Source of the DNA: Buxus sempervirens
Lineage: Eukaryota > Streptophyta > Magnoliopsida > Buxales > Buxaceae
Direction of reading: 5' to 3'
Assembly: GCA_947561395.2 (NCBI GenBank)
Contig: OX387193.1
Location: forward strand, 10,850,001 to 10,914,000
Length of the DNA: 64,000 nt
This document shows positions 1 through 64,000 of this stretch, piece after piece. The notes beneath the pieces are model-generated. The model saw only the letters and a program-made list of their open reading frames with translations. It was not told the origin of the DNA and searched no databases. The position numbers and the translations under genes are program-made. Every line of letters begins with the position of its first letter. The first letter of the stretch is position 1.

Positions 1-905
1 CTCTGATTGCCTCATCTACCACATCAATTCTAAAAACATGATCAGTAAAATAAGGGTATTCAGCAGATTCAAATAAATTAAATTCTACCTTTTCTTCACC
101 AACCTTCAAGGTCAACCTTTCATTTTTTTACATCTATGATTGCTCCAACTGTGGCTAGAAAAGGCCTACCCAATATGATAGGGATATCTGTGTCTTCTTC
201 CATCTCTAAAACAACAAAATCAACAGGAATGATAAACTTTTTCACCTTGATTAACACATTCTCAAGAATTCCCAAAGGATATTTTACCGATCGATCAGCC
301 AACTGCAAGGATATGGTAGTAGGCTTCAACTCCTGTAATCCAAGCTTTCTAGAAATAGATAAAGGCATTAATGAAACACTAGCACCTAAGTCACATAAAG
401 CTCTAGAAAAATTAACATCACCAATAGTACAGGGGATAGAAAAACTCCCTGGATCTCTTAGCTTTGGTGGAAGTTTATTCTGGATAATAGCACTACATTC
501 CTCTGTCAAGGCAATGGTATCAAAATCTTCCAATTTCCTCTTCTTGGACATGATATCTTTCAAGAACTTTGTATAAGCAGGAATTTGTACTAAGGCATCT
601 GCAAAAGGAATATTAATGTGAAGTTGTCTAAACACTTTCAAAAATTTTTCAAACAGTTGATCAATTTTATTCTGCTTAAGTTTTTGAGAAAAAGGAATGG
701 GAGGAACATAAGGTTCAACAGGTGGTAGTGGGGATGGTGTCTTAGCTGGATCCTCAACCTCTTCACTGGCCTTGTCATTCACCTCTTCCTGATCTGCGTT
801 ATCCCCAACCACAGTCTCACCACTTCCTTGACCAAGTTGCTTATCACTTCTCAAATTGACTGCCTTGCAATGCTCTTTGGGATTAACCTTTGTCTTACTA
901 GGCAA
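1..905 (-). pseudogene. Athila-type aspartic protease region, frameshifted, continuing off the left edge
   Basis: From the Met at 905 there are 261 codons. An acidic and proline-rich linker (about residues 25-75) is followed by a retropepsin-like domain with CDLGAS at 171-176 (the active-site motif in the DLGA form usual for Athila) and ILGRPFL near 244-250. The frame hits a TGA at 120-122 straight after a run of seven A residues on the minus strand. Bases 1-119 resume typical downstream protein (LTLKVGEEKVEF) in another frame, so the stop is caused by a one-base slip in the A-run. Reverse transcriptase would follow beyond base 1. Confidence 0.78.
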
Positions 906-906
906 A

Positions 907-2206
907 CTGCCTTGTCCTCTAAAATTTATGGAATTGGCTAACTACCCCAATTGCATCTTCACATTTCTATTGGAACTAGCTAACTGGTCAACTTTTGCTT
1001 CCAGCTTCTAAAACCTCTCTGAAGTGACATTGCCTAACTTCTCAATAGCTATCTCCCAAGATTGCTTACTTTCTAGTTGAGATGGTCTTTGTTGGAAACC
1101 AGGAGGATTGAATGGTCTAGAACTGCTACCTTGGTTACCTTGATCCTTCCATGAGAAATTTGGATGATTCCTCCATTCTGGGTTGTATGTGTTGGAATAA
1201 GGATTGTTCTATTGCTGCTGCCTGTTAAAATTAGAAACAAATTGAGCTTGCTCTACCTGCATACAATCAGAATTCATGTGAGCTCCTCCACACCAATCAC
1301 AACTCAATACAGGACTAGAAACAACATTCAAATTACCCCATTTACTAAACATCTTTACCAAAGAGTCAACCTTAGCATTTAACATGTTCATGCCATCTAC
1401 ATCATGCATACCTGGAACTTTCTTAGGCATACCTCTTTCATTAGACCATTGGTAATTATTAGAAGCCATCTCTTCTAACAACTCATATGCATCTTCTGTT
1501 GACTTACCCATTAAAGTACCACCTGCAGCTGCATCTATGGTAATCCTAACTGAATGTGTTAATCCATTGTAAAAAGTCTGTACAATCAGCCAATCAGGAA
1601 GACCATGATGTGGACATTTCCTCTGGAAATCCTTAAATCTTTCCCAAGCTTCATACAAAGATTCACCATCAAATTGAACAAAACTAGTAATATCATTTCT
1701 GAGTTTAGCAGTCTTACCTAGGGGAAAAATACTTACTTAGAAAAGCTTGTGACAGTGCAATCCAAGTGGTGAAAGAGTTAGGCGCTTTGGAATTCAACCA
1801 AACCTTGGCTTTGTCCCTTAGAGAAAATGGAAAAAGTCTAAGCCGAATAGCATCGTCACTAACTCCATTCATCTTGATGGTATCACAGATCTCTAAGAAA
1901 TTAGCAAGGTGTGCATATGGATCCTCTTTATGCATGTCTTCCTCCAAACTGCTCTTGTTGCACCATATGAATGAGACCAGGCTTAATCTCAAAGTTATTT
2001 TCATTGACTGTAGGTCTCACTATGCTGGTTTGAGCTCCATTGACATTCGGCATGGCATAATCACGTAATAGTCTCTGATTCTGATCCTCTGCCATGACTA
2101 CTGCTTGTTCTTGTTCTAGCTCCAACTTTTGTATTCTCCTTAATGTACGAAAGGTTCTCTCAATTTCTAGATCAAAAAGCTCAATTAGTTCCCTGTTACG
2201 TGACAT
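907..2206 (-). pseudogene. Athila-type Gag, broken into several frames
   Basis: The likely start is the Met at 2206 (MSRNRELIELFDLEIE). A charged coiled-coil-like N-terminus is followed by the Gag core, which changes frame near 1930-1990 and again near 1700-1720. A C-terminal piece (about 1658-1209) holds a zinc knuckle of spacing CX2CX3HX4C (CDWCGGAHMNSDC) and a Q-rich tail ending at a stop near 1209. Similar low-complexity protein continues through further stops to about 907. The product would be the particle coat protein. At least two frameshifts and three stops make this a decayed copy. Confidence 0.75.
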
Positions 2207-2824
2207 GTATTAATATAAGTAAGACAATGAAGATAAGAAACACAATATATTAAGAAACAAAAATGACCTACAAATAGAAGGAAAGAACATTTTTTTTTTC
2301 AAAAAATGGAAAGATTTGAGATAACTTCAATTTCTAAAAATATAAATCAAATTAAGAATACTGGCAAAAATCCAGCTCAAAATGAATTTTCCTAACCCCT
2401 AAACGAAAGCAATCAATTCTTTTCTAAAATAGCAATTTTGTTAATTTGAGGGCCTAAATGAAGGAATTTGGCTGAAAAGCGGCGTATGTCATAACATAGT
2501 GTGAGTTTTGTTGCCCACATCGTTTCCAAGCAACCCACCAATTTTCAGTCAATTCTGAGCAAATTTGACAAAATTGAACAAAATGACCAAATTGCCCTTG
2601 AATCACAAATCAACTTTTGAAAGCTAGAATTGATCACAAAACTTCTACTATACTAATTAAACTCCTATAGACCTACTAAACATGCAATTATAACGCCGAA
2701 AAACAACACGAAACACAAAAGCACAAAGCACTAAATAAAGCAAACACAATAGCAAAATAGCAAAACCTAACAATACAATCTGAAGTAATGTAAGAAAATT
2801 TTTTATTGATATTAAAAACAATCC

Positions 2825-2842
2825 TCCCCGGCAACGGTGCCA
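2825..2842 (-). other. Primer binding site, tRNA-Asp type
   Basis: The minus strand reads TGGCACCGTTGCCGGGGA, which pairs with the 3' end of plant tRNA-Asp (GTC) except for one position (A where G is expected). It lies just inside the 5' LTR, as required for minus-strand priming. Confidence 0.85.
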
Positions 2843-2848
2843 AAAACT

Positions 2849-4336
2849 TGATTGCCAATTTGGACACTACCATAAGTATATGAGTCGTGACAAGTAGAAT
2901 AGGGCAAATAAGGTATCGTATCCATAAGGAGGAGATTTAAATACCAATTAATCAAATTTCCTATATTATTTAGACAACTCCAAATTTAAGTGAGAAATTA
3001 CTTAAATGTTAAACAAAAATGAATTACTAAATTCAAAAGTGATAAATCAAATATGAACGAGTTCTAGGATTTGGATTTTATCAATTGGATGCTTTCAATG
3101 AATTTACATATGATTGCTTGCATCCATTCCTTGTTAATAAAAATGAACGAATTCTCATGTGCGTGTGTTATCCCATTTCAAGGTATAACATCCATATCTA
3201 TATTAATTCTACGTCTATTTTCATGATCATAGGAATTAAAATAAGTTCAATAAGATCAGTGGAAATCTGAAATAAGAATCACAAGAGTGTGATTATTTCT
3301 AAACCACACTACCCAGGTTTGATGAATTCACCAACTAATGTTGAAATTTTACTTTCGCTCCATCATTCAACACCTTAGAAATGCAAGCAATGGCTAATTA
3401 ATTGCAAGAATAAAATCTGAATCCATCAAATTTAATTAACATAGAATATATCACAATTTCATATGTAAATTAAAATCCAGAATCCAATGATTACATCCAA
3501 ACCCTAGAATAAGAAAATTAGCCACTCATGTCTAACAAAATAATCCAATAACCAATAAAATACGAATCCAATATTACAGTTCTACAATCCAAATATTAAA
3601 ACAATAACAGGAAAAAATAAGAAGATGAAGAACTTTTGTCTGTAGAAGCCAATCCTTGCTGCAGAAATCGCCCTTCTTCTTGCTTCTCTTCAGAATCCTT
3701 GTGCTCTCGTCTCTTCTTCTCCAAAGTCCAATCTCTCTAGCAAAAAACGTGCCTCCCCCCTTTTCACTTCTTTCCATAAGGCTAAATCCTCAAATCAAGA
3801 CACTTTCTATTTTTGAGATCCACTAAATTAGCAACCTTCTTCATACAGTTTGTAATTGAATTTAGAGCATATAAACAAACTCAATTGAAGTGGGGCCCTT
3901 CATGAAAGTTTTAAGAAAACTTCTTAACTTTCCAAAGCACATAAGCTTGCAATTTTTTGAGCTATACAACTCCAGAAACGGGTCAAATACTAAAACGGGT
4001 CTGGGTCGCAACCGTTTTCTGGACAGATTCAGACATTTCTGTTCTTGCTAATTTTCGGCACTGGTTATAGCTCAAATACTGAACAGTATTTTGCATTGAC
4101 TGGGTCAACCCAACTAAAGTTTTGCTCATGGCACTAGCTCGAATTCAACCTTTTTCCTCAGCCCAAATTTAACTTGAATCATTAGTTAAAGACCTGTAAA
4201 ATACCAAGAATTCCTAAAAATTAAATAAACGTAAAAGACACTCAAAATTCTAATTAAATGTCCTAATAAACCTACAAAATACCATAAAATCACAAAATAT
4301 GACTAAAAAAGATGTGTTAAATAATTTCCCACATCA
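2849..4336 (-). repeat. 5' LTR of the Athila-type element
   Basis: On the plus strand the 1488-bp segment begins TGAT (2849) and ends ATCA (4336), a perfect 4-bp terminal inverted repeat with canonical TG...CA ends. The primer binding site sits 6 bases inside its inner end. The boundary at 4336 is also where LINE coding similarity stops. No second copy of this LTR is in the window, so its age cannot be estimated here. Confidence 0.75.
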
Positions 4337-5168
4337 GAGGCCAAGTTCCGAAGACGCATATGAAAAGCTTTCCCATCAAGATGCCGAACCCATGTCTCTT
4401 TAATCACTTCTTCACAAGAGGCAGCCAGAAAGCCTCAAACCTAAAAGGTTTTCTTCGTATCTTATTCTCATGATCCATCCAACTCTACAATTAAAGTACA
4501 GTGGTCAAACCCAATTATGGGTTGAGATAGAATGATAGGGGTAGAAAATAAGTGAAAGAAATCTATAGAAGCAAATCCCCCATCAATTTTTTCTGAAATT
4601 CGATTAAAACCATGTTGCCCATTATTCCAAGTAAATTGAGGACCTTTCATACACAGCTGGGTCAAATTATAGTTTTGAATAAATGAAGAAAAATTATTCA
4701 CCTGCCGAGAATTTAAGGGGGCACCCCACGCTTCTCCAAATGGGATAACATAACATTAAAATCTCCCAATAATAACCAAGGAAAAGAAAATCTTGAAGCC
4801 ATATCTTCAATCCTTTGCCACTGCCGAAATTGAATTTCGACATTATAACTTGCATGAGCAAAGAAAATATACCACATGCTTCCAAGATAAGATATCTGGG
4901 AGAGCACAAACCATTCAGAAAATTCTACAATCTCTAGAGATATGGAGGTGGACCACATAATTAAGAAGCCCTCCTTACGATCTACTGTAGGATTAACAAA
5001 AAAATTAGCAAACCCCAACTTACGAGCTATTTAGCCTGTGACACGAGCTCCTAATAGGGTCTCAGATAATAAAATTAAACTTGGAGCAAAACTGTACAAT
5101 TGGTCTCGTAAATGCTGCTGAGTCGTGGGGCGACCAAGCCCACGATAGTTCCAAAATAACACCCTCAT
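4337..5168 (-). pseudogene. LINE ORF2, endonuclease domain only, truncated
   Basis: The start is the Met at 5168 (MRVLFWNYRGLGRP), the usual beginning of an apurinic-type endonuclease in plant L1 ORF2. Further motifs are LILLSETLL, then past a stop near 5032 KEGFLIMWS, LLLGDFNVML (the GDFN motif) and FTWNNGQHGFNRISEKIDG. A frame change near 4700 separates the last part. Similarity runs to the Athila boundary at 4336, where the start of the reverse transcriptase linker is just visible. The enzyme would nick target DNA. Confidence 0.78.
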
Positions 5169-5353
5169 GAATTCTGACTCAAAGACGAGTCACCAGATGT
5201 CTGAGTGAAAGGAGTAAGATTAATGAAAGAAGATGGCTCAAATTTCCTCTTCTTAGTCACCACTTGGTTTTCCCCGAGTTTTTTACCATCACAGGAAATA
5301 TCCTGTGAATAGAAAGAGATTTTGTAGCCAGAGATCTTTGAGGCGAAGAATGT

Positions 5354-6555
5354 TTAACCTTTGGCCTTAACATTTCGAAGACATCGGTCAATGTCTGAAA
5401 TTGTAAAATGGGGAGACGATGAAAAGATTACCTTATTAAAGACAGAATTGTGGGCCAGACTGGGCTTCAAGTTAGAAACGACCATATCCAGGCTTGGATC
5501 TTTATTTGATGAGACCCGTAGTTTGCCAAAAAATTGAAAAACAGGACAATCCACATTTTGGCCCATAATACTTGAGCCCAGATGCTCTGAACTAAGAGAT
5601 TGGGCCTTAGACAAAACAGTTGAAATTACTTCAGATCCAGACGAATTACTAGTCATGGGCTTGGGTCCACTCTCCCGGAGAGGAGATAGAGAATCTATCT
5701 GGGCCTCTGCCGGCCCACAATCCAATCCTTCCGAAATTTCCAAATCCGAGTCCACCGAGTTATCCAACTCGTTCTTCTTCTCCAATGAACCACTCTGCAA
5801 TAAAGGGTTCCTACGTTTCCTGCTTAAAGCTTTGTTAGTTTCGGAGTATAATCTATTAGAGAGATCGTCGGAATGCAAAACTGCTTACCAGGAATAAGTT
5901 TAGAGCAGTTATTTAAGTTATGACCCAAAAACCCACAATTAAAGCAAAATTCTGGAATTCCTTCATACGAAAATATTACCCAAACCTTAGTTTTGTCCAA
6001 ATCTTCAACATAGATTCCCGCAGGCAGAGGCTTGTTAAGAGGAAGATCCCACTTCAAACATACTTGAGAACAGGTCAGATCCGCCGACATTTCCACTTCC
6101 AGGACCTTTCCATATGCAGTCGTTAATCTCTCATTTACCTTCTTATCATAGAAGGTTATGGGAAGAGCACGCAACTGAACCCAAAGAATAATGGATTCAA
6201 ACGAGAACTCCTCTGCAACAGAAACCTAAGGAATCTGGGTAACAAGTAAAAGATTATTATTCAAAAACCATGGCCTCCCTTCAAGGATTTTATGCACTAG
6301 GAATTGGGAAGAGTCGGAAATAAAAAATCTCGTTGAAGAGATGGGTGAGATTTCAACATCTTTCTGAAAACGCCATGGTCTAGATAGGAAGTTACGAACC
6401 GTATTGATGGACATAGAGACACCCATGGTATCTATTAAAAGGATATTCTTCCATTTTGCTGAAAGTCGACTGCATTCATCTGCATTCAGTGAGAAGATAG
6501 TATCTGGCCTGGATGGTAGTAGTAAGGATTTCATTTGAGATTCTAGCTCCTCCAT
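5354..6555 (-). pseudogene. LINE ORF1 (nucleic-acid-binding protein), broken
   Basis: The frame from the Met at 6555 (MEELESQMKSLLL) carries a DUF4283-like domain including FLSRPWRFQKDVEIS and ILEGRPWFLNNNLLL. A stop at about 6226-6228 interrupts it; the same frame resumes and contains the zinc knuckle CFNCGFLGHNLNNC (CX2CX4HX4C), near 5930. A frame change near 5880 leads into a serine-rich C-terminal tail ending at 5354. The protein would coat LINE RNA and act as a chaperone in target-primed reverse transcription. At least one stop and one frameshift disable it. Confidence 0.75.
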
Positions 6556-6950
6556 GAAGAGCAGCCTCTGATGACCAAAAACTCAGAGAAACCCAATTAA
6601 GAGTGAAAGATAGAAGGCGTAAAAGAAATGCAAATGAAGATCTAAATAGAGAACACTAAATAAAGGTCGCAAATCAACATATCAAGAAGTAACATACAAC
6701 GAAACTCCTGTGTATACTAGGATCGTCAGATTAGAAGCCCGGAGAACATGATGTGAGATCAGATGAAACCCTAGCCAACGTCATCTGAAACACTCATGAG
6801 AGAAGGTGAATCGAAGACGAAACGGGGTAGAGTAAACATCAATCACCACTCTCTCGAGCCTTGCGCTCCTCCAGCCCACCGCTCCCTCTACGTTGATTGG
6901 ACTGTCCTGCATTCTGCATTGCTCTACTCTACGTAGGTTAAAGGATTTGA

Positions 6951-7108
6951 AGACTCAAAAGTCAAAACCAATCATTGCAGCAATGAAAATTAAAGGCATA
7001 ACTGCATTAGGGGCAGGAGGCTTTTGCCGGGGTGGTGAGATTTCTTTCATTTTCATCTTTTAGATATGGAAATTTTCATACTCTCGATGATGTTTCTCAT
7101 GACATCTC
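6951..7108. other. Short unassigned flank between LINE and copia element
   Basis: I see no gene or repeat here. The last five bases (7104-7108, ATCTC) are the left TSD of the copia element, so this DNA was once continuous with 11970 onward. Confidence 0.5.
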
Positions 7109-7340
7109 TGTTAAAGAATGAAGATGTGAATAAGAGAATTTTCTCTTATTTTCTATGGATATCAATGTACAAGTATTGTGGGATATTTATATAGCTAAAA
7201 GCTAATCTATTCTAGGCAACCTTTATACAGGGAAACAATTACAGTTACAGATCCTATAATCAAGCTAATTCTTAATCATTTCCAAACTGAACCCTTTCCA
7301 TTAATAAATCCTTTCTATGCACTGATGCTTTCTGTTAATA
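7109..7340 (-). repeat. 3' LTR of the copia element (232 bp)
   Basis: Plus-strand TGTTAAAGAATG... to ...GTTAATA, paired with 11719-11969. The polypurine tract abuts it at 7341-7350. Confidence 0.9.
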
Positions 7341-7350
7341 CTCCCCCTCA
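7341..7350 (-). other. Polypurine tract of the copia element
   Basis: The minus strand reads TGAGGGGGAG directly before the 3' LTR, the expected place of plus-strand priming. Confidence 0.85.
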
Positions 7351-10300
7351 AAATGTAGTGTGTATGTCAATAATGCTGAACTTGTTAAGCAGGGAACGAA
7401 ACGCTGGTTGACCAAGTGGTTTGGTGAATATGTCAGCTAGTTGACAAGCTGAAGATACATGTGCTGTCACGATCGCTCCAGTTTGAATTCTTTCTCGAAC
7501 GACATGACAATCAATCTCAATGTGTTTGGTACGTTCGTGATAGACTGGATTGGCAACGATGTGAATTGCTGCTTGACTATCACACAACAGCTTGGCCGGT
7601 TGTGAGTGCTCAACTTGCAAATCATGTAACAAGTATTTAAGCCAAGTGAGCTCACATGTGATAGAAGCCATGGCACGATATTTTGATTCGGCTGAAGATC
7701 TTGATACAGTAGTTTGCTTCTTTGTCTTCCATGAAATGAGAGCTCCTCCAAGGAAAATGCAATAACCAATTATGGATCGTCTTGTGATAGAACATCTAGC
7801 TCAATCCGCATCACAAAATCCTGTTAATAATAAATTTCCTTTGGATGGAAAATGTAGACCTTGTCCTGGTGCTCCCTTTAAATATCTCAAAAGACGATGG
7901 ACAACATCGAGATGTGGTTTTCTTGGTTCCTGCATAAACTGACTTAGGGTATGGACCGAATATGAAATTTCTGGTCTTGTGATAGTGAGATAAATGAGCC
8001 GTCCAACCAACCGTCTATAGGTAGTCGGATTTTTTAACAAGTCCCCTTCCATAGTTGAGAGTTTAACGTTCTCTTCCATGGGTGTTGATGATGGTTTGGC
8101 CCCAAGCAATCCTGCCTCATCCAAGATATCAAGTGTGTATTTTCGTTGTGAGATAGAAATTCCATCAGTGGATCGTGCAACTTCGATGCCAAGAAAATAC
8201 CGTAGTTGACCGAGGTCTTTAATGCGAAACTTGGTGTGAAGAGAATTTTTGAGTACGGTAATAACATTGTCGTCGTTACCGGTGATGATCATGTCGTCTA
8301 CATAGATGAGTACGGCTGTGAAGGAACTGCCAGATGCCTTGATAAACAAGGAATAATCAGCTTTCGATTGATGGAATCCATCTTGCTGGATGACGGTAGA
8401 AAACTTGTGAAACCAGCTACGGGAAGCTTGTTTGAGTCCATAAAGTGACTTGTTGAGTCAACATACCAGATGCTCCCCCTGTCGATGAAAACTGGGTGGT
8501 GGTTTCATATACACTTCTTCAAGTAAGTCGCCGTGTAGGAATGCATTTTGGACATCCATTTGGTGGAGTGACCAGTTGCGAACTGCTGCCACAGCAAGTA
8601 GGCAACGAACAGTGGTTAATTTGGCGACAGGAGCAAATGTTTCTTTGTAATCAATCCCTTCACGTTTGTTGAAGCCCTTTGCTACTAATCGAGCTTTGTA
8701 GCGTTCAACCGTGCCGTCCGATTTGTGTTTAATCTTGTAGACCCACTTACAGCCGATAGGACGATGTTCAGGAGGGAGAGCGGTAAGTGTCCATGTCTGA
8801 TTTTGTTCAAGAGCTGTGAGTTCGACAGCCATAGCCTCTCGCCATTTAGGATCCAAAACAGACTGTTCATAAGTTACAGGTTCCACAAGAGTAGTGATAT
8901 TACAGATAAAATGCCGATAATTAGGAGAAAGTTGTGCATAAGAGAGATATCAAAGTAATGGGTGACGCGTACCTGACGAGGAAGTTGATGGACTAGTAGC
9001 AACCATGGCCATATTGTAGGTATGAAAGTTGCGGAGTTGGACGTTTGGTTGTTTGACATGATTGGAACGACGAAGACAAGGGGTGGTGGAAGTTGGTTGG
9101 TCCATGGGATTGGGGAGAGTGATGGAAGTTGGTTGCTCCATTGAAGTATCAAGAGACGTGGTATCATCAAGGGATGGGGTTTCAGGAAAAGAAGGTGCGT
9201 TATGTGGATGTGCGGGACTCAGGATGGTTGGGAGTAAACAAGTTGAGGTCTCAGAAGTGTGTGGTAAGGGTAGAACGACCCCATCTTGTGGGTCCTCTTC
9301 AGAGGCATGATATGGAAAAACATTCTCATAAAAGAAAACATCCCGGGATGAGAAAAATTTATGTGTGACAATATCATAAACCCGATAACCTTTTTGACCA
9401 AGAGGATAGCCAACGAATATGCAACGTTGAGCTCATTGGTCGAATTTGTGGGTGGGTGAAAGATTGGTGGCATAGCAAAGACACCCGAAAGTGCGAAGGT
9501 GAGTATATGTGGGCTATGTTTTGTGAAGCAGTTGGTATGGTGATTTGTAAGAAAGGAGGGGTGTCGGTAAACGGTTGATCAAATAGCAAGCTATTTGGAC
9601 ACTTTCTCCCCAAAATTTTAATGGTAAGTTTGCTTGGAAACGTAAAGCCCTCCCCACATTCAAAAGATGACGATGTTTTCTCTCAATGACTCCATTTTGT
9701 TGGGGAGTCGAAGGACAAGAATAATGAAAGATAATGCCTTTTGTACCTAGAAATTGTTGCATAGATACAAATTCAGCACCATTGTCGGCACGAAGGGTTT
9801 TGACATGGGCGTGAAATTGTGTTTCAACCCAAGAAATGAATGATTGTAAGATCTCTTGTGTTTCCGATTTAAAACCCATTTGATGTATCCAAGTGTACCT
9901 TGTGAAATCATCAACAATCGTTAAAAAATAACGAGCTCCAGAATGAGAATTTATTCGATGTGGCCCCCAAATATCACAATGGATTAAATGAAAAGGTGCA
10001 TGCGAAGAAATTGAACTAGATGGAAAAGATAAACGAGTCTGTTTGGCTAAATGACATATTTCACAAATATGGTGGGAATCAAAATAAATTTCAGAATTTA
10101 TCTTGGTGAGGGTTTGGAGAGGTCCAAAGGATGGGTGTCCGAGACGTTGATGCCACAAGTTGGATTGTTTGCGGATGTTGTGAGGTAAGATTGGATTTTG
10201 GTCTTGTGCTAGGTAGTAAAGACCATTATGTTGCTTGCCCAGGCCAATCATCTTCCTCGTAGCATCGTCCTGCACAACACAAAAATGTGGAAAGAATATC

Positions 10301-11634
10301 ACTACACATTTTAACGCTCGAGTCAATTTGCTAACTGATAGTAAATTAACTTGAAATTGTGGAACTTTAAGCACTTCATCAAGTTTGATGTGTGGTGTAA
10401 CTTGTAATGAACCAATAGATGTAATGTTCGTTTGACCACCATTTGGCAACTGAATGATGGCTGTTTTTGGCAAATACTTCGGATCTATCAGTTCACTTGA
10501 GGAGGTCACATGGTCCATGGCTCCACTATCAATAATCCAACATAAATTTGATTGTGGAGCGATTGAGGGTGTGTTAATACCTGTGGCATTTGCAAAGTGT
10601 TGTGGATTACCATCATTGATTTTCCGAAGCATGCTCATTAGCTGATTGTATTCTTCAGTAGTGAGTCTTGGTCCTTCATTAGAAGAGGCTGGTTTGGCAT
10701 CAATATCCGCTCCAATATTTGGTTCAATCGTCGAGGCTATGGCGTTTGAACGTTTCTGGTTTGGGGGTTTCACTTTCTTTCCATGGAGTTTGTAACCTAT
10801 CGGAAAACCATGAAGAAAGTAACATCTTTCGATGCTATGATAGTCTTGATCACAATAAGAACAGTGAAGTGTGTTCTTTTGTTTCTGAGCACGATGATCT
10901 TGTCTGCCTACCTTATTGTTGTAATCTGCGAGCATGGCATGATGGTTCACAGTACCACGGTTGATAGAAACTTCAACTTGCTTCTCTTGTTGAAGGACAA
11001 GTGAATAAACCCGACGTGTATCGGGCAGTGGCTGCATTAGTAAAATTTGTCCACGAATCGCGGCATATCCGTCATTAAGACCCATGAGAAATTGCATGAC
11101 TCTCTCCTTCTCATCCCTTTTGTTGAGCTTTTCCAACCCACCACAAGAGCAGGTTAGTGTATCGTGATATGACGAGAGTTCGTCCCAAAGAGCCTTTAGT
11201 TTGGTATAGTATATGGAGATGGACTGCTGCCCTTGTCTGTGCTCCACGATTTCACGTTGGATTTGGTAAATTCGTGAGTCATTTCCTTGAGAGAAGCGTT
11301 CTTGCAGATCAGCCCAAACTTCAGCCGCTGTTTCAGCATATATGACGCTGCTTGCTATGTCGGGATGAATAGAGTTTAATCGCCATGACAAGACCATGTC
11401 GTTGCATCTTTGCCATGAGGGAAATGTGGCATCTTTCTGGGAATGCTGTTTGATCGAACCAGTGACGAATCCGATCTTGTCTTTAGCGCTTAGGCTAATT
11501 CGCATGGCACGACTCCATGTACCATAATTGTCTCCCTCAAGTAGCTTGGAGACAAGTATAATGCCTGGATGATCTGAGTGGTGTAGAGGGTATAGATCGG
11601 AGTTGTCCGATTTGTCGCTTGCTTGGCCTTCCAT
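7348..11634 (-). pseudogene. Copia gag-pol polyprotein frame with five premature stops
   Basis: A single frame of 1429 codons runs from the Met at 11634 (MEGQASDKSD) to 7348 with no net frameshift. In order: UBN2-type Gag; zinc knuckle CSYCDQDYHSIERC (CX2CX4HX4C, about residue 260); protease IIDSGA (about 370); GAG-pre-integrase motif LWHQRLGHPS; integrase core with HCDIWGP, LRADNGAEF and ERKHRHLL; reverse transcriptase with [25 protein letters not shown] and [10 protein letters not shown]; RNase H with [13 protein letters not shown] and [14 protein letters not shown]. Stops lie at 9514-9516, 9433-9435, 8950-8952, 8458-8460 and 7801-7803. Each looks like one transition in a Gln, Arg or Trp codon. 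The copy cannot make its own pol enzymes, though Gag to integrase is nearly intact. Confidence 0.9.
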
Positions 11635-11706
11635 GATAACACTGACAGTAGTAGATGACGGTGATGTGCGGAAGTGTTGGTGGGTTACAGAGTCACCAGT
11701 TTCGAT

Positions 11707-11718
11707 GCTCTGATACCA
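11707..11718 (-). other. Primer binding site, tRNA-iMet type
   Basis: The minus strand reads TGGTATCAGAGC immediately inside the 5' LTR, complementary to the initiator tRNA-Met 3' end. Confidence 0.92.
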
Positions 11719-11969
11719 TGTTAAAGAATGAAGATGTGGGTAAGAGAATTTTCTCTTATTTTCTACGGATATCAATGTACAAGTATTGTGGGATATTTAT
11801 ACAGCTAGAAGCTAATCTATTCTAGGCAACCTTTATACAGGGAAATAATCACAATACAGAGAATCAATTACAGTTACAGATCCTATAATCAAGCTAATTC
11901 TTAATCCTTTCCAAACTGAATCCTTTCCATTAATAAATCCTTTCCATGCACTGATGCTTTCAGTTAATA
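11719..11969 (-). repeat. 5' LTR of the copia element (251 bp)
   Basis: Pairs with 7109-7340. It carries about 19 extra bases near 11848-11868, which look like a local duplication of neighbouring sequence. TSD ATCTC follows at 11970-11974. Confidence 0.9.
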
Positions 11970-12142
11970 ATCTCCTGTCCCCAATGTGACAACAACAGCG
12001 ATATGATTAAACAATTGGGCCAGCACAACACGACACAATGGCAAAACTCAACCATGTCTAGGCCAGCATGGCATTGCCCATATGACATGCCTAAATAATA
12101 TTGAAAAAATGTCTCTGCACCCAACATACATGGAAGGCTCAC

Positions 12143-12300
12143 TTTCTCAGGATCCCCACCCTTGTCAGGATGATTTGTCAAAGCAGCTTTTCTATATGCC
12201 TTCTTGAGCTCATCTTGACTTGCATTTCCTGAAACACCCAGAATCTCGTACTCGTAGTACTTGGTGTTGTCACTCTTCTTCTGAGCACGCCCAAACATGA
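12143..12300 (-). CDS. DnaJ co-chaperone (type A, J-domain), first coding exon
   Basis: From the Met at 12298 the exon encodes 52 residues beginning [16 protein letters not shown] and containing the J-domain with the catalytic HPD at 43-45 (NHPDKGG). That motif stimulates the Hsp70 ATPase. The exon ends GAGAAA before a donor GTGAG at 12142, the place where plant type-A DnaJ genes (ATJ2/ATJ3-like) are commonly interrupted after GGDPEK. The 5' side has an acceptor (TTTTTCAG, 12301-12303) two bases before the ATG. A 6-bp duplication adds a second Tyr-Glu (YYEYEILG), absent from the partial copy at 63.7 kb. Later exons are not seen: the next intron holds the copia element and perhaps the LINE and Athila element, so the rest of the gene is off-window or lost. 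Function of this copy is doubtful. Confidence 0.75.
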
Positions 12301-13956
12301 CTGAAAAACTTTAAGTTTTAATATCACGTATGCATTAGCGAGGCTGATCTGCGATCCCACTCGTAGTACTATAATGTTATTCTGAAAGCCAAGGTAGAAA
12401 GCAACAAATCAATATGATAATAGCCGTGTACAGAATGCAATTATAATATTAGAAACAAGTAAGCCACACACCCAAAATACCAAAGGTATAGCTGCTATGA
12501 AGCCACCCAAAAAGAGTTGGGAAAATTTCAAATCCGACCGTCTTTTGAAAAGTAAATACAAAAACAGATGTTGAAAAGTCTTTCCTACCGAAACATGCAA
12601 CTTTTCAAAACTATTTACCAAGTGATCCAAAAACACTGTAGCATATTTCGAAGACCCCATTTTGCCCTTCCCTCTTCGTTCGACTGAAACACCCATCGGT
12701 TCATCTTCTCATTTTTGCAAAGCGATTAGGTGCGAAACCATGAGTGATACAATGAACCCCAAAGTGACGGTGAGGCTTGTTCTCGGCGTTGGGCGACAAC
12801 CGTTGTCATCACTGGCGCTTCCGATTGAGAGGGGTTGACCGACATTGTCATCTCTTTCGTCTCTCGTTTGTAGGAGGTCACCGGCGCTTGAGATCTGGTG
12901 GAAGCGGTTATAGTGTGCAATTTTCTTCTGTCTGTCGGAGAAGAAAACGGCAGTAGAGAGCCTTGACGAAGCACTTCAACTAGACATTTCCCTTGTTAGA
13001 GGTTGTGAGCAAATCTCCTTAAGGTAAGAACCGATTGTCCTTAATCTGTTTGCTTTTTAGAATGAAAATTTTTTGGTCTACATTTTTGTTAGGTTTCCAT
13101 CCATGATGTGGTACATTTCGTTTAGTTATGGATAATCTAACCTTAGTCTCTGAATCGATGCATTTCAAATGCTTGAAGAAATTCTCGAATGAATCGGAAC
13201 GTGAACACCATGTAATTTTGGATATGGTGTTCGTAATGCCCATTTTTTAATAAAAAAGTTTAGTTGAATGGTTGATTCGACACACCCATTTTATCTGTAT
13301 TATTTTCTTTGTGATTGCAAGGATGCTATTAATGGTTGTAGACATCCCAAAATTGTACGATTTTTGATAAATCTTGAAGGAGAGAAATATTTTATTGGAA
13401 TTTTCAATTCTTTGCATTGGGTTTGAGATCCTTAACCCATTTGAATCCAAAACCGTAAAGGAAAAAGGCCCGAATTCAATCTTTTGTGCAAAGTCAAACT
13501 TTTTCCGGTTGAATTTTGTTGACTTTTGACCCCAGAAAATGAAATATTTTTTAAAGCAAGATTTCAAGATAATTTTTCCCGGTAATCAGGTTTTTAGCAA
13601 TGTTATTGCATAAATGAATTTTTTGAGATTTTAAATCTTGACGAATACCTTGGTTTTTAATATATTGAACCTTTTTTCCAGACCTGAAAAACCGGAATTT
13701 TGCCTTAAACTGAAAAGTTGACTTTTTATTCACTAGGAATTTGGATCTGAAACTATTTTTAATGGATTCAAATTGGGGGGGGGGGGGGGTGTTTGCTTAT
13801 TTACATGTAATATCTTAAGTAAATGAAGATTAAAAAATACGAGGACATTTACTTAAACGATATTACATGTAAATAAGTATTGCCTGTGCAGGCAAGGGTC
13901 AGTGCCATGCAGAAGCTGTGCAGAGAAGCTTTTTTGGTGCAGAGAAGCATTTTTAT

Positions 13957-14024
13957 TTGTATCCGACATTATATGTCGGATACAAGCTTTTTGCTTTGTA
14001 TCCGACCTAAGTTGTCAGATACAA
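13957..14024 (+). promoter_or_regulatory. Pair of 29-nt palindromes upstream of a TATA box
   Basis: 13957-13985 is a perfect 13-bp stem with a 3-nt loop around TTGTATCCGACAT. 13996-14024 repeats the outer stem with one mismatch and a 7-nt loop. Start-to-start spacing is 39 nt. The TATA box lies 162 nt downstream. Confidence 0.7.
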
Positions 14025-14185
14025 GTATTTTTTGCTCAAAATTGAGTAAATCCGAGGGTTTTTCACTTTTTTTGTTGTTTTACCATCTTTATGAAGTGGA
14101 AATCTCGGAAATAGCCTTAGGGTTAAGTGAGGGGGGTTCTCGACATCATTTTGTGTCTAGCATCATGCAAACCCTAATCTTTGCC

Positions 14186-14193
14186 TATAAATA
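14186..14193 (+). promoter_or_regulatory. TATA box of LTR family 1 (left copy)
   Basis: TATAAATA within CCTATAAATAGGAGG, shared with the inverted copy at 18343-18350. A CAG|GTAAGC donor-like site follows 101 bases downstream. Confidence 0.65.
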
Positions 14194-16424
14194 GGAGGCT
14201 CCTCCTTAAGCAAATGGCCATAAGTTGGAGATTGAAGAGCTCTAAGTGAAGAAGGGAACCGCTGCCGGACTGCTTCCAGAACCCAGGTAAGCCTCCAACC
14301 TTTCCTTTATTTTCCTGTTTTTACATTCTAGATCTAGATCTCTTCTTCTACCTTTCTGTAGAATAAGGCCTATGATGTGTGTATGAAAACCCTTCCCTTA
14401 CTCAAAGTATCTCAAGACTCCCCCTAGCCGTAAAACGTGAAGGCGAGATCTAGGAGAAACGAGACTGGGGATTGATCCTAGTTCTAGAACCTATTTGAAT
14501 AAGCCTTTTGAATCATTGAAAACCGTTTCATATTCAAAGTACCCCAAGATTATCTTGAAGAATCGTGTTTAACGGGGAGAGAGAACTAAGGGAAACGATA
14601 ATGAAACGGAACCCTAGACTTTTAAAACCCTATTTTGATGAATATGAATGCATGCTATCTTTGCTATATTGTTCTTGAATGATTTTTACACTTACACATA
14701 CATAGCACGTGATTTTGATGGGATAGGCTTGTATTTAGGATTTATTGTGTTCGTTGTAATAAATCTGAAATAAATGGCCTCAAGCAATTTTGGAATGTTT
14801 TTAAATGGTTTTTAAAGGATTCTGATTCATCTTGCACGGATTGCACACACTTTATCACTGTTTTGGTTTGGTTTTACTCAAGAAAGGCTTAACTTGACAG
14901 CAACTGTACCCCAACTTCGGATGCTCATAACTTCATCATCTGGATGAATTTTGGAGTGATTCCAGAACCATGGGAAAGGTGAGGCTGTATAGTTTATGCC
15001 TCCCAAATTTCATTAATTTCTATGAAGCAGATTTCTGACACCATTCTGTCGAAGTTGAGAGGTCAGTTCAGGTCAAACTGTTGAACCTATCACTTCGAAT
15101 GGGCGCCATCTGCTTGTTTTAAATCCGATTCGAGTGAGTTTTGTTTCTGGGAACTCCTTTATGAGTCTATTTTCAAATCCAGTTTGTTTCATAATTTTTT
15201 GATTTAATTTGTGTCGTGGGTAGCAGATTTACTCAGAACTACTCAACAGCACTTTTCTGGGTTAATCTGTGATCCTCGGGGCCTTTTCGGAAAGTCACCC
15301 AAGGCACATCAGAATGAATTTTTGTATGAGGCTAGTTTCTTTTGAAAGATGGCCATACATACTTCATTTACACCAAATTTCATGGATTTATATGAAGCTG
15401 ATTTTGTTAGGTGATTTTCCAAACTTGCCTACTTGTCACTTTTGATTATCTCCAGCAGCAACTTTAAAAGAGGCATAATTCATAGGATTTCAACCGGATT
15501 TAATTGAAATTTTGCATGAGCCTTTTATTTATCATAATATTTCAAATGGATTTGGTTTGATTCAATTTAAATTGGATTTGAATGATTTCAAGACAAATGG
15601 TTCTTGCTTTTACCGAATTTTCCAGATTTGACTCAACTTGGTTTTGTGCAACTTTTGCTTTGATTTCCATCTTTTGGTGATATTCCAGAAATGATATTGA
15701 CATAAAAGAGGATCTGGAATTCATTTGGATTTTCATGTGAAGATATCATACATTTGTCCTTTTTCAAGGTTTTTAATATTTTTAGCAAGTTTTCTTATTT
15801 CTTTAGCATGAGCAACACTTGGCAACCACTTTGTGTTGGTGAATGGGGGTGCCTAACACCTTCCCCCGTTTATAATCTAATCCCCTTACCCATCTCTGGA
15901 TTTTATTTTCAAGTAGGGTTATTTTTACTCTAGATTTGTCTTTTGCTTTTTTTTACGGTGTCCATTCACACCCTAAACGCTGAATGGTGGCGACTCCCAC
16001 GTTTTATTTGTCGAGCCCGTGTGTTGACGGAGGGGGAATCACCCCTGTGATTTTTCCATGTCTCACAATGGTATGGGAAGATATGTAACATCTTGGATTT
16101 GCAGTATCTTACTTATTAATGTGGTTTTCCTAATTTCCCATATTTTGTTATTTGTTATGGTTCATCTTGATTGTTTTATTTGAGTTGTCTAATTTTTGTG
16201 GCATTTTATTTGCTGTTTTATTGTGCTTTATTTCTTGCCATGATAACTGTTGTGAATTAGCTTGGCTTTCTGTGCAAGATTGAGTTTCAATTTATTTTAG
16301 GCATATTATATTGGATTATTCAATGGTGTGATTGTATGCATTAATTATTTGGCTTGGTGTTTTATTTTGATTTGTTTTGTATTATGCATGGTCCGGCTTG
16401 TTTTGAGTGGATCTGCTTGGTTAT

Positions 16425-18738
16425 TGTGAGACATGGGAAAAAATCACCGGAGTGATCATCCCTCCGTCAACACACGGGCTCATCGCAAAAGTGGGAGAGT
16501 CGCCACCATTCATGATTTTGGGGTGAGAATGGACACCAAAGAGTTCAAAAATAAGCAACAATAGCCAAAAGACAAATTCTAGGATAAAAATAATCCTACT
16601 TGAAAATCAAATCCGGAGATGGGTAAGGAGATTAGATTATGAACGGGGGAAGGTGTTAGGCACCCCCATTCATCCACACGAAGTGGTTGCCAAATGTATG
16701 TTCATGCTAAAAAGAAAAATAAGAAGCTTGCTAAAAATCATGAAAAAGCCTTGAAAAAGGAACAAGTATATGATATATTCACATGAAGATCCAAATGGAT
16801 TTTAGATCCTCTCTTATGTCAATATCATTTCTGTAATATCTCAAAAGACGGAAATCAAAGCACAAGTTGCTAAAAAAACCAAGTTGAATCAAATCCGGAA
16901 AATTCGGTAAAAAGTATGCCATTTGCCTTGAAATCATTCAAATACCATTTTAAATTGAACCAAACCAAGTCCATTTGAAAGATTAGGGTAAATAAGAGTC
17001 TCATGCAAAATTTCACTTCATTCCGATAAAAATCCTAGGAGTTATGCTCATTTGAAGTTGCTGCTGGGGATTTTTAAAAGTGGTAAGTGGGCAACTTTGG
17101 AAAATTGTCTAGAACAATCCACTACATAAAAGTCCACGAAAATTGGTGTGATTGAAGCTTGTATGGCCATCTTTCAAAAGAAACTAACCTCATACAAAAA
17201 TCCCTTCGGATGTGCCTTGGGTGATCTCCCGAACAGGCCCCGAAGATCACAGATTCACCCAGAAAAGTACAAATGAACAGTTCTGAGTAAATCGGCTACC
17301 AATAATTTAAATGGAATTCAAAAATTATGAAACCAACTGGATTTGAAAATAGACTCATAAAGGAGTCCATAGAAACAAAAATCACTCGAATCGGACTTAA
17401 AACGAACACATGGCGGTCCGTCGAAGTGACAAGTTCTGTATTTGAACCTGAACTGTCCACTCAACTTCGACAGAGAGGTGTCAAAAATCCGCTAGATAGA
17501 AATTTGTGAACTTTGGTGGACATAAACTAGACAGCCTCACCTTTCCCATGGTTCTAGAATCACCCCAAAATTCATCCGGATGATGAAGTTATGGGCGTCC
17601 GAAGTAAGGGTACAGGTGCTGTCAAGCTAAGCCACTTTTGGAGAAAACCAAATCCGAAAATTGACAAAAAGTGTGTGATTCGTGTGAGATGAATCCAAAA
17701 CCTTTGAAAAACATTTTAAAACACTCCAGAATTTGATTGAGGCCATTTATTGGAGATTTATCACAATGAATGTAATAAATCCCCAAATGTGAGCCTATTC
17801 ACCAAAAAAAGTGTAATATGTGTGCAATAGTGAAAAACCAAGCAAGATTAATACAACAATATATCATGCATATAGATTCAACAAAATAGGTTCTAGCATA
17901 GCCTAGGGTTCCGTTCCATTATCGTTTCCCTCTGTTCTCTCTCCCCGTTAAACACGGATCTTCGAAATAATCAAGGGTACTTTGATTATAGAACGGTTTT
18001 CAATCATTCAAAAGCCTTATGCTACATGGGTTCTAGCACTAGGGTCAATCCCCAGTCTCGTTTCTCCTAGATCCGCCTTCACGTTTTACGGCTAGGGGAG
18101 TCTTGAGATACTTTGAGCCGGGGAAGGATCTCCACACACACATACAAACAAGGCTTTACACTACAGAAAGGTAGAAGAAGAGATCTAGATCTAGGAATGT
18201 AAAGACAGAAAATAAAAAGAAAAGTTGAGGCTTACCTGAGTTCTGGAGGCGATTCCACAGCGGTTTTCTTCTTCTCTTGGAGTTCTTCTTTGCGAGAATT
18301 CAAAACAAGAGTTGAGTGCCATTTGCTCAAAGAGGAGGCTCCTATTTATAGGCAAAGACTAAGGTCATTGGTAGACACAACTTAATGTCTAGAACCCCTC
18401 CAACCTTAACCCTAAGGTTATTTCCGCGATTTCCCCTCATTTAATGAGGGACATGATGGTAAAAGTGAAAAGCTCTCGGAAAACCCTAATTTTGAGCAAA
18501 CTTAAGGTATCCGGTATGTCAGACCGGATAAAAAAGGGCCTTAAGGTATCCGGTACATGGTACCGGATACACTAAGGCTCACATGTATCCGGTATGAGTA
18601 TCCGGATACGGGAAGGAGTACTTGTATCCGGATTGAGTATCCGGATACAGGTAAAAGTTTATTTTCTTCAAATTCTGTGCTGGCTCTCCAGGAGATAATG
18701 ATTTTTGATGATTGTTTGTGGAATTTGGGGTGTCTACA
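16425..18738 (-). mobile_element. Single LTR (family 1), inverted, in the left MULE arm
   Basis: 2314 bp, TGTGAGACATGG... to ...GGTGTCTACA on the plus strand, with TSD GTTAT at 16420-16424 and 18739-18743. The empty site is present in the right arm near 27160. It is related to 13337-16067 but read in the opposite direction. TATA (TATAAATA, minus) is at 18343-18350, a donor CAG|GTAAGC at 18236, and four palindromes lie upstream of the TATA. The two copies are not the LTRs of one element, because they are inverted and have different TSDs. Confidence 0.85.
18506..18650 (-). promoter_or_regulatory. Four palindromes spaced about 39 nt, upstream of a TATA box
   Basis: Stems built on GTATCCGGT or GTATCCGG start near 18506, 18545, 18584 and 18623. 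Each is about 25-27 nt with a loop of about 5-9 nt. Spacing is regular at about 39 nt. The stem core (ATCCGG) differs from that in the 13.3 kb copy (ATCCGAC). Confidence 0.7.
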
Positions 18739-19856
18739 GTTATGTTAGGTTGAGGCTGCTTAGATGCTCTTGGTTTGCTCTATGATTAGTCTCTATTATC
18801 GTTTACCTGTACATCAGGGCATTCATTTGGAAGCATAAAACTCATGGTTCGGCTTGTTTTGAGTGGATCTGCTTGGTTATGTTAGGTTGAGGCTGCTTAG
18901 ATGCTCTTGGTTTGCTCTGTGATTAGTCTCTATTATCGATTACCTGTGCGCCAAGACATTCATGAGCGTTGGAAGCATAAAACTTCTTCCCCTATATTCC
19001 TCTGCTCTTGTATGCCTTGTTTCTCTTGTACTTTTGGTGGTGGTGAGCTTTTTGGGCGGATTGAGAGATTGGGAGCTCGCTTCGATTATTTGTGTTTTTG
19101 GTGCTTTTCTCCTTGATGTAAGCTTCAACATTTTCTTGGATTTATATGTAAATATGGTTAAACAATGAAGTGTGTTCCGTTTCACTTGATTTTTGGGGAA
19201 TAGTTTTAGGTTCTTCTGCAACTAACTTCTAGTGTCTTTGGAAGAAATTCCTCAATCCTCTCCTTTGTTTGCTTATACATTCAAGAACCACTTATTTGGA
19301 ATTTTCTATGAATCACATGCAAGTTCTATCTTAATTTACTTTATTTATACTACTATTGAAACAACGTAGATAAATTAAACAAGAAGGAAAATGCTTACAA
19401 TAATAGATAAGTTAGATTTAACATAAAGCAAGACTGATGTATCCTTACTTTATTCTTACAAGACACGGACGAGGTACGAAGCAACGGGTGTCGTTAAAAC
19501 TGTGCCTTGTGCAATGTCGAGAACATCTATTGTCATCACAAGTTCCCTTATATAGGTCGGTCTTTGAGTATAAAGGATGTTTCTTTGTGAAATATGCTTG
19601 CACAAACATAGGACCCATATCTTTTGTCATATCTAAGATAAAATTCATATTATTCTATATTTTTATTAACGTATTTTCCTCTCTTTACTATTCAGTTCAT
19701 ATGTTTGATTTTGACCAAGTTGATTAAGGTGCTCATGGTATAGGTTTGTGTGGGTAGATAATTGATAGCCTAAGTTGTTATTTCGAGTAGTTTATATTAA
19801 TCATGTATTTGCTCACCTTGTTAACATGTTATATGGAGTGCAATATGCCACAACCA

Positions 19857-20150
19857 CCCCCGGAGAATTCGTTGTTTTGCTACTTTCATATAGATGGAGA
19901 GATAGTTATAGAGCAAGAAAAGTTTGTATCATACCTGGGAGAGGGGGGGGGGGGGGGGGAGTCGTTTAGATGGATTCAATATAAGTGGTAATATATAGTA
20001 CGATCAATTTGTAAGTGATGCCTGTAATTTATTTGAGATATCTCTAGTGGGTTTGTTTATGAAGTACTCCCTTATGTACAATAAGAGTGCATTACTTCCA
20101 CTTTCTGGTACATTCTTCTATTGTCAGGAGGTGGCTGGTCGGCTAGAGCA
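19857..20150 (+). pseudogene. Possible MuDR-like transposase N-terminal fragment, left arm
   Basis: The frame gives FCYFHIDGEIVIEQEKF, then a poly-G run (about 19944-19960) that shifts the frame, a stop, then YDQFVSDACNLFEIS and a stretch with MKYSL and LLPLSGTFF. This pattern (short beta-rich start with DGEI, then YDxFVSxxC and a VLLPL-type segment) resembles the N-terminal region of plant MuDR-type transposases. The catalytic core is absent. The match is from memory and moderate. The mirror copy is in the right arm. Confidence 0.4.
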
Positions 20151-20589
20151 CATGCAGAAAGAGTTACAAATAATGAGTGATGCATATCGGAGATCCATCA
20201 CTATTATAAGAGACGCATATGGAGGTTGCAATACTAGAGCTGATAAAGGTATAGGTGACTGAGATGTTATTACGTGGTTGGAATATTTTTTTTGGATTGA
20301 TTATATGTGCTTGCTAGTGACCAAGATGAATTCATTTGAATTGCAGGTACGTAAAGAGTTGCGATGGAATATATCGGATGTGGAGCAGAGCTTTATGATT
20401 GCGACTTTCAGCTACATGTTTCCATGTATTCATTTATGTAATTAATGGAGCATATGTATTTGGGATTTTTGTATTGTGATTACCCCAAATGTGGTGGATT
20501 GTCAGTTTTTTGTATGACAGTTGTGGTTTTTTCACAAATTGTAGATGTTCTTTGAATATAAATAAAATTTTTTGCAACAATTGAAATGA

Positions 20590-23010
20590 CATAAGCGATT
20601 ACTCAGTTGTCCAAAATTTGTTTGAAATCGATTGCATGCAATTTGTCTATAACGGTTATTTCTCATGTTTCGATTAATGATGTGTCAATAACACATAGAC
20701 CTCTGATGATATGAACTCAGAATTTTGAATCGTGAATTAATAGATTAATCATGAAAATATTGGTTAATCGAGGCGTTGTTATGATTATCCGGTAGTAATT
20801 TTATGCAATGGCCGAAGTGGTTAATCGGCACATTTTGATTAGTCGAGTGTTAATCTTGCAATGAACTTCAGAAAAACAACCAACTGTAACTCTAATCGAC
20901 AAATTATCGATGCACCTTAAAAATAGCGATTAATCGGGAAATAGATACGATTAATCGGTACTAATTGAATGCCATGCGCCCAGTTGTTCATCGGCAATAT
21001 CCGATTAATCGACGGTTAATCCTGCAATTAGTCTAAGAAAAACAACACTCTGTGATTCTAATCGAGATTTTCTCGATTAATCTAAAAAATAGTGGTTAAT
21101 CAAGAATTAGATACGATTAATCGGTCATCATTGAATTCAATGCGACCAGTAGTTCATCGGCAAGGTTCGATTAATCGAAGTTTAGCGTTCAATTGCCGAT
21201 TAACCAACAAATCACTAATTTTATCATTAATCGAGTTACTTCCGATCAACGAATAGTTAAACAACCTAACTTTGATAATCGCCAAATATACGATTAATCA
21301 ATACGTTGCCGATCATTGAAATTTCAAACAACCCATGTAGGTTATCGGCAACTACACGATTAATCAATGTATAGCCGATCAAATGACAGCCAACCAACCT
21401 TTCATCGTAGGATACCATCTCATTATTCAGGTTGGTCACACGAACATCTATAAGTATCCATCGATTGCCTAAAGAATATCCTACAAAGCAAGATTTGTAT
21501 CCTCGATGCTAATAAGATATCCTCATTAACTTTACGGATATAATTGTAGTAATTGTAGGATACCATCTTATGCTTCGTGATTGTTCAACGAAGAACTATT
21601 AGTATCCCTCGATTAATAGAATTGTATCCCACAACTATAAATTGTATCCTTTGATTCATAGAATTGTATCCCATGACATAGATTAATTGAAATTTAAAAC
21701 CTTGATGAACATTTCGATTTCAATGAAATTCGTTGATTAATTAGAAATATTAACGATCAACAGTCCATGCTTCGGGTGATTGAACTTGCAATTTGTATCC
21801 TCGATGCTAATAAGATATCCTCATAGACCGTTGATCGTTAATATTTTTGATTAATCAACGAATTTCATTGAAATCGAAATGTTCATCGAGGTTTTAAATT
21901 TCAATTAATCTATATCATGGGATACAATTCTATGAATCAATGGATACAATTTATAGTTGTGGGATACAATTCTATTAATCGAGGGATACTAATAGTTCTT
22001 CGTTAAACAATCACGAAGCATAAGATGGTATCCTACAATTACTACAATTATATCCGCAAAGTTAATGAGGATATCTTATTATCATCGAGGATACAAATCT
22101 TGCTTCGTAAGATATTCTTTAGACAATCGATGGATACTTATAGATGTTCGTGTGACCAACCTGAATAATGAGATGGTATCCTACGATGAAAGGTTGGTTG
22201 GCTGTCATTTGATCGGCTATACATTGATTAATCGTGTAGTTGCCGATAACCTACATGAGTTGTTTGAAATTTCAATGATCGGCAACGTATTGATTAATCG
22301 TATATTTGGCGATTATCAAAGTTAGGTTGTTTAACTATTCGTTGATCGGAAGTAACTCGATTAATGATAAAATTAGTGATTTGTTGGTTAATCGGCAATT
22401 GAACGCTAAACTTCGATTAATCGAACCTTGCCGATGAACTACTGGGTGCATTGCATTTAATGATGACCGATTAATCATATCTAATTCCCGATTAACCACT
22501 ATTTTTTAGATTAATCGAGAAATCTCGATTAGAATCACAGAGTGTTGTTTTTCTTAGACTAATTGCAGGATTAACCGTCGATTAATCGGATATTGCTGAT
22601 GAACAACTGGGCGCATGGCATTCAATTAGTACCGATTAATCGTATCTATTTCCCGATTAATCGCTATTTTTAAGGTGCATCGATAATTTGTCGATTAGAG
22701 TTACAGTTGGTTGTTTTTCTGAAGTTCATTGCAAGATTAACACTCGACTAATCAAAATGTGCCGATTAACCACTTCGGCCATTGCATAAAATTACTACCG
22801 GATAATCATAACAACGCCTCGATTAACCAATATTTTCATGATTAATCTATTAATTCACGATTCAAAATTCTGAGTTCATATCATCAGAGGTCTATGTGTT
22901 ATTGACACATCATTAATCGAAACATGAGAAATAACCGTTATAGACAAATTGCATGCAATCGATTTCAAACAAATTTTGGACAACTGAGTAATCGCTTATG
23001 TCATTTCAAT
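20590..23010. repeat. Centre of the palindrome: dense CGATTAATCG-type motifs and a 68-nt loop
   Basis: Both halves are filled with short variants of CGATTAATCG (itself a palindrome) and of GGATACAATTCTAT, spread irregularly. The loop at 21762-21829 itself resembles sequence in the arms (TGTATCCTCGATGCTAATAA also at about 21497). No open frame of note. It behaves like a degenerate short-motif array rather than a gene. Confidence 0.6.
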
Positions 23011-23211
23011 TGTTGCAAAAAATTTTATTTATATTCAAAGAACATCTACAATTTGTGAAAAAACCACAACTGTCATACAAAAAACTGACAATCCACCACA
23101 TTTGGGGTAATCACAATACAAAAATCCCAAATACATATGCTCCATTAATTACATAAATGAATACATGGAAACATGTAGCTGAAAGTCGCAATCATAAAGC
23201 TCTGCTCCACA

Positions 23212-25523
23212 TGTAAAACCCCGAATTTTTGTTATTTATTTTTAAGGAAATAATTAATAAATTATTTATTTATATAGTGTTTTTTTTAGGTGAAGATTAT
23301 TCAAGGACAATTTGGGAATTTTATAATTTTGAACTTATGTAAAATTAAGGGTAAGTGTGTTTATATTATAGATTATAGTGAATAAATACTATTTAGAAAC
23401 TTTATTTGAAATGAGTAAAGTGGTGTTGATTTTTTTTTAGTAGCTAATTAATTGAATAAGGGTTGATAGGATGTTAGTGTAGGGCTTTCAATGGTGGAGC
23501 ACTGCATCGGAATATGAAGAAGATGAAATGTTTTGCGACCGTAATAATAAAGGTCTATCCCAACGTTCAGAACAGTTACGGACTGTTCACTTTCTGAGAA
23601 ACCTAAACAGCGAAACATTAGATCTGAATTTTGGGTATTGGATCATCACGGATGAGTGAAGTTATTGACTAGGAGAAAAGAAGAGAGTGCTATCTAATTC
23701 AGTTTGATCAGAAATTCAGTATGTCGAAGGAGTTTTAGGTTGCTAAAGAATCTGATTAGAAGTTGATCTCTATCGAATTTGGATTAGCAACAATCAGGCA
23801 AGTAGCATCTTCATCTGTCTTGTTTTATTTGCATGTTCTATATTCTGTTAGAAGTTTTCTGGGTTAAGAATAAACATCGTGTTATGTTCATGTTTTGGAT
23901 CGTAAAAGTTATAGATCCTTTTAAGTTTGGTTGGATTGAATTCAAGAGTGTTTATAAATACTATTTGGATGTTTGTGAAGAGATTAGATGAGAGTTGAAG
24001 AGGGAAATAAGGTTCTGTTATTGAGGTTTTCCATTTACCGTAAATATTTGTGAAACTGGTGCCAACCTAATGGACCTGGCGCCAACCTCAAAGAGGTTAG
24101 CACCAGACCTTGAATTTGCCCATCGCTAAGTGAAAATACCTGGTGCCAACCTCACCACCAGGTTAGCACCAGATGATGTGGGTTAGCGCCAGACCTAATT
24201 TCATTGCAGCCTTGCGGCTGTTGTGATTCTTTGATTGGAACTAATTTTTAACACCTGCATCAAGTTTAAATGAGTGGATTAATGTATTGTAATGCACTGT
24301 TAATCATAGGATTGAATTAGTGGGATGAAATTATAATTTCAACACTGAATAAATCAGTGTTTTTCGGAAGTCTTGTGTTTTAGTGATATTGAATGCAAGG
24401 ACAAGGTTTGGGAAATACTAATTGTGGAAACTTGAGATGTTTCTGAATTTTATTGAGACCAGCATATCGTCACTTATAGAAATTATCATGTATGGTAAGG
24501 TTCCGGGCAAAATTGATCTTAGAATTAAGTGTTGATAAAAATTGGAGTTCTAATCTAAGGGTGTAGTCATTGGGATTATGGGATTTGAAATAATCTTTAT
24601 TTGTTTTGCTTAACATGTAATTATAAATCTGATCTGTGTTTGATTATGGATTAACCGAGTGTTTATTTGTTTCTGGTTTGATGACATGGTGACTATTCTT
24701 AAATTAGGTATCAAATGCTGTATTTCCTGTTGGAAGGTTTTAGTGAGTAAATGAATCTGAATTTGATATTGTTCATGATAAAATGTTTTCTTTTACTACA
24801 AGCATGATTTATAATACATTACATTATATATCAGAACATGTCCCGACATAATAGGGCGAGACGTAGTGTGGATCCACAATCGAGTTGTAGTGAATATTGT
24901 ATGTTTTGTTTGGATTTAAGTCTGGAGTTCCTTCATGCGTTTCCTCCATGATGGAGAGGCCTTCCATGAGGGAAGCGCTGCAGCAACTCCGTTTCCACCA
25001 TGATGGTGAGGTCACTTGAGTAATTCCGTCATGAGGGCGATGATATTGGATGTTCGAGCTGTTGCAGTGTTAGACTGGATTGTCTGGAACTCTAGTGCTT
25101 AGCCACACAAAATAGACAAACTTCACGAGTCCCAATATATATAATATTTTCCGAAGTCTGATTTGGATAAGAATTGTGATTGACGATGTATCTTCGAGAT
25201 TAGACGGATTACCCGTGGTTAATCGTCGTGTATTTTAGTCGTGCATGTTTAGAAATTAAATTAAGTATATTTGTGCATGCATTGCTACTTGTTGAGATAG
25301 TCGTATCTCACTGTTTTGTTTTGATTTCAGATATATGAGAGGACGATACAGGGGGTATATGCTTGTTTTCAGGTGAGTTGGGGAAACCTTTTTAGTTGAC
25401 TCTGATTAGATTATTGTTTACTTTCATGTTGTCTTTCACTCTGATAGCGATCCTGTGTGAAAATCTAACTCCTTGGGAACGAGTTACGGTTTATTTCACG
25501 TAACCCGGTTCTGGGGCGTTACA
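23212..25523 (+). mobile_element. Single LTR (family 3, Tekay/Del-like) in the right MULE arm
   Basis: 2312 bp, TGTAAAACCCCG... to ...GGGGCGTTACA, TSD CCACA at 23207-23211 and 25524-25528; the left arm has the empty site near 20370. The start resembles the LTR of the gypsy element at 36551 (TGTAAGACCCCG). No coding region or partner LTR is present, so it is a solo LTR. It contains a possible GC-type donor (CAG|GCAAGT, 23798), an acceptor TTTGATTTCAG ending at 25330, and the hairpin TGAGATA-GTCG-TATCTCA at 25293-25310. Confidence 0.85.
24058..24199 (+). repeat. Palindromes with a GGTGCCAACCT core in the 23.2 kb LTR
   Basis: CTGGCGCCAACCT-caaag-AGGTTAGCACCAG is followed by CTGGTGCCAACCT-caccacc-AGGTTAGCACCAG, plus single half-sites before and after. 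Stems are 13 nt with short loops. This is the family 3 counterpart of the palindromes in the other LTRs, with an unrelated core. Confidence 0.65.
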
Positions 25524-25754
25524 CCACATCTGATATATTCCATCGTAACTCTTTACGTACCTGCAATTCAAATGAATTCATCTTGGTCACTAGCAAGCGC
25601 ATATAATCAATCCAAAAAAATATTCCAACCACGTAATAACATCTCAGTCACCTATACCTTTATCAGCTCTAGTATTGCAACCTCCATATGCGTCTCTTAT
25701 AACAGTGATGGATCTCCGATATGCATCACTCAATATTTGTAACTCTTTTTGCAT

Positions 25755-26055
25755 GTGCTCTAGCGGACCAGCCACCTCCTGACAATCGAAGAATGTACCA
25801 GTAAGTGGAAGTAATGCACTCTTATTGTATATAAGGGAGTACTTCATAAACAAACCCACTGGAGATATCTCAAATAAATTACAAGCATCACTTACAAATT
25901 GATCGTACTATGTATTACCACTTATATTGAATCCATCTAAACGACTCCCCCTCCCCCCAGGTATGATACAGACTTTTCTTGCTTTATAACTATCTCTCCA
26001 TCTATATGAAAGTAGCAAAACAACGAATTCTTCGGGGGTGGTTGTGGCATATTGC
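25755..26055 (-). pseudogene. Possible MuDR-like transposase N-terminal fragment, right arm
   Basis: Mirror of 19857-20150. It gives FNISGN, a stop, YDQFVSDACNLFEIS, then the segment ending LLPLTGTFF. The C/G run is much shorter here (near 25950), so the frame relation differs between arms. Same caveats as for the left copy. Confidence 0.4.
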
Positions 26056-28330
26056 ACTCCATATAACATGTTAACAAGGTGAGCAAATGCATGATTAATA
26101 TAAACTACTTGAAATAACAACTTAGGCTATCAATTATCTACCCATACAAACCTATACCATGAGCACCTTAATCAACTTGGTCAAAATCAAACATATGAAC
26201 TGAATCGTAAAGAGAGGAAAATACGTTAATAAAAATATAGAATAATATGTATTTTATCTTAGATATGACAAAAGATATGGGTCCCATGTTTGTGCAAGCA
26301 TATTTCACAAAGAAACATCCTTTATACTTAAAGACCGACCTATATAAGGGAACTTGCGAGGACCATAGATGTTCTCGACATTGCACAAGGCACAGTTTTA
26401 ACGACACCCGTTGCTTCGTACCTCGTCCGCGTCTTGTAAGAATAAAGTAAGGATACATCAATCTTGCTTTATGTTAAATCTAACTTATCTATTATTGTAA
26501 GCATTTTCCTTTTTGTTTAATTTATCTACGTTGTTTCCATAGTAGTATAAATAAAGTAAATTAAGATAGAACTTGCATGTGATTCGTAGAAAATTCCAAA
26601 TAAGTGGTTCTTGAATGTATAAGAAAACAAAGGAGAGGATTGAGGAATTTCTTCCAAAGACACTAGAAGTCAGTTGTAGAAGAACCTAAAACTATTCCCC
26701 AAAAATCAAGTGAAACGGAACACACTTCACTGTTTAACCATATTTACATATAAATTCAAGAAAATGTTGAAGCTTACATCAAGGAGAAAAGCACCAAGAA
26801 CACAAATAATCGAAGCGAGCTCCCAATCTCTCAATCAGCCCAAAAAGCTCACCACCACCAAAAGTACAAGAGAAACAAGGCATACAAGAGCAAAGGAATA
26901 TAGGGGAAGAAGTTTTATGCTTCCAACGCTCATGAATGCCTTGGCGCACAGGTAATCGATAATAGAGACTAATCACAGAGCAAACCAAGAGCATCTAAAC
27001 AGCCTCAACCTAACATAACCAAGCAGATCAACTCAAAACAAGCCGGACCATGAGTTTTATGCTTCCAAATGAATGCCCTGATGCACAGGTAAACGATAAT
27101 AAAGACTAATCATAGAGCAAACCAAGAGCATCTAAGCAGCCTCAACCTAACATAACCAAGCAGATCCACTCAAAACAAGCCGGACCATGCATAATACAAA
27201 ACAAATCAAAATAAAACACCAAGCCAAATAATTAATGCATACAATCACACCATTGAATAATCCAATATAATATGCCTAAAATAAATTGAAACTCAATCTT
27301 GCACAGAAAGCCAAGCTAATTCACAACAGTTGTCATGGCAAGAAATAAAGCACAGTAAAACAGCACATAAAATGCCACAAAAATTAGACAACTCAAATAA
27401 AACAATCAAGATGAACCACAACAAATAACAAAATATGGGAAATTAGGAAAACCACATTAATAAGTAAGATACTGCAAATCCAGGATGTTACATATCTTCC
27501 CATACCATTAATAGCATCCTTGCAATCACAAAGAAAATAATACAGATAAAATGGGAGTGTCGAATCAACCATTCAACTGAACTTTTTTATTAAAAAATGG
27601 GCATTACGAACACCATATCCAAAATTACATGGTGTTCACGTTCCGATTCATTCGAGAATTTCTTCAAGCATTTGAAATGCATCGATTCAGAGACTAAGGT
27701 TAGATTATTCATAACTAAACGAAATGTACCACATCATGGATGGAAACCTAACAAAAATGTAGACCAAAAAATTTTCATTCTAAAAAGCAAACATATTAGG
27801 GACAATCGGTTTTTACCTTGAAGAGATTTGCTCACAACCTCTGACAAGGGAAATGTCTAGTTGAAGTGCTTCGTCAAGGCTCTCTACCGCCGTTTTCTTC
27901 TCCGACAGACAGAAGAAAATGGCACACTGTAACCGTTTCCACCAGATCTCAAGCGCCAGTGACCTCCTACAAACGAGAGACGAAAGAGATGACAATGTCG
28001 GTCAACCCCTCTCAATCGGAAGCGCCAGTGATGACAGCGGTTGTCGCCCAACACCGAGAACAAGTCTTGACGTCGCTCTGGGGTTTGTTGTATTGCTCAT
28101 GGTTTCGCACCTAATCGCTTTGCAAAAATGAGAAGATGAACCGATGGGTGTTTCAGTCGAACGAAGAGGGAAGGGCAAAATGGGGTCTTCAAAATATGCT
28201 ACAGTGTTTTTGGATCACTTGGTAAATAGTTTTGAAAAGTTGCATGTTTCGGTAGGAAAGACTTTTCAACATCTGTTTTTGTATTTACTTTTCAAAAGAC
28301 GGTCGGATTTGAAATTTTCCCAAAAGAGTT

Positions 28331-28880
28331 TGTTAAACATTTCTCTACTCCAAAAGCCTTAAGGAAGATACTGTTAACAATCAATGACAACACATAACGT
28401 TTCTCAATTGAGGGAAAGAAAAGGAAAATCTTCTAAATTCAAAATAAAAGTCCTGAAAATAAAAGAAAATTCATCGCAATAGCTATTTCGAAAAGAAGAA
28501 CAAGAACAAGAACATGATACAAACCCTAGATTGAAACCCCTAAATGCAACTCAAGAACTCCATATCAATCCCAACAAACAATCAAATTTAAATCAAAACC
28601 AGTGGAGCTCAAACAACCAACATAACATCAAAACACATAAAGAACAAATCTAGTAGCACTAATATCCCATAGATCCATGGAACAATTAGAACAAACAAAC
28701 GCCAATGAGATCGTAGAAATCAAGCCAAATACACCCAGAAGGATCAATAGTAAAAGGGAAAAAAAATATAAAATCCAACCTCGTAAGAGCCCAATGTCAA
28801 AGTTAGTTTCAATCGATTGAAACAACAAAAATCGAATCAAACACGACTAAAACATAGATAGAGAGAGAGAGAGAACTTAC
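28331..28880 (-). other. Upstream part of the DnaJ 5'UTR intron
   Basis: AT-rich sequence with no coding signal. Its first 46 bases (to 28376) match the end of the window (63955-64000). A (GA)n run lies at 28858-28874 next to the donor. Confidence 0.5.
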
Positions 28881-29100
28881 CACGCTTTAGAAAGCGGGGA
28901 GTGAGAGAGAGAAATGAAGGGACTCTTCTTCTTCTTTCCGGCTTTACGTCGTGGGAGGGGAAAATGGGTTCGAATCTTTCGTCACAAAGGACTGGACGAT
29001 TGATAAAAGCCTAAGCGGGTGGTGATTGGAGGGCAGCTGTTTTGCTTTCGTGCGAAGGAGGGAGAGATGAGATGACAAAGACAAACAGGCACTGTGTTGA
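28881..29100 (-). other. Probable DnaJ 5'UTR exon
   Basis: On the minus strand a CT-rich leader runs into CTAAAGCGTG followed by the donor GTAAGTTCTC (28880-28871). It lies upstream of, and in line with, the acceptor just before the DnaJ start codon. The outer end near 29100 is a guess; no clear TATA box was recognised. Confidence 0.45.
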
Positions 29101-29242
29101 CAGCACCTAATTTTCCCGGTTCGAGACGCCATTCCGAATATTGAGAGGCCCGGATGTAGTTATCTGACCCATTATAACATGAAGCAGCACTGTGAGGTAT
29201 AAATTTACACGTGGCAAATAATTTGAAAACCTCAATCCGCTT

Positions 29243-29402
29243 CTTGTATACCCTTTATCTACATCTTTTATATGGATCCTCCACAAGATTGTGTCATATA
29301 TCCTTTAAGTACTTAAAAAAATTATAAATACACCATTCAAGGGGCACATGGCACAATCCTATGCAGAATCCACATAAGGGGTGTAGATAAAGGATCTACA
29401 AG
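29243..29402. mobile_element. Small MITE-like foldback (160 bp)
   Basis: The two halves are imperfect inverted copies over about 50 bp, outermost CTTGTATACCCTTTATCTAC and the complement of CTTGTAGATCCTTTATCTAC. There is no coding capacity. A TSD was not clear, so the superfamily is not assigned. Confidence 0.55.
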
Positions 29403-30979
29403 ATTTTAATTGGAAATCCTCCGCATTGTTTGTTTGAATTGGTCCTCGATGTGCAGTGAGATGCCGCCATGTGAATCATCTTACGGCCTATGTTTTTCAA
29501 TGTGGAGCCCCACTTGAAACATTTACAACAATAAAAAATAATGATCGTGAGATATATGCTTCACACAGTAGCATCTCATGGTCACATCAAGGACCAATTC
29601 AAGCAAACATAGCAAACGCTTTCATTCTGTTTGCAAGGTTTTGCATTGGTTACTGCTATTGGCATCAAATTTTGTAATGTGCATGTGAAGCATCTAACGA
29701 TTAATGTTTTTTCTTTGATATAAATGATTCATGTGAGACCCACTTGAAAATACACTAACCATCATATACCTAATATGGCAACCCCAACAACACTAACCAA
29801 TACAGTATAAGGCAGTAGTAGATGTCATGCGGGGATGAGATCTTTACCGCAATGCAAACTATTAAAGCCCATGGTCAGTGTTTTTTTCATGGGGTCCCCA
29901 CCACAAACATTTACAATAGTAAGAAAAAAAAAACTAACCTTGAGATGTTCCACATGACAGCATCTCATGACTATAATAGTCTGCAATGCTGTAAAGCATC
30001 GTAGAAGATTTCATCCCATTTATAAGGATGAAGTGATGTACAGTTGTACACCATGGTTTTGTTTTGAAAATTTGGGCTAGGTTAAACTAGAATCAGTTGA
30101 CTACTGAGCCACCTATACGCATATATTTATTAGTGTCCAAGCCCAGCCCAGAACACTGCCAAACCCAACCACACCCACCCACACCACACCCCCCACCCCC
30201 CACCACGACCCCTCTCATAACTTCCTCTATTGTTTGTCAATTTTTTTATCAAAAGAAAATAAAATTTAACAAATGCAATACTAAGGGTATGATAAGGTTA
30301 GGCACAAGTTATGCCTGACTAAACTCATGTTTGATCAAGCTGGAGTTTGATTGTGATATGCAACGTAACCCCAGCCCAAACTAAAATTAACTCATTAGTT
30401 TGAGCTCTTGTTTCATAATTAGGAAGTTGCAGTCTCCTAAAGAACATGCAAATCACATAAATTTTTTTTTACCCAAAACAACCTTATAATATCTTAGTAT
30501 TATATATTTTTAGGAGGGTAGTTTGGTTTTTTTTTTTTCCTCACTTTCTAAAAGGTATCTCATATGATCAATTTTTAAGATTTCAGATATCTCAAACGAC
30601 TACTCATATCTCCTTTCTAATTATGTACGTATAGTAATGCACGTCCATTATTTATGCATGTTAATTAAGCTTTTTATTTTTATGAGGAGGAGATATGATG
30701 CCAATTTTCATTCTACATTAGAAGCGTATAAGAATTAACTAAAATTATAAAAAAATAATAATAATAAGAAAAGAAAGAAAAGAGAGAGTAGAGCAAACTC
30801 TAAATTAGCACATGTAACACGAGTCTTGCGATTTTATATGTTGACCAGAACATACATGAGCTTGACTTCCTTGTCACACTAATAATAATACTATACTACT
30901 AATATATAATCCATCTCTCTGCTGTTCACAGATACATGCAGGGTTTCTTCTCTAGCTTACAAGAGCAAGGACTAAGGAT
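29403..30979. other. Intergenic region without recognised gene
   Basis: Two diverged copies of a dispersed repeat of about 200 bp appear at 29450-29690 and 29820-30020 (shared phrases CCCCACTTGAAACATTTACA and AGCATCTCATG). A C/A-rich tract lies at 30160-30210. The rest is AT-rich, presumably including the 3' flank of the expansin gene. Confidence 0.4.
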
Positions 30980-32997
30980 TCACCAGAAGTTAACCACTGA
31001 TCTATAGGTTGCACCAGCCTCCCACCCATGTGGAATCACCTTTTCAGCGACCAGTGTCTTGCCGGAATACTTCGACCTCAACCGGATTGACAATGGAGCT
31101 TGTAATGCCGACGAAGAGTCTAGCTTCCACACAGCTCCCCATGAATGTTGCATGGCCTTCCAGTCACCAGACGTGTCCTTCAAATCCACCCCGCCAAGAT
31201 TGCCGTCCCCACCTTGAAACAAGACTACAACTGCAAAGTAGTGAGGGTTCGATCCTGAATCAACATGGAATGCAAGTTTCATTCCCGGATAATCACATGC
31301 CACACTGCAACCCAAACATGTCCCAGGGCAATAATTAACTCTCACATAATTAAATTAATTGTGAATTAAAGGATAAATTATATATTAGATGGTATATTAC
31401 TTAAGATTCTATTATGAACATTAATTGAAAATTTTGAACTACATACCGAGCGTACTGAATTTCCAAGACTCCTGCATGGCGAAGTCGATCTTCTTGTCCG
31501 GCGATCGCCATCGCTCCAAATGAAGTGCCACTCAGATCGAAATGCGCCGATTCAGATGTGCAACCAGGGCAAGAATCAGTGATGACTACCCTCACTGGAC
31601 GTCCAGAGCACGCTCGATTTTTTGTGCATCTCACCTAGCAATGAGAAAGTTCAACAGGCATTAAACATAGGCTAACATATTTACATTAAGAGTCAATAAT
31701 AATATAAAACATTTATGGAAGTTTTGTTTCATCTTTCTATATATTCTAATTGCCCTTTAACATATACTATATTCCATGCTGACAATGTAGCACATTTTTT
31801 CTTTCTCCAAGCATAAGCTTTTATATATTTTATACGGCATAAACCAAGATAAAACCATACATGACTTTGAATAGATTTTCTTTTCTTTGAATATATTTTA
31901 TGCGGCAGATGAAATGACTCTTATGAGGCCTGGCTTTTTTTGTACTGTAAAGAGTTATTTGAGCCAATTAAGTTGAATGGCATCAAAATGAGTGCTAAAA
32001 CTAAACATAAGTGGAAGAAATTGAATAGGAAAGCCGTTGGACATATTAGGTGATAGGTTGATCAAAATATCTTTCATGAATGTCTAAACCAAGGGTGAAA
32101 TATGTGTCCGCATCTATGTATGACCTGCCATATACACATGCTTAACCGTTGGACTAGAAGATATTCCAACCAGGGGCTCAAGCAAATATGCCCATCTAGC
32201 TTTCATCATGTAGCCAAAGTTGTTAATGCTTCTTATCAGCTGATGCTTACAACCTTCCAATATTATGAGTTCATGCTGAGAGGAATTTAATTCAGATGAC
32301 TTCATGGTTGCAATTATTGGACTTCGTCCATGACACGTGCCTTTTTTTTCCCTTTCTAGATTTTCATTTTTTTATTAGGAGGGACTTAAAATTAAAGATT
32401 AAGTAAGAAATGAATTAGAACAAGGGCACTACTTGGTAGCAAACTCCACATTCCTGTCCTGCACTGAATAGAGAAGGGCCAACTGCAGTAACCATGGAAG
32501 AGAAAGGAGGTTGTGACACCGAATTCCGATACCCACAAGCTCCAACTACACAAAGTTATTATTTGTATTGGTTAATCAAAACACATTTTTGTAAACCAAA
32601 GAAACACAAGAAAAAGAAAGACAATATATAAAACAAAGTAGACTACTGCAAATTAGGTCATCGTGTCAAAGACTTAAAAAGCATGTATTGGAATAGGACA
32701 AGAGAGGGCTTGTTTTCAAACATCCAAGAAGTAATGCTAAATAAAAACATGAGTTTTCAAAGCTAGAGACGTCGGAGATAAAGAATAAAGTACCAAATGA
32801 AGATAGACTTTACCATCACTTCCAGCGCCGTTGGGGCTACCATACCAAGTCGCTCCAGCTGGGGACCATTGGGTTCCGACGGTCATCAAGCCTAAGCGTT
32901 TTGTGTTAAAGCATGAGCTCAAGTTAGAGAAGCAGCACAAAGCTAGTAGAGAAGAGAGAAGAAGAGAACAGAAATTGGAGCACAGGAACTTAGCCAT
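30980..32997 (-). CDS. Beta-expansin, complete four-exon gene
   Basis: Exons are 32997-32814, 32545-32433, 31634-31447 and 31304-30980 (184, 113, 188 and 325 nt). All introns are GT-AG and phases agree, giving 269 residues, normal for the family. A hydrophobic signal peptide (about 1-29) directs secretion to the wall. Family motifs are ATWYG near 49-53, the Cys-rich ACGY and CGVCYQVRC, DSCPGC at 119-124, and HFD at 130-132 in the GH45-like domain. The C-terminal half is the CBM63-type wall-binding domain. Beta-expansins loosen cell walls without hydrolysis. Residue 62 is Val where the family has Gly (DVGACGY), caused by the first base of exon 2; the truncated paralogue at 54 kb has Gly there. 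A TATA box lies about 80 bp upstream of the ATG. Likely functional. Confidence 0.92.
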
Positions 32998-33283
32998 GGA
33001 TGCTCTATCACAAAGTACTGCAAATGCAGTTGCTACTAGTTATTTTACCTGTGTTGGTCGTTAGAAAGATTCAGGTATTTATAGACCAGGAGCACATGCC
33101 TCGTCGCTCTCATTCCCATGTGCAAATTCAATGAATTATGAAATGTTGTAGTCATACTTCTTAAGTCGTGTCGTTAATAACTTGGCTAGCTAGCTTGGCT
33201 AAAGAGGGTAAAGTTTTTCCATTCTTCTCTAGCATGGTGACATGGTTAAAGATACCTTAAAATTCTTCAATAGCATTAAACTT
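32178..33283 (-). repeat. Segment duplicated at 53724-54826
   Basis: Covers part of intron 2, exon 2, intron 1, exon 1 and the promoter of the beta-expansin. Similarity to 53724-54826 is continuous and high, introns included, so it is a DNA duplication and not a retrocopy. Confidence 0.88.
33076..33083 (-). promoter_or_regulatory. TATA box of the beta-expansin gene
   Basis: The minus strand reads TATAAATA about 80 bases upstream of the start codon. It is conserved in the duplicate at about 54625. Confidence 0.7.
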
Positions 33284-33304
33284 ATTTCTTTATCACTAGA
33301 GAAG

Positions 33305-33660
33305 CAAACCGAACCGAACCGAAACTACTAAACCGAAAACCGAACCGAAAATATATAGAGAAACCGAAATCCAAACCGAACCGAACCGAACTACATGAAA
33401 ACTATTCGGTTCAGGTTAGACCAATATATCTTATGCTCAAACAAGGGTTTTCTTTTTCGTAATATCCTTAAAGTTTAAAGGTAAACTTTGAAAGTTTAAC
33501 ATATATTATAGTTTGGTTCGGTTTATGGAAATACATGAATTCGGTTCAGTCCAGTTTAACCAAACATGCAATCCAAAACCGAACTAGTTTTGTTCGGTTT
33601 AGGGATTTTTGGACTAAAACCAAACCGAACCAAAATCGGTTTGGGTTCGGTTTTAACCGC
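33305..33660. repeat. AACCG-rich inverted repeat region
   Basis: The left side is rich in AACCGAACCG and the right side in CGGTTCGGTT, so the tract can fold back. It ends near TTGCACCCCTAA, which looks like the end of a hAT-type MITE; the left terminus is not recognisable. Confidence 0.5.
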
Positions 33661-35371
33661 ATTGTGTTGCACCCCTAATTCAAACAACTAGAAATGCTGA
33701 CTACATTGGTGCCGTCATTCGTCACTTGTCTTTAATTCGGAATAAACGTTGTCTCTTGGCTTATGTGTAAGTCCAATCTGCTGTAATCTGAAATCGTATT
33801 GTTTTCCTGAGAGAGGTGATGTCTCGTACATGCCTTGGTCAACTTTGTAACTCATGATTCTTGAACTAAGCAGGTATAATCGTGCTGAACTATTAGGAAT
33901 TTGATATGGCAGCTTGGTTCTGTACTTGCCCAAGAAATTCAAGAAAAGTTCAAGTACTAAGAAGAAAAATATTTCAAGAAGCACTCCACAGCTCTAAAGT
34001 CATACATGTCGGAACTTGATATTGATTTGACTGTGGTAAATCCTCCCTAGCTCCCTCAACTCGTTGTATGAATTAGAATATTTAAGTTTGTATTGCTGGC
34101 ATTGGACAGTAAAATGGGAGAGGTCCAACAGAGTTGAGTAAAAACTAATGAACTTTGCAGTGACAAAGTATCTTCGTAGAAGACTTCTTAGGCCCAAACG
34201 GAAGAATAAAGGACTCTGGAGGTCATTCCCTAAACCTATAAGAGGCCAGTGTTTGAGACGCGACTAGAAATTATTCAAGATCTCATGCTTCATAATAACA
34301 AACTTGTCTATCTAGAAGTCTGGTTCATTTAGTTCTGGAATAGTTTTCACTGCAGAAGCGATTATCTTACTCTCAGAGAACTACCCATTTGAAATAGTCA
34401 TTGTAGCCACGGTTGCTTTACCCTCATTTGTTTGCTTGTCTAGCAAATGAGTATGGCTAAAACTTATTTCTTTATCACTAGAGAAGCTAGATTGCTCAGA
34501 CTGAAGTTTGTTGCGATGACATTAGTAGTGTACTTCTCAGCAATCAGTCAGCCAACCTTTCTCGCCATTCAGTACACTTTCTGAAGGGAACTGATGCTGA
34601 TCAATACATCTCACAGGTCATTTACCCATTAACTTGTTGAAACAGACTTGTTTTGCATCATTTGTTCCTTTTTAACATTGATATGCTTCTAGTTTATCTG
34701 TAGGCCTTGTGGAGGAGCTCACAGGGTGGTTATCAGGGGAATGGAGTTGGAAAAACTAGTCTTCAATCTATCCATTCCCTTTACTGTTGTTCATAATGAA
34801 AATAATTTTCGAACTCGAACACACAATTTTGTTTGCTCTTAGTCCTTTACTCTAAATATGTCATATACAATCTAAGATGAAGGTTCAATGTCATGCTACA
34901 TGTCAAAACTCCAGATCAAAGTTAGACCTGGACATGTAACTATGTATGACTCACTAGGAAGCTTGACCTCTCATTTTTAAAGACTAGTTATCTTCCATAA
35001 GGACCCCTCGTTTAAAAGATCAAAAAGTGAACTTGTTGCGTCTTAACCAGGGTTTTATATCTCGGTTGATAATGGTGTGTGTTGCATCACTTAATAGCAA
35101 GGTTCCTCTCCAGCAATGTAAAGGAAGAGTACTGTAGGGTTTGTGAGTTCCACAAATGAAAGAAATATTTTCACTTTTAGAGCCCTCAACTTAGAATTTA
35201 GTTATAGAGTGTCGTAGGGAAATCTTGATGTAGATGATGCCAAGGTTTAAAAACTTTGTATCGGTTTGGGTATGGGCCCAGCATAGCCCAATCTGATACC
35301 AAGTTGCGATACTGAGAAGTATCGGCCGATACTTCCAGAAAAAGACCTCTTATTAAGTAAATAATCATTGC
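33661..35371. other. Unassigned sequence without recognised gene
   Basis: Short open frames occur (33715-33984 and 34000-34197, minus), but they have no recognised domain or splice context. I see no RNA gene or mobile element. Confidence 0.4.
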
Positions 35372-36550
35372 ATTGCATCACTGAAAGAAGCCCTTTATAA
35401 GGTTTGGGAAGATGGAAGAGATGTTCTAAAGAAGAAGCGTGAGGTGGCAAGACAGAGGGGCTTGAATTTGTTTACAGCCACTAATATGGCAGCTGCTTAT
35501 GAAAGGCTTTTTCTTTGTGTATCAAAGAACATGAAAGAATGGGATAATTGGTTTGATTATTGCAATCACCAATGGCAAGCCCCAGTGGATTAAAATGCTC
35601 CAGCTCATGATCATTGGTGTAGGGAGTAAGTGCTGCACTAAATAAGTGGAGTGTTCTAAAGAAGAAGGGTGAGGTGGCAAGACAGAGGGGCTTGACTTTG
35701 TTTACTGCCACTAAGATGGCAGCTGCTTTTGAAAGTCTTTTTCTTTGCATATCAGAGAACATGAAAGAAGGGGATAATATGTTTGATTATTGCAGTCACC
35801 AACAGCAAGCCCCATTGGATTAAAATGTGCCCCAGCTCATGATCACTGGTGTAGGGAGTAAGTGCTACACTAAATAAGTGGAGTGTTCTAAAGAAGAAGG
35901 GTGAAGTGGCAAGACAGAGGGGCTTGAATTTGTTTACTGCCACTAAGATGGCAGCTGCTTATGAAAGGCTTTTTCTTTGCGTATCAAAGAACATGAAAGA
36001 AGGGGATTTGGTTTGATTATTGCAGTCACCAACGGCAAGCCCCATTGGATTAAAATGCTCCAGCTCATGATCATTGGTCTAGGGAGTAAGTGCTGCACTA
36101 AATAAGTGGAGTGTTATAAAGAAGAAAGGTGAGGTGGCGAGACAGAGGGGCTTGAATTTGTTTACTGCCACTAAGATGGCAGCTGCTTATGAAAGTCTTT
36201 TTCTTTGCGTATCAAAGAACATGAAAGAAGGGGATAATTGGTTTGATTATTGCAGTCACCAAAAATGAGCCCCATTGGATTAAAATGCTCAAGCTCATGA
36301 TCATTGGTGTAGGAAGTAAGTGCTGCACTAAATAAGTGGAGTGTTCTAAAGAAGAAGGGTGAGGTGGCAAGACAGAGGGGCTTGAATTTGTTTACTGCCA
36401 CTAAGATGGTAGTTGCTTATGAAAGGCTTTTTCTTTGCGTATCAAAGAACATGAAAGAATGGGATAATTGGTTTGCTTATTGCAGTCACCAACAGCAAGC
36501 CCCATTGGATTAAAATGCTCCAACTCATGATCATTGGTGTAGGGAGTAAG
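35372..36550 (+). repeat. Tandem repeat of about 230 bp, five units, with coding character
   Basis: Units starting at GTGGAGTGTT lie near 35646, 35879, 36106 and 36336, with a first unit from about 35400. In the first unit a plus frame reads KVWEDGRDVLKKKREVARQR and onward through FTATNMAAAYERLFLCVS to a stop near 35592. Later units keep much of this frame with substitutions but lose the upstream part. It looks like the last exon of a gene, amplified in tandem. The peptide vaguely recalls the C-terminal tail of large plant glycosyltransferases, which I cannot verify. The gypsy element is inserted inside the fifth-to-sixth unit junction at 36550. Confidence 0.6.
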
Positions 36551-39040
36551 TGTAAGACCCCGAAAATTTCCTAATTTTAAAATTAAATAATAAATTAATA
36601 TTTATTTGAGGATTTTATTGATAGATTAATTTATAATCATAGGTGATCGCATGGATAGTAGAGATCATGAGTTTGGCGCAGATCTGACCGTTGGATCGTG
36701 ATATATCGAGGTAAGAATTAAATATTTACGATACCGTGTTCTGATTGGTTGGTTGTGTAATGAGTAATATGTGGCTGGGATGCGTAGGATCATGGAATAT
36801 AAAATTAGGGTTTATACCCTAGGAGAATACAAACCGTATTCTCCATCGTATTGGTTGTTTGGTATTCAGCGGCTGTAGACGAACGAAGAGAGAACCGAGA
36901 GGAGAAGAAGAATAAGAAGGGAGAGAGAACGTTTGATCTTGAGTTTCTCATCGTCCCAAGAGCTTTATACGTCTTTGAAGAGAAGGAGTTGCTGCTGTTC
37001 AGAGGAAGAAGAAAGGAACACACGATACAGGTAGGTAGCACACCTCGTTTTGTCGTTGATTTGTGTTTTCTCTTTGTTTAATCGTGAATACATGTTTAAT
37101 CGTAGTGTATAAGTATATTTAGTTAGATTATTGTAGAATATATGCATAGAAATTGCTTAGAATGAAGAAAAATTCAGATTTTGTAATCGGTTTTGCCACA
37201 GTTGATAGGATGCCTAGCACAATCGCCTAAACGATCATGGGCGTCAGTTAATTGAATTTGACCAAACATTAAGCCGCTTACCCATTGCCTAGGCGATGGG
37301 GTAGGCAACTAAAATTTGCTTGGGCACCTAGTGAGACCACCTAGGTGATCCCTGAGCGCCCATTAACTAGAAAAATTGTAGAATTCTAAACTGCCACCCA
37401 GCCAGGTCGCCTAGGCGACTGAGCTGAGCGACCTCAACATAAAATTTTACTTATTCAAATATTTGATTTTAATTTAAAATAAAATGGTTTTAATTGGATT
37501 TTATCAATTAAATTAGATGATTTGAGACAGATTTAATAATCCAAATAACCTGTTTTCTACAAAAACATTTGAGTATTTATTTTAGGTTTATAATTGCCTA
37601 ATTTGAAAAATAATTTGGAATTTATGAGATTTTAAAATTTAAAACCTTTTGACTGAGATATTTAATTAGTGAAAATCTATCTCACACATAATGATTCAGA
37701 CTTCCACAGATAGGAACTTTATATCAGAAATTCAACCCAGTTATACTAATTTTGATAAAATTTACATATCAGATTATTATATGCCACTGGGCACTATTAC
37801 TTACATATGGATGAGTCCTAGAATTGTTGGTGTCTAGTGGGCATAGCTGAATATGGATCCATAGAATAAACTAGATAGCGAAGAGGTATTTAATTTGGGT
37901 TAAGTACTTCCAATTGCGAGCACGTTTCCTTTGCAAGTTAGTTTGATCTGAAAGGTCCCATGTTTGTAGGGTCATTTCAAGCCTCGCTGGTGATTCTTGT
38001 ACATGCGGATCAGCGGACATTTCCATGTATTGATTCAGGGGACTACATGATGGTGGTTCATACCAACTCTGTGAGTTTGAGCACAATAAATCGATGACTA
38101 CGGCTCTTATCGTCAGAATAAGACTCGAGTTTGAGTGTCTTAGTAGCTTCGCCCATAAGACGCACAGTGGTATAACATTGAAGAGTGTCTTTTCAAAGAA
38201 CTTATCTTTCTTTGTGAGTCTTGCAATGATAATGTTGATTGATATACACTTGATTACCATTATATAGACACATGTGTAGCTGTAAATGATTTATCATTTG
38301 ATTATATTCGGTTACTCTTTTATTACTTCGAATATGATAGATATTGACTTGGCTTCCGTTAATATGGAAATTTTATACTGGTTTATTTCTGGATTTAGTT
38401 CTTATCATTATTATATCTGATACATGACCTTTGGAAAGGATTTAATGCTGATTTATGTTCCTCAACTTATATGATTTGATTAATTGAAACCCGCTTCCTC
38501 ATACTTTTATCAAGCATGAAATGGTTATTTTTATATATGAGCATTTTAGCATGCATCGTGTTACCTATTGAGATATTCGTATCTCATACCTTTTGTTTTG
38601 TTTTGGTTTTCAGCTGATACACGAGAGAGGGATCTGATTGGTGATAGTCAGGAGAGTTCGCTGATTTCTTACCGAAGGAATACTACTATCCTGATTGAGT
38701 TGAGGTGGTCTGAGAGATGTGACATTGACTATTTGATGGTTTATCTTTATTTATTTGGACATGATGTATTCAGAGAGAGAGAGTGTGAGAGTTTTTTTAG
38801 AACCCTTTTGATTATACCAGACTTGATCAATTGATTTGATGGTCACTTATTCTTTATGATATTTATGGGGATGATAGGCATTATGCTTCCACACATTATA
38901 TTAATCCGCACTATGATGAACACCTTTGAATTATTTGATTTTAGTCTGGTTAAATTTGTTGATGTTATATATGAGCCTAGTAGCACTTGGATTCGGGTTT
39001 AGATGCCGGTTTTGCATTGACCGGGGTTCAGGGTGCTACA
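36551..39040 (+). repeat. 5' LTR of the gypsy element (2490 bp)
   Basis: Runs from TGTAAGACCCCG to CAGGGTGCTACA. It contains a donor-like CAG|GTAGGT at 37031, CGCCTAGGCG-type palindromes (37200-37440), the hairpin TGAGATATTCGTATCTCA at 38569-38586 and a pyrimidine-rich acceptor GGTTTTCAG ending at 38613. This order suggests an intron inside the LTR. The TSD cannot be checked because the other end is lost. Confidence 0.85.
37200..37440 (+). repeat. CGCCTAGGCG-type palindromes in the gypsy LTR
   Basis: Variants such as TCGCCTAGGCGA, TTGCCTAGGCGATGG and CACCTAGGTGATC recur five or six times between 37200 and 37440. They occupy the same place, downstream of the LTR donor, as the GGTGCCAACCT palindromes in the 23.2 kb LTR. 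Confidence 0.6.
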
Positions 39041-39044
39041 AAGA

Positions 39045-39056
39045 TGGTATCAAAGC
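39045..39056 (+). other. Primer binding site of the gypsy element, tRNA-iMet type
   Basis: TGGTATCAAAGC lies 4 bases after the LTR end. It matches the tRNA-iMet complement except for one base (A for G). Confidence 0.85.
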
Positions 39057-39164
39057 AATGGTCGTAACCTTAGGTAGCCAGTCATAGGGGGATGAGATTG
39101 TGAGTTCGCTAGATAGAACCCCTAGAATTATTTGATCCTAACAAATGGAATTTGAATTTTGCAG

Positions 39165-40380
39165 ATGGCTGGTAGAGGGCGATGTACACGAGTTGATGTT
39201 CATGATGAGAGAGTTGAGGCTAGAGAGCAGTAGTATGATGCTCGACCACCACCAGGAGGTGATATTTGGGCCATGGTAAGCACCCTAGCAGATCTTCTTG
39301 CCAAAGAGAGGGAGGAGAAAATGAGCCAGAATGCGAATGGTAATGGAGGTAATGGGCACGAAGATGCACCTAGACACATTGGTGAGATTCAGACAGCGTG
39401 GGACTTGGAGCAGTTCCGTACAATGGATCTGCCTATTTTCAGTGGACAGCCAGACCCAATGGAGGCAAAGAGATGGCTTATGCGGGTCGAGGGGATTTTG
39501 ATGCTATGGATTGCCCAGAGGATAGGAGGGTGAGGTTGGCAGCATTTTTGTTTGAGGGAGAGGCATCTCACAGGTGGAGAGCTGTGAAGAAGCAGGACCC
39601 TCAAGCTACTTACATGTCATGGGACACATTCACAGAGGTGTTTTATGGACAGTACTTCTCTGATGAGGTCTGGCTATAGAAGGAGAGGGAGTTTATGAAT
39701 ATCACCTAGGGGAGCTAGACAGTGGCACAATATGAGTCCCGATTTTCCACCTTGTCTCAATTTGCACCCCACAAGGTGCAGGATGAGAGGAGGATGACTG
39801 CGCATTTCGAGAGGGGTCTGGGGTTGGAGATGCGGAGTATGTTGACAGTATTCTTATGTACTGAGTTTAAGGATATTGTGCGTCCGGCTACCAGAGCAAA
39901 GAGAGATATTGAGACTTAAGCCACTATGAGCAGAGCTAGACAGCCAATGAGGCCGGTAGAGTAGAGGGGCTTCCTTAGTGGGGGCAAGAGACCGAGGGAG
40001 TGGTACGGAGGAGATTCATCTGGCAGATAGATGTACATACCAGCTCAAAAGGGTTGTGCCAGTTGTGGCAGGCACCATGTCCTGGGTCCATGTTTCGCAG
40101 CTCCAGGTACTAGTTATAAATGTGGTCAAGCAAGCCACCGGATACATGAGTGTCACTTTCCACCCACTTATCAATCCTTAGCAGTGAGACGACCAGATGC
40201 ACTAGCACCTGCACCCGTAGCTACTCAGAGAACCCCATTTTAGCAGCCAGCCCAGAGAGCACCCATGGGACAAAGACCCCAGGATAGAGGAGCAACAAAA
40301 AGGGTAGCACAGAGGCAAGCAGTACTTGCTCCGTAGCTACGGCAGGCGAGAGTATATGAAGTAGAGGCACACGAGGAGAA
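39165..40380 (+). pseudogene. Gypsy Gag, broken
   Basis: The start at 39165 (MAGRGRCTRVD) directly follows an acceptor-like TTTTGCAG. Gag core motifs include AWDLEQFRTMDLPIFSG and AFLFEGEASHRWRAVKKQ, and a zinc knuckle SYKCGQASHRIHEC in which the first Cys has become Ser. At least six stops (near 39229, 39677, 39708, 39919, 39963, 40337), mostly TAG where Gln is expected, plus a frame change near 39530 disable it. Confidence 0.75.
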
Positions 40381-40395
40381 GCATGACCCTAACCT

Positions 40396-40830
40396 GTGAC
40401 TAAGATTAAGGTTGATCCGGAGGCACCTGAGCTGATTAGAGTTATTCTTTTCATCTGTGGTAGATCAGCTTGTTGTTTGTTTGATTCTGGTGCTTTGCAT
40501 TCTTTCATTTCGCCTGTTTGTGCACGACGGATTGGATTGTCACCAGTTGATATGGATGCTATTTTATCTGTGCACACACCATTGGGGGAGTCAACTAGAG
40601 TTAAGTCAGTATATAGGGACTGTATGATTAGACTGGGGAGATTAGATCTACCAGGAGATTTGATAGCACTGAAGATTTGAGGATTTGATGTGATTTTGGG
40701 GATAGACTGGTTGTTTAAACGTCATGTCACTCTAGATTGTTACAGTGGGATTGTGACAGTTAGTAGGCCAGATCAAACCATTCATTGTTTTGGATGTGAG
40801 GGCTTTTGATCTCGCATTGGTTTGGTAGCG
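40396..40830 (+). pseudogene. Gypsy aspartic protease, broken
   Basis: CLFDSGALHSFIS carries the active-site DSG. The flap region is followed by a stop at 40678-40680 and the VILGIDWL motif near 40690. The domain is complete apart from stops. Confidence 0.75.
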
Positions 40831-41851
40831 TCTATTGTGGTAGAAGAGCTGAGGGGTGACTCACTTGTCATCTCTGATGTGCCAGTAGTCCGTGATTATA
40901 TAGACTTCCCAGATGATCTACTTGGACTACCACTTGCTCGAGATATCGAGTTCAGGATTCAGCTATTTCCTGGTACAGTTCCTGTTTCGAAGCCACCCTA
41001 TAGGCTTTCGAAACCAGAATAGGAGGAGTTGAAGAAGCAGATAGATGAGCTTCTAGAAAACGGATTTTTCAAGCCGAGTGTGCCGCTATAGGGCGCACCA
41101 GTTCTCTTTGTGCAGAAGAAGGATGGTAGTATGCGCATGTGTATCAACTATAGGCAACTAAATCAGGTTACTATAAAGAATAAGTATCCGTTGCCTAGAA
41201 TTGCGACCTGTTTGATCAGTTGGGAGGCGCATATTGGTTTTCCAAGATTGATCTGAGATCAGGCTATCATTAGTTGAGAGTGGTAGAGGAGGATATAGAG
41301 AAGATGACTTTCTGTACTCATTATGGGCATTATGAGTTCTTGGTTATGCCTTTTGGGCTGACCAATGCCCTAGCTGTCTTCATGGATATCATGAACAGAG
41401 TTTTCCATGCCTATCTGGATAGTTTCATTGTAGTATTTATCGATGACATTTTGGTCTACTCTAAGACCCAAGAGGAGCATGTTGGGCATTTGAAGGTGGT
41501 GTTACAAATTCTGAGGGACCATAAGCTGTTTGGGAAGTTCAGCAAATGTCAGTTTTGGTTGAGGCAGATATCATTTCTGGGTCATGTTATTTTAGGAGAG
41601 GGTATATCCGTGGATTCTGAATAGGTTAAGGCAATAGCAGAATGGCCTAGACCCACTACAGTTACAAAGGTCAGGAGTTTCCTTGGTATGGCAGGATACT
41701 ATAGACATTTCATAGAGGGTTTCTCTCGTATAGCAGCACCCATGTCTAACCTAAGCAAGAAGGCAGTGAAATATCAATGGGATGATAGATGTGAGCAGAG
41801 TTTCCAAGAGTTGAAGAAAAGGTTGACTACCGCCTCGGTTTTGATAGTGTC
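40831..41851 (+). pseudogene. Gypsy reverse transcriptase, broken and cut by an insertion
   Basis: Contains [36 protein letters not shown]-type sequence ([14 protein letters not shown]), [11 protein letters not shown] (catalytic DD) and the thumb GYYRHFIEGFSRIAAP. Stops near 41021 and 41089 correspond to Gln or Trp codons in the family, as does the one at 41622. There is a frame change near 41200-41270. The frame is cut at 41851 by the LTR inserted with TSD GTGTC and resumes at 48539. Confidence 0.82.
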
Positions 41852-42599
41852 TGTCAGCACCTCATTTGTGCACCCTCGAAAATGCTGAAAATAAAAATCC
41901 TAACTGAAAAGTCAAACCCTGAGGGGGTGAAAATTGACTTTTTGATCAAGTAACAATTGACCACCTTGCTTTATCTCATTGGATAGAGAATCCCGACATG
42001 GTTCCAACGCAACTGAGTTTGCTGGAATCGGAATCCGGATGTAGGATTTATGAACTGGTCAAACTTGAGGGGGAGCAGAAATTGACTTTCTACTAAATCC
42101 CGAATCAACTGTCTAACCCTATTCCAATGGATAGAGGGCTCCGACACGGTTCTAACGCAACTGAGTTTGCCTGAATCGAAGTCCGGATGAAGAAGATATG
42201 AGCAGTTGAAGTTCTAGGGCAGCAATGCCGGAGGCTGCACACGTGGCAAGCAGTAGAGGAAAATATCTCCTGAGGAAAATCTATAATTACCCAAATCAAT
42301 GAAAAATATCTCAAGGATGAATCTGCAGATATCCAAGGGTATCAGGGACTAGATCCATAAATATCTAAAGTTGAGAAAATATCTCAGGGACCAAATTTGT
42401 AAATATCCAAAAGTATCAGGGACTAAATCTGTAAATATCCAAGTATCAGAGACTAAATCTGTAAATATCCAAAAGTATTATGGACCAAATCTGTAAATAT
42501 CCAAAGTATCAGGGACCAATCCACAAATATCAAGATTTGCTCATGATTGATGTTTCCTATGGGCATGCTTGTGCATCATCCATGCATGCAACACCTCAT

Positions 42600-42709
42600 A
42601 CATCCCTCTCTCTCTCTCTCTCCCCCCATGATCACCCATGCATGCATCTCTCTCTCTCTCTCATGATTGATGGGCATGCACGTGCATCATCCATGCATGC
42701 AACACCTCA

Positions 42710-42751
<42 letters not shown>
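42600..42751 (+). repeat. (CT)n microsatellites in the family 2 LTR
   Basis: Three CT runs separated by copies of a segment containing CATGATTGATGGGCATGC and CATCCATGCATGCA. The longest run, about 37 bases, is near 42715-42751. Confidence 0.8.
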
Positions 42752-42753
<2 letters not shown>

Positions 42754-44189
42754 GATTGTTGTCCCCCATGCATGCATGCACATCACACACACCACATAAT
42801 AAAAAGCCTCCCAATCCCATATGTAAGGGGCTCTCTCATTTGTGGCTGATTTCTCTTCAAGAGACTTCCTCCCCTCTCAACCCTCTCCATTCTTCCCACA
42901 CACCCTAAGCCTCTTCTCAAGCCTTCTAAACCTTTCCCACTCTCTTCTTCTCCCATTTTTGCTCAAGGAGGAGGCCTAGGAGATTTCTTGGAGTGAAGGA
43001 GGTGATGTGTAAGTGCTGCTCCAGCCCAAGAAGAGGTCAAGGATACGCCAAATAACTGTGCAAGCCCAAGGTGAGCTTCCTTGTACTCTTTTATTCATCA
43101 TATATAAAGGGGAGCCCATTTGAAGCATGTAGGATCTTTTTTTTATCATATGAGTTCTTGTTATGAAGGGTGTATGTATTTCCCCTCTTGCTACTCTCTT
43201 TTGCATGTTTTCCTAAGAGTGTTTACCATTCAAAGGTAAAAATGAAGGTTTGGTCAAATTAATGAGAGAATGAGAGATCTTTAGCTTGATTTGAAGTGTT
43301 CATGGTTATGGTCTTACATAGATACTTTGCTATTCCCTCTTCACTTTAAATAAGGGAGCATGTTCCCCTAATAACTTTTCTAATGTACCCCTTTATGTAA
43401 CCGCGGGCCCCCCCCCCCCCCCCCCCAACTTTCCTTTCTTTGTCTCTTTAAGTTGAAGTGAATAGATGAAGTTATTATGGTCTTGCTGTAAATTACAAGT
43501 GATGTATGCTAGGTTAGGTCTTTGCTTTTGCATGCATATAACTTAGTTGTCATTTTGTGCATGCTTGAATACACCATCACTTGAAGTGTGTCTTTCCTCA
43601 TCTCTAGGATCATACGAATGTCTTGCTTTCCTTGCTGTGTGTATGTGCTTTCTCATGATTCTCACTTTATTTAAGTTGCTGTTTTCGACCCCTTGAGGTC
43701 ACCCCTATCCGATATTGCATATGTCCCATGAGCATGCTTATACCATCATTTATTAGAAGCCCATCTAGGTGTGTTAGGTACTTTACTGCCTAAAAGTCCT
43801 CTTGCATGCATGAAGGTGTTTTCTTAGTTCTTAAGTGTGATAGATGCACACACATGCACATTAAGGTTAAGAAGGTTCTAAGAGATTGATTCTTTAAAGG
43901 ATTTCATTGGTTTCATTGTGCATATGTTGAGTGTCATCTCTTTGATTTAAAGGAGACCAACACAGGGACAACCGGTCCCCGTTCCCTTGATAAGACTGAT
44001 TTAAAGATAGGGGTGGCCAGGTCAAAGCCTTTCACTTTGTTATTAGTTTTGAAAACCCTAAAGAAGAAGCCAAGTGGCTTTCATCTGAACTACTGTGGGC
44101 CCACACAAGGGCTCACACAGTCACTGGAACACCCCAAGAAGCCCAGAAACCCAAGCCCATTGCAGAGACCCAAAAAATAGCATTTTTTA

Positions 44190-44257
44190 GCTGATCCAAC
44201 AACTCAAGTTGGATCAGCAGGGCCCCCTTTGTATCCGACCATAAGGATCGGATACAA
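44190..44257 (+). repeat. Two 29-nt palindromes in the outer 41.8 kb LTR
   Basis: 44190-44218 has an 11-bp stem GCTGATCCAAC around a 7-nt loop. 44229-44257 is built on TTGTATCCGA with a partly mismatched centre. They start 39 nt apart, the same pitch as at 13957-14024. Confidence 0.65.
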
Positions 44258-45513
44258 ATGATTCTGTTAATGTGTTAATTTCCATATTTTGTGATATTGT
44301 GCAATTTTTGTGCCTTGTTTGATCAAACCAGTTGAACCAGTAGGGTTTTTGGGTCACCTGGAAACCCAAGATGGCCATGGACCGACCCGATCCAATTCGG
44401 TTTCCAGTGGGCCTTCCAACGGGGCCCACTAAGCCCGACCAACTTACTTTTAGTTAAGTAAAGATAATCAAACTGAATGAGTGGGCCACACCATTGGAGG
44501 CCCACCAAAGCCCAATTTCGAGGGCATGATGATCAGATTTATGCATGGTTTGGCCGAGACCACGGGCAGGGCCTACCGGGCCCACTAAGCCCATTGAACC
44601 AAAAAAGGTTAGGGTTTCCAAACCCTAACACGGGAAGTCTTGGGCTTTCAAGCCCAAGCCCAGATAAAAGGCCCCAATCCCAAATCCTGGCCCATTTTGG
44701 CACAGATTAGGAAAGATAATCAAAATCACTTGGCAACCAATTGTGTGGCCCACAAAGCAATCCCGGCCCACTTTGGCATGAAAATCCACTTAAATAATCA
44801 AACTTGAATTTCAAAATTGTAAGCACCTCATTTTTGCGCTCCGGAAAGCCAGAAATGCAAAACCCGGCTAAAAAGTCAAACCCTGAGGGGTGAAAAGTTG
44901 ACTTTTTGATCAAATGAAAATTTGCCACCTTGCTTTATGTCATTGGATAGAGAATCTCGACACGGTTCCAACGCAACTGGGTTTGCAGGAATTGGAGTCC
45001 GGATGAAGGTTCTACGGGCGGTCAAACTTAAGGAAAAGCCAAGAGTTGACTTTTCCTCGATTTCCATGCCAAGTGCCTTGCTCTATACCAATGGATAGGG
45101 AATCCCGATACGAGTCCAACGCAACTGGGTTTGCAGGAATCGGAGTCCGGATGGAAGTTCTAAGGGCGGTCAAACTTAGGGAAAGGCCAAAAGTTGACTT
45201 TTCCTCGCACTCCGTGCCAAGTGCTTAGCCCCATGTCATTAAATAGAAGGCTTCGATACGAGTTCAACGCAATTGAGTTTGCTCAAATCGGAGTTCAGAT
45301 GATTGAGATATGAGCTGTCAAAGTTCCCGAGCAGCAAAGCCAGAAGCTGCACACGTGGCAGCCAAGGCAGCGAAATATCTCAGGGACTAAATCTTAAATA
45401 TCCAAAGTTTAATAAAAATCCCAGGGACTAAACTGAAATTCGCAGGGACCAATCTATAATTGTTAAAAAGTGTCGAATCGGTCAAGTCGAGGGGCAAATC
45501 CGTAATTTTTCAA

Positions 45514-45762
45514 CTTGTATCCGGTCATATATGCCGGATACACTGCCTCTCCTTCATATCCGGACTTGAAGGCCGGATACATGAAGATATTCGCGCGAGA
45601 TTCGCGCCACTTGGCCGACAGATTCGCGGCGGCATTAAATTTTGAAATGATTAAGTCATGTATCCGGCCTGAGTTGCCGGATACAAAGGGAAGCCAGTGT
45701 ATCCGGCCTTGAAGGCCGGATAAAGGGGGGACTTAGTGTATCCGGCCTGAGTTGCCGGATAT
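45514..45762 (+). promoter_or_regulatory. Five ATCCGG palindromes just upstream of a TATA box
   Basis: Hairpins of about 25-29 nt lie at about 45515, 45554, 45659, 45697 and 45736, of the form GTATCCGGC-N-GCCGGATAC. Spacing is about 39 nt within the first pair and within the last three. The TATA box (TCTATAAAA) begins 10 bases after the last one. Confidence 0.75.
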
Positions 45763-46821
45763 ATTAAGTTGTCTATAAAAGCCAAAACAGCAGCTCATTT
45801 CGGGGTTGGCTTTTATTTTTGCCTTTCTCCTGCTCTCTTCTCTCACCTGCCCACCCCGAATCCTATCTCTTCCCACCCCTTTTGCCTCCCACTACCATCC
45901 TTAGCCACCCAAAACCACTTCAACCTCCCTTTTCATTCCCCATTTCCACCCATACTCTAAGAGGAAAGGAAGGAGGAGCTGCTGCTGCCAAGAGGAGAAG
46001 TCCAGCAGCTATCCAAGCCCAAAGGAGGTGCCGGTACACCCCCAAAGAGGTTTTAAAGCATAAGGTAAGACTTCCCACTGTATTGTGTGCATCATATATT
46101 AAACGTAGATTTTTTTGTGATATTTCCTTCCATTTGCCTTCTTGTTCTGCATGGCCTTGTTTTAGCATGATTCATGCATGCATTTGGTGATCCTTTCATG
46201 GCATGGAGCCACCACACGTGTGATACCCACGTAGGCTAGTTTAGGGAGCATGAAAGTCCGAGATTTATACCTTTTAGTGCCTTGTAGCTGCGGCTGTTGG
46301 GCTTATTCTAAGCAGTTTTTGTTGAGGAGCATGTTCCTCCCTTCCCCATCTAATGTACCCCTTAAATAACCCCCCAGATTCCCTTCTTGATGCTCTTTGT
46401 TTTTCTATCATTTTGTCCTCTCACTTTCTCTCATATTCTTCTGAGTATGTGTCGTCCTATCATTGTCGACTATAGCTTTTGTATTGTTTTGGTTAAGGTC
46501 TTTGTACGCTCCATGATCCCCTCACCCAACATATTGTTCCCTATGTCTAAGCATGCATTTATTTTTTTGGATAAATAACATGCTAGGTAACAATTGCTGT
46601 GTCTCTTTTTGACTGGGTGATCACTCAAGTCTTTGCATGCTCCATCACCCCCAAGTCCCCCCATTGCTTTGCTGAAAAGTCCAAGAAGGAGAAGCCAAAG
46701 GTGGCTTCTCCCAGACCTGAACGTATGTGGGCCCATCCGAGGGCCCACCTGACTCTTAAAACCCCCTGGGAGCCCTTAGAATCCATCCCGATAGGCAAAA
46801 ACCAAAAAAAAGCCATTTCAG

Positions 46822-46970
46822 GGTGATCCGGCAACTCAGGCCGGATCACCTGTGGCCTAAGTATATCCGGCAGCTAAGGTCGGATAACCTACGGCCCCTG
46901 TGTATCCGACTGCCTAGGCCGGATCACCTGTAGACCCTGTGTATCCGGCCTGAGTTACCGGATACACACA
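46822..46970 (+). repeat. Second palindrome set, about 1.05 kb downstream of the TATA box
   Basis: Four hairpins lie near 46822, 46861, 46900 and 46939, again about 39 nt apart. They are of the form TGATCCGGC-N-GCCGGATCA or TATCCGGC. Some are imperfect. Confidence 0.72.
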
Positions 46971-48538
46971 GAAATGTGCTTTTTGCACTTTTGTGATATG
47001 TGGCCGAATTTTATGGTAATCTGAACCAAAACCATTGAACCAGCAGGGTTTCCGGGTTCCGGGTCACCCGGAAACCAAATTTGGGACTCGGACCAACCGG
47101 TCCAACTTGGCACAATAGTGGGCCTTCCAACGGGGCCCACCAAGCCCAATAAACCCCTAAGCATGCCATTAAGTAACTCAAGTAAAAAGAACCATGTGAA
47201 CCGGGCGGGCCAAACCCAATGCGGCCCACCCGAGCCTTGCCATATGTGAATTAATGCATAAACTGCTTGGTTTGGCCGAGACCAAGGGCTAGGGCCTGTC
47301 GGGCCCGCCAAAAGCCCGCTAACCGAACCGAGTTAGGGCGCAAGCCCTAAACTCCAAAGAACTGGGCTTTCAAGCCCAAAACCTGGATCATGGGCCCCAA
47401 GCCCAGTGTCCAGCCCACTCTGGGAAATTAAAAAGATAACATAAAACTACTTGGTCACCATGTGGGCCCGCCTAAGGGGCCCACAAACCCATCCGGCCCA
47501 CCTTTGCATATAAGATACTTAACCTACAAACCTAAACCCTAAAGTAAAACCAATTCACTAACCTAAGCCTAAAGGGTCTCCTAGGCTTAGACAGAGGCCC
47601 ACATAGGCACATGGGCTTACCCAAGCCCACCAAGGGCACCGTGGGCCTTCCAACAGGGCCCACCCCATCAGACTCAGATCGCCTAAATCAAAGCAAGATA
47701 AAATCAATTAAAGGGACCCACGCCACTCAGACGGTCCCGACAAGACTTAACCAATTTGCATATCGGATTAGGAATCGGGTGAGAACCAAGTGAGAAAGCT
47801 GACTCAAACCAGGGAACCCACGGGACCCGTCACCCGACGGGGTGGACTGGGGTGTCTATGGACTTCCCCAGACCGCAACCGAGAACCAAACTTAGAATCT
47901 CAAGCCGCAGACCAAAAGCCCTAAATAGACAAGATTAGGCACCCAGGTGTCCGCCTGCACCCCATCAGGCGGTGGCGACTCCGAATACCCCGTGCCGCAT
48001 TTCCCACGCGCGCACAAAAATAAAATCAATTCATTGAACCAAAGCCCAAAGGGCCTCGCAGGCTTAGACCGAGGCCCGCCAAGGGGACATGTGGACCACA
48101 CTTGGCCCACCAAGGGATCCGTAGGCCTTCCAACGGGGCCCACCCAATCAGACCCATCTCACTTTAAGCTGAAAAGATAAAATCAAGCAAAGGGACCCAC
48201 ACCACTTTAACGGTCCCGCCAGACTTAACCAAATTTGAATGCTGTATTAGGAATCAGGTGAATAGATAGACCAAGTTGATTCAAACCAGGGAATCCTATG
48301 GGACCCGTCTTTTGACGGGGCGGACCGGGGTTTCTACGGACTTCCCCAGACCATAACCGAGAACTTACTTAGAATCTCAAGCCGTAGACCAAGCCTTAAT
48401 AGACAAAATTAGGCACCCAGGTGTCTGCCTGCACCCCATCAGGCAATGGCGACTCCAAATTACCCTTTTACACATCCGGAGGAACGCACGAAATTGCGCG
48501 AGCCCCACCGTGTGCTATTTTCACATGCGCACAGTGTC

Positions 48539-48910
48539 ATGCATGGATGAGGCATTTGTAGTGTATTGTGATGCTTCTAGGATTGGTTTGGGGTGTGTGT
48601 TGATGCAGCAGGGCAGAGTTGTTGCGTATGCCTCTAGACTTCTAAGACCCCACGAGAAGAACTACCCTATTCATGATTTAGAGTTAACAACCATAGTTTT
48701 TGCCGCTAAGCTATGGAGGCATTACCTATATGGGGTAGAGTTCGAGATCTTCTCTGATCATAAGAGCCTGAGATACCTATTTTCTCATAAAGATCTTAAC
48801 ATGAGGTAGCGTAGGTGGATGGATTTGCTTAAGGACTTCAAATTCACATTACAATACCACCCGGGTAAGGCCAATGTGGTAGCAGATGCCCTAAGCCGTA
48901 AGAGTGCAGT
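48539..48910 (+). pseudogene. Gypsy RNase H, continuing the interrupted pol
   Basis: Contains [54 protein letters not shown] and [11 protein letters not shown], then NMR, a stop where Gln is expected, RRWMDLL and HPGKANVVADALSRK. The domain is complete apart from the stop near 48808. Confidence 0.85.
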
Positions 48911-49258
48911 GGATAATCAGATAGCCACTCTAGCAGCTTTTTTGACGAGTCAGTGTAAATTGGTGGATTTAGTCAGAAATTGCAAGGGAGAGTTCAGTTT
49001 GTCACAGGATGGGGTGATCAGAGTTGCCCGTATACAGATAGAGCCAGATTTTGATTCAGAGGATTCGGGAGAGACAGATGACTAATCCACAGCTGATTCA
49101 GACTAGAGAGTTGATGAGTAGAGGATCTAAGGCTGCTATAGATTTTTCAGAGAGAGATGGGCTATTGAGGTTTTGAGACCGTATATGTGTCCGAAATGAT
49201 GAGGAGATTAAGGAGAAAATTTTGACAAAGGGACATAGATCTAAGTGTGCAGTGCACC
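48911..49258 (+). pseudogene. Gypsy integrase linker and start of zinc-binding domain
   Basis: After the RNase H, the linker reaches the integrase HHCC zinc finger. The first His region (GHRSKCAVH) ends exactly at the insertion at 49258 and resumes at 52628 with STKMYKNLK. Confidence 0.7.
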
Positions 49259-50295
49259 TATGCGCGTGTGGGAAGCGGGACACGGGGTAGTTCGGAGTCG
49301 CCACCGCCTGATGGGGTGCAGGCGGACACCTGGGTGCCTAATCTTGTCTATTTAGGGCTTTTGGTCTGCGGCTTGAGATTCTAAGTTGGTTCTTGGTTGT
49401 GGTCTAGGGAAGTTCGTAGACACCCTAGTCCACCCCGTCGGATGACGGGTCCCGTGGGTTCCCTGGTTTGAGTCAGCTTTCTCACTTGGTTCTCACCCGA
49501 TTCCTAATCTAGCATGCCGTTTGGTTAAGTCTTGGCAGGACCACCTAAGTGGTGTGGGTCCCTTTATTTGATTTTATCTTTGCTTAATCTTAAGTTTTCT
49601 GAGTCTGATTGGGTGGGCCCCGTTGGAAGGCCCACGGTGTCCCTGGTGGGTTTAGTCAAGCCCGTGTGCCCCTGTGGGCCTCGACTTATCCTAGGAGGCC
49701 CTTTGGGCTTTGGTTAAGTGCATTGGTTTTACCTTGGGTTTAGACTTGGAGGTTAAGTGTTTTTCCATGCAAAAGGTGGGCCGGATTGGTTTGTGGGCCC
49801 CTTAGGTGGGCCCACAAGGTGGCCAAGTAATTTTATTTTATCTTTTTAATTTGCCAAAGATGGGTTGGACACTGGGCTTGGGGCCCATAGTCTTGATTAG
49901 GGCTTGTAAGCCCAAGTTACCAAAAGTTAGGGTTTGCACCCTTCCTTGGCTCGGTTGGTGGGCTTTGGCAGGCCCGGTAGGCCCTTGCCCTTGGTCTCAG
50001 CCAAACCATACATTTTATGCATCAATCCATAAAACAAATCCGGGTGGACAGCATTAGGTCTGGTCCATCTGGTTCCATAAATCAAATTTGCTTAACTTGC
50101 TTATTTCTCATGCTTTTCGGTTTATTGGGCTTGGTGGGCCTCGTTCGAAGGCCCACTAGTGTGCCAAGTTGGACCGGTGGTCCAGGTCCCAAGTTGGGTT
50201 TCCGGGTGACCCGGAAACCCTATTGGTTCACTTGGTTTGGTGGAAACCATCACAAAAATTCGGCAAGGATCAGCAAAACATGAAAATCACATTTC

Positions 50296-50449
50296 TGTGT
50301 GTATCCGGCAACTCAGGCCGGACACACATGGACTGTAAGTGATCCGGCCTGAGTGGCCGGATACACAGGGGCTGTAGGTGATCCGGCCTGAGTGGCCGGA
50401 TACACCTAGGCCATAGGTGGTTTGGCCTGAGTTGCCGGATCACACTGGA
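50296..50449 (-). repeat. Downstream palindrome set of the inverted 49.2 kb LTR
   Basis: Four hairpins about 39 nt apart, built on GATCCGGC or GTATCCGGC (starting near 50297, 50339, 50378 and 50417). They correspond to 46822-46970. Confidence 0.7.
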
Positions 50450-51654
50450 ATGACCCTTTTTGGGACTTCTGCCATTCAGGGTGGTTTCTAGAGGCTCCCA
50501 GGAGGCTTTTGCAGGTCATGTGGGCCCCCGTGAGGGCCCACTTTGGTTCAGGTTTGAGGGAAGCCTCCTTTGGCTTTTCTTTGGGGCCTTTCCAACACAC
50601 ATCAAGGGGAAAGAGGGGGTGCCCAGGGCTGCTGCTGCACATGCAATTACATGGCAGCTAGGCCATCAAAATAGTGACATGGAGGGGGGGGGGGGGGGGG
50701 GGGTTAAGGGAACATGGCATTTCACATGAAGACAACAAGTTGCATGGAAAGGAGCATGCATTAATCACCAACCGTAGACTAAAAGGGGATGGGTAGCATG
50801 TTAAACACAGAGAGAATCAATCACAACAAAGAATGAGCAAAGCAATAATCTGGGGTGGAGGGGTTAAGGAACACGTTTGCAATTTCTGTATGAAGAAGCA
50901 TGCTAAACCAGGTTATTGAAGACAAAATGGGGTGCTGCTGCTGCCGCCAACAGCAACCTCAAAAGTGACCCACAGATTTACTGATTTACCAGAAAAGTAA
51001 ACCAAAAAGGAAGGTGAAGGAGGGGGGTTTACAGGGATACAATGGATGAAAATTTAGAGGGAACATGCTCCCTTTTAACGGACTAAACTACTGCTGAAGA
51101 TGCAACCCAAAACAGTAACTAAAAGTCTAAAAGAGTGTAAAAGGTGGACTCCCATGCTCCCCTAAGAAACTTAACGTGGACCTTTATTTCTGGAGGGCCT
51201 CATGACATGCAAAAGGAGGCAAATGCATGCTTGAAGACAGATATAGTAATGTGCTCATGCAAAGAATGAAGACAAGCTTGACAATCATTTTTTACAAAAT
51301 TCCTATTTTAACATATGTGCAATACCAAGTGATTAGGAGCCTCACCTGGTGGTTTTGGAGTTCCTAGGTAGTGTGGAAGCACCTCTTTGAGGCCAAACAG
51401 CAGCTGGCAACCCCTTGGATGTTCACCTCTTACTCCACCAGCAACTCTCTCCTTCTTGCTTCAACCAGGAAGTGGATGGGAAGAAGAAGGCTTGGACAAG
51501 ATTGTCTTGAGAGGGTGCAGGAAGATGGGGGAAGCAAAGAGGGTTGAGAAGAGAGGGATTCGGACGAGAAAAAGTGGGGGAAGAAAGTTGGAAAACAGCC
51601 AAAAAAAGCCAGCCCCGAAAATGAGCTGTTGTTTGCCTTTTATAGGCAAACTTA

Positions 51655-51905
51655 ATGTATCCGGCAACTCAGGCCGGATACATTAAGCACTCTTCTTATC
51701 CGGCCTTCATGACCGGATACACAGGCACTCCTTTGTATCCGGTCTTCAATGCCGGATACAAAACATAATCATTTCAAATTTAAATGCCGCCGCGAATTTG
51801 TCGAGCGATCAGCGCAAATCTCGCGCGAAAATCTTCTTGTATCCAGCCTTCAAGTCCAGTCATGAAAGGAAGCTGGTGTATCCGGCATATATGACCGGAT
51901 AAAAT
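51655..51905 (-). promoter_or_regulatory. Upstream palindrome set of the inverted 49.2 kb LTR
   Basis: Hairpins lie near 51656, 51695, 51733 and 51875, with a decayed one near 51838. They are immediately upstream (minus strand) of the TATA box at 51638-51644 and correspond to 45514-45762. Confidence 0.7.
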
Positions 51906-52627
51906 TTGGAAAATTACGGATTTGCCCTTCGACTTGACCGATTCGACACTTTTGAGCAATTACAGATTGGTCCCTGCGAATTTCAGTTTAGTCCCTGAGA
52001 TTTTTAGCAGATTTTGGATATTTAGGATTTAGTCCCCGAGATATTTTGCTGCGTTGGCTGCCACGTGTGCAGTTTCTGCGCTACGTGTGCAGTTTCCAGC
52101 TTTGTTGCTCGGAAACTTCGACAGCTCATATCTCCTTCATCCGAACTCCGATTTGAGCAAACTCAATTGCGTTAGATTCCTATCGGAGCCCTCTATCCAA
52201 TAACATAGGGCTAAGCACTTGGCATGGGGTTCGAGGAAAAGTCAACTTTTGGCCTTCCCTTAAGTTTGACCGCCCGCCGAACCCTCATCCGAACTCCGAT
52301 TCCTGCAAATTCAGTTGCGTTGGAACCATGTCGAGATTCTCTATCTAATGGTGTAGATCAAGGCACTTGGCATGGGATTCGAGGAAAAGTCAACTCTCGG
52401 TTCTCCTTTAAGTTTGACTGCCCGCGGAACCCTCATCCGGACTCCGATTCCTGCAAACTCAGTTGCGTTGGACTCGTGTCGGGGTTCTCTATCCGTTGAG
52501 ATAAAGCATGGTGACCAAATTTTATCTGATTAAAAGGTCAACTTTTCACCCCTTAGGGTTTGACTTTTTAGCCGGGTTTTGCATTTCTGGCTTTTCGGGA
52601 GCGCAAAAATGAGGTGCTTACAGCACC

Positions 52628-53723
52628 CAAGGAGTACGAAGATGTACAAGAACCTTAAAGCTATATATTGGTGGTCAGGTATGAAGAGGGAGATTGCTGC
52701 ATTTGTGGTTAAGTGTTTGACATGTCAGCAAGTTAAGGCTAAACATCGTAAACCACCTGGGCTACTTCAGTCACTTCCCATTCCAGAGTGGAAGTAGGAA
52801 CATGTCACTATGGATTTTGTTTCCGGGTTGCCTATGACAGCGAAGAAGGAGGATGCCATATGGGTTATAGTGGACAGATTGACGAAGTCAGCGCATTTTT
52901 TACCCATCGAAACCACACAGTAGTTGAAGTCTCTAGCTGAATTATATGTTAGGGAGATTGTGAGACTTCATAGGGTGCCAGCTTCTATAGTATCAGATAG
53001 AGATGCCTGATTCACATATCACTTTTGGATAGTATTTCAAGGAGCCATGGGTACGAAGCTAAATTTCAGCACGAGTTACCATCCTCAGACAGATGGTCAA
53101 TCTGAGCATACCATACAGACATTGGAGGACATGCTTAGATGTTGTCTCATGGATTGGGGTAGCAGTTGGAGTTAGCATTGCCATTGGTAAAATTTGCTTA
53201 TAATAACAGCTATCAGGCAAGCATTCAGATATCACCTTTCAAAGCATTGTATGACAGAGCTTATAGATCCCCAATGTGCTGGGTGGAAGTTGGGGAAAAG
53301 TAGTATATTGGACCTTAGATTGTACAGGATAGTGTGGAAAAGGTAAATCTCATCCAACAGAGATTGCGTATAGCCCAGAGTCGCCAAAAGAGTTATGTCG
53401 ATACCAGGAGGCGAGATTTGGAGTTTGAGGTTGGCAATTATGCATTCTTGAAGGTATCTCCATCTCGAGGAATTAAGTGATTTGGCAAGAAGGGCAAGTT
53501 GGCCCCAAGATTCATAGGTCCCTTTGAGATAGTTCGCACGGTGGGACTAGTGGCATACAGATTGGCATTACCTACATAGCTGGAGGGAGTTAATGACGTA
53601 TTCCACATATCGATGTTAAGGAAGTACGTGCATGATCCCACTCACATCATCCAGCATGAGTCGCTAGTAGAGCGAAAGGACTTGTCATACGAGGAGCATC
53701 CAGTTTAGATCTTAGACAGGCGA
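52628..53723 (+). pseudogene. Gypsy integrase, 3' part, truncated at the right edge
   Basis: Zinc-finger remainder (CLTCQQVKAKHRK), core motifs VTMDFVSGLP, WVIVDRLTKSAHFLPI, SIVSDRDA and SYHPQTDGQSE, and a C-terminal region with FGKKGKLAPRFIGPFEI, VFHISMLRKYVHDPTHI and DLSYEEHPV. Stops near 52796, 52921, 53007, 53175, 53301, 53479, 53578 and 53706 nearly all match a Gln, Trp or Arg codon changed by one transition. A frame change lies near 53150-53350. It ends at 53723, where the expansin intron begins, before any chromodomain-like tail. Confidence 0.83.
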
Positions 53724-54826
53724 AAGCAAGTACGCCCATCTAGCTTTCATCATGTAGCCAAAGTTGTTAATGCTTCTTAGCGGCTGATGCTTACAACCTT
53801 CCAATATTATGAGTTCATGCTGAGAGGAATTTAATTCAGATGACTTCATGGTTGCAATTATTGGACTTCGTCCATGGCACGTGCCTTTTTTTTTTTCCCT
53901 TTCAAGATTTTCATTTTTGTATTAGGAGGGACTTAAAATTAAAGATTAAGTAAGAAATGAATTAGAACAAGGGCACTACTTGGTAGCAAGCTCCACATTC
54001 CTGTCCAGCACTGAATAGAGAAGGGCCAACTACAGTAACCATGGAAGAGAAAGGAGGTTGTGACACCAAATTCCCATACCCACAAGCTCCACCTACACAA
54101 AGTTATTATTTGTATTGTTTGATCAAAACACATTTGTGTAAACCAAAGAATCACAAGAAAAAGAAAGACAATATATAAAACAAAGTAGACTACTGCAAAT
54201 TAGGTCATGGTGTCAAAGACTTAAAAAGCATGTATTGGAATAGGACAAGAGAGCGCTTGTTTTCAAACGTCAAAGAAGTAATGCAAAACACAAAAACATG
54301 AGTTTTCAAAGCTTGAGACGTCGGAGATAAAGAATAAAGTACCAAATGAAGATAGGCTTTACCATCACTTCCGACGCCGTTGGGGCTGCCGTACCAAGTC
54401 ACTTCGGCTAGCGACCATTGGATTCCGACGGTCGTCAAGCCTAAGCGTTTGGTGTTAAAGCATGAGCTCAAGTTAGAGAAACAGCACAAAGCTAGTAGAG
54501 AAGAGAGAAGAAGAGAAGAGCAATTGGAGCTCAGGAACTTAGCCATGGATGCTCTATCAAAAAGTACTGCAAGTGTAGTTGTTGCTAATTATTTTTCTTG
54601 TGTTTGTTGTTAGAAAGATTCAGGTATTTATAGACCTAAAGCACATGCCTCATCGCTCTCATTCCCATGTGCAAATTCATTGAATAATGAAATGTTGTAG
54701 TCATACTTCTTAAGCCGTGTGGTTAATAACTTGGCTAGCTAGCTTGGCTAAAGAGGGTAAAGTTTAGCCATTCTTCTCTAGCATGGTGACATGGTTAAAG
54801 ATACCTTAAAATTCTTCAATAACATC
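53724..54826 (-). pseudogene. Truncated beta-expansin duplicate (exons 1-2 only)
   Basis: Exon 1 is 54546-54363 and exon 2 54092-53980, with the same lengths and splice sites as the intact gene at 31-33 kb. The TATA region and upstream flank are also copied. Exon 1 differs at about ten of 62 residues. Exon 2 has the family-typical DGGACGY. Exons 3 and 4 are missing because the duplicate stops within intron 2 at the gypsy boundary. A transcript would lack the HFD motif and the wall-binding domain, so the copy is not functional as an expansin. Confidence 0.88.
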
Positions 54827-56143
54827 TAACAAAGAGGCTTTTGATTGGTCTATGATGATTAAAAAAAAGTCTGAGACCCACCAATTAGATTTGTATGGTT
54901 GTTGAAAAAGTATGAGATAAATATCCACATTACCTCACAAATTAAATTAAAATGGGATATCCAAATAGCAATACTTTTTTTTTTTTGGGTGAAGATCCGA
55001 ATAGCAATATTTATAGCTTGTTTTAGCAATGCCCAATCTAATTGCAATGAAAAATAAAAATAAAAAGCGTCATGCATAAGAAAATGCTAGTTAAAAGAGA
55101 TGAGACTATGGTTCCATGACCAATCTTTATCTGTGAATTGATGGATTAATAGAACTGATATATATGATTTATTTGATAAATTCAATGTCTTGTGAGCTCT
55201 TTGTTATTCCATTGATTTCATATGGTTGACAAAAATTGGCTATGGTTCCTCTATTCTACAGGATGAAACTGTAGAAGATTTTAATGTTTTGTGAAATTAT
55301 ATACATGTTAATCTTATGAACACCATACCACACCTACCTGACTTGGCTTGCACATCCAATTATAAAGCAAAGATGGAAAATTCTCGCTTAACATTTGGTT
55401 TCAAAGGAATACTCCTTAGAAAATTTAAACACAATTGATGTTTCACTTCAATAAATATGCACACTCATCCCAATCCACTAAACAATTTGTTAACATGAAG
55501 CATTCCACATGCTACTGATTTGTAACAGTAGGACTTTGCAACATATATAGTTTTAAATCTTTGATTTTATAGTATCATGGTTAGCTGGTAACGGTACATA
55601 GTAATATTAGTTGAGTCTTAAAACCCTGCTTTACAAAGAATTTGAGTAGTTTACTACGATTAAGACTTCACAAAGTTTGAAATTCTCTGTTAAATTAATT
55701 ATGTCAACTTGACCAAGGTTGCAAATGGGTCTGTAGATCCAAATACCACGTATAAAGATCATATTTGATAAGACTTCACAAAGTTTGAAATTCTCTGTTA
55801 AATTAATTATGTCAACTTGACCAAGGTTGCAAATGGGTCTGTAGATCCAAATACCACGTATAAAGATCATATTTGATATAATCTATGTGTGCATGCGCGC
55901 GCAACATAAAAGTAGCAGAAGTTGATGTGTGAAGCCTTTCGTTGTATATTCAAAATTTTGAGCCCCACCAATCATGCAGTCATGTGATTATTTGATTAAA
56001 ATGTATCTGTGGTGAATGACATGAGAGAAAGGACCATAGACAATAATACACAGACATAGAGAACTGACACATTGACAAATACTAAAATCTAATAAAATTC
56101 AGACATGTGTAATGTGTACGTATGTTTGATGAGTCGTTATATT
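54827..56143. other. Unassigned AT-rich region
   Basis: I see no gene. It holds the 108-bp direct duplication listed separately, and ends at the left TSD (ATATT, 56139-56143) of the next LTR. Confidence 0.5.
55661..55876. repeat. Direct tandem duplication, two units of 108 bp
   Basis: 55661-55768 and 55769-55876 appear identical base for base, which implies a recent event. Confidence 0.9.
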
Positions 56144-58228
56144 TGTGCGCGAGTCCGAATCGCACATCTTATTGATGGTTGGGATCACCTTGGGAGAAAA
56201 TGAGGAATGGGAGTCGCCACTGCTTGATGGGGTGTAGGCAGACACCTGGGTGCCTAGTGTTTGTCTATTAATGGTCTGCGGCTTGAGATTCTGTTTAAGT
56301 ACTTGGTTACGGTTCGAGGAAGTCCGTAGACACCCCGGTCCACCCCATCGGGTAACGGGTCCCTTGGGTTATCCCTGGTTAAGTTCAGAATTGAGTCATT
56401 TTACCCGCTCCTAATCCAGCATGCTTCTTTCATTTGGATCTTGGTGGGACCATATGTGTGATGTAAGTCCCTTTATTTTGATTTTTATCTTTTTGAACCC
56501 AAGTGATCTGGGTCTGGGAATGGGCCCCCGTTGGAAGGCCCGCAGGTATGCCAATTTGAGCTTTAGAGAAAGCCTGAGTCTCGTTTGGGGTTACGTTAGA
56601 TAACCCCTTTCGATTTTGGTTTATTTGGTTTGGAATGGGTGGGCCCCGTTGGAAGGCCCATGGATATTCAACTTGGGTTCATCAGGCCCAAGGCCCATCT
56701 TGGGTCATGGATCGACCTAAAACTTTATTGGATTTGCTTTATTTTTATGTAAAAAAAAGGTTTAAAAATATCAAGGAAAGTAAAATGTGCATTTTTTTGG
56801 ATTTTTCTGGGTATATTTGAAATTGTATTTCAACTCCACTGAAAATAAGTGTAGCTGAAAACTAATTTTGGATACACTAAAAATAAGTGTAGCCGAAAAC
56901 TAATTCCGGATGCACTAAAAAACGTGCTTGACCGACCTGAGTTTTCGATTAAGCTTTAAAAAAGTTATTTTTGCAATTTTTCCAAGGGGTTTGGGTTCCA
57001 TGGTTTCTTGGGGAAACCAGGTGCTGTGTGGGCCCCTATGTGGGCCCATAGTGGTTTGAACTTGATGGAATGAGCCAAATTTGGCTCTTTTGTCACTTTT
57101 CTCTAAATCAAAGTGTCAGCACCGCATTTTTGTGCACCAAAAGTGCCGAAAATGAAAACCCTAATTGAAAAGTCAAACCCGAAAGGGTCAAAGAGTTGAC
57201 TTTTTATCTAGTGCAAACCAATCACCAAACTTCATACCCTTGGATAGAGGATTTCGATATGATTATAACGCAACTAAGTTTGTTCAAATCGGAGTCCGGA
57301 TGAAAAAGTTATGGGCTGGTCAAACCTAAAAATAGCAGAAATCGACTTTCTGCTAAACCCCAGATCAGCTGTCTGATCTAGTCTGGGCGCAACAGAAAGA
57401 GCACTTCGACACGATTCCAATGCAACTGAGTTTTGCTGGAATCGGGGTCTTGGATAAGAAATTATGAGCAAATCCGGCTCCTAATGAGCAGTTTTGACTT
57501 TCTGTTAAAAGCTGAATCAGCGGCCCAATTTTATCTTGGCATATAGAGATTTCCGATACAATTCCAAAGCAACTGAGTTTGCTGGAATCGGACTCCGGAT
57601 GAAGAAGTTATGGGCCGTCAAACCTGGAAATAGCAAAAATCGACTTTCTGCTAAACCCAAGATCAGCTACCCAAACTTACGTTAGCAGAAAGACCATCTC
57701 GACACTATTCCAACACAAATGAATTTACTGGAATCGGAGTCCCGGATTGAGAGATATGAGCAAAACTGGCTTCGGGGTAACGGTTTTGCGCTTCTGCAAA
57801 AAGTCCGAATTTGCTATGAAACTTTGGCCCAATGGATAGAGAATGTTGAGCTAATTCCAACGCCACTGAGTTTGCTAAAATCGGATATCAAATGAAAGAG
57901 ATATAAACAGTCAAAATCTCGAAAATCTGCACATGTGGCAAAAGCAACAAAAGAAAAGAATCTTGGATTAAAATAATAATATTTTCATAAAAATCTAATT
58001 AATATAATTAAAATAAAAAGAAAAAAATTAGAAAATTAAAAGACGCATGTGCGTCCTTTGCTCAAAAAATATCATAATAAAATAATAATAAGACCAAAAT
58101 ATCAAATGAATTAAATAAATAAAAAAAATCAAAATCAAAATTAATTTTTCACGTGGGGAATAGGTGTCCCCTGTGAGCTGTTGGGATGAGCTCAAGCGAG
58201 AGGACGCGTGTCACTCAAATATGCATCT

Positions 58229-58310
58229 CTTTGTAACCGAAATATAATTTCGGTTACAAAGAAGAAAGTAAAAAATTAGTTTAGCCGAAATACTATTTCG
58301 GTATTTCGGT
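58229..58310 (+). promoter_or_regulatory. 33-nt perfect palindrome with a CCGAAAT core, upstream of a TATA box
   Basis: 58229-58261 has a perfect 15-bp stem (CTTTGTAACCGAAAT) around ATA. A second, partial one (AGCCGAAATACTATTTCGG) follows at about 58283-58310. The TATA box starts about 16 bases later. Same position as the ATCCGG palindromes in the relatives but a different stem. Confidence 0.72.
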
Positions 58311-59674
58311 TCTTTTTATTTTTAGCTTATAAAAAGGGGGCCCAGCCCCCCATTCTGAAGTTTTTGTCTCTCCAGCTCTTCCCTTACCCCCACTCTGTGT
58401 GAAGCCCTCCAGCCTCCTTCCTTTTCATGCTTTTCAAGCCTAAGCCCAATCAAGCTTCTTTTAATCCCTTCTTTACCCTTCCCTCTTCATTCTAAGCACT
58501 AAAGGACTTCTTGAAGGTGCCATTGGAGTAAGGGAGGTGCTGCTCAAATGTAGTCTTGATCCAAAAGGAGGTGAAGTGCATCTTAAACACACTCTTAAAC
58601 CCAAAAGGTGAGTTTTGTACTATTTTATTTCACATATATAAGCATGACATGATTTGAAGCACATAAAATTTTATGTGTATTATGTACTTGCTGTTGGGGA
58701 TGGTTGTTATGTTTTTCTTCTCCATTTTCATCACTTTTTCACACCACCACAAGGGTGTTATTCTCCTAAGGTAAGGTAAGCATATTTCGCACCAATCAAA
58801 GAGAGAGAGAGGGTTCTTTAGGTATGGTTTTGAGTGTCATAGGGTTGCTGTTTTGTAGGGATATTATTGCTATTTTTTTATTTTGAAAGAGGAGCATGTT
58901 CCTCTCATCTCTTCTAATGTACCCGTCTATGTAACCCCCCTTCTCTTCCTTTCTTTAGATGTTCTTTTCCTAAGATGAATGAGTGGATTAGATGGATAAG
59001 ATCATGATAAAGACTATATGTGATGCATGCTGTACGTATTTTTTACTTATTGATATATGGTTTGGTAATTATTTTGTGTATGCATGGGTTATCTATGTAT
59101 GAAGTATGTATGTTGTCACTCTTGAACCATGCAAAATATCACTTCTCCAGCTGTTTTTAAATGTTTTATCATAACATTTTTACCTCATTAAGTTGCTGTT
59201 TTCGGCTTCATGAAGCGACCTCTACTTGGCCTATTATATGTCCTACTTGCATGTTTATCTCTTCTTTTGTTAGGAACATGTTTAAGCATCTGTGTATATC
59301 ACTGTTTAGTGTGAGTTGCATACATATAAAATCTGTTTTCTAGGCTTTAAGAACAAGAATCACACGCATACACTTCTTGATGTGATACGTGTCCAATAAA
59401 GCATGGTTCATTAGTCTATTTGCATATAGTGATTGTTGTTTTTTTTAACCAAAAAAAAAATCCAAACAGAGGTACTTGACCTCTGTCCCTTTGTTAGATT
59501 TAGTCCCAAAAGAAAAAAGGGGAAGCCTCATTCCATCCCCTTTAGTTTGGTTTTGAAAACCCCAAAGAAGAAGCAAGATGGCTTCATCTGGACCATTATG
59601 GGCCCACACAGATCCTGGACAAGCCTAAAGGCATGTGGAATTTGTTTTCTATTAAAAAAAATAAAAAAAATTTG

Positions 59675-59745
59675 ATTTTTGCAGGTTAATCGGAAACTCA
59701 GGTTGGTTACAAGGGTTTTCTGGCTTAGCCGAAATAAAATTTTCG
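59675..59745 (+). repeat. Downstream palindrome pair in the 57.1 kb LTR
   Basis: AGCCGAAATAAAATTTTCGGTT near 59720-59743 and a decayed partner near 59685, about 1.35 kb downstream of the TATA. They correspond in position to 46822-46970. Confidence 0.55.
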
Positions 59746-61949
59746 GTTACATAATAAAATAAAATCAAATTTTTTGAATACTTGTTAATATATTAAATTG
59801 TTTAAATAAAACCAGGTGAACCAGCAAGGTTTCCGGGTCAACCGGAAACCCAAAATGGGACATGGGCTTCTAAGCCCAATTTGATTCATTAGTGGGCCTT
59901 CCAACAGGGCCCACCCAACCCAAGATCATTTTTGAAAATAAATAAGATAATTAAAACAAGTTAAATGGGTCAAACCCTATGAGGCTCACCAAAGACCAAA
60001 ATGATACATGCAAGTATAGCATAAGAATGGTTTGGCCGAGACCACAGGCCAGGGCCTGTCGGGCCCACCAACCCAACCAAGAAGGGTCCAATACCCTTAC
60101 TCATCAAATCTTGGACCCTAGCCCAAAGTTTAGCCCACTCTGGAAATTAAGCAAGATAAATAAATAAAATACACTTGGGCTACCTTGGTGAAGCCCACCC
60201 AATGGGCCCACCAAACTATTCAGACCAACATTAAATAAAACTTAACTTAAATCCCACTTAAACCCTAAGTTAAAAATAATCAAACTAACCAAAGCCCAAA
60301 GGGCCTTTTTAGGCTTAGTCAAGGCCCATTATGGGACATGTGGGCCGAGCCCGGTCCACCAAGGTATCCATGGACCTTCCAACGGGGTCCACCCAATTTG
60401 ACCCAGGCCACTTAAATAATTAGGATAAAATAAAATAAATGGAACTACACTTGCAGAAAGGTCCCCATTCAGACTTAATCAAAATACATGCTGGAGCAGG
60501 ATTGGGTGAGTTTAGAGTTGACTCGATAACTAGGAAGACCCAAAAGACCCGTCAACCAACAGGGCGGACCATGGTGTCTTCGGACTTCCCTGGACCATAA
60601 CTGAGAGCTTAGCTGGAATCTTGATAAACCGCAGACCAACTAAATTAAACAAACCTAGGCACCCAGGTGTTCGCCTACACCCCATCAGGCGGTGGCAACT
60701 CCCTTTTTCCCAATTTACCCTTCGGAGGTACACACATGCAAAAAAACCCTACTCGTCACCCCGCTGTACGATTTCACATGCGCACACAAAGGGAGGGGAC
60801 TAAGGCTTGGGGCCTTGTCCCCCTTCTTGAGTTGAAACCCAAAGGTCTAAATAGGGACCTTAAGTGTCCCTATTTTGGTGTTGAAGGCATCCTCCTCTCT
60901 TCTATGAGGAGAAGAGAGGAGGTGACCCGACCAGTCTAAGCCTTGGTCCAATCGGCTAAACCATGAGCCATGTTCACATACCACAACCAAACAATGTCAA
61001 AACAAAGTATTGAACATGGTAATTATGCTGAAAATGCATGTGAGTGTGTGTAGCATGGGGTGTGCATGAAGACTTCTATCAAAGCCTAAAAGGGAGAAGC
61101 TAAGCATGCATCTTTGTGGCATATAGAACAAAAAGGGAGGACATGCTTTGAGGTCATCCAAATCAATATGAGAGTGTGCATGATGTGCATTCCTACATGT
61201 GCATGTTAAGTATGGTAAATCATGCAAAGCACCTTCATGGAGAAACACAACCAAATGTAAAAAGAGTATTAGTAAAGTTTAAAGAAGCAAGTAAAGAAGG
61301 GAAAGAGGGGGATTCATGGGGTACGTTGGACTTAAGGAGGAGAACATGCTCTCCTTTTATTTAATGAAACATGTAAAGACATCGAGTGAGGACTTAGGTG
61401 TGATTTAACCACCAAGTGAGTTCTCCTCTTTTCACATTCAGCCTATTCATCTCTCCTTACCATGAGAGCTCATCCATGTGAAGAAAATGAAGAGATAAAT
61501 GAAGAGAAAGTGAGGGAGAAGCAAACTCAAATGAATATCTAACAATTATTATGGAAACATGTTCATATTAACCCCACACTTACATATGATGTACAAAAGA
61601 GGTTTAGGAAGCTCACCTTGGGGAGGGAGAACCTCTTAGATATGTCTTGGAGCTCCTTGAAGTGTTGATAGCAGCTAGAGTCCTCCTATTGCACTTACAA
61701 GATGATTTCCAAGTTCCTCTCTTTGTTAGGGTTGAAGGAGAAGAGGTTGAGAGGTGGTTTGATGGTGTTTGGATGGGGTTGAGGGGTTCTAGAAGAGGGT
61801 TCTTGAGGGAGAAGGGTTTGGGGAGAGTTGGAGAGTGGCTAGAAAGGAGCCAAGAGAGAGCTAAAGATAGGCTAGCCAAACCAAAAGAGACCCCTTAAGA
61901 GTAGCCCTCTCTTCCCTTTTTATAGAGAGGGTTACTTAGTTGTTAAGAA

Positions 61950-62085
61950 ACACCTTTTTGTTATTATTTTTATTTACTTAGTGGTTAAGGATCACTTTAT
62001 TATTATTATTTTTGTTTACTTACTTTATTATTATTATTTTTGTTTACTTACTTTTTTATTATTATTTTTGTTTACTTAGTGGTTA
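61950..62085. repeat. TTATTATT minisatellite
   Basis: About four units of roughly 30 bp containing TTATTATTATTTTTGTTTACTTA. Confidence 0.75.
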
Positions 62086-62658
62086 AGAAAGATAGAGATG
62101 GGGTGGGTGACGACCATGTGGTGCAGTTTGCCACGTGGGCAGCTTTTCAGCAATTTTGCACGGTGGCTTGATCTGCTCATAACCTCTTCATTCGGACTCC
62201 GATTCTAGCAAACTCAATTGTGTTGGAACCGTGTCGGGATTTTCTATCCATTGAAATAAGGTATTGTGCTAAATTCAAGTTTTGAGTAAAAAGCCAAAAC
62301 CGCTCCCAGAATTTTAAACTGCTTATATCTTCCTGATCCAGACCCCAGTTCTGATATGCTTGATTGTGTCAAAACTGCGTCAGGATTTCCTATCTTTCAA
62401 GATAGGGATGACAGTTAATCTAGGTTTGAGCAGAAAGTCAATTTCTGCTCCCAAAGGTTTGACCAACTCATAACTTCTTCGTTTGGACTCCAGTTCTAGC
62501 AAACTCAATTGTGTTTGAACCATGTCAAGATTTTCAATCCATTGGGATGAAGTATGACAGTCAATCTGGGTTTGGGCAGAAAGTCAATTTCTGCTCCCTA
62601 GGGTTTGACCTTTTTAGAACATTTTTTAGTTTGATCAAAATTTGGTGTTTACGATATT

Positions 62659-63295
62659 CTTGACTATAGTTTCTATTTTTTGGGATTTTATTTAAAAACA
62701 ACAAGGCTTTAGTCATATTAACTAAATTAATAATACCCAGTGATGTTCCTAAATTAATTAAAAGCCAATCATATTTTATAAAAAATATTTGAAAACAAGT
62801 GAGACGCACCATATTACATGGCATTAGTTTTTTTTGTTGGCATGAGATGCTACCCGCGTGAAGCGTATGAAAGTAAGGATGGCAATAGCTAATATCAAAC
62901 CTTAACCCGCACTTATCAGATTAGAAACGGTGCAGGACAGGTTGCCTCAATTATACTACTAATGGAGGCACGCGCATTAGTGCACATGTGTAGATGTTTA
63001 CAACATGTTTAAAATAGTGGAGGATTATTTTGTTTGAGGAAGGCAATATTTGGAAAAAGAAAAGGGGGACTAGAATCTAGAAGGAATATTCCCCCTCTTC
63101 TCTTTATTAATAATGTATATATATATATATATATATATATATTCATAATTATATATAAAAACTTTTTTGAATAGAATATTTAAATTAATGATATAATTAT
63201 TAATAAAAAAATATTTATATACATATATAATATTTTAATATGTAAAATAATATTTAAAATTTAAGATTGGGTCAGGGTAGGTTGATCTTTTGCAG
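62659..63295. other. Unassigned AT-rich region with an (AT)n run
   Basis: (AT)n at about 63115-63141. Otherwise I see nothing; earlier exons of the dienelactone-hydrolase-like gene were not found here. Confidence 0.5.
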
Positions 63296-63612
63296 GATAT
63301 GAAGCACCCCTCTTAAGGTATGGCAACCTTTCTGACACTCATTGGTGTTTAAGGTCCCTGTCAAGTGACATGTTTGAAAATATTACTCTTCATTTTCTTA
63401 AGCATTGCAATTGCATTAAACTGATTGCATCTATCGTAACTATAGCTAATATCTGTGGCTTTGTCTTATGTAGGAAAATTGCAGACAAAGTTGCTGCTGC
63501 TGGATTCTATGTTGTAGTTCCTAACTACTTCCGTGGTGATCCATTCCGATCTGATATAGTCACCGATAAAGCTCTAAAATTTTGGCTAAAATCTCATGAT
63601 CCAGTTGGTTTC
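63296..63612 (+). pseudogene. Dienelactone-hydrolase-like gene fragment, two exons
   Basis: A 22-nt micro-exon (63296-63317), bounded by TTTTGCAG and GTATGG, encodes GYEAPLLR across its joints. The next exon (63474-63612), after an acceptor TTATGTAG, encodes KIADKVAAAGFYVVVPNYF and RGDPF. Phases agree. This matches the core of the plant dienelactone hydrolase / endo-1,3;1,4-beta-glucanase-like family (GxEAPxLRKLADKVAAxGFxVVVPDxxxGDP). The catalytic Cys region upstream and the Asp/His regions downstream are absent. The frame ends at TAA (63613-63615), just before the DnaJ fragment at 63662. It is a gene remnant. Confidence 0.72.
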
Positions 63613-63661
63613 TAATCTTATTAATATAGGCTTCAACTTGTCTGAACCATTAATAGTGGAT

Positions 63662-64000
63662 TCATCTTGACTTGCATTTCCTGAAACACCCAGAATCTCG
63701 TAGTACTTGGCGTTGTAACTCTTCTTCTGAGCACGCCCAAACATGATTGAAAAACTTAAAGTTTTAATATCATGTATGCATTAGCGAGGCTGATCTGCAA
63801 TCCCACTCGTAGTACCATAATGTTATTCTGAAAGCCAAGGTAGAAAGCAACAAATCAATATGATAATAGCAGTATACAGAATGCAATTATAATATTAGAA
63901 ACAAGTAAGCCACACACCAAAAATACCAAAGGTAAGCCACCCAAAAAGAGTTTGTTAAACATTTCTCTACTCCAAAAGCCTTAAGGAAGATACTGTTAAC
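63662..64000 (-). pseudogene. Partial DnaJ copy with intact (empty) MULE target site
   Basis: Minus-strand exon sequence from the Met at 63744 gives [20 protein letters not shown] and runs to the break at 63662, inside exon 1. Upstream, the 5'UTR intron (63747-64000) is collinear with 12303-12518 joined directly to 28331-28376. The site AAAAGAGTT is present once (about 63945-63953), with no MULE. Relative to the 12.2 kb copy it lacks the 6-bp YE duplication and has a 12-bp difference near 63932. The copy continues past the window end. Its J-domain is cut before HPD, so it is not functional as seen. Confidence 0.85.

Follow-up and report, generated by a model that had tools for sequence, protein, structure and literature searches.

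A probable foldback MULE-type palindrome with arms of about 4.2 kb in the putative 5'UTR intron of a plant DnaJ copy

The window analyzed here, a 64-kb stretch of DNA, carries on its minus strand one coding exon, the first, of a plant DnaJ (chaperone) gene copy and, near its far end, a paralogous DnaJ 5' end. Compared with the paralogue, the exon contains an in-frame duplication of 6 bp, and further DnaJ exons were not found within the window. A 5'UTR intron is probable at this locus because a GTAAGT donor is matched by a TTTTTCAG acceptor, which ends 2 nt upstream of the DnaJ ATG at 12298. The only match to Rfam at gathering thresholds in the window was plant snoR71 at 1600-1706.

12143..12298, minus strand: DnaJ copy, first coding exon, matching the J domain (PF00226, E=3.4e-12)
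12301..28880, minus strand: putative 5'UTR intron of the DnaJ copy (GTAAGT donor at 28880, acceptor AG at 12302-12301)
63662..64000, minus strand: 5' end of the DnaJ paralogue, its target site empty

The putative intron measures 16,580 bp at present and 768 bp once a large palindromic element and its TSD are subtracted. The parts of this element, their coordinates taken from the arm-to-arm alignment and, for most blocks, also from self-BLAST, are the following.

12510..12518, plus strand: left 9-bp TSD AAAAGAGTT, read from the sequence
12519..28321, no strand assigned: whole foldback MULE-type element, three later LTR-like inserts included (self-BLAST, arm alignment, flanking TSD)
12519..13336, plus strand: left arm, outer block, 818 bp, 27 differences from the right arm
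13337..16067, plus strand: solo-LTR-like insert I1, TG...CA ends, 5-bp TSD ATGGT
16073..16424, plus strand: left arm, middle block, 352 bp, 5 differences from the right arm
16425..18738, minus strand: solo-LTR-like insert I2, TG...CA ends, 5-bp TSD GTTAT
18744..21761, plus strand: left arm, inner block, 3018 bp
20377..20992, plus strand: difference-free tract of 616 columns (2803-3418 of the arm alignment), left side
21762..21829, no strand assigned: 68-nt loop separating the arms
21830..23211, minus strand: right arm, inner block, 1382 bp
23212..25523, plus strand: solo-LTR-like insert I3, TG...CA ends, 5-bp TSD CCACA
25529..28321, minus strand: right arm, outer block, 2793 bp
28322..28330, plus strand: right 9-bp TSD AAAAGAGTT, read from the sequence

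The element spans 15,803 bp, of which arms and loop make up 8,431 bp. With the inserts set aside, the left arm (12519-13336, 16073-16424 and 18744-21761) amounts to 4188 bp and the right arm (21830-23211 and 25529-28321) to 4175 bp, giving the foldback layout of 8363 bp of inverted repeats around a 68-nt centre. The earlier note had reported these termini, the 9-bp TSD, both arm lengths and the loop, all of which were reproduced by self-BLAST and arm alignment; the self-alignment it had proposed returned blocks with E-values as low as 0.0, so that the pairing of the arms is beyond chance. Its description of the arms as only a few percent apart also holds, since mismatches occupy 98 of the 4175 aligned positions (2.35%), besides 3 indels. 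The outermost 130 columns are identical, the duplex adjoining the loop runs for 1383 uninterrupted columns with 20 differences, and identical runs of at least 21 columns cover 3743 of the 4188 columns, inserts left out of the count. The arms are modular, as in foldback elements, with tandem sub-repeats of 137, 148 and 166 bp present in about two copies each per arm.

Three inserts had been subtracted as LTRs in the earlier note, and their TG...CA ends and 5-bp TSDs agree with this; on the same grounds they are probably solo LTRs. Each is present in one arm only, and I1 and I2 share about 81% identity across 2.1 kb in opposite orientation. A domain scan of I1 (three plus-strand frames) and I3 (six frames) returned a single row at E<=0.01, an AAA-lid domain in I3 (E=0.0044) that falls under the curated cut-off and was taken as chance.

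The DnaJ paralogue at 63662-64000 holds a single AAAAGAGTT, with neither the element nor a second TSD, and differs from the interrupted locus at 10 of 330 aligned positions. This empty site indicates a real insertion that postdates the local duplication. The paralogue has CAA instead of CAG at its acceptor and its exon homology stops after about 29 codons; judged from its sequence, it is broken. The empty site and the difference-free tract of the arms both go beyond the earlier note.

No Pfam family was detected in the arms at E<=0.1 among 12 read-through translations, be it a transposase or a captured domain. Because the arms are palindromic, these translations reach both strands of the whole arm, the two outer left pieces being covered only via their right-arm partners. 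For the outer right arm, two of its six read-through frames gave no protein-database match at E<=0.001, in a search that used words from the first 500 residues and considered only proteins of 0.55-1.75x the query length; captured fragments devoid of a known domain could be missed in the remaining frames of that block. The 17-bp terminus has no further copy in the window with up to 3 mismatches allowed, and the exact terminal 34-mer in viral contigs and 22-mer in prokaryote contigs gave 0 matches, as expected there.

The assignment to the MULEs would thus be carried by the 9-bp TSD, found on both flanks and single at the empty site and lying within the 7-12 bp given for MULEs (PMC9168764), together with the long terminal inverted repeats. 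The earlier proposal of a palindromic MULE inside a DnaJ 5'UTR intron is supported as to the palindrome, the TSD and the long inverted repeats; the intron itself keeps a putative status, and a MURA transposase was not found in the element.

The history of the arms can be partly read from their differences. The difference-free tract is paired with 22598-23211 of the right arm plus 25529-25530, just past I3. The longest spacing between neighbouring arm differences is 617, compared with a mean longest spacing of 217 and a largest of 518 after permutation, and 617 was reached in 0 of 20,000 permutations. Arm-to-arm gene conversion is the probable origin of the tract, as 616 identical columns went unmatched in these permutations; an assembly or polishing artefact could also produce it. 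Outside the tract the arms diverge by about 2.75%.

Transitions between the arms are concentrated at CG (23/261) and CHG (20/161) sites relative to CHH sites (34/1091), with odds ratios of 3.0 and 4.4. Three duplicated pairs inside the window served for comparison: the bias is equally strong in the pair 32180/53724 (odds ratios 6.1 and 4.5), appears at CG in the DnaJ pair on very few sites (3/15 vs 2/92), and is absent from the I1/I2 pair (odds ratios 1.5 and 0.9; p 0.11 and 0.61). Since the 32180/53724 pair shows it as strongly, the bias is not specific to the palindrome, and its reading as a footprint of hairpin silencing was rejected, the DnaJ pair showing it weakly. The CpG observed/expected ratio is about 0.9 over the arms as a whole against 0.55 for the window; no conclusion was drawn from this richness because it is uneven (0.14 to 1.95 in 300-bp bins) and concentrated mostly over the inner sub-repeat region. 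Close to the termini, 12 differences fall within 60 columns (226-284), a density found in 0 of 5,000 permutations. A foreign patch was considered here and set aside; all three TG/CA pairs of the arm fall within these columns, which suggests opposite-strand decay of shared CpGs.

Taken together, the locus very probably holds a non-autonomous foldback-type MULE of about 8.4 kb that was moved in trans as a unit and is now ageing in the putative DnaJ 5'UTR intron. The whole palindrome would have been mobilized by a MULE transposase provided from elsewhere and would have entered the intron later than the duplication of the DnaJ 5' ends. Its arms would then have diverged to about 2.75% outside the tract, in part through CG/CHG deamination, and would have recombined with each other at least once, leaving a conversion tract that stops at the I3 insert. 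If transcribed, the arms would pair and a huge hairpin could form. Such an RNA would be a compound hairpin, with 1.38 kb of near-perfect duplex at the loop followed by blocks of 1.63, 0.35 and 0.82 kb set apart by inserts. The palindrome is expected to be methylated and mostly silent, and 21-24-nt siRNAs, at low yield at most, would be expected to act mainly on the element itself and its close family.

A possible but rather doubtful alternative is that half of an ordinary MULE underwent a single aberrant inverted duplication, for instance by faulty gap repair, with no foldback family behind it. Mu killer of maize is described with the same end result, like ends on both sides of an inverted duplication (PMC3440606), and a 17-bp terminus that recurs nowhere else in the window, even with 3 mismatches allowed, is compatible with such an event; against it, the 4.2-kb arm showed no transposase remnant among the 12 translations, which half of an autonomous MULE might keep, and the tandem sub-repeats fit foldback TIRs. 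The two readings overlap in that a one-off palindrome could also move as a unit, so their likelihoods are not exclusive.

The earlier note had pictured a Mu killer-like locus, in which read-through from the DnaJ promoter would yield a hairpin of several kilobases whose siRNAs silence the whole MULE family in trans. This concerns function and is compatible with a foldback-type MULE, yet it appears improbable. In its favour, the palindrome lies in the putative intron, with a plausible leader and the GTAAGT donor upstream of it, and the arms offer the inner duplex and the long identical runs described above. Local small-RNA hotspots in rice are associated with long inverted repeats whose arms measure about 1.3 and 7.4 kb (PMC7649420), and in Arabidopsis, IR71 and similar endogenous inverted repeats provide substrates for DCL2, DCL3 and DCL4 (PMC4687873). 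The arms, however, have no transposase domain detectable at Pfam E<=0.1, whereas the inverted duplication of Mu killer comprises partial mudrA. Moreover, flanking read-through at Mu killer is described as sense transcripts in non-silencing plants, while silencing plants made short antisense transcripts from within the element; a flanking-gene model for the latter is stated there to be disproved, and minor longer transcripts acting via a long hairpin are left open (PMC3440606). The LTR-like inserts interrupt arm pairing at three places, and the later DnaJ exons were not found in the window. Hairpin formation was considered unlikely for an inverted repeat whose spacer measured 6.2 kb (PMC7649420), and perfect inverted-repeat transgenes are described as prone to self-methylation and shut-off (PMC9263138).

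A further, highly improbable proposal is that arm-to-arm conversion keeps the intronic foldback MULE hairpin-competent and that siRNAs from its intronic transcript silence its own family in trans via shared terminal (promoter) regions, without transposase sequence. Palindromes are generally difficult to assemble and the 616-column tract turns abruptly identical and stops at an insert, but an artefact in which the palindrome, or at least the tract, arose by misassembly or by polishing with mis-mapped reads is barely credible given 98 arm differences and differing inserts with proper TSDs, unlike a mirrored contig, and given an outer TSD and an empty site that fit a true insertion.

The element is a long palindrome of natural origin whose history can be read from a single 64-kb piece holding the target site, the empty paralogue, the later inserts and a probable conversion tract. 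It offers a good test case for the survival of kilobase palindromes in plant chromosomes, for whether arm-to-arm conversion keeps them up, and for whether intronic hairpins become small-RNA loci or silence themselves. Among the literature matches listed (titles and abstract openings), no plant MULE with multi-kilobase palindromic arms appeared, though such elements may still have been described.

Foldback transposons, mostly of the Mutator superfamily, include FARE (Arabidopsis), Tm1 (Meloidogyne), MuTAnT (Medicago) and Tetris (Drosophila), and have long inverted arms built of modules, as here (PMC4079207, PMC3169594, PMC4486113); the likeness is one of layout and TSD. Tetris has TSDs of 8-10 bp and Tm1 of 9 bp, compared with 9 bp here (PMC4079207, PMC3169594), and Tetris is apparently non-autonomous as well (PMC4079207). 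The arms of about 4.2 kb contrast with up to 1,735 bp in Tetris (PMC4079207) and 144 bp in the described MuTAnT copy (PMC4486113). Like Pack-MULEs, the element would be a non-autonomous MULE, but no captured gene fragment was detected (Pfam, 12 translations; proteins, two of six outer-right-arm frames). Mu killer likewise has Mutator-type ends around an inverted duplication adjoining a gene, with about 1.3 kb of mudrA in that duplication (PMC3440606), whereas no transposase is detectable in the present arms. Kilobase arms and a short spacer are shared with rice long inverted repeats, one case having arms of about 7.4 kb and a 278-nt spacer (PMC7649420), and in Arabidopsis, among endogenous inverted repeats that also include IR2039, IR71 is described as a very long stem-loop source of siRNAs (PMC4687873); compared with these repeats, the present locus is a whole transposon with its TSD, interrupted by inserts.

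The palindrome of Mutator-like (MULE) type described at 12519-28321 in an earlier note is present at these coordinates, as borne out by self-BLAST and by global alignment of both arms. When the three LTR-like inserts and one target site duplication (TSD) copy of each are subtracted, the arms measure 4188 bp (left) and 4175 bp (right) around a 68-nt loop, exactly the figures of that note. Its perfect termini and 9-bp TSD were also recovered: both ends begin GGGAAAATTTCAAATCC, AAAAGAGTT flanks the element on the left and on the right, and alignment columns 1-130 of the arms contain no differences. The arms, said to differ by a few percent, diverge by 2.35% (98 mismatches in 4175 aligned positions, namely 77 transitions and 21 transversions); the three arm-to-arm indels, two of them single-base, all lie within or adjoining single-base runs.

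The arm anatomy argues for a foldback element rather than half of an autonomous MULE. No Pfam family was detected at E<=0.1 in 12 read-through translations of the arms, of which six cover all frames of the outer right arm and three each come from 20300-23290 and 18744-20382. For two of the outer-right-arm frames, a protein database also gave no match at E<=0.001. The arms carry sub-repeats arranged in tandem, whose periods are 137, 148 and 166 bp. The structural features of a foldback element are present. Membership of the Mutator superfamily is likely from the 9-bp TSD and the long terminal inverted repeats. Foldback MULEs have already been described, as have small-RNA loci of plants that consist of inverted repeats of comparable or greater size; what stands out here is how long the arms are, the paralogue with an empty site and the probable conversion tract.

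The sequence argues that the element is a single insertion event, and the strongest support is a paralogue of the DnaJ 5' end inside the window (63662-64000). This copy of the target region, which shows 10 substitutions in 330 aligned positions (3.0%) plus 6-bp and 12-bp indels, has both flanks joined with a single AAAAGAGTT and lacks the element, so that the insertion most likely came later than the DnaJ 5'-end duplication. Arm divergence (2.35%, or about 2.75% without the difference-free tract described below) is about equal to or lower than paralogue divergence, which fits duplication first and element later, the ten paralogue differences being too few for timing. A 12-bp insertion found only in the occupied copy, no more than about 20 bp from the target site (12400-12518 compared with 63840-63952), is possibly the footprint of another transposon.

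The three inserts, I1 (13337-16067) and I2 (16425-18738) in the left arm and I3 (23212-25523) in the right arm, carry LTR-type ends, are bordered by 5-bp TSDs and are each confined to one arm, which makes them younger than the palindrome. I1 and I2, in opposite orientation, 352 bp apart and about 81% alike, form a further, weaker inverted repeat within the left arm.

The arm-to-arm differences are unevenly distributed. None occurs in columns 2803-3418 of the alignment (616 columns; left arm 20377-20992), and the spacing of 617 between the bounding differences was never reached in 20,000 random placements (mean 217, largest 518); the longest identical run outside this tract is ordinary (p 0.13). 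The tract starts two columns outward of where I3 is inserted (columns 2804/2805) and is probably an arm-to-arm conversion tract that ended at I3, the link to I3 being suggestive only because a chance end this near one of three inserts has a probability of roughly 1/20. Near the element ends, 12 differences fall within 60 columns (0 of 5,000 permutations as dense) and include three TG/CA pairs, the pattern that decay of shared CpG sites on opposite strands would leave. Over the whole arms, transitions are more frequent at CG (23/261) and CHG (20/161) than at CHH (34/1091) sites, which suggests long-standing methylation. As a sign special to the hairpin this bias was rejected, since one of three comparison pairs was equally strong; the DnaJ pair was biased at CG, with a small number of sites to judge from, and I1/I2 showed no bias.

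The following features were assigned in the host region:

12143-12298, minus strand: J-domain exon of the DnaJ copy (PF00226, E=3.4e-12)
7109-11975: Copia element downstream of the DnaJ exon, in what would be the second intron; its LTR-like direct repeats occupy 7109-7346 and 11719-11975
30983-31354: expansin C-terminal domain (PF01357)

For the DnaJ copy, read on the minus strand, a leader rich in pyrimidines runs up to a GTAAGT donor (28880) and the acceptor TTTTTCAG lies 2 nt upstream of the ATG (12298) of the J-domain exon, which would delimit a 5'UTR intron of 16,580 bp, shrinking to 768 bp once the element and its TSD are subtracted. A DnaJ probe matched the locus over residues 1-51 (E=8e-17) and the paralogue over residues 1-29 (E=3e-4), and gave no convincing match to a later exon across the window (next best E=1.7); the status of the proposed DnaJ gene as an active gene is therefore uncertain. 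Either the copy is truncated or its later exons lie beyond the window; the leader and the promoter region could still be functional. The locus exon contains a 6-bp in-frame duplication adding Tyr-Glu; in the paralogue the acceptor CAG is changed to CAA and the remainder of the exon is lost. The Copia element has a 760-codon open frame (best match in Rhododendron simsii, 79% identity).

Elsewhere in the window, 32180-33276 is duplicated at 53724-54825 (62 mismatches in 1097 positions), and a reading frame of this repeat looks, by eye, expansin-like; together with the expansin-domain region this points to the remains of a tandem DnaJ-expansin array. Another large inverted structure (44818-52622) has oppositely oriented LTR-like ends, TGTAAGCACCTCA and TGCTTACA, paired blocks 82-83% alike and, in its middle, part of a retroelement RNase H (PF17917). 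The window also includes the plant snoRNA snoR71, which with the Copia protein and the expansin domain marks it as plant DNA, a 230-bp unit repeated in tandem about five times (35422-36552; 92% matches), one frame of which seems protein-like, and a 100% identical 108-bp tandem duplication (55661-55878), probably very recent or an assembly effect.

A transcript of the palindrome is predicted to form a duplex of 1383 columns next to the loop, free of large interruptions, with 20 differences and one 1-base indel, and further blocks of 1635, 352 and 818 columns, split by the inserts, with 46, 5 and 27 differences. Identical runs of at least 21 cover 3743 of 4188 columns (inserts left out), and 30 of the 98 differences would be G:U wobbles in minus-strand RNA and 47 in plus-strand RNA, as computed. 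The earlier note proposed that DnaJ read-through would produce a long hairpin RNA silencing the MULE family in trans, like maize Mu killer. Comparable long inverted repeats have been associated with small RNAs, both in rice (PMC7649420) and in Arabidopsis (PMC4687873), which favors such a role; however, read-through RNA from the flank of Mu killer was sense and occurred in non-silencing plants, whereas silencing plants produced short antisense RNAs originating inside the element, with the action of minor longer transcripts via a long hairpin left open (PMC3440606). The proposal is also opposed by inverted-repeat transgenes, which become methylated and silence themselves, an effect relieved by mismatches (PMC9263138). 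The 2.35% mismatch of the arms is much lower than the wobble in two G:U transgene designs of that study (18.2% and 21.5%), and a mostly silent and methylated locus would therefore be expected.
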